Below are positions 1-35,615 of a stretch of 35,615 nt of DNA, one piece after another. The notes under the pieces were generated by a model. The model searched no databases. It was not told the DNA's origin and saw only the letters and a list, made by a program, of their open reading frames with translations. Source of the stretch: a virus; IMG/VR virus record IMGVR_UViG_3300027749_000283, positions 1 to 35,615 of that record. The stretch is one strand, 5' to 3'. A program made the translations under genes and the position numbers. Position 1 is the stretch's first letter; every line of letters begins with the position of its first letter.

Positions 1-111
1 CCATGTGAGAGACTGACTGAGTCAAGGAATGGTTCTTGGCTTATATGCGGCGATAGTCGTGCGTCTGCTGCCTACAAGCCCAGCTCTGTAAATTGTCGAA
101 ACGCTTACTTG
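1..111. other. Non-coding left edge, no supported gene
   Basis: No convincing gene lies here on either strand. On the plus strand, frames 2 and 3 hit stops within the first 15 bases. Frame 1 stays open but runs straight through the terminator and on into sequence antisense to the fibre gene, so it is unlikely to be a normal CDS end. The stretch is probably the 3' untranslated end of a plus-strand transcript that starts outside the window. A weak resemblance to a diversity-generating retroelement variable repeat is discussed in the findings. Confidence 0.4.
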
Positions 112-144
112 CCCCAGCTAATTTGGTTTAGCTGGGGTTTTTTT
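112..144 (+). terminator. Rho-independent terminator, plus strand
   Basis: A perfect 10-bp stem (112-121 with 128-137, CCCCAGCTAA/TTAGCTGGGG) encloses a 6-base loop and is followed by seven T residues (138-144) on the plus strand. On the minus strand the stem is followed by CAAGT, not a U-tract, so the main direction is plus. It abuts the stop codon of the last minus-strand fibre gene. It therefore marks a convergent junction between this late operon and a plus-strand transcript arriving from the left. Confidence 0.85.
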
Positions 145-982
145 ACTTCAATTCCAAAGCAGCAAGACGTGTTTCAAAAGCAGCGTTGGCGGCTTCAAGC
201 ATGTCGTTCTTGGCGGAAAGTTCTTGGCAAGCGGCGACGAGGTGGACCACTATCTTGCTGTAGTCTACACCCTGCGACTTGATGGAACCGTCTTCGTTGA
301 CGGCATCCTTTTTGCCTGTGACGGCATGGGGGATGACGTTTTGAATTTCATGAGCAATAAAACCTTCGCCAGAAGACCCATCAATCTTCCAATCATATGT
401 GACCGGCTTCAACGCACCAATGGTTGTTAACCCACCACTCAACGGCGCAACATTTTCCTTCATCCGGTAATCAGATGAAGTGTTATATGAAACAGAAGAA
501 GTTGCTTGGCTTATGAAACCAGCCGTTGCTCCAGAGCTATTTTGAAATACAACTGGAGAACCCGCATATGTCTCTGAGGTTGAGCGTGTAATAAGGCAGC
601 CCTGCGATGCGCTGACCCAAGAAAAAGTAGCGCGCCCTGCTTGTGTCGTCGTCCCCACCAGCAAATTGCCGCTGGTGTCGATGCGCATGGCTTCGGTGGA
701 ATTATAGGTAAATGTTAAGTTGTTTGTGTTATTTTGCAGAACCCATTGGTTATTATTTGTTGACTCAAAAAGTTGAATTGTATTTCCGCCAGTTACCGCA
801 AACCCCGTTGTGGCGCGAACCTTTCCTGTGATGTCGAGTTTGTAGGAGGCATTAGGCGAAGTCGTGCCAATCCCAACATTCTGCGACGTATCAATCGTCA
901 TCGCAGTTGTGCCAGCCGACTGAATGGTGAGAGCGGTTGCTGCACCCGCGTTGATGGTGTTAGCTATGAGTGTACCAGTCAT
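143..982 (-). CDS. Tail fibre with C-terminal peptidase S74 chaperone domain
   Basis: This 279-residue protein is probably a receptor-binding or tail-fibre subunit. The N-terminal half is Ser/Thr/Gly/Asn-rich beta sequence. The C-terminal part is an intramolecular chaperone of the endosialidase type (peptidase S74): it begins at about Ser170 in SSDYRMKENV and continues with a GFIAHEIQ strand typical of the family. In characterised members this domain drives trimerisation and then cleaves itself off before the conserved Ser. A coiled coil with ELSAKN and TRLAALE heptads (about 248-279) ends the protein. The start is the ATG in TAATG shared with the stop of the upstream fibre gene, with GGAGG just before it. 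Residues about 12-45 and the segment around 100-112 are near-copies of parts of the neighbouring fibre. The gene ends at the terminator and is last in the operon. The receptor is unknown. Confidence 0.88.
   Translation of the reverse strand: MTGTLIANTINAGAATALTIQSAGTTAMTIDTSQNVGIGTTSPNASYKLDITGKVRATTGFAVTGGNTIQLFESTNNNQWVLQNNTNNLTFTYNSTEAMRIDTSGNLLVGTTTQAGRATFSWVSASQGCLITRSTSETYAGSPVVFQNSSGATAGFISQATSSVSYNTSSDYRMKENVAPLSGGLTTIGALKPVTYDWKIDGSSGEGFIAHEIQNVIPHAVTGKKDAVNEDGSIKSQGVDYSKIVVHLVAACQELSAKNDMLEAANAAFETRLAALELK
647..688. repeat. 42-bp perfect direct repeat, copy 1
   Basis: This stretch is identical to 1504-1545. Both copies encode the peptide around MRIDTSGNLLVGTT in two adjacent fibre genes. 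The identity holds at third codon positions, which suggests recent duplication or gene conversion. Confidence 0.85.
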
Positions 983-1971
983 TATTTAGCCTCCAACGCA
1001 GCGAGACGAGCTTCAAGCGCGTCGTTCTTGGCGGAAAGTTCTTGGATGGCTTTGAGCAGTATCACTGGCAAAACGCTACCCTTTAAGGTTTTATATGCGA
1101 TACCGTCTTCAGATGGGAAAAGAGCATCTTGCACAAGGCCCGGAAAGATGCCTTCAACCTCCTGCGCAATCAAGCCTAGTTCAGTAGGCGAACTATCGTC
1201 ATTTACAGCCCATTGATATTTGACAACACGAAGCTTGCAAATGTCATCTAAATATCCATCACGAGTGGTCGTGATGTTCTTTTTGAGACGCTCATCTGAC
1301 GAGTAGCTTGTCGTACCATTGCCAAGCAAGTACCAGCTAGAAGCACCTGTAGTACCAGCAAAATGATATGACCCAGCGTTATTAGCTGTTGACCCAAGTG
1401 TAGCAGAAAATGCACCTTGGTTGCCAGAACCCGTTGTATTATTAGCAAATATGATTGCACTTGTTCCAGATGCTGCGGCAACTACTAATTTAGCAGAACC
1501 CGCCGTCGTCCCCACCAGCAAATTGCCGCTGGTGTCGATGCGCATACGCTCGCCATTGACTGTATCAAAAACATACCCACTTGCCGGAGCTTGGCTACCG
1601 TAAAAATGCAGCAACCCATCCGAGGTGTTTCTTCCGATGTCATAATAGTTTGAAGTGTCACCCATTCTAAATTGATAGTCTGTTGAAAGCTGCTCAATAT
1701 CCAACCGACGTTGCGGCGATGTCGTCCCAATGCCGACGTTCTGCGTCGTTCCAATCGTCATCGCAGTCGTGCCAGCCGACTGGATGGTGAGCGCCGTTGC
1801 GGCGGGACTGGTGACAGTCGTAGCCGTCACGGTGCCGGTAAATGTGGGGCTAGCAGTCAAGGCCACTGTCCCGGTCGATGCGGGGAGCGTGATCGTATTC
1901 GTCCCCGCCACAGCCGTAGGGGTGATCGTGATGCTCCCAGAGGTTGCCCCCCTAAGTGTTAAGTCACCCAT
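982..1971 (-). CDS. Tail fibre with C-terminal peptidase S74 chaperone domain
   Basis: This 329-residue fibre protein is a paralogue of the next gene downstream. It has a beta-rich N-terminal shaft, then a segment with AATALTIQSAGTTAMTIGT and NVGIGTTSP that is nearly repeated in the neighbour. A low-complexity middle follows, and then a peptidase S74 domain starting at about Ser225 (YSSDERLKKNI, later LGLIAQEVE). The C-terminus is a short coiled coil (ELSAKNDALEARLAALE). Known S74 domains trimerise the fibre and are then released by self-cleavage at the Ser. A longer reading frame opens with TTG at 1986. The ATG at 1971 is preferred because it forms a TGATG overlap with the upstream stop and has GGAG about nine bases upstream. 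Expected location is the distal tail, with a role in adsorption. Confidence 0.88.
   Translation of the reverse strand: MGDLTLRGATSGSITITPTAVAGTNTITLPASTGTVALTASPTFTGTVTATTVTSPAATALTIQSAGTTAMTIGTTQNVGIGTTSPQRRLDIEQLSTDYQFRMGDTSNYYDIGRNTSDGLLHFYGSQAPASGYVFDTVNGERMRIDTSGNLLVGTTAGSAKLVVAAASGTSAIIFANNTTGSGNQGAFSATLGSTANNAGSYHFAGTTGASSWYLLGNGTTSYSSDERLKKNITTTRDGYLDDICKLRVVKYQWAVNDDSSPTELGLIAQEVEGIFPGLVQDALFPSEDGIAYKTLKGSVLPVILLKAIQELSAKNDALEARLAALEAK
1504..1545. repeat. 42-bp perfect direct repeat, copy 2
   Basis: This is the second copy of the repeat at 647-688, lying in the upstream S74 fibre gene. The two copies are about 860 bp apart in the same orientation. Recombination between them would delete the intervening part of the fibre genes and leave an in-frame chimera. 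Confidence 0.85.
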
Positions 1972-2531
1972 CAAACGATACTCCAAGTTGAACCAGTGGG
2001 CACAGTCACCGTTACGCCAGAGTTTATCGTCACAGGGCCAAACGTGCCAGCATTTTTGCCCGTGGGGATAGTATAACTCGATGTGATGATGATGTCATTA
2101 AGGTAGAATGCACGATTTGTCCCGCCGCCGGTGGGTACGTCCGTGTTTGTGGGCTGATAGCAGTTTGTTCCGTCGCAAACAACAGTCGAAATAACCCCAT
2201 TCGTTACGGCCACAGAGGAGCCGCCACCAGCCGAGACTATGATAACTGAATACCCACCAGTCGTCAGGTTTTTGACGATCCATTGGCCACCAACCCCAGA
2301 GGGAATTGTATACGTTACATCTGCGGAAATCGAGCCGGTCACGTTCAGGATCAGGGGCTGGTACTGGGCCGCAGTCAGCGTCACCGAGCCAGCAGTAGCG
2401 TTCAGGCTCGTCGTCCCGCCCAAGGCGTTGTCGATGATGGTCAAGTCTGCGTTAACCGGGACGTTCCATGTGTTGACGTACTCCCCGTTGGCGGGGAGAA
2501 TCATATCCTTGTTAACTGACTGCGTTGACAT
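1971..2531 (-). CDS. Beta-rich tail fibre or tail-tip protein
   Basis: This 186-residue protein has no recognised enzyme motif. It is Thr/Ser/Gly/Val-rich with alternating hydrophobic strands, as in phage fibre shafts. The N-terminus (MILPANGEYVNTWNVPVNAD) resembles attachment segments in front of phage fibre beta domains. The last 30 or so residues ([19 protein letters not shown]) closely match the end of the collagen-like fibre at 20780-21535, so the two share a C-terminal beta cap. It has no S74 domain. The start has GAGGG upstream. The stop overlaps the start of the S74 fibre (TGATG), so the two are probably translationally coupled. Structural placement in the tail is inferred from position and composition. 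Confidence 0.7.
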   Translation of the reverse strand: MSTQSVNKDMILPANGEYVNTWNVPVNADLTIIDNALGGTTSLNATAGSVTLTAAQYQPLILNVTGSISADVTYTIPSGVGGQWIVKNLTTGGYSVIIVSAGGGSSVAVTNGVISTVVCDGTNCYQPTNTDVPTGGGTNRAFYLNDIIITSSYTIPTGKNAGTFGPVTINSGVTVTVPTGSTWSIV

Positions 2532-2534
2532 GGA

Positions 2535-4376
2535 TCAGCCCTCAAGGTTACGGTTAGCGATCTCAAGCGCCTGCGCGACATGATTGTCGTGGACACCGAG
2601 AAGGCTTTCAGTCTGATTGTTGATGTTCTTCCTGGCGCGGTCAACCATAGTTACCAGCTTATCTGAGACACGGCCACCTGATTTGCGCTGCTGTCGGTCA
2701 AGCTCGCCCTGCATTCTCTGAGTTGATCCCTGAAGCGCCCGCCTGGTCATGTCCGCCGTTGGAGCAGCCGCACCCATGGCTTGGACAGGTTTTGATCCGG
2801 CTAGTTCTCCTGCGCCATAAGATATCTTTTTGACGGTTTCCGGTGTCAGCATTCTTTGGCCAGCTATCAACAAAGCCGCGCCAGCAGTATGCCCAGGGAT
2901 ACCAGAGAAAAATGAAGATCCAAAATGCGCCAATTGAGCTGGCGTCAAAGAGTTTACCCAGTTGAATGGCTTACCAGCGGCTTCGTGCATTGCAGCGCCA
3001 GCGATCTTGTAAGTCAGCGTTGGATCATACTCAGCAAGCTGTAGGATAAACTTATTTTTGCTAAGATCATTCTGGGCCTTGATGAGTTTAATCATCTCAG
3101 CACTGGCATTTGCGCCTTCTCTGGTGCCAAGAGTACTTTTGATAGTCCCCATAGTATCTAAAAGTCGTTCATAGTCACGCATAAGTTTAGTATATTGGGG
3201 AGCTGCATCGCCAATTGCGCCCGTGACGCCTGCATATACATTTTTCATGGCGTTTTCAGCCATTCTATTTGGTGCTTGACCCTGTTCAGCGTAAAGCTCA
3301 CGCTTAAACTGATCAAGCCCACCAACAGTTTTTTCAAATGAACCTGGCGGCTTTGCCTCCATTACGCGCAAATCATTTTCAAGCAAATCTAAAGCCTGAT
3401 GCGCTTTTAAGCCATTAACACGCGCACTTTCAACAGGCCCAATTTTCCCTCTGGCCTCTTCAATGGACTTGTAAATCTTATCGAATGGAACCTCTTGTTG
3501 AAGTTCCAAGATTCCTTCTTTTGTCGCACCCCATTTAGCCATCTCCGCATCACGCAGACTTTTTACTGCTTGGCTCATGTCTTGAGACAGGTCTACGGCG
3601 TTCTTTTGTCCAGTAGCAAATGTGTTGAAGGCATCCTTGATCGCGGGATCAGTAACTTTGCCCGCCTGGTATGCTTGCTCAATTGCTACTGGAGAAATGC
3701 CAGATGCTTCAGCCGCCGTCTTTTTTGCGAGAGGCGATACGATATTTTCACCAGCAAACTTACCGGCAGATATAACTGTAGACACAGGGTCCATAAGCGT
3801 GGCAACAGCGCCAGTTCCTTTGCCAAGCGCAGATAGCGCTTTCCCTGTTTTGCTAGCAGCTCCTGCAAGTTGCGCACCTTTAGCTAACCCAGAAGCACCG
3901 CCAGTAACGGGGATAGCAGCAGTAGACAGCACGCTAAATGGATCAGTAGCTATTGCCTTCTTGAACCCAGCAATAGAAGTATATGGCTCAAACATGGCAT
4001 TAAGAACAGCTTCGTCCTCTGCCTTCTTGGCGGGGTCCTGAACTGCACCAAACGCACCGCGAGCCTTTGATGCAATGCCTTGTCCAAGCTGCTTCAGACC
4101 CTCGCCAGTTTCCTGATAGTTGTAGATAGCCTCAGGGATAGCCTTTATAGCTCCCCAAGCGCTCGCAGGAGCCGCAGAGAGAGCCCTAGAGGCCACCTCA
4201 GATGCGGGCATCTTCTCCCAATCAGCCTCTGTTGGCTCAGACTTAGTGCCGAACGTAAGAGGCATGGGCGCACCTGGCTCAGATGCCACTTTCCTTTCTG
4301 GCGCGGGCTTAGCTCCAAAAGTAAGCGGCTCAGGTGCGCCCGTGTCTACCTCAGAACTCTGATCCGGAAGCGGCAT
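2535..4376 (-). CDS. Probable internal virion / DNA-ejection protein
   Basis: This 613-residue protein was not matched to a named family. It is Ala/Lys-rich and mostly helical, with two copies of a PLTFG(A/T)K motif near the N-terminus (PEPLTFGAK, PMPLTFGTK), a small-residue amphipathic middle (about 140-220) and a helical centre. Near the C-terminus a hydrophobic Gly/Ala stretch (FSGIPGHTAGAALLIAG) is followed by a basic tail, RKSGGRVSDKLVTMVDRARK, and then TESLL and QALEIANRNLEG. Large Ala-rich helical proteins encoded beside a virion lysozyme in podovirus-like phages are usually ejection proteins, so that is the inferred role. It follows the 1473-residue gene after two bases and has GGGGAG upstream of its ATG. 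The KxGG-type tail recurs in other proteins of this window. Confidence 0.55.
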   Translation of the reverse strand: MPLPDQSSEVDTGAPEPLTFGAKPAPERKVASEPGAPMPLTFGTKSEPTEADWEKMPASEVASRALSAAPASAWGAIKAIPEAIYNYQETGEGLKQLGQGIASKARGAFGAVQDPAKKAEDEAVLNAMFEPYTSIAGFKKAIATDPFSVLSTAAIPVTGGASGLAKGAQLAGAASKTGKALSALGKGTGAVATLMDPVSTVISAGKFAGENIVSPLAKKTAAEASGISPVAIEQAYQAGKVTDPAIKDAFNTFATGQKNAVDLSQDMSQAVKSLRDAEMAKWGATKEGILELQQEVPFDKIYKSIEEARGKIGPVESARVNGLKAHQALDLLENDLRVMEAKPPGSFEKTVGGLDQFKRELYAEQGQAPNRMAENAMKNVYAGVTGAIGDAAPQYTKLMRDYERLLDTMGTIKSTLGTREGANASAEMIKLIKAQNDLSKNKFILQLAEYDPTLTYKIAGAAMHEAAGKPFNWVNSLTPAQLAHFGSSFFSGIPGHTAGAALLIAGQRMLTPETVKKISYGAGELAGSKPVQAMGAAAPTADMTRRALQGSTQRMQGELDRQQRKSGGRVSDKLVTMVDRARKNINNQTESLLGVHDNHVAQALEIANRNLEG

Positions 4377-4378
4377 AG

Positions 4379-7300
4379 TTATCTCCCCAGCACAAGAGCG
4401 GCGGAACCTCTGCTATGCTCTCTTTCAAAATTCTGAATAGTTGTCCGAGTTTCATTCGGATATTTTTCACCATTCTTACGAACAAATTCAACAAGCCTGT
4501 TTTTTTCATCCGCCGGGATGGTATTCAAGATAGCTCTTTTAGCATACATTTCCGGTGGATTTGCATGATCAAAAGCTTCTTGCGCTCCATCCAAATGCTG
4601 GAATTTACTCAAATAATCACGGAAAAATCTAGCGCGATCATTTGAATATTCAGCATTTTGCTTTAATCCACTTGAAACAAGCTCGAACCCTCTTTTGCTC
4701 ATTTCAATGCCGGGGCTATTTTTGACTGCTTGGGAAACTATGTACCCAGGCTCTCTAGTCCCGATGGAGTTGGCTAGGGTAGCGCCGAGGCTAAAGGTCC
4801 CCTTGTTGATAGCCTCAACCGCACCAGCTGAATTGCGATCAATTGGTTCTGCTCCAATTGCTCTCAGAGCAGCGTTAGCCTTGTCAATCAACGCATAACG
4901 CTGCGTTGCCCCAGCACCAGGGGCAAGAAGCCCAGCCTCAGGAAGACTATTGTACTCTTGAATAATTGACTGCAGTTGAACCATTGCTGGACCGGTGTTT
5001 CGGGCTTTCGCCTCCAACTCTCCAACTGCCGCCTTGCCAGATTCATATGCGCCCTTCGCGGCATCTGTCATCCCGCCAGTGCTTGGATCTCTCATGGTTA
5101 TATTCGCCTGATTGGCGGGAATATAGTTTTTAGGAACAGACGTCGTGGGTGTCCACGATGTCGCGTCTACCGGCTTCTGGATTATTTGCGTGATATCACT
5201 CGTTTTTGCAGCAGGCGCTACAGGAACCGCCGGAACTGCACCCGGCTTTGCTCCAGGCGTTCCAGCAGGAGCTGAGCCGCTCTTCTGTATTTCCTCAACC
5301 AACTTCTCATTGCCTGGAAGCGGCTTGCCATCTGCGTCAGTAACCGGGGTCATTCCGGCATATGGATTTTCCTTGTCGATGACAACAAGGCCAACACCCG
5401 GTTGCCATGTCGGGACAAGCATTCCAGCCCTAAGCGAGCGGGTCATCATGTCAGTACGGCTGACATTGGCAAGTTCAAGCTTGGTCGCAGCTTCAGTCTT
5501 AGGAATATCAGCAGCCATTTTACGTTGGCTTTGATATGCCCCGACACCACCCATGATGCCTTCACCAAGAGCCTGGCCAAGGTTGCGCTTATCAGATGCC
5601 AACATAGAGCCAAGGAAGCCCAAAGCGGGGACAATGAAGCCTTCAGAGGTGACGACATCACCAATGCTTTTCTTTCCCTCCGCGCCAGAAGGAGCAGCGC
5701 CACGAGCGCTAGCGACAGCATCCCCAATCGACATAGGAGGACGAGGAACTGTTAAAGCTGCTGCATACTTGCCTTCGGGGTCAATAAGAGATGCTTCTTC
5801 TGCGCGACGGCGTGCATTAACACCTTCGTTGTGCATACCCAGAGCGTTGACAGCAGCGCCAATCGAAGCCTTATCTCCAGATTGCACTGCCTCGGCAACC
5901 GACTTAGGAAGACGCCCATAATTATAAGTGACAGAAGTTAACGCAGCCTGTGAATTCGGATCAAGCTTGTTCCAAGCTTCTTCTCCAACAGTACCTTTGA
6001 TATGACCCTGATACTCAGCCGCACGGCGCGCAAGATCGCGTTTAGCGTCTTCCACGGAAACGCGAGTATCTTCATTTACCCGGCGAACTGTTCCATCGGG
6101 AAGAGTTACAGTGTCAGAACCAAATCCTGTACGCAGAGCATTAACATCGTAGTACGGACGATCACGGAAACCCTCAAACTTGGAAATAAGCCCAAGGGTT
6201 GGATCTTGATCTAAGGATGGTGTTTTAGGCTTCTCAAGCACAAGCCCAGCTTCTTGGGCATTGGGAGACGGCATATCTGCTTCAGGAGAGTAGTCAGCGG
6301 GGACGTCAGTCGCGCCTTGAAGAGCGTACCCTTGGCGCGGAACCAAACCGCCTTCACTGAAGGGAAGCAAGCTGCCAAGGGCGCTACCAGCCATAGAGCC
6401 AAGCGGGCCAAAAGCAGATCCAATCACAGAGCCCGCCATTTTTCCAAGGCCAAGGCCAGAACTTCCGCCACCACCACCAGAGGTTTGCATCTGCGCAGGC
6501 TTCAGTAACTCATGCTTCTGAGACCCAGCCTTGAGGACGCCCTCCATCGGGTCTTTGCTGCCCATGACATCACTGGGATCATAAGGAACAGCTTCGTCCC
6601 CCTGGCTATCATCACCGCCACCATCCGCATATGCGTGGCGCGGAACAATGAGACCGCCTTCTGCTTTAAACATATCTCCAAAGAAATCTTTGCCCTTGGA
6701 GAAGATATTTTCACCGCTTAGCTTACCCTGGCCGCCAATAAGTCCAGCGGACCCTGTAGGGTCATCCTTTGTTGGCGCGGAGCCCATCAAGCCAGCTTTG
6801 CCCATGCTGTACGTTCCAGCAATGTCTTTGCCAGTCTGCATAGCAGTAGACAGTCCAGACGGGCGCTGCGCAGGCATCGACATCTTCGCAGCCTCAATGG
6901 GCTTAGGAACCGGGATGCTAGCTGCCGGGACAATTCCAGTAGCCCCCACAGGCCCACCTATAGGCTGCGCGCCGCCATACATGCCGAGAGCCTGCTTGTT
7001 AGCCGCAATGATATTGGCCCAATCGTTCGAATCAACCAGACCGCCGCCGACATATCCGCCGCGCTCAAAGTTCTCACCCGCCGTGTCTGAAGTGACCGCG
7101 CCACCCATAGAGCTAGGATCAAAGCCATCAGGGACCAGACCGCCACCCATGTCTTTGTGGGTGCGTTCAGCATCCTCAGTAGCCTTCTTGTAGTCCACGG
7201 TCTTGTAGCCACCCATCAGGCCAACAGCATCGGGATGCTTTTTCTCAACATCCTGAGCCATCAAACCGATTTGAGTGCGGTCATCGCCATTATACTTGTA

Positions 7301-8800
7301 GCTGTAAATAGGTTGACCATCATGGGTCTCGCCAATCTCCTTAACGTCATTTTTCAGACGCTTATCAGAGAAGAACCCACCCGGTGATGTTTGAGTGCCA
7401 GAGGTGGTTGAGCCAGAAAGCGCGCCAGTGCCCATGGCAATATTGGCCAAGAACTGAGCCACTTGGAATGGGTAGCCACGCTCTTGCAGGAACTGCTGAT
7501 ACTGAGCCGTGTTCTGAGCCTGCTGGGTCTGCTGACCAACCTGGCCCGCAGCCAACTGAGCCTGCGCACCTTGCAATGCAGCCGCCTGCGCTCCAGTGCC
7601 CAATCCAGCAAGTTGCTGGGCAGTTCCAGCACCCATCGTGTAGCCTTGTTGACCAAGAGCCCCAAGTTGCTGAGCTGTCTGAGCGCCTTGAGCATATTGT
7701 TGCTGCCCAAGGCCCTGGAATGCTTGGCCGACACCAAGGGCCTGGCCATAAAGCCCTTGACCAAGTCCCTGCATTTGCTGCGCAGCACCAAGCTGTTGAG
7801 CGTAACCTTGTTGGCCAAGCGCTCCCAATTGCTGCGCAGCACCAAGCTGTTGAGCGTAACCTTGTTGGCCAAGACCAGCTAACTGTTGACCAGCTTGCTG
7901 AATTGCAGCGCGATTTGCTTGCGCAGCACCAAGCCCAACACCTTGTTGCTGCTGGGCAGTTTGCAGCGCCTGCTGGTACCCTTGTTGATAAAGAGGCGCG
8001 ATAGCTTGAGCCTGAGCTAATTCCTGTTGGCCACGCAATGTCTGCCGTTGCAGCCCAGCGCGTTCGCCACCAAAAGCTCCAGCGCGAACGGCTTCAGCCT
8101 GCTGCTGAGCAAGTTGCTGGCCCTGTTGTTGACCCATTGCAGCTTGCGTGGCACCAACTACGCTACCAACATATGGGTTCATATAACGGCCAGTTTGCAA
8201 TCTACCCGGATCAATCCCCTGCGCCCCGGCAAGCGCTGCCATGGTTGCAGCTTGTTGATAAGGCTGCGCGCCTGCAACGGCCTGCTGTACACCTTGAGTG
8301 GCTGCCTGTTGATAAGGCTGCGCGCCTGCAAGAGCTTGTTGAGTCCCCTGTGTAGCCGCCTGATAATATGGCCTTGCAACCCCCGCCGCCTGTCCATACT
8401 GTTGCCCAGCAGCAGCGCCTAGCGCCTGGCCTGTCTGTTGCGCAGATTGGAGCTGCCCAGTGGCCTGATCTATATAGTTAGCGCCACCCTGCTGGGCTCC
8501 CATAAGGTTCTGCGCAGCCGCGCCATAATAGGGCTGTGCTTGCCCTGCGGCAGCATTGGTAGCGTTTGTTCCCGCTACCTGAGTCGGAGTTAACCCAGCA
8601 ACAAACTCACCGCCATACTGTTGAAATGGTTGTTGAGCGACATCTTCAGCGCGAGCATTAACAGAATTGTACCGCGCCAAAACTTCCGGCGGGATCGACA
8701 CTGTTTGGGATGAAGAAGTTGTGCCACCCTTGCCACCACCACCAAAATAGGTATCGATGAAACCCTTAGGAGGCTGCCTAAAGACAAAAATATTGCTCAT
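4379..8800 (-). CDS. Giant virion protein with internal S74 and GH24 lysozyme domains
   Basis: This 1473-residue protein has several parts. Residues 80-440 are Gln/Ala/Gly-rich with 18-residue tandem repeats. About 477-545 is a peptidase S74-like segment (FFSDKRLKNDV, then IGLMAQDVEKKHPDAVG). Residues 575-830 carry three short EGGL/RGGYV-type motifs in a Gly-rich linker. About 866-1015 is a T4-lysozyme-type GH24 domain with the full catalytic spacing (E876, D885, T891; KFEGFRD, YYDVN, TGFGS). The C-terminal 450 residues are Ala-rich and helical. The GH24 domain should cut peptidoglycan during genome entry. The S74 domain is normally C-terminal, so its internal position is odd: cleavage at Ser478 would split the protein into about 477 and 996 residues. 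The ATG overlaps the upstream acetyltransferase stop (ATGA). The gene probably acts with the 613-residue protein in ejection. Confidence 0.8.
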   Translation of the reverse strand: MSNIFVFRQPPKGFIDTYFGGGGKGGTTSSSQTVSIPPEVLARYNSVNARAEDVAQQPFQQYGGEFVAGLTPTQVAGTNATNAAAGQAQPYYGAAAQNLMGAQQGGANYIDQATGQLQSAQQTGQALGAAAGQQYGQAAGVARPYYQAATQGTQQALAGAQPYQQAATQGVQQAVAGAQPYQQAATMAALAGAQGIDPGRLQTGRYMNPYVGSVVGATQAAMGQQQGQQLAQQQAEAVRAGAFGGERAGLQRQTLRGQQELAQAQAIAPLYQQGYQQALQTAQQQQGVGLGAAQANRAAIQQAGQQLAGLGQQGYAQQLGAAQQLGALGQQGYAQQLGAAQQMQGLGQGLYGQALGVGQAFQGLGQQQYAQGAQTAQQLGALGQQGYTMGAGTAQQLAGLGTGAQAAALQGAQAQLAAGQVGQQTQQAQNTAQYQQFLQERGYPFQVAQFLANIAMGTGALSGSTTSGTQTSPGGFFSDKRLKNDVKEIGETHDGQPIYSYKYNGDDRTQIGLMAQDVEKKHPDAVGLMGGYKTVDYKKATEDAERTHKDMGGGLVPDGFDPSSMGGAVTSDTAGENFERGGYVGGGLVDSNDWANIIAANKQALGMYGGAQPIGGPVGATGIVPAASIPVPKPIEAAKMSMPAQRPSGLSTAMQTGKDIAGTYSMGKAGLMGSAPTKDDPTGSAGLIGGQGKLSGENIFSKGKDFFGDMFKAEGGLIVPRHAYADGGGDDSQGDEAVPYDPSDVMGSKDPMEGVLKAGSQKHELLKPAQMQTSGGGGGSSGLGLGKMAGSVIGSAFGPLGSMAGSALGSLLPFSEGGLVPRQGYALQGATDVPADYSPEADMPSPNAQEAGLVLEKPKTPSLDQDPTLGLISKFEGFRDRPYYDVNALRTGFGSDTVTLPDGTVRRVNEDTRVSVEDAKRDLARRAAEYQGHIKGTVGEEAWNKLDPNSQAALTSVTYNYGRLPKSVAEAVQSGDKASIGAAVNALGMHNEGVNARRRAEEASLIDPEGKYAAALTVPRPPMSIGDAVASARGAAPSGAEGKKSIGDVVTSEGFIVPALGFLGSMLASDKRNLGQALGEGIMGGVGAYQSQRKMAADIPKTEAATKLELANVSRTDMMTRSLRAGMLVPTWQPGVGLVVIDKENPYAGMTPVTDADGKPLPGNEKLVEEIQKSGSAPAGTPGAKPGAVPAVPVAPAAKTSDITQIIQKPVDATSWTPTTSVPKNYIPANQANITMRDPSTGGMTDAAKGAYESGKAAVGELEAKARNTGPAMVQLQSIIQEYNSLPEAGLLAPGAGATQRYALIDKANAALRAIGAEPIDRNSAGAVEAINKGTFSLGATLANSIGTREPGYIVSQAVKNSPGIEMSKRGFELVSSGLKQNAEYSNDRARFFRDYLSKFQHLDGAQEAFDHANPPEMYAKRAILNTIPADEKNRLVEFVRKNGEKYPNETRTTIQNFEREHSRGSAALVLGR
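7775..7873. repeat. 54-bp-period tandem repeat in virion protein gene
   Basis: A 45-bp block at 7775-7819 recurs identically at 7829-7873, a period of 54 bp or 18 codons. It encodes the Gln-rich unit QGYAQQLGAAQQ. A related 18-residue period (AGAQPYQQAAT) occurs around 8250-8335. The near-identical DNA indicates recent duplication by slippage or unequal exchange within the gene. Confidence 0.8.
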
Positions 8801-9288
8801 GTAGCGGCCTCACCTCGAAAACCTGTACGTGCATTATACAGGAAAAACGCACCACTTGGCTTGCCAAATTGGCGCTCATATAAGCGCACCTTAGCCTCAG
8901 TCCGATGGTTTGACAAAACACCAATCATTAGAGGCACTTCCAAGGTATCAGCAGCCCTTTTCGAAAACTCACAAAGGCGACGGGCTCGACCACCCTTGGC
9001 ATTCCGGAAGTCTGGATGAATGAAAATAGCTCGTTCTTCCAGTACATTTGCGTCAGAGTACCACATCGGCCCCACTCTGAGAAGGATTGCACCCTCAAGT
9101 TGGCCCCCACCATCTTGAATAATACCAACTAAACCATGGTCTAGGTTAAGTGCAGGCCAGATTTCGGCCAAAAGCTTCTGCGGGTTAGGATCTACAAACC
9201 CATTTTCTTCACAAGCTTGAAGCGCCAACTCCATCATGGGGTGAACATCTTCCGGGCCGCCAATCCTTACACCGATATCTTCTGACAT
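8797..9288 (-). CDS. GNAT-family N-acetyltransferase
   Basis: This 163-residue protein has the length and fold pattern of a single-domain GNAT acetyltransferase, which moves an acetyl group from acetyl-CoA to an amine. Visible features are an N-terminal IRIGGPEDVHPMMEL-like strand and helix, a beta strand ending in ERAIFIHPDFRN (the strand before the CoA loop), a basic Gly-containing turn (KGGRARRL) where the pyrophosphate-binding loop R/Q-x-x-G-x-G/A is expected, and a C-terminal RLYERQFGKPSGAFFLYN strand. Substrate is unknown. GNATs embedded among tail genes recur in phages and may modify a virion or host protein. The start has AGGGGG upstream, and the stop overlaps the next ATG. Confidence 0.75.
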   Translation of the reverse strand: MSEDIGVRIGGPEDVHPMMELALQACEENGFVDPNPQKLLAEIWPALNLDHGLVGIIQDGGGQLEGAILLRVGPMWYSDANVLEERAIFIHPDFRNAKGGRARRLCEFSKRAADTLEVPLMIGVLSNHRTEAKVRLYERQFGKPSGAFFLYNARTGFRGEAAT

Positions 9289-9298
9289 GAACTACCCC

Positions 9299-9874
9299 CT
9301 AGTTCTTTTTCGGCGCAGCTAGACCCTTAAGTGTCTTCACGGTCTTAGCCCGCATCTTCAGCACAAAGTCATCCAACTCTGTATGCCCAGCATTCATATC
9401 CCCATTCCCAACATTAATCACTACTTCAGGGGGAATTACATATTCCCCGCCAGCAGCGACAATCGGAACTTTTTGGCCAGCTACCCCCCCGGAGGCAAAA
9501 GCCTTGGGAATCCCCCCATACATCTTTGTAATGTCGTTCATGATCTTAAACCCAGCCATGGTATTCCCCTCACCCATAGCCGAGATTATGTCTGCGGGGA
9601 TTACGTAGGAGCCCGATGGGACATGCATTGGGAGATGATCTGTACGCCCCGCCACAGAACTATGGATTGGGCCAACATGGGGCTTAATGCCCGCGCCTAC
9701 TGGCGCGGATGGCACCTTCGGCACCTTTGGCACAAGATTACCACCAGCAGCGCGCTTTTTGCGTGATTCGCTCAGAGCGATGGCAATGGCTTGCTTTTGC
9801 GGATGACCGGATTTCACAAGTTCACCAATATTGGAACTTACAACGGCCTTGGAGGAACCCTTTTTTAATGGCAT
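9299..9874 (-). CDS. Small phage protein with basic DUF6496-like N-terminus
   Basis: This 191-residue protein has a basic N-terminal helical segment ([25 protein letters not shown]... region, about 13-44) that resembles DUF6496-type phage proteins. That assignment is from memory and unverified. The rest is Pro/Gly/Val-rich with two GGxxVIP-like elements ([17 protein letters not shown] and [19 protein letters not shown]), which look like an internal duplication of a small beta unit. Its ending ([20 protein letters not shown]) is basic. The function is unknown. It sits between the nozzle gene block and the acetyltransferase. Start ATG has AGAGGATG upstream. Confidence 0.6.
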
Positions 9875-9883
9875 GGCATCCTC

Positions 9884-10306
9884 TTAATTGGGTGTGTAGC
9901 CGACACAGAAATTAATTCCGGCATCAGTCTTTAGAACTAGGCCACGGGTATAGGGAAGCTTCACATCTTGATACGGCGTGAAAGATGCCGCGTTGGATGG
10001 TAGAGACGCATAGATCAGGTTCGTCGCCGATATGCCGCCAGTGGTTGCAGAATCATAAACGTAAACTTGAGCAGATCCGGCATGAACCGGGATTGACACG
10101 CTGAACAGTTTGCCAGACCCAGCAACCACAAGCGTTGTTGTGGAGGCCGCAATGGTTGCGCTGATGGTTGATGGGTACGTGTTACCGGAATTTCCTGCAA
10201 TGATGACCAAATTATCGGATATGGTTTGAAGGATGCCCCTCAACCCATTGATGGCGACAACGCCGTTTTTCTGGGTAGTAAGAATATCGTCAAGTGATGC
10301 TGGCAT
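9884..10306 (-). CDS. Small beta-rich structural protein, function unknown
   Basis: This 140-residue protein has a short N-terminal helix (MPASLDDILTTQKNGVVAIN) followed by a Ser/Thr/Val-rich beta domain (about 40-138). I do not recognise a family. Proteins of this shape, with an N-terminal helix opening onto a small beta barrel next to a tail nozzle gene, are common in podovirus-like phages and may decorate the tail or neck. The start context (AGGG, then 10 bases) is weak, and expression may depend on readthrough from the large gene just upstream. Confidence 0.55.
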   Translation of the reverse strand: MPASLDDILTTQKNGVVAINGLRGILQTISDNLVIIAGNSGNTYPSTISATIAASTTTLVVAGSGKLFSVSIPVHAGSAQVYVYDSATTGGISATNLIYASLPSNAASFTPYQDVKLPYTRGLVLKTDAGINFCVGYTPN

Positions 10307-10322
10307 CAGTTAAAGCCCTGTT

Positions 10323-12824
10323 CTAGTACTTGCCGTCGGCTTGAATGCGGTAGCGGATATTACCAAGACGCCAAAATGATCCAATATCAGTGCTTTGAAT
10401 GCGGATCGAGACTAGGCGACCACGGAAACGTGGAGTGATATAAGTCGTTGCCTGTGTCAAGGTATATGGCCCATAAACCAATGGTGTTTGGCCTGCATAG
10501 TCAGTTACGTAGAAGGTCAGCAAGACGTTGGCGCTCTGTACCCCGTCAAAATACCCCCACTTCATGTCTGGCCAGACCTGGTCAATGAACATCTTCACAT
10601 CGGCTTCGTTCAAAACGAAATAGCCAGTTTGAAAATACGCATTCATCGCTATTCCGTCAGCATCCGTAGATGTCTCATGCTGATAGAGATATTGGTTCAG
10701 GCCCGCGCCAATAGGAGGGCCAAGCACTGATTCGTTGATCCATGCTGAACGAGACACATATGGGTTATCTGAGTTGTTAAACCCGTAGTCCCATTGATCT
10801 AATAGGATGTTGTACTTCACATATCCGTAGTTTTCGCCACCATTCCCCTTAGTAGGGAAATACCAAGTGATTTCACCAAAACGAGAATTGGGGGCGATCC
10901 TGATCCGGTCAAGGTTAGTCGTATCCAGATCTTGAAACACAACGTCCCAAATGGGGCACTTGATAGGCTCAACACCACTACCAGCAAGCCGGTAGAATTG
11001 ACTTTGGCCCATCCAGTAGACAATGCCATTCATCGACCCGGCAGCCTTGCGCCCAATAAGGCCACAGCCAGTCCCAAGCTCATTGAACTGGTACACATAT
11101 GGAGGGCCAACATATTGCATTGCCCAGATGCCAAGATCGGTCCAAAGCAAGCCCTGCTGCGGCCCTTGGATGCCTTGGACAATCCGAGATCCCTTGGGGA
11201 TGCGATAGCTGCCCGCCTGATTAGTGATAGTGGCTGTCCAGTCATTGTAATTGTTAACGTCGCACCAGCGGATCTGCATTGGGTCAATGATGCCTGTAAA
11301 CGTAGTTCCCCAGGCGATGATCTGACGCTGCGGCATAGCAACAAATATACCCCGATTGACGGGTGGTGCTGCGACGATGATGTTAGCAACAGCATTGCCA
11401 ACAGTTGGGTTCCAAGTGTAAATTGGCCCACTAAGAGGGTTTGCAATTAGAACTTGGCCCCAATTATCTAAAGACCAGTCAATTGCATTGATTGGAACAC
11501 CGCGATACAAAGCCGGAACATAACCACCATAACCATAGAGGCCATACCCAGCCGAGCCATAGCCAAGACCAGGAGGAGATGGGCCAACACCGTTGTAGTA
11601 AACAAAACGCACTTGGCCGCCATTTTCAGAGACAGTTGCAGTTGATGTCGCGATTACTGAACCTGCTATGGTAAAGTTATTTGCATCGGCAATGGAAACA
11701 ATTGTGTAGTTTCCATATATTGTGATGCCTCCGACAAGAGTAGCAATCAGCACAGGAAATGTATCTCCCGCAACATATCCATGATTGTTTAACAAAACAT
11801 TTACAGAACTTAATCCACTTGCAGTTGTATATGCGGGCACTGCCCCTGCGTTATTGACCGTCGATGTAGCATTGTCTGCCGCATAGATTGTATATTGATT
11901 AACATTCAAACTTGGGTTGCTAACGGCATATTGCCCAAAAAGGACAATTCCGCCAATGCTAACTTGTGTTTGTATATCAACAACATAGTAGCTGTTTGTA
12001 TTGCGGCCTGGATCAACAACAACAACGGCATTGCTTCCAGAAGTTGTGCTAAAGTTGACCGCTACACTAGTTGCGGTTTTTTCTGGCGTGATGTCCTGGC
12101 TGCCACCTGAAATAATAATCCCAAGCGAATTTCCGCCGCCTGTAATCAAACCACCAGAGACATATGATCCGGGCGTTGAGGTCACATAATAGGAGACACT
12201 GGTCGAGGTTGCGGCTGTGATTGTAAAGGTGCCGTTGTACCCGCTGGGATCAATGCCGCTGACGGTGATGCTTTTCCCAACTGTAAAAATAAATGTATTG
12301 GTGAATGTAAGGGTGGCAGTAGCGCCAATCTTGCCCCCAGTAGTGAACCCGGTAGTAGCATTTGCATAGGAAACAGTGCCGGAACCAGAAGCAGTTACGG
12401 TGTAGCTTCCATTATAGCCGCTAGGTGTCATGCCAGAGACGGTGATCGTGCTGCCGACAAGAAACGTGTAGCCACCCGAATAGGTAAGCGTAGCAGTCGT
12501 TCCGGTGCCAGACGCACCAGTGACTGTGAGCCCGCCTGAAGTAGTTGAACTAGCTCCGGAAACAACAATTGGGGCTATTCCATCCGCGCCAACAGCGAGA
12601 TATGAATTGGCGTTTGTATCTTCCCAAGCCCACAGCGCACGAACTGTTGAACCAATCTTATTGGCGTAGAACTTTGTCCACCCGCCAAGCTTCTGGACCA
12701 GCCCGCCAAGTGTGCGATCAGGAATAAACCGAATGAGCTGGCTCTGCGAAATTGCAGCCTCATTTAGCGCAGGAGTCTTATTGACATCCACGCCTGGGAG
12801 CAACTTCAACGCCTGATGCGGCAT
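10323..12824 (-). CDS. P22 gp10-like tail nozzle / DNA stabilization protein
   Basis: This 833-residue protein is the likely distal neck (nozzle) component that plugs the portal channel after packaging. The N-terminus (LPGVDVNKTPALNE, then IRFIPDRTLGGLVQKLGGW) and the 430-700 region (RWCDVNNYNDW, GLLWTDLGIWAMQYVG, GCGLIGRKAAGSMNGIVYW) fit the P22 gp10/stabilization-protein type and its propeller-like fold. P22 gp10 has about 470 residues. The excess here is explained by a beta insert at about 98-225 with two SGYNG repeats (VSGMTPSGYNGSYTV and VSGIDPSGYNGTFTI) and another beta stretch at about 325-400. It lies three bases downstream of the adaptor-like gene, matching the P22 gp4-gp10 order. 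Start has GGGG upstream of ATG. Confidence 0.7.
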   Translation of the reverse strand: MPHQALKLLPGVDVNKTPALNEAAISQSQLIRFIPDRTLGGLVQKLGGWTKFYANKIGSTVRALWAWEDTNANSYLAVGADGIAPIVVSGASSTTSGGLTVTGASGTGTTATLTYSGGYTFLVGSTITVSGMTPSGYNGSYTVTASGSGTVSYANATTGFTTGGKIGATATLTFTNTFIFTVGKSITVSGIDPSGYNGTFTITAATSTSVSYYVTSTPGSYVSGGLITGGGNSLGIIISGGSQDITPEKTATSVAVNFSTTSGSNAVVVVDPGRNTNSYYVVDIQTQVSIGGIVLFGQYAVSNPSLNVNQYTIYAADNATSTVNNAGAVPAYTTASGLSSVNVLLNNHGYVAGDTFPVLIATLVGGITIYGNYTIVSIADANNFTIAGSVIATSTATVSENGGQVRFVYYNGVGPSPPGLGYGSAGYGLYGYGGYVPALYRGVPINAIDWSLDNWGQVLIANPLSGPIYTWNPTVGNAVANIIVAAPPVNRGIFVAMPQRQIIAWGTTFTGIIDPMQIRWCDVNNYNDWTATITNQAGSYRIPKGSRIVQGIQGPQQGLLWTDLGIWAMQYVGPPYVYQFNELGTGCGLIGRKAAGSMNGIVYWMGQSQFYRLAGSGVEPIKCPIWDVVFQDLDTTNLDRIRIAPNSRFGEITWYFPTKGNGGENYGYVKYNILLDQWDYGFNNSDNPYVSRSAWINESVLGPPIGAGLNQYLYQHETSTDADGIAMNAYFQTGYFVLNEADVKMFIDQVWPDMKWGYFDGVQSANVLLTFYVTDYAGQTPLVYGPYTLTQATTYITPRFRGRLVSIRIQSTDIGSFWRLGNIRYRIQADGKY

Positions 12825-12827
12825 GGC

Positions 12828-13580
12828 TTAACCCCTTGTCGGAGTTGCGAACGTAGACGGAGACTGCGACGACCAGCCTGCGGCTTCAAACTTCTTACGA
12901 GCCTCTTCGATGGCCGCACCCTTCAGGAGAGCTTGATATTGGCTCTCATAAGTAACAGCCATCTGGGGGTCATCGTTGGCGCGGCCAAAGTTCCTCTGAT
13001 AGCCAGAGATGTAGATCATCGAGGCCATAATCATCAGATCCGGCAAATTTTTACTGATGAATGTCTCCAGATTTGTGGAAGACAAACTATTTGGCCTGTA
13101 CGTTCCAATCAGTTCTACCGTGTAGCCTTGATCAGGATATGGCCCAACCAAAAAGGTATAGTCATCAAAAGGAACCCAATACTGCGGGACACCCCTATTG
13201 GTTACCGCGCCAGAGCCATAAACCGCGTCTAGGAATTCTTTTGTGGTTGGAAGAAGCGGGACGCGATCAGCGACATCTGGGTCAGTAGAACCAACTAACA
13301 CGTTAATCTGCTCCGGCACCACCAGAGTACCATATGGGAACGTATCTGCGTTGACGTTCAGAATACGGCTGCCAGCAGTCAAGCTATATGCAGTAGTCGA
13401 ACCAGAAGTGAACAGAAAGTCCAAATCGCGATACATGCGCAATTCGGCGTAGACAATCATCTGGGGCAAAATTGTCAAAAACTCAGGATTATCTTCCTGA
13501 ACAACAGCCATAGTCGCAATTTGGGCAATGTAGCTGGTAGTCCCAGCTACTGAACCGTCATATGACATGGGTGTAGTCAT
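12828..13580 (-). CDS. Head-to-tail adaptor-like protein (gp4-like)
   Basis: This 250-residue protein has N-terminal helices (SYIAQIATMAVVQEDNPEF and QMIVYAELRMYRDLD), a central beta region (SLTAGSRILNVNADTFPYG, VPQYWVPFDDYTFLVGPYP) and C-terminal helices (PDLMIMASMIYISGYQRNFG, YQALLKGAAIEEARKKFEA). That helix-sheet-helix layout is typical of podovirus adaptor proteins that dock under the portal. Position directly before the gp10-like gene supports this. A second protein of the same layout is encoded at 22280-22999. GGAG precedes the ATG by a normal spacer. The assignment rests on architecture and gene order, not on a signature motif. Confidence 0.6.
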   Translation of the reverse strand: MTTPMSYDGSVAGTTSYIAQIATMAVVQEDNPEFLTILPQMIVYAELRMYRDLDFLFTSGSTTAYSLTAGSRILNVNADTFPYGTLVVPEQINVLVGSTDPDVADRVPLLPTTKEFLDAVYGSGAVTNRGVPQYWVPFDDYTFLVGPYPDQGYTVELIGTYRPNSLSSTNLETFISKNLPDLMIMASMIYISGYQRNFGRANDDPQMAVTYESQYQALLKGAAIEEARKKFEAAGWSSQSPSTFATPTRG

Positions 13581-13613
13581 TGCAGAAACTCCAGCATCTT
13601 CTCGTTATATCAC

Positions 13614-13811
13614 CTATTTAGCGTTGGCGCACCACCCTTCGCGGCGAGCATTGTTTTGCTTAACCTCAATGATAGTTGCTGTCGTATCCTTAGATGACCA
13701 GGATACGTCTCTCCATACGTTACACACAGCGCCATTAATCTCGCTTGTGCCCGTCAGACTTGAGCAGCCCATAAGGGGAGACATCAATAGCATCGCCAGC
13801 ACGTATCGCAT
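13614..13811 (-). CDS. Rz1-like outer-membrane spanin lipoprotein
   Basis: This 65-residue protein starts with a lipoprotein signal (MRYVLAMLLMSPLMGC), and lipobox LMGC would place the lipidated residue at Cys15. The mature part is about 50 residues. Its start lies inside the inner-membrane spanin gene in another frame, with AAGGAG about eight bases upstream. The 77-base overlap is the classical Rz/Rz1 arrangement. Rz1-type proteins sit in the outer membrane facing the periplasm, bind Rz, and fuse the two membranes in the last step of lysis. The mature region has little Pro, unlike lambda Rz1, and has two further Cys residues (CNVW and CANAK), which could form disulfides. Confidence 0.8.
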   Translation of the reverse strand: MRYVLAMLLMSPLMGCSSLTGTSEINGAVCNVWRDVSWSSKDTTATIIEVKQNNARREGWCANAK

Positions 13812-13968
13812 CTTGTGTTCTCCTTAGAGCATCAGCCGTCGCCGCAGCCTCGACCTCTGCAATGGCATCGGACCTAATTTTCATGTAGACGCCGCTTAAG
13901 GCCAACGCGACAATGGCGGCAATCGCAAGATAACGACCTATTGGGGTGAAGAGAAGACTAAACACCAT
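13735..13968 (-). CDS. Rz-like inner-membrane spanin
   Basis: This 77-residue protein has one N-terminal membrane segment (about 8-27, RYLAIAAIVALALSGVYMK) followed by a charged helical periplasmic stretch (about 30-60, EVEAAATADALRRTQDAIR). That is the layout of an i-spanin, though very short. A longer frame opens at 14091, but the ATG at 13968 is chosen because it is preceded by GGAGGAG and gives a membrane-type N-terminus. It overlaps the endolysin stop by 11 bases and contains the Rz1-like start. It should pair with the lipoprotein to span the envelope. Confidence 0.75.
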   Translation of the reverse strand: MVFSLLFTPIGRYLAIAAIVALALSGVYMKIRSDAIAEVEAAATADALRRTQDAIRAGDAIDVSPYGLLKSDGHKRD

Positions 13969-14731
13969 GCTCCTCCATGTGCTGTTTGCGGAAGTACCAA
14001 ATTGCCGCGCCACAAACGATAACCGCCGCCATGATGACGAAGTTTGGATTGTGGAGTAGGCCCATAATCTTATCTGCCGTGTCGGACGCATCCTGGGCCT
14101 GCGCTGCTACTTCCTTGGCAACACCTAGACCACCCATTCCGGCGGTCAAAAGAGCTGCATTCCCTTGTTTGCTGCTTGCCATAGAAGGCGCTAGCGGGGG
14201 CTCCGGCTCGGTGCGCCCTTCATGCTCATAGACCGTGGGCTCTTCTTTAGACGCACTTGGCACGGGTTTTTCGTCGGCAGTCCACCATGCGCTTTCAGCT
14301 TGGCGACGGCGAAGCAATCCGGGCAGTACTTGCATACCCTTACCCGGTATTTTTCCTTTGGTCCATTTCATCAGTTCAGCGGGCACATCGGCAAATTGCG
14401 CTGCATTTACTTTTTTTAGCAAAGTAGATGATTTCAACGCGCCAGCGCCAGCATTGTAGCAAAAGTCCACTAGCACATCAAATTCATGTTGGGTAAGCGG
14501 CTGCTTGACCATATTGTGTACTTCAGTTTCGTACTTGACAAGATCGCGGCTCAAAATGTCGTTTGCTTGCTGCTGGGTAATTGTCATGCCTTCTGTGACA
14601 TTAGGGGCGCCAGCAGCAGAAGTATGGCCATAACCAATCGTCAAAATGCCAGCTGGGCACCGGTACGCCTTCAACTTGCACCCTTCAAACTGCTTGAGAA
14701 GAGCATTAATTCCTTCTTGGCTCATTTGCAT
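13958..14731 (-). CDS. GH24 endolysin with C-terminal membrane segment
   Basis: This 257-residue lysozyme (N-acetylmuramidase) should hydrolyse peptidoglycan at lysis. The GH24 catalytic spacing E-8-[D/C]-5-T is met by E16, C25 and T31 (FEGCKLKAYRC, then LTIGYGHT), with Cys in place of the usual Asp. Natural GH24 endolysins with this Cys are known, and a T4 lysozyme D20C mutant stays active. The catalytic domain spans about 4-160. A Pro/Glu-rich linker (170-195) leads to an Ala/Gly helix and a hydrophobic segment (about 229-247, NFVIMAAVIVCGAAIWYF) with a basic tail. No N-terminal signal or SAR segment is visible from the chosen start. The ATG at 14731 has AGGAG seven bases upstream. An in-frame upstream extension to 14776 lacks such support. 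Confidence 0.85.
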   Translation of the reverse strand: MQMSQEGINALLKQFEGCKLKAYRCPAGILTIGYGHTSAAGAPNVTEGMTITQQQANDILSRDLVKYETEVHNMVKQPLTQHEFDVLVDFCYNAGAGALKSSTLLKKVNAAQFADVPAELMKWTKGKIPGKGMQVLPGLLRRRQAESAWWTADEKPVPSASKEEPTVYEHEGRTEPEPPLAPSMASSKQGNAALLTAGMGGLGVAKEVAAQAQDASDTADKIMGLLHNPNFVIMAAVIVCGAAIWYFRKQHMEEHGV

Positions 14732-14741
14732 GGCGCAACTC

Positions 14742-15206
14742 CTAGTGGTTAATGAGGCTAACAGCGACAAGAACACAGCAGATCAAAGTAACAATGACTG
14801 CTAAAAATGCTGAAGCCCAGACCATGACATTATGCATCAGTTCCTCTTGTGCTTTTTCTGCATCAAGGGCATCAACTTTCTGTTGTTTTTTAATTTGAGT
14901 AGTGGCGGCTAAAACTTGATCCCAGGCGGCAATGCCAAACTCTCCAATGAAGTGATTCTTCAAATCTTCCATCATTGATTCGGCTTCAGCTTTTGCGGCA
15001 TATGCTTCCATTGCAATCTGCTGTGCCGACTTGCCGCTCATTAAGCTACCCTTAGGCTCTGCGGCGGCGCGGGTAATCGCAGCTACGCTTTCAAATAATG
15101 AACCAAGATCCGCAGCCATGCCTTGCAGCTCTTTGCCAACGGAAATGCCAGCCTTCAAGGCTTCATAACTAACTTTAGCTGCGGCTAGGAGCGTAAGAGG
15201 GTCCAT
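14742..15206 (-). CDS. Membrane protein of the lysis cluster, holin candidate
   Basis: This 154-residue protein has an amphipathic N-terminal region (LTLLAAAKVSYEALKAGISVG), a charged helical middle (about 60-120) and one strong C-terminal membrane segment (about 127-150, VWASAFLAVIVTLICCVLVAV) before a short tail. It lies just upstream of the endolysin, and its ATG overlaps the stop of the preceding small membrane gene (TAATG). A single-TM protein at this position could be a holin or a holin regulator, but sequence alone does not prove it. I do not recognise a named family. Its membrane helix sits at the C-terminus, the reverse of its 81-residue neighbour, and the two may work as a pair. Confidence 0.6.
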   Translation of the reverse strand: MDPLTLLAAAKVSYEALKAGISVGKELQGMAADLGSLFESVAAITRAAAEPKGSLMSGKSAQQIAMEAYAAKAEAESMMEDLKNHFIGEFGIAAWDQVLAATTQIKKQQKVDALDAEKAQEELMHNVMVWASAFLAVIVTLICCVLVAVSLINH

Positions 15207-15451
15207 TACTTGTCTGCCTTTCTTTTTTCAAGGCTGTCTACTTTATCAAATATTTGTCGGCACAAATCTTTAATTTCTTTTAATGATTCTAAAAATTCTT
15301 CACGTTTTACGTAGTTAGTTGGTAAATCAACTTCGACTTGATGGAGATCTCTCTTAAGATTTTCGACAGCATCCCACAATTGGCGGGCAAGCCATCCAAC
15401 AAGAGCCAAGACAAGCCCTAACACGAAATTGATTAAGGTTTGAGTGTCCAC
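15206..15451 (-). CDS. Small TM plus coiled-coil protein, holin candidate
   Basis: This 81-residue protein has one N-terminal membrane segment (about 6-25, LINFVLGLVLALVGWLARQL) followed by a charged coiled-coil-like helix (26-81, VENLKRDLHQVEVDL, FLESLKEIKDLCRQIFDKVDSLEKR). Small phage proteins of this shape beside an endolysin are often holins or holin-associated proteins (XhlA-like layout). The start is GTG at 15451, five bases before the glycosyltransferase stop would be read out. No strong Shine-Dalgarno sequence is visible, so expression may depend on coupling to that gene. The coding sequence is visibly AT-rich compared with the structural genes around it. Confidence 0.6.
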   Translation of the reverse strand: MDTQTLINFVLGLVLALVGWLARQLWDAVENLKRDLHQVEVDLPTNYVKREEFLESLKEIKDLCRQIFDKVDSLEKRKADK

Positions 15452-15455
15452 CGGA

Positions 15456-16544
15456 TCATGCGACTTTCTCCCCCTTACTGAAGATAGCCTCTTGAATATA
15501 CAGCAAGTTCGCCTTTAAGCGACCATCATCTGGCGATTTTTCGCAAGCCAAAGCTGCCTGTTCAAGCGACTTAGACAGCAGTCCAAGATGGTATGCCGAA
15601 ATGCTAGCAAGATCATGTGGCTGGTCTCCCCAAACTACCGGATCACATGTGTATACCAAAGCCCTATCCGTGATTCGCAACGCTCTTATGGCATATGCAA
15701 AACATTCTTCCCATCTACATTGACGATACATGAGCATAGCTAATTCGCACCATGGCTCGCGAGTATTAGGTGCCTCAGACGCAGCCATTTGAAATGCTTT
15801 CTCCGCGCCAGAAGGATCGCCAATCTCGTTGTAGCAGCGACCCATAACTCGATATGCATAGCAGCGTTCGTTCATCCACGTGGCGCGGGGCAATGCTAGA
15901 TAGCTCTTGCAAGCATCAATAGATTCTTGCCACCTAGCATTGAAGCTAAGCTCACGTGCATAATAGAAAGCGTTCCTGGGGCACTGTGGATCTTCTTTTA
16001 CGGAAAGCTCCAATAGATCCATGTACTGTCCCCGGCTTTTCGTGGGGTCTGGTTTATGGACCGCGATGAGGAAGTCGGTCTGCGCCCAGACTTCTTCAAT
16101 GCGTCCATCAGGTACAGGATATTCGTGGCATGGGTGGTGCCAATGGTATCCGTTTCGGGCGTGGATCTTCTCATAGTAGAAGCTGATGCCGCATCCCCAG
16201 TCAAACATGTAACGGAGGCGGGTAGTCTCTCCCTTGATCCAGACACGTTCTATCTCCTCGCGCCATCCCGGCTGAAGCACCTCATCGATGTCCAAGCTAA
16301 TGCAGACATCCATATCTCGCGGAACCAGCGCCAAAGCAGCATTGCGCGCCAGATCAAATCGCCAAGGAGATATGCCAATATGATGAACAACCGCTCCATG
16401 TTGATCTGCTTTTTCCGGAAGACCATCGTCAGACCCCGTATCGGCGATGAGTATCATGTCGGCATCTGCGGCGGATGCGCAGAAGCGCGGTATGAAGTGC
16501 GCTTCATTTTTGCTGATGGCGTACACGCATATTTTCAGTGACAT
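15456..16544 (-). CDS. Family 2-type glycosyltransferase with TPR repeats
   Basis: This 362-residue protein looks like a GT-A glycosyltransferase: an N-terminal nucleotide-binding strand (MSLKICVYAISKNE), ADTGSDDG at 34-41, WRFDLARNAAL at 61-71, and a DxD-type metal site in SLDIDEVL (D85, D87). Residues about 190-300 show TPR-like helical pairs (FYYARELSFNARWQESIDACK, AYRVMGRCYNEIGDPSGAEKAF, LAMLMYRQCRWEECFAYAIRA). The donor and acceptor sugars are unknown. Such GT2-TPR proteins occur in phages near tail and lysis genes and may glycosylate virion proteins or alter host surface glycans. GAGGGGG precedes the ATG. There is no signal peptide, so action in the cytoplasm is expected. Confidence 0.8.
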   Translation of the reverse strand: MSLKICVYAISKNEAHFIPRFCASAADADMILIADTGSDDGLPEKADQHGAVVHHIGISPWRFDLARNAALALVPRDMDVCISLDIDEVLQPGWREEIERVWIKGETTRLRYMFDWGCGISFYYEKIHARNGYHWHHPCHEYPVPDGRIEEVWAQTDFLIAVHKPDPTKSRGQYMDLLELSVKEDPQCPRNAFYYARELSFNARWQESIDACKSYLALPRATWMNERCYAYRVMGRCYNEIGDPSGAEKAFQMAASEAPNTREPWCELAMLMYRQCRWEECFAYAIRALRITDRALVYTCDPVVWGDQPHDLASISAYHLGLLSKSLEQAALACEKSPDDGRLKANLLYIQEAIFSKGEKVA

Positions 16545-16563
16545 TTTGCCCCCTCACAAAATG

Positions 16564-16932
16564 TTAAACTTGCGAAACTTCAACCCACGCTGTCGTAGGC
16601 TCATCCCATGCGTACCGCAATCCATCAGTTGGATAGGCAACAGGCGATTCCCACAGCCATGTCGTTTGATCCAAAATCCATGATGGATATGGTTGTGCAG
16701 CATAAAAAACATCGTTAGCTGCATCGTAAGTGTAGCCAATTCCAGCGTAATTCCCTCGCAGGGCTATCCCGCCATCTGGGCCATCTTGACCATAGTGAAC
16801 GTTGCCACGGGTATTGTAGCTAGTCTGGAGCCACTGCCCCGGCGAGCTATCGACGAAGGTATCGAAAAACTCTGGTTCCGCAACGATGACTTGGACAACC
16901 TTGCCATCGCAGACTTTTGCAAAGTGGCTCAT
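16564..16932 (-). CDS. Small tail-associated protein, unknown function
   Basis: This 122-residue protein is rich in aromatic residues and has the pattern [19 protein letters not shown] followed by W/Y-rich strands. Proteins with this signature are common in cyanophage-like and other aquatic phages as fibre-associated or assembly proteins. That is from memory and unverified. It starts [18 protein letters not shown], as expected for these proteins. Its ATG overlaps the stop of the Gly-rich fibre gene (ATGA), so it is probably made in step with the fibre and may assist it. No enzymatic motif is visible. Confidence 0.65.
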
Positions 16933-18287
16933 GCCGTGTAGCTCCCGGATGATTTAAAGGTGAGTATTGTATTAGATCCAGATGTAGTAACTGTCACGCT
17001 TCCGGTGGCTGTAATCGTCGTGGACGCAACTGTTTGTGACGCGCTGACGTTGTAAGTTCCCGTACCACCAGTTCCCGTGCCTAAAGATATAATCGTTGTG
17101 CCTACGGTTACACCAGTTCCAGAGATTGTTTGCCCAACATAGAGTGTTCCAGATGTGACAGCCGATACAGTAAGAACTGTAGTTGCAATGGAGCCTGTTA
17201 CAACCGCACTCGTTGGGCTATAAACTCCAGAATAACTAGCAGATGGCACGCTGATAATAACAACGCCGCTCCCACCTGTTGTAGCTGCGGTTCCGCCACC
17301 GCCGCCACCCCCGCCAGTGTTTGCAGTACCAGCAACGCCCGTACTGGAAGAATTTACTGCGCCTGCACCGCCGCCGCCTGTAGAACTCGTGCCTGCGCCG
17401 CCAACACCCGCGCCAGTAACGGCACCGCCGCCGCCGCCACCCGCATAATAGACAGAAGCACCGCTGATAGAATATTGCGCGCCAATACCGCCAGCACCGG
17501 ATTGTGCTGAAGATGGTGCCGTTTGGCCCGCAGCGCCCGCGCCGCCGCCACCGCCTGTCGGGTAAGGGCTTGGTGCTAGGCCATTACCACCAGAATTTCC
17601 TTGACCACTGGTCCCAGCGCCGCCAGTTGATCCACCAGCGGCTTGCGCTCCACCGCCACCGCCAGAGCCACCTGCACCACCATTGCTAATCCCGCCTGTT
17701 GAGCCGCCGTAACCACCACCAACAGCGGTAAGGCTAAAGCCAGTTGAACTAGATCCAGCAGTGCCGCTTGTTGCAGCGCCGCCGCCACCAATAACAAATG
17801 AATAAGTTGTCCCCGGTGTTAATGTTGTTGTTGAGGTTAGTAACCCACCAGCACCACCGCCGCCGCCAGTAAGCCCCCCGCTCCCGCCACCGCCAACAAT
17901 TAAATACGAAGCGGTATAAGTTTGACCCAAACTTGTAGCGTTAAAGGCGGAATACGCAATCCAACCTTGCGTTGCGTCTATATAAACTAAAGCTATGCTT
18001 TCACGTGCAACTTTAAAAGTAGCATTTGTCGTTGCGCCATTTATGTTAGACCCGTTGCGGGATACCGTACAAGCATTTGTTCCAAATGTTCCCGCATAAT
18101 CCGTGATCTGAACAATGTTTCCAGCAGCAGGCGATGCTGGAAGCGTGACAGTAATTGCTCCAGAGGTGGTATTGACTGGGTATGCGTTGCCAGATGTCGC
18201 AGTAAAGTTAGACCCCTGCACTGGATTCCACACCAACGGACCGGGTATAGCATAATTGAAAGCCGCAAGCTGCTGCGATACTGACAT
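16929..18287 (-). CDS. Glycine-rich tail fibre
   Basis: This 452-residue protein has three parts. A beta N-terminal region (about 1-125) contains [20 protein letters not shown], a common fibre motif. A very glycine-rich tract (about 130-345) contains repeated GGGGGAG and GGAGTSS elements, and a Thr/Ser/Val-rich beta domain (about 350-452) follows. Gly-rich regions in T4-like and other tail fibres form polyglycine-II type receptor-binding lattices (as in gp38 adhesins and glycine-rich tail-tip proteins), so a receptor-binding role is inferred. The start overlaps the preceding stop (TAATG), with GGAG upstream. The Gly tract is long and repetitive, so its length may vary between relatives. Confidence 0.75.
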
Positions 18288-18769
18288 TAGTAATCTCCAC
18301 CAACCGCATTGATGGCAATTGCGATATTCGTTCCGCCAGCGGCAACTGTCAGGCCACCATATATGCGATATGTGGCGGGAAGATTTAACCCACCAAGGGG
18401 AACTGGCAGTGTGTAGACAGTATTAGCTGTTGTCCCTAAAGCTGTCACCGTAGTTGCAGGCAAAGCCACTTCGCCAAAGAATATGTTGTTGCCTGCTGTG
18501 GTGTTGGCTGACCCGTTATTCAACCAAAAACGCACCACAGTGGCATTTGACGTACCGGAAGCGGTTGCGCCGTTGGTGGAAGAAAATTTGATCTGAACCT
18601 GATCTACACGCGACCCATTTGCGCCAGCCGTGTAACACAGGGCCAGCGGCGTCCCTACAGTTTCAGTTCCGTCATAGGCTTTCGTGTTCGTCATTGCTGT
18701 CGATATGATGGCATTCAATGCACCAACATTGGGTGCCTGAGTGAAGATGGGAGTTGATGTTACAGCCAT
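18287..18769 (-). CDS. Beta-rich virion protein, unknown family
   Basis: This 160-residue protein is Ala/Thr/Asn/Gly-rich with strand patterns [34 protein letters not shown] and [23 protein letters not shown]. It has no membrane or catalytic motif. I do not recognise the family. Its position between the collagen-like and Gly-rich fibres, with TAATG overlaps on both sides, suggests a fibre-associated or head/tail surface protein made in equal amounts with them. GGAGGCTTC precedes the start. Confidence 0.65.
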
Positions 18770-20700
18770 TAGAAGCCTCCGAAGAAGTCAGCGAGAAAGA
18801 TATTAGCTCCAGTAGATGCTCCGCCAGCGCCGGGAACCGTAACAGTGACGGCATTAGCAACGGCAGTAGCCGTGACACCAGAACCTACAAAGTTGAAGCT
18901 GGTAACGCCGGATGTGAGCAGCGTCCCTTCATCAGATACTGATATATTGGTGCCAGTTCCGGTTGGCCCAGTTGGTCCAGTTGGACCGCCTGTGCCGGTG
19001 TTTCCAGTAGGACCTGTAGGACCCGGCGTCGTTGAAACTGCGCCCGTTGGACCCGTTGGACCCGGCGTCGTTGAAACTGCACCGGTTGGCCCAGTCGGCC
19101 CAGTCGCCCCGACATTCCCCGCGGCGACAATATTCCAAGAGGTATAGGTGCCGGAGCCGCCAAAGGCATCAGATGTAATGATGAGCGACGTGCCGCTAAA
19201 CGAGGTAATGATGCCCTCGACGTAGTTTGCGGGCGTCACCGTGTAGGCGATGCGCACTCGCTCGCCAACCCCAAAGGCAGTCTGCGATGCCGTTAAATTC
19301 GTCGTAAAGGTGAGTGAACCCGTGCCAACAGCATTTGAGGTGCTGCTGGTCAGACCAGCGTAGCCAATGCCAGTGGGGCCTGTCGGGCCTGTACTTCCCG
19401 CGCTACCGCTAGTGCCAGTTGGGCCTGTGGGTCCGGCGCTTCCGGTACTTCCTGCTGTACCCGTGGGGCCTGTAGGCCCCGCGACAGTTGAAGCTGCGCC
19501 TGTGGGACCAGTGGCTCCATTTGCGCCCGCAGTCCCTGTGGGTCCAGTTGGACCTGCAACTGTAGACGCCGCGCCAGTGGGACCAGTTGGACCGGCAACA
19601 CCAGTCGGCCCTGTTGGCCCGGCGACTGTAGACGCGGCTCCGGTGGGGCCAGTGGGTCCAGTACTACCAGTGGGGCCAGTGGTTCCGTTGACGAGAGCCA
19701 CGAACAAGTTTGCGTTGTTTGCAAAGCCAGTTGTACCAGTTCCGCCAGATGCGGTGAGCGTGACGGGATATGCCCAATAGCTATTGGCCGCGCCGGGGTT
19801 TGTATTTGTGGGCGTCCCACTGACAGTCCAAGTCTGATAGTCCGCGCTATTGGTGCGGCTTTGGATCGTGATGACTTCAGTCTTTGTGATGAGCGCAAGA
19901 TAAATATCAATGTCGAGGCCATTGGATGTCAGATGGCTGATATTTATGCTGGTCGCGCTTGTCTGCGTTGCATTGTTCCAAAGTAGATAGCCGTCACCCG
20001 GATAACCGGATGTTGAAACTGCGTTGGCGATGTAGAGGAACAAATTGGATGACGTGCCGGGCGTTCCAGTAGGACCTGTAGGCCCAGTAACTGTGGATGC
20101 TGCTCCAGTCGGGCCAGTTGGCCCTGTAGGCCCTGCAACTGCTGATGCTGCACCAGTAGGACCGGTTGGGCCTGTAGCGCCAGTGGGACCAGTGACCGTA
20201 GATGCTGCTCCGGTGGGGCCTGTACTGCCCGTGGGGCCTGCAATTCCCTGCACCCCAGTCGGCCCAACAGCGCCAGTGGGGCCATAACCAGTTGGCCCAG
20301 TGCTTCCCGTAGGGCCAATATCGCCATTTACGCCAGTTGGGCCTGTTGGCCCCCGCGTACCAGTAGGGCCAATAGTTCCCTGAGGACCTGTGGGGCCAGC
20401 CACTGTTGAGGCAGACCCCGTGGGGCCACCGGCGCCCGTTGGGCCTGTAGGGCCAGTGTTTCCCGTAGGACCAGTAACATTCGAAGCTGCCCCGGTAGCT
20501 CCTGTGGCCCCAGTTGGGCCAGTCGGTCCCTGGTTACCCGTTGGGCCTATGGCTCCAGTAGGGCCAGTGGGGCCAGCTTTTAACCCAGCAACCGCGCCAG
20601 TGGTAGTGCGCCGAGATACACCAGATTGCACAATCTCAAGCTGCTCCGCGCCACTAAGCGTTGTGGCAGCAGGGAGATTTGGGATTTGTGCATTCGCCAT
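18769..20700 (-). CDS. Collagen-like (Gly-Pro-Thr) virion fibre
   Basis: This 643-residue protein has an N-terminal 40-residue segment ([20 protein letters not shown]) that is nearly repeated in the 251-residue fibre. Collagen-like GPTGPTG tracts follow at about 43-215, 340-445 and 529-582, with occasional GAAST inserts. A globular domain (216-339) and a second one (446-528, with [19 protein letters not shown]) separate the tracts. The C-terminus is a short beta cap (about 584-643). Gly-x-y tracts of this kind form collagen-like triple helices in other phage fibres. The N-terminal segment is the likely attachment point to the virion, and receptor or surface binding is inferred for the globular parts. 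The start has a weak GGA upstream. The stop overlaps the next gene. Confidence 0.85.
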
Positions 20701-20779
20701 TGTGTTATTCCAGGTTTCTGTTTATCGCGCAGACATGTGCCCTAATATTTTCCCCACATGGACCATTTCCCCATGGAAC

Positions 20780-21535
20780 TTAAACAATGGTCCAATAACT
20801 ACCTGACGGCACAGTGACTGTCACCCCGGAATTGATCGTTATTGGCCCTGCACTCATCGCGTTATAGCTTGTTGTCACGGTATAGTTTGTGGTGACAATT
20901 TGCTGATTCTCATAAAAAATACGATCTGGAGATCCGCCAGTTGGGTAAATCGAACCGGTGGGTCCTGTGGTGCCCGTAGGGCCAGTCGGGCCAACCAATC
21001 CTGTAGGACCTGTCGGGCCTGCAATTGTTGATGCTGCACCAGTTGGTCCTGTAGGACCGACAACTCCTTGAACGCCAGTTGGCCCAACAGCGCCAGTGGG
21101 GCCAGCGCCTGTGGCCCCAGTTGGGCCAGTCGGCCCAATATTACCATTAACCCCCGTTGCCCCTGTCGGGCCATTGCTTCCCGTTGGACCTGTAGGGCCG
21201 TTTGGCCCTGTTGGACCTGGAATTGTAGATACTGCTCCAGTCGGGCCTGTAGGGCCATTGCTGCCTGTTGCCCCTATATTGCCCGTAGGCCCAGTCGGCC
21301 CCGCAACGCCAAATCCTGTCGGGCCAGTTGGGCCTAAATTTCCCGTAGGACCTGTAGGCCCAGCATTGCCTTGCGGGCCAGTTGGGCCAGAGACTGTAGG
21401 AGCCAAATTGGCAATCTGCTGCGTAGTACCGCGAACTGAAGTGCCAGACTGCACCATCTCTACCTGTTCCGCGCCAGAAAGAGACGTGGCGACGGGCAAA
21501 TTGGGGATTTGTATATTACTGGCGTATCTAGGCAT
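20780..21535 (-). CDS. Collagen-like virion fibre, shorter paralogue
   Basis: This 251-residue protein has the same N-terminal anchor type as the 643-residue fibre ([20 protein letters not shown]). A continuous GPTGPTG tract follows (about 48-205), and then a C-terminal beta cap ([19 protein letters not shown]) like that of the 186-residue protein near the left end. It has no central globular insert. It is likely a trimeric spike or fibre with a triple-helical shaft. The ATG overlaps the upstream stop (TGATG), so translation is coupled. The 79-base gap before the longer collagen-like gene shows no clear promoter or terminator. Confidence 0.85.
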
Positions 21536-22269
21536 CAGAGCGGTCCAGTTCTTGGGATCTCAGTGAACCCACGGGGCAGACTTGGATTATTAATCACATA
21601 TCCGCCAGAGGTATAGGTCCCAGAGAATGTAGAGCTAACAAGGTCAACCTGGGTATTGTTGATGACCGTAATTGCCCAGTTCCCACTGGAATTTGCTACA
21701 CCGCCGACTTCCTGAACAGTAACACGTTGTCCAGTAATCATGCCATTGGTTGTCGCTATAGTCAGGCGAATGAGACCAGACCCGCTATTAACCGCGCCAG
21801 TAACAGTGCGATAGGTCACTGCATTCGGGTCAGTTCCCGGCAATTGATTGGTGCCATAAGGCGCTTCACCAGTTTGCTGCGTAACGCGAGGATCTTCCGT
21901 CGCAATATCATCGATACTGGTAACGCGAGTGTCACCTTGCTGAACCGGAATACCAGTTTGGGGGTTGGTTGTATTATAACCCGACACTTGGCGGCGGTCT
22001 GTCTCATCCCACTGGTATGGCTCAACACGTGGGTTGATGATCGGCATAGGATCAGCCGGGATGATAATAGCGCGAAGCTGGTTTTGCGGCGTGTCGTAGC
22101 ACGTGCGGCATACCAAAATGCGCTTGTTGATCAGCGATGCACCAGCCCAATCATACTGCCAGGTCAGATTGACACGGTTGTACCATATCGCGCAACAGTC
22201 GCAGACTGCGAATGCCTGAGGATTGCGAGAGTCTGTTCTGGCGCGGCCTGATCGGGATGCATAGCCCAT
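21535..22269 (-). CDS. Zinc-ribbon and beta-repeat virion protein
   Basis: This 244-residue protein begins with a Cys4 zinc-binding pattern: C23-x2-C26 (VCDCC) and C54-x2-C57 (CRTCY). The zinc module is followed by an extended Pro/Asn-rich region (about 60-140) and a C-terminal beta repeat (about 145-225; [19 protein letters not shown], then [15 protein letters not shown]). That repeat is related in style to the SGYNG units of the nozzle protein. The family is not recognised. It sits between an adaptor-like gene and the fibres, so a neck or fibre-attachment role is possible. AAGGGG precedes the ATG, and the stop overlaps the next start. Confidence 0.65.
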
Positions 22270-22279
22270 CTATGTCCCC

Positions 22280-22999
22280 TTACCGGAAATAGCCACCAAT
22301 CATGGGTGAAATGTACTGCTGAGCAGTTTCTATGTTCTGTTCCGCAGCGATTTGATATGATTCATCAGCCATAGGTTTAAGTCCCATAGCCATTGCAGGA
22401 GCCCATACTTGGGCAAGCCGGTAAGCTAACCCATAGGCAAAAGCCTCTAACCAGAGATACGGTATCTCAACCGTCTGGCCATTGTTATAAGCCGAATCTT
22501 GGATCTGACGCACCCGGTAGTATTTTAACGATTGAGGCCCATTATCGGTGTTTGGAACAGGCCAAAGCGTAATAGATGGGCCAGCAGATCCAGTTGAACG
22601 AGACGCGCTAATCAGCCTGTCAAACCAATAGACAGTAGGGAAACCCTGCTGTTCCTTATTGGGATAACTGGCATATTCAGTACGGCTCACAGGAAGAATG
22701 ATGCGGTCAATATTAGCGCCAGAATCATCATTTTGAACATACGCATCCAAAATCATGACCGTGTTGCCATCAACCGCATATGTTGATTGGCCCGTTACCA
22801 ATGGTGTCGTGATTAGATCGACAGCCCAAAGATTTACACCCTGATTTGACCAACGAGCGCATAGCATATTGGTGGCCATACGGGCCGCCTCCATATGCTC
22901 TTGCAACACAGAGGTATTGCGTATTCCAATCAAGTTATAGGCGTATAGCGTAAGCTCGCCTAAACCTGGATTGAACGCATAGGTGCCGGATGTGGCCAT
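22280..22999 (-). CDS. Adaptor-like neck protein, second copy
   Basis: This 239-residue protein has N-terminal helices (GELTLYAYNLIGIRN, MEAARMATNMLCARWSNQG), a beta region (STYAVDGNTVMILDAYVQN, ITLWPVPNTDNGPQSLKYY) and C-terminal helices (LWLEAFAYGLAYRLAQVW, QIAAEQNIETAQQY). This is the layout of podovirus head-to-tail adaptors and tail tubular A-type proteins. It closely parallels the 250-residue protein at 12828-13580 in layout but not in obvious sequence. The two could be successive neck rings or paralogues. AGGTAG precedes the ATG. The family assignment is from architecture only. Confidence 0.6.
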   Translation of the reverse strand: MATSGTYAFNPGLGELTLYAYNLIGIRNTSVLQEHMEAARMATNMLCARWSNQGVNLWAVDLITTPLVTGQSTYAVDGNTVMILDAYVQNDDSGANIDRIILPVSRTEYASYPNKEQQGFPTVYWFDRLISASRSTGSAGPSITLWPVPNTDNGPQSLKYYRVRQIQDSAYNNGQTVEIPYLWLEAFAYGLAYRLAQVWAPAMAMGLKPMADESYQIAAEQNIETAQQYISPMIGGYFR

Positions 23000-23011
23000 A
23001 TCGACTACCTA

Positions 23012-23899
23012 TTAGAGGGGAACATTACCAGCTTGGTTAAACGTCACATGCACTGAAGCCGTAGTGCTGGTCCCGGCATTAGTGACCTGAGCGCGAATGT
23101 ATGTTGGCGTTCCAGCCACGTTCGCCCCAATCTGCGTAGTTGCGCCCACAAGAGAGGCAACAGGGACGCTAGCCCAATTCATATCTTGATACAGAGGGGC
23201 TTGATATCCAGTGTAACCATACAAAGCGTTGTTAGGGTCATCACCAGAACATTGAATTGTGGTGGTAATGGTGCCTGTAGGATCAATCTGGCAGAAGGTT
23301 GAAGAGTCGGCCCATACATCGAGCTGGATTGGTGCCGAGTCTGCTGTGGCATTTGTGCCAATCGAGATGTTGCCAGCAGAAGCAGTGCTGATAGAAACCG
23401 AAGTCACTGTCTTGTAGCTGTACTTGCTGGAAACCGCAGAGGTGGTTACACCGGAAATGGTCTCGGAAACAACGTTCCCACCCCAATCGGTACCAACAAC
23501 CGTAAACACTCGCCCAGTTTCCGTCGCTGTGGACAGTATCTGAAGGCGGCGAGGGTTATCGAGCGTAGCTACCTGAGAAGAGTAGATCGTTCCAGAGGCA
23601 AAAGTCTGTGCCGGATTGACAAGATAAGTTCCTGTTCCGCTAACACCAGTCCCTTGCGATGTAATTACGGTGCCAGCCACCATTCCCGCGCCAGTAAGGA
23701 GCTGCGTAGGCCCGAGGGCTCCAGACGTAGCTACCGTAACCGTCATGGTGATGCCTGAAATCGATGCGGTCCCCGTGAAGTTATTGGTGACGAGCGCCCC
23801 ATTGAGGATCAACTGTCCAGCAGCAGCAGAAGTGGCGGTGCGAATTGCCGTCGCACTAGCTGCTGCAAACGGACCTAAGGAAACTTGAATAGGGCGCAT
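23012..23899 (-). CDS. Beta-rich structural protein
   Basis: This 295-residue protein is Thr/Ser/Ala/Val-rich and almost all beta by composition, with elements TGTASISGITMTVTVATSG, TETGRVFTVVGTDWGG and TPTYIRAQVTNAGTSTTASVHVTFN near the end. It includes the same GTGVSGTGTYLV kind of motif as the Gly-rich fibre C-terminus. No catalytic residues or membrane segments are visible. I do not recognise a family. Placement right after the capsid module and before the adaptor-like gene suggests a head-surface or neck protein. AAGGGAT precedes the ATG, and the upstream small gene ends five bases before it. Confidence 0.6.
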   Translation of the reverse strand: MRPIQVSLGPFAAASATAIRTATSAAAGQLILNGALVTNNFTGTASISGITMTVTVATSGALGPTQLLTGAGMVAGTVITSQGTGVSGTGTYLVNPAQTFASGTIYSSQVATLDNPRRLQILSTATETGRVFTVVGTDWGGNVVSETISGVTTSAVSSKYSYKTVTSVSISTASAGNISIGTNATADSAPIQLDVWADSSTFCQIDPTGTITTTIQCSGDDPNNALYGYTGYQAPLYQDMNWASVPVASLVGATTQIGANVAGTPTYIRAQVTNAGTSTTASVHVTFNQAGNVPL

Positions 23900-23904
23900 A
23901 TCAT

Positions 23905-24069
23905 TTATCCCTTTTTGCCTGCACGAGCGGCAGCGGCATTATCCACGAGATTTGGATAGGGGCGACCAGCAGCCCTAGCCATTGCCTTAGCAGATTGCTT
24001 CTGCTTGCGATCAAGATGCTTCACTTTAGCATCTTTTGGCGCATCTTTCTCCCAAAAAGGTTTTTCCAT
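23905..24069 (-). CDS. Small basic protein, 54 residues
   Basis: This small gene reads MEKPFWEKDAPKDAKVKHLD, continues with RKQKQSAKAMARAAGRPYPN and ends in NAAAARAGKKG. It is Lys/Ala/Arg-rich with no membrane segment. It starts two bases after the stop of the DUF6321-type gene (TGATATG), and an AAGGTGGG-like sequence lies upstream. The frame is fully open and the amino-acid composition looks natural, so it is likely real. The many Lys and Arg residues suggest nucleic-acid or acidic-protein binding, which is an inference. Function is unknown. Confidence 0.65.
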   Translation of the reverse strand: MEKPFWEKDAPKDAKVKHLDRKQKQSAKAMARAAGRPYPNLVDNAAAARAGKKG

Positions 24070-24070
24070 A

Positions 24071-24310
24071 TCAACAATCCCACCTTCGAAGCGCTTTATT
24101 AATACGGCTATCTGGATCAGCAGCCTTTGCGGAGCCAGTTAACTTCCGTTTGGCTCCAGTCATTCTTGCACAGAATGAGTCTTTCCGCGACCCCCCTTCT
24201 GGCTGGGGTCTTTTAATATCATGACCTTGCGCCCTAAGGGATGCGCGCCCCTTCTCATTGAGGCCGCCTTCTGGGTTCTTGCCTTCTTTGCGTGTCCATG
24301 CAGCGGTCAT
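24071..24310 (-). CDS. DUF6321-type small basic protein
   Basis: This 79-residue protein reads MTAAWTRKEGKNPEGGLNEK and later SFCARMTGAKRKLTGSAK and INKALRRWDC. The WTRKEGKNPEGGLNEKGR signature is that of the DUF6321 family found in many phages, whose function is unknown. Zinc or nucleic-acid binding has been guessed but not shown. The start at 24310 is chosen because AGGAG lies just upstream and the protein begins exactly at the family signature. A longer frame to 24439 runs through the terminator and into the next gene, so it is rejected. It is the first gene after the intrinsic terminator that closes the capsid module. Confidence 0.75.
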   Translation of the reverse strand: MTAAWTRKEGKNPEGGLNEKGRASLRAQGHDIKRPQPEGGSRKDSFCARMTGAKRKLTGSAKAADPDSRINKALRRWDC

Positions 24311-24323
24311 AGAGGTCTCCTGT

Positions 24324-24349
24324 AAAAACGGGGGCACATGGCCCCCGTT
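24324..24349 (-). terminator. Rho-independent terminator after capsid module
   Basis: A perfect 9-bp stem (24327-24335 with 24341-24349, AACGGGGGC/GCCCCCGTT) with a 5-base loop is followed on the minus strand by a T-run (24328-24324). It lies between the 85-residue gene and the DUF6321-type gene. Some transcripts from the capsid genes should end here, which would lower expression of the tail genes relative to the capsid protein. Confidence 0.85.
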
Positions 24350-24377
24350 AGTCTCACACCAGATCCGGGAGCTGATC

Positions 24378-24635
24378 TTAGTAGTGAGAAGACTTGGCGC
24401 GGGGCGTACCACCGCTAGCAGACGACAGAACCTTGCCACCGCTCATACGGGGCTTGCGACCCATATCAGCCTTGGCCTTCTTGCCATCCATCTTGACGGT
24501 CTTGCCGCCGCGCTTGAAGCCTTCAGTCTTGTTCTTGGCATCAGCCGCAACCTGAGACTGGCCACCAGCGTAGAAATCACCGCCGAGCGACTTGTCGGGG
24601 CTATTCTTGGGTTCGAGCTTGAACTTACCCTTCAT
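24378..24635 (-). CDS. Small Lys/Gly-rich protein with GRKPRxSGGK motif
   Basis: This 85-residue basic protein has no recognised domain. It carries FKRGGKTVKMDGKK and GRKPRMSGGKVLSS, the second nearly identical to a stretch in the 352-residue protein upstream (GRKPRKSGGKAEM). GGAGGG precedes the ATG. It is the last gene of the capsid module before the terminator. Small Lys-rich proteins here could be head-cement or internal DNA-binding proteins, but there is no direct evidence. Confidence 0.65.
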   Translation of the reverse strand: MKGKFKLEPKNSPDKSLGGDFYAGGQSQVAADAKNKTEGFKRGGKTVKMDGKKAKADMGRKPRMSGGKVLSSASGGTPRAKSSHY

Positions 24636-24647
24636 AACATCCCTCCA

Positions 24648-25217
24648 TTAGGACGCGAGGTTGATGCCTTGGATATAGGACACCGTGAGAGTGCCTACAC
24701 CAGAGCCGGTGTTGGTAGAAGTGACGAGGATTTGAACATCAGTAGGGCCACCCGTTTGAAAAGTGGCATTGCTGACATTGTCCCAGTTGGCAATCTGAGC
24801 AGTACCCGTGCCCGTAGCAACTGTTACCTGGCCCTTAGTGCCACCAGCAACCGCGCCAGCAGCAGTGAACGCCGTAGCGGCGCTGGTGCCAGCAGTTGCG
24901 CCGATACCAAGAGTGGTAGCCGCGCCAGTCCAGGCAGTCGTGACCATCAGATAGATGTCAAGAATCTGGCTCTGAGCCGGAAGAGTGATCGAGGTAACGC
25001 CGCTTGCCTGCGTAATGACAGCACTCTGGGCCATCTGAACATAACCAATGTTCTGAGTGCCAATCGTGCCACCAAGGCCCGCAAGATTGCCAGTGCCATC
25101 ACTGTTGAAAACAGTGCCAGCAAAGACAGGACCAGTGAAGGTGGTGCCCGGAGTAACCGGGCTCCCGTTCGCGTTGGGGTAAAACCCCGGCTGGATATCG
25201 TTAATGGTCGTAGCCAT
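24648..25217 (-). CDS. Beta-rich capsid-associated protein
   Basis: This 189-residue protein is Ala/Thr/Gly/Val-rich beta sequence (ASGVTSITLPAQSQILDIYL, VTTAWTGAATTLGIGATAG, VQILVTSTNTGSGVGTLTVS). It has no recognised motif. It lies directly after the major capsid gene, with an AAGGAG site, so it is likely a head decoration or other abundant structural protein. It lacks the N-terminal anchor of the collagen-like fibres. Function is inferred from position. Confidence 0.6.
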   Translation of the reverse strand: MATTINDIQPGFYPNANGSPVTPGTTFTGPVFAGTVFNSDGTGNLAGLGGTIGTQNIGYVQMAQSAVITQASGVTSITLPAQSQILDIYLMVTTAWTGAATTLGIGATAGTSAATAFTAAGAVAGGTKGQVTVATGTGTAQIANWDNVSNATFQTGGPTDVQILVTSTNTGSGVGTLTVSYIQGINLAS

Positions 25218-25230
25218 GAGCTATTTCTCC

Positions 25231-26145
25231 TTACGAGGTGGGGAAAGAGCCGTAGATGGAACGCCAATTGTAGTACCCAAACGAGTAGCGCTCGTAGCCC
25301 TTAACAAGCAGATTGTCTGTGACAAAATCCACCTGCATATCGCTTTCGAACTTCACTCGCTCCATGTACGACAGGCCATCGATGTTCGTCAGCAGGAACC
25401 AGGCGTAAGCCGAGGTCAAGAAGTCATTGACCATATAACCTTCGGGGAGCCCGCCAGCCGTCATCATGATCGCATTGACGTCATTGTCCGCAGTGCCGGG
25501 GCGCAGTTCCGTCTTCGTCAGGCGGATAGCAACCGGCTCAAGCTGCGGGGGAACCACAAGCTTGCGACCACGAGCGAAGATCTTCAGACCAGCCTGATCC
25601 TTGAAGTTCGTCCTGATGGCAATCATTGAGTTCAGAAGCGTGGACTCATTTAGATCCACCTGAGTGGAGGGCTGGTTCGCAACCGTGCTGCCATCGATAG
25701 GATGAGAGCTAGAGCAGAGAGCCTGACCATCGCCACCGACAGAACCATTATAGGTCTGAGCAGTGTTCAGGACGTTCGCGCCGTAAATTTCCTTGGTCTG
25801 ATGGAAGCTCTCAATCAGGCCGAGGTTCGAAGGCATGAACTGGGTCTTGTAGAGGTTGTCATCAATCGCCTTGCGAGTGATGGCATAACCAAGAGCAATC
25901 TCAGTGTGCTCCTGGTTGTAAACGTAACGCTCACCAGCGCCGTTATCAAAGGCAGTCTGGCCGCCTTCGGTCTTAAGCTGAGCGAGACCCAGAAAACGCA
26001 TCTCAGCGGTGCGCTCCAGAGCCATCTTCGACTCATGCTTGGTGAAAATCTTGTCGTACTGAGACGGGATCATCTCGTACTTGCCTTCAACTCCGCGCAA
26101 ACCGGGAAGCAGAAGGTCCTTAATCGCTGAAAGATTAACAGCCAT
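25231..26145 (-). CDS. Major capsid protein
   Basis: This 304-residue protein has the features expected of an HK97-fold major capsid protein of the Mu gpT-like type: a short N-terminal arm, SQYDKIFTKHESKMALERTA, a strand with YVYNQEHTEIALGYAITRKAI that leads into the long spine-helix region, a P-loop-like axial part with TNFKDQAGLKIFARGRKLVV, and a C-terminal beta section ending in RVKFESDMQVDFVTDNLL and GYERYSFGYYNW. Size fits. It follows a separate leader region, is flanked by two small structural genes, and has AGGAG upstream of ATG. Position downstream of the scaffold-like gene and the portal supports the call. The exact fold family was not verified by search. Confidence 0.8.
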   Translation of the reverse strand: MAVNLSAIKDLLLPGLRGVEGKYEMIPSQYDKIFTKHESKMALERTAEMRFLGLAQLKTEGGQTAFDNGAGERYVYNQEHTEIALGYAITRKAIDDNLYKTQFMPSNLGLIESFHQTKEIYGANVLNTAQTYNGSVGGDGQALCSSSHPIDGSTVANQPSTQVDLNESTLLNSMIAIRTNFKDQAGLKIFARGRKLVVPPQLEPVAIRLTKTELRPGTADNDVNAIMMTAGGLPEGYMVNDFLTSAYAWFLLTNIDGLSYMERVKFESDMQVDFVTDNLLVKGYERYSFGYYNWRSIYGSFPTS

Positions 26146-26160
26146 GACTTTCTACTCCTG

Positions 26161-26751
26161 TTAGACGCCAGTCAGCGCTTTGGTGCTGACATAGTTGAAC
26201 GCGACAATCGCCTTGGCATAAGCACCAGTGGAGGTGCCATTTGCGCCCGGCGGGTCAGTGAGGAGCGACACAACCTTGAACGGGAAGCTGGTATCAGATG
26301 TGCCAAGAGTGGCAAGATACGCGCCAGAAATGCCGTTCGCCGTGTTGCCAGTACCGATGTTGAAGCCAACGGCAGAGTTCACATAACCCTGATCAACGCT
26401 GACGTTGCCAAACTGGGCAACAAACTTGGCGTTGGGATCATTGATGATGTAACCCTCAACGACATTGCCGGAAGCGACATCGGTGCCGGGCCAATAGTTG
26501 GACCAAACGGTGCGCTTCTGCGAAACCGAGAGATACTTGCAGCCGATGAAAACGCCAGCTACCTGCGTGTTGCCGCTAGAAGCAGTCGTCACACCAACAA
26601 CAACGTAGCCGTTAGCGTCGGGGTTGACGGGGTCACCATAGAAGATGGGGCTTGCATTGTAAGCAATCTGGACTGCGACTTGCTCATAAGTCGGGGCAGA
26701 ACCAGTGCCGCTATACTGCTGGAAACCGTTATAGGCTTGGGTATTTGCCAT
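26161..26751 (-). CDS. Head decoration or capsid-associated protein
   Basis: This 196-residue protein is Asn/Thr/Val/Gly-rich with a beta-strand pattern (YEQVAVQIAYNASPIFYGD, GYVVVGVTTASSGNTQVAG, NVVEGYIINDPNAKFVAQF). It shows no enzymatic motif. It precedes the major capsid gene by 15 bases and has AAGGAG just upstream. Proteins of this type before a capsid gene are commonly minor head proteins, so head decoration is the most likely role. It is the first gene after the leader region with the CCGGGGA repeats. Confidence 0.6.
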   Translation of the reverse strand: MANTQAYNGFQQYSGTGSAPTYEQVAVQIAYNASPIFYGDPVNPDANGYVVVGVTTASSGNTQVAGVFIGCKYLSVSQKRTVWSNYWPGTDVASGNVVEGYIINDPNAKFVAQFGNVSVDQGYVNSAVGFNIGTGNTANGISGAYLATLGTSDTSFPFKVVSLLTDPPGANGTSTGAYAKAIVAFNYVSTKALTGV

Positions 26752-26867
26752 GACGGAATCTCCTTATTCAGGAGGCTCGTCATCTCGCGCCGGGGAGATT
26801 CAGAAGCCGGGGAATTTGAACCATTCACGCCGGGGAATGGGATAAGTCCCTAAGGACTTCGAAAGTA
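26752..26867 (-). promoter_or_regulatory. Leader of capsid module with three GCCGGGGA repeats
   Basis: The untranslated stretch before the head genes holds three copies of GCCGGGGA (26789-26796, 26806-26813, 26829-26836; TCCCCGGC on the transcribed strand). An imperfect palindrome AAGTCC-CTAA-GGACTT lies at about 26843-26858. The copies are 17 and 23 bases apart and sit between the putative promoter and the first ribosome site. They could bind a protein or form alternative RNA structures. The role is unproven. Confidence 0.4.
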
Positions 26868-26896
26868 AAATTACATGTATAATTCATTAATGTAAA
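26868..26896 (-). promoter_or_regulatory. Weak candidate promoter for capsid module
   Basis: On the minus strand a TTTACA element (26896-26891; five of six to the sigma-70 -35 box) is followed after 17 bases by TAATTT (26873-26868; three of six to the -10 box). A second -10-like TATACA lies nearby, and an 8-base palindrome TACATGTA covers the spacer. The location after a terminator-like hairpin and before the head genes fits a module promoter, but the motif match is poor. Confidence 0.25.
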
Positions 26897-26918
26897 GGGG
26901 CCGCTAAATGCGACCCCT
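26894..26918 (-). terminator. Terminator-like hairpin upstream of capsid module
   Basis: On the minus strand AGGGGTCGC-ATTTA-GCGGCCCCT forms a 9-bp stem with one G-U pair, followed by TTTA. On the plus strand the same position is a C-A mismatch, so the RNA hairpin is favoured in the direction of the operon. The U-tract is short, so termination is probably partial. It separates the scaffold-side genes from the capsid genes. Confidence 0.5.
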
Positions 26919-26933
26919 CCAAATTGCAAACTT

Positions 26934-27539
26934 TTAGTCGTTTGGAACCTCAATTGGGGAAAATCCCTTCTTGATTTGCGGCCTTGCACTGGGATGATCA
27001 CGGGTCAAAGTGCCATCCGGAGTTGCGTTAAGCTGTTGTTCTTTAACGCGAACTTGGTTTCGAGCCTTTCTCAACTCATTGGCACGAGACTCGTCAGAAA
27101 TAACTGCCGGGCGCTGCATTAAAACCATCCCCTTACGCTCAATAGTGGGGTAATTTCCTTGCATTGGCATCATTTCAGGGTGCCTGCTGGTCGAAACTGG
27201 GTCCCAACCCTGGCGCGCCAACTGAACCTGATATGCCGGGTCTTCCTGACCAAGCAATGTCCGGCGCTTCCACTCATATTCCCACCCATCAGGTGCACGC
27301 GGGGTACGAAATTCATCCGCACCCTCATCAACGCCATCAGAATGGCCGCGAATTTCGGCAGCGCGACGGGCAGCAGCAGCTCTGGGATCTTCTTCCCGCA
27401 TTGCAGCGCGCATAGGCGGGCGTTCAACAGCGGTTTCCCTTACAGCAACTGCCTCAAGGACAGCATCCTGCTCATCAATAACAGGAGGGGCTTCTCGCCG
27501 AGGCGGGCGACCGCGACGTTTTGCAATTGAATCAGTCAT
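26934..27539 (-). CDS. Basic protein with AT-hook-like N-terminus
   Basis: This 201-residue protein begins with KRRGRPPRREAPP, which resembles an AT-hook (GRP core) for binding DNA minor grooves. The rest is charged, with REEDPRAAAARRAAEIRGH and WEYEWKRRTLLGQEDPAYQ, and a QPxxR-rich end. The family is not recognised, but similar proteins lie near portal and scaffold genes in podovirus-like phages. Its end precedes the terminator-like hairpin. GAGGAG precedes the ATG. A role in head assembly or DNA packaging is a guess. Confidence 0.6.
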   Translation of the reverse strand: MTDSIAKRRGRPPRREAPPVIDEQDAVLEAVAVRETAVERPPMRAAMREEDPRAAAARRAAEIRGHSDGVDEGADEFRTPRAPDGWEYEWKRRTLLGQEDPAYQVQLARQGWDPVSTSRHPEMMPMQGNYPTIERKGMVLMQRPAVISDESRANELRKARNQVRVKEQQLNATPDGTLTRDHPSARPQIKKGFSPIEVPND

Positions 27540-27549
27540 TTAACTCTCC

Positions 27550-28461
27550 TCAGTTCAGACGGTTGGGTTCGCGCATCTTGTTCCGGTAGTACTCCTGAGG
27601 AGTAATCCCACTAATTCGAGCAGCTTCAACCTCGTCTCGAGTCAAATGAATGACGCCGGGGCGATTAGGGGTATCAATTGGCTGCCTAGATACTGGCGCG
27701 GATGGCGGACCAGAACGCCTCTGCTTGCTTGACGAGGCGTCTGACATCACATTCTCCACTTCGGGGATGGATCGACGCTTAGAGTTGATTCCCATCCTGT
27801 TTTCGACAAATTCAAAGTATGCATCTGACTCCGGCGCAATGCCGTAATCAATAGCATCCTCATGAGCCCGCGCCATGACACGGATTGACCTAGCATCCGG
27901 CAAAGCATCTCGGTGCTGCCTAAGCCATTCCGCTGAACGAGGCGTCACACGGTCAATAAGGGTATCAACCGTCAATTCTCCTTGCGGGGCTGCCTGCGGC
28001 TGCAACCGAGGCTGCTGTTTCATCTCTTCGAACCCACGCTCAAGCTGGCGTAGATTTGTAATATTAGCCGTCATCTGCTCTTGAAGCTCAGCAGCCTTGT
28101 CAAAGTCGCCAATAGCCATAGCATCGCGAAGATGAGACTTTAGGATTTCTTGATCTCGGCGAACCGACTCGATGGCTCCATTAACAAGATGAAGATTGCT
28201 GTCGCTGGCTTCATTAGTAGCCATGCGAGCCTGCTCAGTTGCATGGCGGGCCATAGCTTCGGCTTCCATGCGAGCTTTGCGTTCCTTTTCAAGCTTTTTA
28301 TTAAGCTTTTTCAAGGCTTTATCGACATCTTTGCCAGAATCTTCATCATCAGCATTTACTGGCTCATCAACAATCTCAACAACTGGTTCGCCAGTTTTGG
28401 ATGCCTTTACCGGAGGGGCATCGTCAAGATTAAATGCAATCTGTTCGTCATCACTAGACAT
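27550..28461 (-). CDS. Probable scaffolding protein
   Basis: This 303-residue protein is acidic at the N-terminus and helical, with a Lys/Glu-rich coiled coil (about 45-110: KALKKLNKKLEKERKARMEA, ARHATEQARMATNEA) and further helical segments. The C-terminus is basic and ends in ARISGITPQEYYRNKMREPN. Acidic, coiled-coil, Gln/Arg-rich proteins made just before the capsid protein are typically scaffolds or internal head proteins that guide capsid assembly, and a basic C-terminus fits binding to the capsid protein. The start at 28461 is chosen over 28473 because GGAG lies just before it. The longer form has no ribosome site. Confidence 0.6.
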   Translation of the reverse strand: MSSDDEQIAFNLDDAPPVKASKTGEPVVEIVDEPVNADDEDSGKDVDKALKKLNKKLEKERKARMEAEAMARHATEQARMATNEASDSNLHLVNGAIESVRRDQEILKSHLRDAMAIGDFDKAAELQEQMTANITNLRQLERGFEEMKQQPRLQPQAAPQGELTVDTLIDRVTPRSAEWLRQHRDALPDARSIRVMARAHEDAIDYGIAPESDAYFEFVENRMGINSKRRSIPEVENVMSDASSSKQRRSGPPSAPVSRQPIDTPNRPGVIHLTRDEVEAARISGITPQEYYRNKMREPNRLN

Positions 28462-28472
28462 GGGATTCTCCA

Positions 28473-28865
28473 TTACCAGACACGGTCAGGTTGATCGATG
28501 CGGCCCTTGATGTTCACATCATCAATCATGCGGCACAAGACATTGTTGACTGTAATGCTCCAACCATCAGATGGGCGAAACACAATCCAGTCGCCTTCAT
28601 TGATCTCAAGGCCATCAAACCACTGGCCAGAGCTATCTTTAAAAGCTTGAGGACCCTTTTTGACAACAAGTCCAACTTTGGATTGATAACGGTCCTCATC
28701 GGTTGTTTGGCTAGTCAAGATGATCCCACTTTTTGTTTTTTGGGGGCGAATGTAGACCGCCACCAGTATCTGATTGTTGAATACTTCGACCGATGAGATA
28801 TCAGCCATTTCAGTTCTAATAGTATCAGCCGGATCTACTTCGTGCTGCATAGGCATAAACGGCAT
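28473..28865 (-). CDS. GroES-like co-chaperonin
   Basis: This 130-residue protein contains a Cpn10-type domain from about residue 25: VEVFNNQILVAVYIRPQKTKS, GIILTSQ, then VGLVVKKGPQAF, INEGDWIVFRPSDGW and NVLCRMIDDVNIKGRI. GroES family proteins cap the GroEL chamber. T4 gp31 is a phage example needed to fold the capsid protein. The mobile-loop region (about 50-62, TKSGIILTSQTTDED) is present. The start at 28865 is chosen because AGGGGGA lies upstream and the family-like N-terminus begins there. An in-frame extension to 28919 overlaps the previous gene. It lies between the small coiled protein and the scaffold, fitting capsid folding. Confidence 0.7.
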   Translation of the reverse strand: MPFMPMQHEVDPADTIRTEMADISSVEVFNNQILVAVYIRPQKTKSGIILTSQTTDEDRYQSKVGLVVKKGPQAFKDSSGQWFDGLEINEGDWIVFRPSDGWSITVNNVLCRMIDDVNIKGRIDQPDRVW

Positions 28866-28876
28866 ATTCAATCCCC

Positions 28877-29092
28877 CTACTGTTCCTTGCCATTCACAAT
28901 GGCATCTGCTTCTTCGCAAAACTCTAAAGCTGTGCGAAGTCCTTCAATCTTACCTACTTGGTGTCGGTAAGCCGAAAAGTCAAAACCGTTTATCTGATAA
29001 GCGCTGACAAGGGCCTCTTTTAGCCGCTCAATCTCAGCATTCAGGAGCTTTTGTAGTTCATATTGATAATACGCTTGATATGTTGTCGCCAT
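28877..29092 (-). CDS. Small helical protein, unknown function
   Basis: This 71-residue protein is mostly helical and charged (YQYELQKLLNAEIERLKEAL, LRTALEFCEEADAIV). It has no membrane segment or recognised motif. AGGGGG precedes the ATG. It lies just before the GroES-like gene and after the double-hairpin intergenic region, so it is the first gene of that segment. It may be a head-assembly accessory. Confidence 0.6.
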   Translation of the reverse strand: MATTYQAYYQYELQKLLNAEIERLKEALVSAYQINGFDFSAYRHQVGKIEGLRTALEFCEEADAIVNGKEQ

Positions 29093-29126
29093 AAACTGCC
29101 CCCTGACAGGCCCCCATGTAACTGAA

Positions 29127-29161
29127 GGGTGGAGACGCGAAGGGGGGTCGCATCTCCACCC
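29127..29161 (-). other. Strong RNA hairpin in intergenic region
   Basis: The minus strand folds GGGTGGAGATGCG with CGCGTCTCCACCC, a 13-bp stem containing one G-U pair that would be a C-A mismatch on the plus strand. The loop is about nine bases. No U-tract follows, so it is a structured element, perhaps RNA processing or pausing, rather than a clear intrinsic terminator. Confidence 0.65.
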
Positions 29162-29163
29162 AA

Positions 29164-29190
29164 TTTGCAGCTTAAGCGCTACGCTGCAAA
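29164..29190 (-). terminator. Hairpin next to stop codon, possible weak terminator
   Basis: An 8-bp perfect stem (29164-29171 with 29183-29190, TTTGCAGC/GCTGCAAA) with an 11-base loop begins two bases after the stop codon of the 352-residue gene. A short T/A tail follows, then the larger hairpin. Together they may attenuate readthrough or protect the upstream mRNA end. Confidence 0.45.
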
Positions 29191-29191
29191 C

Positions 29192-30250
29192 TCATTTGCC
29201 CACTTTTTGGATGCCAGACTTCTTGGAAGCCATTTCAGTCTTCTCAAGGCGACCTTCACCAGATCCCGCGCCAGCGTCCATATCTTTATATGACCGGTAT
29301 GTACGGCCACCAGACTTGCGAGGCATCGGGGGCATTCCAGGAGGGCCAGCGGGGCCAGCCGGACCCGGCATAGGGATAGGCATGGGCATGGGCATGGGCA
29401 TGCCAGCGCCCGGAGGCGGTGCATTAGGCGGAACCTGAATAGGAATGCCACCAGGAGCACCGGGGCCAATGCCCGGAGGAGGAGTAGGCCCACCCATCGG
29501 ATCAGGAGGCATAGCACCCGGATGTCCCGCGCCAATGTTGATGTTGATGTGAGTCTTGCCTTTGCCAGCAGCCTTTCCGCCGTGAGCCTTGGCAGTGCGC
29601 CCACCGGGAACAGCGCCGGGAACTTTGCCGGGATAACCGGGGCCAGAGAAGACCTGACCGCCAGTAGCGCGCTTGGTTCTAGCAGAAGGCTTCACCATCT
29701 TCTTGATGAGCGCCTTATCGGCGGCAACATCTTCATGCTTCTCAGCAGCGCCACCCTTCTTCAATCCAACGGCGCGAGCTGGGGAAATTGACCCTTTCTT
29801 GACGCCGGTAAAGCCCAAGGTAGCGCCGGGGACATCACCAACGGCCTGAGCGCGTTGCATCATGGCGTTTGCGCCAGCCATAGGGCCACCAACCATCTTC
29901 TTGGCGCGGCCACCAGATTTCATGCCGCCAATGTGCTTGTCGCCTTCGCGATACTCATTGGCTTTCTTCAAATCTTTATTGATGAAGCGGTCCACCAAAG
30001 GCATTTCGGCCTTGCCACCAGACTTGCGGGGCTTGCGGCCCATGTTAGGGGCAGCGCAGGCACCTTCAACCTTGCCACCAGACTTGTATGCCCGACGAGA
30101 AACAGGGCGCATGCCGGTCTTCACATCGGCCTGAAGCATTTCAGGCGGCACAAAAGTGGATGAATCAACTTTCTCAAGTGGGCGATCCGCTGTAAGGCGT
30201 TGAGCCTTAGCTCTCATGGCCGCACGGGCCTGTTTTGCCATATCTGACAT
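29192..30250 (-). CDS. Lys/Gly/Pro-rich protein with repeated SGG motifs
   Basis: This 352-residue protein is a low-complexity basic protein. It has several SGG or KGG elements (YKSGGKVEG, GRKPRKSGGKAEM, MKSGGRAKK, PRKSGGRTYRSYKD) and a Pro/Gly/Met-rich stretch (about 245-320, PMPMPMPMPIPMPGPAGPAG). A KTHININIGAGHPG segment breaks this up. No domain is recognised. The GRKPRKSGGK part is nearly repeated in the 85-residue capsid-side protein. It is expected to be unstructured and may bind DNA or other virion proteins. The start has AGGAG within a 14-base palindrome. Confidence 0.6.
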   Translation of the reverse strand: MSDMAKQARAAMRAKAQRLTADRPLEKVDSSTFVPPEMLQADVKTGMRPVSRRAYKSGGKVEGACAAPNMGRKPRKSGGKAEMPLVDRFINKDLKKANEYREGDKHIGGMKSGGRAKKMVGGPMAGANAMMQRAQAVGDVPGATLGFTGVKKGSISPARAVGLKKGGAAEKHEDVAADKALIKKMVKPSARTKRATGGQVFSGPGYPGKVPGAVPGGRTAKAHGGKAAGKGKTHININIGAGHPGAMPPDPMGGPTPPPGIGPGAPGGIPIQVPPNAPPPGAGMPMPMPMPIPMPGPAGPAGPPGMPPMPRKSGGRTYRSYKDMDAGAGSGEGRLEKTEMASKKSGIQKVGK

Positions 30251-30256
30251 GACTAC

Positions 30257-30270
30257 TCCTAGTACTAGGA
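30257..30270. promoter_or_regulatory. 14-bp palindrome covering a ribosome site
   Basis: TCCTAGTACTAGGA is a perfect inverted repeat lying between the ParB-fold gene stop and the next start. It contains the AGGA of the Shine-Dalgarno sequence for the 352-residue gene. Folding would be short-lived as an RNA hairpin, but a protein could bind the DNA or RNA and block translation. Confidence 0.5.
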
Positions 30271-30660
30271 TTACCGGCGTCCCGGTTGGCGATTTGCCTT
30301 TTTAGACGTTACCACAAGCGCATGTTTAACAATAGAGCCACCATTCGCTTTACTTGGCCACGTAATGACCGGAACTTTTTTTATTCCCAATTGCTTTGCG
30401 GCATGAGCCCTGTGACGGCCATCTTGCCCATTGCCGGGGTATAAGGCTAATGGATCTAATTTGTGCCCATGCTCAAGTTTCTTTTTAAAATGATGAATAA
30501 GGTGTTTATCATCATGGTCCATGTTCAGAGGCTTGGATTTCCGCAAAAACTCATCAGGAGACATTTGCGACAATTTTCCGCCGGTCTTCTCAAAGTCTCC
30601 ATGCTCAGACCAATCCTTATGGTCTCGCATTTGATACATATGTAAACTAGAACTTGGCAT
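30271..30660 (-). CDS. ParB/sulfiredoxin-fold protein
   Basis: This 129-residue protein has a ParB/Srx-like motif near the C-terminal half: HLIHHFKKKLEHGHKLDPLA, then GQDGRHRAHAAKQLGIKKVP and VITW. The DGRHRAHAAKQLG element matches the nucleotide-binding motif of ParB-like domains (consensus G-x-R/H-R-x-x-A). Such domains in phages can act as CTP/ATP-binding switches, kinases or nucleases; the activity here is unknown. There is no helix-turn-helix domain, so it is not a classical partition protein. The start at 30660 (ATG, AGAGG upstream) is chosen over an in-frame TTG at 30666. It lies just downstream of the PRTase-propeller gene, a possible partner. Confidence 0.7.
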   Translation of the reverse strand: MPSSSLHMYQMRDHKDWSEHGDFEKTGGKLSQMSPDEFLRKSKPLNMDHDDKHLIHHFKKKLEHGHKLDPLALYPGNGQDGRHRAHAAKQLGIKKVPVITWPSKANGGSIVKHALVVTSKKANRQPGRR

Positions 30661-30674
30661 GGTCAAAACCTCTG

Positions 30675-32267
30675 CTACTTTTTAGATATAGCCCACATTC
30701 GATTATCATACGAGTACACAAAGATTAGGTTTCCATCCGACACCGGGGTGCATGTAAGCCTCTCTGGAAACGCATACCGATACATCATCTCAAAATTAAT
30801 GGGGTCTATCGCCATTAACTCGCCCGCAGATGTGCCAAACCAAACCAACCCATCAATTAACGCTGGCGAGGAGTGTATCTTTTCTTCAACATCTATCTGA
30901 CCCATGACCTGACAAGTTTCCATGTTGATCATGTACATGTTGCCATCAGCCGATCCGCAAAATGCTATATCACCAACAATCAAGGGCCTAGAATAGTTAA
31001 TATCGTCAGTTTCTAACTTTAGCAGAACCTCACCTGTCAGATAGTCCCATATGTAGATCGCATCAAAGGCACATGCGACAGCACGAGATTTCCATGCAGC
31101 ACAATGGTACTTAGTTGGGCCGCCAGTTTTAAGATGTGAGATAACCGCGCCAGTGTCAGGGTGAAGCGTAAACAAATCAGAGTCATTTGTGCCAGTTATA
31201 ACATATGCATTGCCATTATACTCATGTACAATTGGAGATGAATGCAAATACGTGGGCACTGTTTTGTTCCAAATTGCTTCACCTTTTAAGTTTAAACAAG
31301 ATAAAGAACCTCTTTTTCCTAAGATATTATATTCCATTCCAATGTATAACTTGTCGTTATGAATAACAGGACTAGAACCAATCCAATTGCAATACTTGTG
31401 TGAATAAATTTTTTTCCCAGTTTTTGCATCAAGACAATACAATATTCCATCATACGCACCAAAATACACTTTTCCATTGTGAACTACTGGAGATGAAACG
31501 ACACCTTTCCCAGTTATGTCTTTGGTTTGAAATTGCCATTCAATACGGCCAGTGTTTTTTTCAACACCCCATACGATGCCAGAGTCTGATCCAAAGATCA
31601 GTCTATCCTCAAATATGACAGGCGTTGATTTGGCTACAGCAAAGTCCAATTTTGGTTTTGGAGATGCAAATGACCAAATAGTCTCATATTCTGCGATTGG
31701 AGCATGAAAGTTAGAAGTTTGGAGGTTAAAACTGTTAAGGTCAAATAGCGTCGTAACTTCTATTTTGTTACGTACACGCCAATTAATGCCAGCCGTTGAC
31801 CGAAAATCTACAAGGCAAAACAAACCAACAACTTTATGCCCTTCAGCTTCAAGTTTTTTGCGCGCTAACTCAGCGTTCTTTCCTGAATTTATTGAATCAT
31901 CAATGAGCAAGATTGGCTTACCGTTTGGCTCGCCCTCGATGATCTTGCCACCCATATGTTTTTTACGTTTGATCCTGACAATTAAAGCGGAGGTATCTTT
32001 GCCCCGCTTTCCTGCTTCTAAAACAAAAGCAGAGACCATAGGCACGCCCGCCATCTCAATGCCAGCCATTTGAAAATCTAAATCTTCAAACATGTCCCAG
32101 AATTGAGCCGATATGTCTTGAAGCACACGGCTATCCAAGACAGCGGAACGCATGTCCACCATCCATTCAACGCGCTTGCCATGCATATTTTTGTAAATTT
32201 TATTGTTTGTCGACCTGTAGATGCACTTTTTTTCAATAAAAGACGCAGTTTCCCCCAATACCGGCAT
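30675..32267 (-). CDS. Phosphoribosyltransferase fused to PQQ-like beta-propeller
   Basis: This 530-residue protein joins two domains. Residues about 30-185 form a type I phosphoribosyltransferase-like domain. The PRPP-binding loop is PILLIDDSINSGKN (118-131), with the paired Asp (D123, D124) and SG, and a conserved strand ahead of it (SALIVRIKRK). Residues about 195-530 hold eight repeats of PQQ/BamB type, each about 40-45 residues, such as SSPVVHNGKVYFGAYDG (259-275), SSPVIHNDKLYIG (298-310) and SSPALIDGLVWFGTSAG (466-482). No signal peptide or membrane segment is seen. PRTases move phosphoribosyl groups from PRPP to bases, and propellers usually bind ligands or proteins. I know of no established phage protein combining them. 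The gene is more AT-rich than its neighbours. GGGGG precedes the ATG. Confidence 0.75.
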   Translation of the reverse strand: MPVLGETASFIEKKCIYRSTNNKIYKNMHGKRVEWMVDMRSAVLDSRVLQDISAQFWDMFEDLDFQMAGIEMAGVPMVSAFVLEAGKRGKDTSALIVRIKRKKHMGGKIIEGEPNGKPILLIDDSINSGKNAELARKKLEAEGHKVVGLFCLVDFRSTAGINWRVRNKIEVTTLFDLNSFNLQTSNFHAPIAEYETIWSFASPKPKLDFAVAKSTPVIFEDRLIFGSDSGIVWGVEKNTGRIEWQFQTKDITGKGVVSSPVVHNGKVYFGAYDGILYCLDAKTGKKIYSHKYCNWIGSSPVIHNDKLYIGMEYNILGKRGSLSCLNLKGEAIWNKTVPTYLHSSPIVHEYNGNAYVITGTNDSDLFTLHPDTGAVISHLKTGGPTKYHCAAWKSRAVACAFDAIYIWDYLTGEVLLKLETDDINYSRPLIVGDIAFCGSADGNMYMINMETCQVMGQIDVEEKIHSSPALIDGLVWFGTSAGELMAIDPINFEMMYRYAFPERLTCTPVSDGNLIFVYSYDNRMWAISKK

Positions 32268-32272
32268 GTTTA

Positions 32273-33697
<1,425 letters not shown>

Positions 33698-33708
33698 GGC
33701 AAAGATCC

Positions 33709-34668
33709 TCAGCGGGTCATGAGAAGATGGTGAATGATTTCAAGAGCTTTGTGGAGAGAATCTGGCTTAGCATTAGCCGCGCCACCGCGTTTCATGCCCT
33801 CTTCCTCTTTGCGCTTAGCCATAAGGGCTTTGTCAGCACGAAAGAAGTCGGCAGCACTTTCAGGATTGCCCCAGTTTACCGGAGCGCCACCCATCGGCTT
33901 GTTAACCAACTCGTTGTTAGACTGGTAATCCCCGCCAGAGAAGATGCGAGACAAAACGCTAGAATCGTCACGAGGGCGAGCAGGAGGCAAACCAGCGCGG
34001 TCTCCAACTTCTCTGGTTGATGCCATACGTTGCCTTGCAACTTGTGCAGCCTGCTGTGCCGCTGTGGGCATTGGAGGCCCCTGCATTTCAGGAGGCCCCT
34101 GAAACTCAGCAGGCCCTTGGACTTCTGGCATATCAGGATAATTAGGGGGCATTGGAGGCCCTTGGACCTCTGGTGCAGCAGTGGGTCGGTCAGCCAACGC
34201 ACCAACGCCAGTAGCGCCCGCGCCAAGGGCTAAACCTCCAACAGTGCCCTGTGCAGCGCGCTGAGCGGGAGTAAATACAGGGATCTTGCTTCCCCATTTA
34301 AGATCCGGTCTTGGCAAAGGCGCGCCTGTGCGGGGAGCAACATTTTGGATCAGATTGCCAGTTGACGGGTTTCTTAAAACTTCTGCTGGCCTTGTTAAGA
34401 ACTCAAATGCTTGGCGCGGCGCAGCGGCAATTCTCTCGCCTAAACCCATGGCAGAGCGGGCAATTGCCGGAGCAGCTTCAGCAGCAGCCGCGCCAGCCGC
34501 ACGTGCGGGTGCAGCACCGGCAGCCAAGCTGAGAGCAGAAGTACGCGCTGCCTGCGCAGCATTCTGGCGAGCAGCAACATTAGCACGTTCAGCCGCAACA
34601 GCCGGGTCAACCCCCTGGCTGATAAGATAGTCACGCATTTGTTCTGCGGAGGGAAGACCAAAAGCCAT
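33709..34668 (-). CDS. Ala/Pro-rich protein with terminal KRGG tail
   Basis: This 319-residue protein has a helical N-terminus (PSAEQMRDYLISQGVDPAVA), an Ala-rich middle (about 40-85), a Pro/Gln-rich linker with repeated PEVQGP/EFQGP/EMQGP units (about 165-200), a conserved-looking NWGNPESAADFFRADKALMA stretch and a basic C-terminus (MKRGGAANAKPDSLHKALEI, ending HHLLMTR). The family is not recognised. The ATG overlaps the portal stop (TAATG). Placement right after the portal suggests an internal head or portal-associated protein. Confidence 0.6.
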   Translation of the reverse strand: MAFGLPSAEQMRDYLISQGVDPAVAAERANVAARQNAAQAARTSALSLAAGAAPARAAGAAAAEAAPAIARSAMGLGERIAAAPRQAFEFLTRPAEVLRNPSTGNLIQNVAPRTGAPLPRPDLKWGSKIPVFTPAQRAAQGTVGGLALGAGATGVGALADRPTAAPEVQGPPMPPNYPDMPEVQGPAEFQGPPEMQGPPMPTAAQQAAQVARQRMASTREVGDRAGLPPARPRDDSSVLSRIFSGGDYQSNNELVNKPMGGAPVNWGNPESAADFFRADKALMAKRKEEEGMKRGGAANAKPDSLHKALEIIHHLLMTR

Positions 34669-35615
34669 TACAGTTCTCCAGTCTTCGTGCCGTCAAGAGT
34701 TGGCTCATTGCCCTCAAGACGCTGAAGCATTGCGGGGTCTACTAACTGCTGAGCTGTAGCTAGCCCATCAGGGTTACGCATGACTTCTTCAGCTAATTTG
34801 ATAGCGGCAAGACGCTCGCGGCTCTCGCGGTCACGCTTGCGGTTGATAGCATCAAACATCGTATCTTGAGCGCGCTGTTGGATTTCCATCTGCTGCGTCT
34901 GGACCTGTGCCATTTTGGCGGGATCGCCCTGATTGCGATCTGTCTCCATTTGAAGCCTCTGTTGATCCAACTGGATTTTTGCTTGAGACTCCTGCGCCCG
35001 TGTCTGGCTGTCCATCATGCGAGCGGCAGCATTGCTCTTGTCATTCTGGGCTTTAGCCATGGCTTGCATAAGCTCTGGCGGGGGCTTGCCCTGCGCAGAC
35101 GGCGGGATCATAAACTGTTGCGGGTTAGACCAACCCAACGCCTGCAAAGCCGCTGTATCGACCGCAATGGGATCGTAGAGCGACGGGTTAGACGCCACTA
35201 ACTGCTTCAGAGCCAGAACCTTCATCAGGCGCTGGGTCTGGCTTGACGTGTTGGGATCAGCTTGCGGGACAAAATAGTAGTTCTCAAGAGCATCCAAGAA
35301 TGTCTTTTCGTCCCACGGATACGCAGCCTTGCGGCGCTTCTGCCAGAAGCTCTCAGGATGATCCTTGAAGCACTCAACCAGCATCTCAAATTCTTCAGAT
35401 TGAGCTGCATGGAGGCGCTTGTGAACCGAGTTAAGAACCTTTTGGGCCTGCTCAATCATGGCCAGTGTGGTACCCACGGGCGCATCAGGCTTGCCTTCAG
35501 TCACCATGACCTCAGACGTGCCGCCAACGCGCATGCCCGTCTCAGCCATCTGAACGACAAGATTCATTAGAGCGCCAGAAGGCTCCTTATAGGGCAAAGG
35601 CATGATAGCTTGGTT
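34668..35615 (-). CDS. Portal protein, C-terminal part (P22-like)
   Basis: The reading frame is open past the right edge (codons for NQAI precede an internal Met at 35603), so only the last 315 residues are visible. The segment GGTSEVMVTEGKPDAPVGTT, followed by LAMIEQAQKVLNSVHKRLHA and AQSEEFEMLVE, is typical of P22-type portal proteins, which form the dodecameric DNA channel at one head vertex. The C-terminal part is a Gln-rich helical stretch (QSQAKIQLDQQRLQMETDRN, VQTQQMEIQQRAQDTMFDA), as expected for a portal barrel or coiled tail. P22 portal has about 725 residues, so roughly half is missing here. The stop overlaps the next start (TAATG). It is probably preceded by terminase genes outside the window. 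Confidence 0.8.
   Translation of the reverse strand, partial: NQAIMPLPYKEPSGALMNLVVQMAETGMRVGGTSEVMVTEGKPDAPVGTTLAMIEQAQKVLNSVHKRLHAAQSEEFEMLVECFKDHPESFWQKRRKAAYPWDEKTFLDALENYYFVPQADPNTSSQTQRLMKVLALKQLVASNPSLYDPIAVDTAALQALGWSNPQQFMIPPSAQGKPPPELMQAMAKAQNDKSNAAARMMDSQTRAQESQAKIQLDQQRLQMETDRNQGDPAKMAQVQTQQMEIQQRAQDTMFDAINRKRDRESRERLAAIKLAEEVMRNPDGLATAQQLVDPAMLQRLEGNEPTLDGTKTGEL

What the first reader, a model, noticed from the sequence alone, without database searches (positions are those of the whole stretch)
30675..32267. Phosphoribosyltransferase fused to an eight-repeat PQQ-type propeller
The sequence shows an intact PRPP-loop motif (LLIDDSINSGK at 120-130) followed by about eight 40-45-residue PQQ-like blades. 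PRTases act in nucleotide salvage, and some have been linked to conflict or stress systems. Propellers bind ligands or proteins. I know of no described phage protein with this pairing. As inference, the propeller could sense or recruit a target while the PRTase makes, removes or attaches a nucleotide, either in the infected cell or carried in the virion. An alternative is a degenerate PRTase used only as a binding fold.
Basis: partly seen in the sequence, partly recalled or inferred. Interest (0 to 1): 0.8.

Follow-up and report, generated by a model that had tools for sequence, protein, structure and literature searches.

The report
Phage orotate-type phosphoribosyltransferase fused to beta-propeller
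A group of uncultured phages carries a conserved two-part protein, a nucleotide-making enzyme domain with an apparently intact active site joined to an eight-bladed propeller that probably binds a partner, encoded in the stretch of the genome where related phages keep proteins thought to be injected into the host; the pairing looks undescribed, but what it does has not been tested.

Summary
ORF 30675-32267 (-) is one intact 530-aa gene: residues 1-183 have the fold of an orotate phosphoribosyltransferase (OPRT) with catalytic DD, loop R98/K102/H104 and E111-G112 kept; residues 194-530 form an eight-bladed PQQ/BamB-type propeller. It is not an assembly error: a second, 99.7%-identical strain has it, and four more phages carry 530-aa homologues (62-72% identity), three of them traced as far as MCP and GroES at the same locus. 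A second, divergent fusion family occurs in two other (Nrd/PhoH-bearing) phages. None was found in 50,697 GenBank phages, in 72,556 plasmids, or by pattern-limited scans of 84,980 prokaryotic genomes. The gene sits, without room for its own promoter, between portal and capsid genes, in a hypervariable slot where relatives carry ADP-ribosyltransferase, PBECR nuclease and other 'polyvalent' effector domains. The nearest standalone PRTases lie in ThyX/NrdA/NrdB cassettes. Best reading: a catalytically competent OPRT-type enzyme, captured from phage nucleotide metabolism, with the propeller as a docking module, expressed late as accessory cargo. Whether it is packaged, what base it uses and what the propeller binds are open. 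New variant of a known kind.

The parts
30675..32267 (-). PRTase-propeller gene, 530 aa
   Evidence: homologues of exactly 530 aa in L094, L170, L171, L191
31719..32267 (-). OPRT-type phosphoribosyltransferase domain, residues 1-183
   Evidence: TIGR00336 E 7e-18; AF model vs M. tuberculosis OPRT Z 20.9
31932..31976 (-). OPRT flexible catalytic loop equivalent, residues 98-112 RIKRKKHMGGKIIEG
   Evidence: R98, K100-M105, I109-G112 invariant in 4 fusions; K102, E111, G112 invariant in 17 relatives
31878..31910 (-). PRPP-binding loop LLIDDSINSGK, residues 120-130
   Evidence: D123, D124 invariant in 17 relatives
30678..31688 (-). eight-bladed PQQ/BamB-type beta-propeller, residues 194-530
   Evidence: Pfam PF13570 8.7e-44, PF13360 1e-21; AF model and VIA-align Z 43 to Cake8
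32273..33697 (-). upstream slot gene g474 (hypervariable; a positional counterpart in L191 has a Cell Wall Hydrolase domain)
30271..30666 (-). downstream ParB-like 131-aa gene, 8 bases after the fusion gene; not found after the fusion in L170, L171 and L191
   Evidence: phrog_1033 E 0.001
29192..30250 (-). conserved gene g352 that bounds the variable slot
34668..35603 (-). C-terminal part of the portal gene (cut by the contig end) that bounds the slot on the other side
   Evidence: phrog_1216 portal; 77% identical to part of a 775-aa ORF in L092

Best explanation
The gene makes a two-domain accessory enzyme of a tailed phage. Shown: the N-terminal 183 residues have an OPRT fold with the PRPP loop and catalytic loop conserved under purifying selection; the C-terminal 337 residues form a closed eight-bladed propeller that is more conserved than the enzyme; the gene is embedded 5-8 bases from its neighbours in the portal-to-capsid gene block, in a slot that in sister phages holds effector-type cargo. 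Inferred: it is transcribed late with the structural genes, works as an OPRT-like dimer (the loop of one subunit completing the other's site), makes a nucleoside monophosphate from PRPP and a free base (orotate or a related base most likely), and uses the propeller to dock on a fixed partner (host or virion protein), so that the activity is placed at one site, as one of several alternative accessory cargoes of this slot.
For: OPRT fold and motifs. Closest standalone PRTases adjacent to NrdB in six phage records, some with NrdA and ThyX next door. Window vs L094: amino-acid identity 72% with third-position divergence about 0.57 and dN 0.20 with saturated dS. Propeller identity 76% vs PRTase 66%, or 68 vs 54% for L191. 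No promoter-like site on the - strand upstream of the gene, gaps of 5 and 8 bases. GC 0.41 against about 0.54 of most neighbours and 0.46-0.50 against 0.55-0.64 in homologues, so the gene looks separately acquired. Slot contents ART-PolyVal, PBECR5, LPD23, GP88, 2OG-oxygenase plus DUF6817 in sister phages.
Against: Late-operon position is odd for an enzyme that feeds DNA replication. The OPRT loop lysine 100 is Ile/Val and the last PRPP-loop Ser/Thr is Asn, and TIGR00336's curated cut-off is not reached (65 of 106.8 bits), so orotate use is unproven. No ligand or partner of the propeller is known. The two fusion families sit in different gene neighbourhoods.
Confidence: 0.5

Rival explanations
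1. Virion-delivered effector: the protein is packaged in the head like T4 Alt or MuF/polyvalent proteins and ejected with the DNA; the propeller finds a host target and the PRTase makes, consumes or senses a nucleotide to blunt a defence or reprogramme the cell at entry.
For: Same slot between portal and capsid genes carries ART-PolyVal, PBECR5, LPD23 and GP88 domains in sister phages; PRTase domains, some fused to MuF, are a described part of phage polyvalent proteins (PMC5512222); late-operon embedding; the second fusion family also lies beside collagen-like, probably structural, genes.
Against: It lacks the C-terminal [IVL]x[RKH]AL-type motif found in many slot proteins (26 of 67 last-45-residue windows against 2.5% of internal windows; motif chosen after looking); other untagged slot genes (2OG-oxygenase, DUF6817) look like ordinary accessory genes. 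The PRTase is OPRT-like, and membership in the distinct 'invasive element' PRTase group could not be tested.
Confidence: 0.3
2. Degenerate PRTase fold used only for PRPP or nucleotide binding or as a dimerisation platform, with the propeller doing the work (for example an assembly or receptor protein).
For: Propeller more conserved than the PRTase; Ile/Val at the K100 position, Asn in place of the last PRPP-loop Ser/Thr; position among head genes.
Against: R98, K102, H104, E111, G112, D123, D124 all kept across family-A fusions whose PRTase domains are 53-66% identical to the window's; intact relatives sit in nucleotide cassettes; the gene is missing from most sister phages, so it is not an essential assembly part.
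Confidence: 0.15
3. Two adjacent genes joined by a frameshift or assembly artefact.
For: None beyond the unusual pairing.
Against: Identical gene in a 99.7%-identical record, four further 530-aa homologues, and a divergent fusion family in two phages.
Confidence: 0.01

Closest known systems
Orotate phosphoribosyltransferase (PyrE), M. tuberculosis 5hki/5hkf type; phage pyrE auxiliary genes of cyanophages
   Same: Type I PRTase fold, PRPP DD motif, R/K/H catalytic loop, EG motif; fold Z 20.9; pyrE is a known cyanophage metabolic gene (PMC9983427)
   Different: About 21-24% identity, below the pyrE cut-off, K100 replaced by Ile/Val, fused to a propeller, encoded among head genes; apart from cyanophage OPRTs in the tree (support 98/97 for the fusion clade)
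Standalone phage PRTases of ThyX/NrdA/PRTase/NrdB cassettes (L180, L193-L198, this work)
   Same: 27-31% identity over the domain, same CIxR...RR...DFQIAGxE...IRKxxKxYG...EG...DD(L)xNS pattern
   Different: No propeller, Tyr instead of His104, nucleotide-synthesis neighbourhood
BamB / AfsK / YxaL / AASDH (ACSF4) PQQ-like propellers
   Same: Eight-bladed propeller; BamB Z 34-39 (rmsd 2.7-3.3 A), Cake8 design Z 43; passes the Pfam ACSF4 cut-off
   Different: N-terminal PRTase partner instead of a lipoprotein signal or other domain; BamB and PQQ-dehydrogenase model cut-offs not reached
Phage polyvalent proteins and their PRTase domain (Iyer et al. 2017, PMC5512222)
   Same: Phage PRTase encoded in the portal/head neighbourhood together with ART, PBECR and ParB-like cargo
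   Different: OPRT-type PRTase; the paper mentions no propeller; a two-domain protein without LPD/MuF domains or the slot's C-terminal motif

Membership tests
Type I phosphoribosyltransferase, OPRT (PyrE) branch | PRTase fold closest to OPRT | tested here: met
   Top structural hits are all OPRTs, Z 20.9, rmsd 1.9 A, 165 aligned
Type I phosphoribosyltransferase, OPRT (PyrE) branch | PRPP-binding acidic pair in the PRPP loop | tested here: met
   D123/D124 invariant in 17 relatives
Type I phosphoribosyltransferase, OPRT (PyrE) branch | OPRT catalytic loop R-K-x-x-K-x-H | tested here: inconclusive
   R98, K102, H104 kept, but the second position (K100 of Salmonella OPRT, from knowledge) is Ile/Val
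Type I phosphoribosyltransferase, OPRT (PyrE) branch | Score above the curated pyrE equivalog cut-off | tested here: not met
   TIGR00336 65 bits, cut-off 106.8; so it is not filed as PyrE
Type I phosphoribosyltransferase, OPRT (PyrE) branch | Orotate plus PRPP to OMP activity | not testable with these tools
   needs assay
PQQ-like eight-bladed propeller (Pfam Beta-prop_ACSF4/PQQ_2) | Score above the Pfam gathering cut-off | tested here: met
   PF13570 150.7 bits vs 133; PF13360 78.1 vs 27.6
PQQ-like eight-bladed propeller (Pfam Beta-prop_ACSF4/PQQ_2) | Eight four-stranded blades | tested here: met
   AF model and Cake8 superposition
BamB outer membrane assembly lipoprotein | Score above the TIGR03300 cut-off | tested here: not met
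   89 bits vs 285; the N-terminus is a PRTase domain
PQQ-dependent dehydrogenase | Score above the family cut-off | tested here: not met
   TIGR03075 51 bits vs 480
Phage polyvalent (virion-injected) protein | Encoded in the portal/head neighbourhood, in a slot that holds other effector domains in relatives | tested here: met
Phage polyvalent (virion-injected) protein | PRTase of the distinct invasive-element group with the ComFC-like arginine | tested here: inconclusive
Phage polyvalent (virion-injected) protein | Presence in the virion / injection | not testable with these tools
   needs virion proteomics

The most novel reading that the evidence does not exclude
A new class of phage-delivered metabolic effector: an OPRT-type enzyme packaged with the genome and aimed at a fixed host structure by an eight-bladed propeller, altering nucleotide signalling or pyrimidine supply at the entry site. 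Its partner choice may be tuned through the variable blade 3, and fusions may have arisen twice in unrelated phages.
Probability: 0.25. Interest if true: 0.75.

Novelty: new variant of a known kind. Interest (0 to 1): 0.52.

Why it matters
Phage PRTases are known as metabolic genes or as enigmatic domains in injected proteins, with no agreed role for the latter. A conserved OPRT-propeller protein with recognisable kin in ribonucleotide-reductase cassettes offers a defined, expressible protein with which to ask what a PRTase does in a phage effector slot, and a propeller that could be used as bait to find the host partner.

Tried and rejected
Assembly or frameshift artefact: rejected. Bacterial origin or bacterial relatives of the fusion: two pattern-limited genome-contig scans found none; plasmid tblastn gave mostly propeller-only hits, a few reaching into the end of the PRTase region, none covering 80% of the query; absence is not proof because the patterns were narrow. 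Cyanophage-type OPRT as direct parent: the viral OPRT loci were 24-31% identical and unfused, and the eight placed in the tree stand apart. One common origin for the two fusion families: unresolved (AU test p 0.43, long branch). RNA families and tRNAs in the window: none. Own promoter for the gene: none seen on the - strand upstream. PADLOC was not searched. One row of alignment A5 and the short segments of A6 were chosen by me only to widen the search patterns; they were not used as evidence. The domain-to-domain orientation of the full model is not reliable (pTM 0.64).

Full report
1. What is there. The window is a 35,615-base virus record; its portal gene is cut by the contig end, so it is not a complete genome. 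ORF 30675-32267 on the - strand is a single 530-aa reading frame.

2. Is the fusion real? Yes. IMG/VR record 3300010158_001713 matches window 16260-33930 at 99.7% (29 mismatches, 2 gap openings) and has the same gene, identical. Searches widened step by step found further fusions of exactly 530 aa: L094 (3300037189), L170 (3300043409), L171 (3300032287), all 72% identical, and L191 (3300043429), 62% in the full alignment. A divergent second family, L192 (3300042938; 25% over residues 36-375) and L213 (3300020159; 89% to L192), has the same two-domain order and again 530 aa. Among 50,697 annotated phage records no match covers 80% of the protein.

3. PRTase half. Profile hits: Pfam Pribosyltran 0.0011 (below its cut-off), NCBIfam pyrE 7e-18 (below its curated cut-off), phrog_32468 'phosphoribosyl transferase' 5e-8. 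The domain folded alone (17-row alignment, pLDDT 88, pTM 0.85) superposes best on OPRTs: 5hki_B Z 20.9, rmsd 1.9 A, 165 residues; 2p1z_B Z 20.4; Salmonella OMP synthase 1lh0 Z 17.5. Over 17 relatives R40, K102, E111, G112, D123 and D124 are invariant, and R98 is Arg or Lys. From established knowledge of Salmonella OPRT, R98, K102 and H104 correspond to R99, K103 and H105 of the flexible loop, while K100 is replaced by Ile/Val. So the site looks competent but is not a textbook PyrE.

4. Relatives of the PRTase half. The closest standalone proteins (roughly 25-31%) are in other phages (L180-L182, L193-L198). In six records the PRTase gene lies directly beside NrdB, in L196 with NrdA on the other side, and in L193 with ThyX upstream. 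L183-L185 have two PRTase genes in tandem. The record of the second fusion family holds both a standalone PRTase next to NrdB and the fusion about 7 kb away. This points to a nucleotide-supply ancestry. In the tree, fusion family A is one clade (98/97), apart from the cyanophage-type OPRTs; the place of family B is unresolved.

5. Propeller half. Pfam ACSF4 8.7e-44 and PQQ_2 1e-21. The full model (pLDDT 86, pTM 0.64) shows strand 194-201 and the C-terminal strands closing blade eight, with seven complete blades between. Best fold matches: Cake8 Z 43.2, rmsd 1.6 A; BamB Z 34-39, rmsd 2.7-3.3 A. Neither BamB nor PQQ-dehydrogenase cut-offs are met. The propeller is better conserved (76%) than the PRTase (66%), with blade 3 variable (37-44%) and blades 1 and 5-8 at 64-95%. 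Third codon positions differ at about 0.57 of sites against 0.09-0.20 at second positions, dN 0.20 with saturated dS: the whole protein is under purifying selection.

6. Surroundings. Gene order in transcription direction: portal (cut by the contig end), g319, g474, PRTase-propeller, ParB-like 131 aa, g352, GroES, g307, g201, g196, major capsid protein. Gaps are 5 and 8 bases; in L191 the start overlaps the upstream gene. No promoter-like site lies on the - strand ahead of it. GC is 0.41 against about 0.54 for most neighbours (GroES and the ParB-like gene are also low, 0.46 and 0.44), and the same contrast holds in the homologues, so the gene looks separately acquired. The capsid gene has at least 598 relatives in IMG/VR. 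In them the slot between portal and g352 is hypervariable: ART-PolyVal (L118, L125, L128), PBECR5 (L118), LPD23 (L132), GP88 (L145), phage lysozyme (L146), 2OG-oxygenase plus DUF6817 (L129). Most sister phages lack the PRTase-propeller, so it is accessory.

7. How it most likely works. Shown: OPRT-type domain with conserved catalytic residues, eight-bladed propeller, accessory slot, tight embedding among head genes. Inferred: late expression, dimeric enzyme making a nucleoside monophosphate from PRPP and a base, placed by the propeller at a partner. The main rival is a virion-delivered effector, as proposed for PRTase domains of polyvalent proteins (PMC5512222); the slot supports it, the missing C-terminal slot motif speaks weakly against it. 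A purely structural role for a dead PRTase is less likely, given residue conservation and patchy distribution.

8. Novelty. Literature searches found no description of a PRTase-propeller protein, and the polyvalent-protein paper does not mention propellers. Both halves belong to known families, and phage pyrE genes are known (PMC9983427). I therefore rate it a new variant of a known kind with unknown but testable function.

Noticed in passing
L089-L168, slot between portal and g352; window 30271-33697: Slot proteins of this phage group share a short C-terminal motif ([IVL]x[RKHNQ][AT][LMI]x[ILVM], e.g. GGSIVxRALxxxSKKA; in 26 of 67 last-45-residue windows vs 2.5% of internal windows, motif chosen post hoc) and often an N-terminal xALxxARxxxAxGG; a possible capsid-packaging or ejection tag.
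   Followed up: partly
L118:675-5864, L125:1222-5433, L128:2644-4970: ART-PolyVal ADP-ribosyltransferases (and PBECR5 in L118) occupy the same locus in sister phages.
   Followed up: partly
L183, L184, L185 around 5700-7150: Tandem pairs of divergent PRTase genes in phages; possible heteromeric PRTase.
   Followed up: no
L193-L198 and G011, G013, G014, G016-G018: Phage ThyX/NrdA/PRTase/NrdB cassettes with an OPRT-like PRTase beside ribonucleotide reductase.
   Followed up: partly
L192:5149-5910: 253-aa gene directly upstream of the second fusion family, with a Hint-like look by eye (KETQIKMADGSLKYVDDIVPGDWI) but no Pfam match, next to collagen-like genes.
   Followed up: no
window 28473-28919: Phage GroES co-chaperonin in the head gene block, low GC (0.46) like the fusion gene.
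   Followed up: no
window 15456-16544: beta-1,4-glycosyltransferase-like gene (phrog_13126, E 4e-94) in the tail/structural region.
   Followed up: no
window 32460-32690: Low-complexity Glu/Gly/Pro/Ala-rich repeats near the C-terminal end of g474, seen by eye in the sequence.
   Followed up: no
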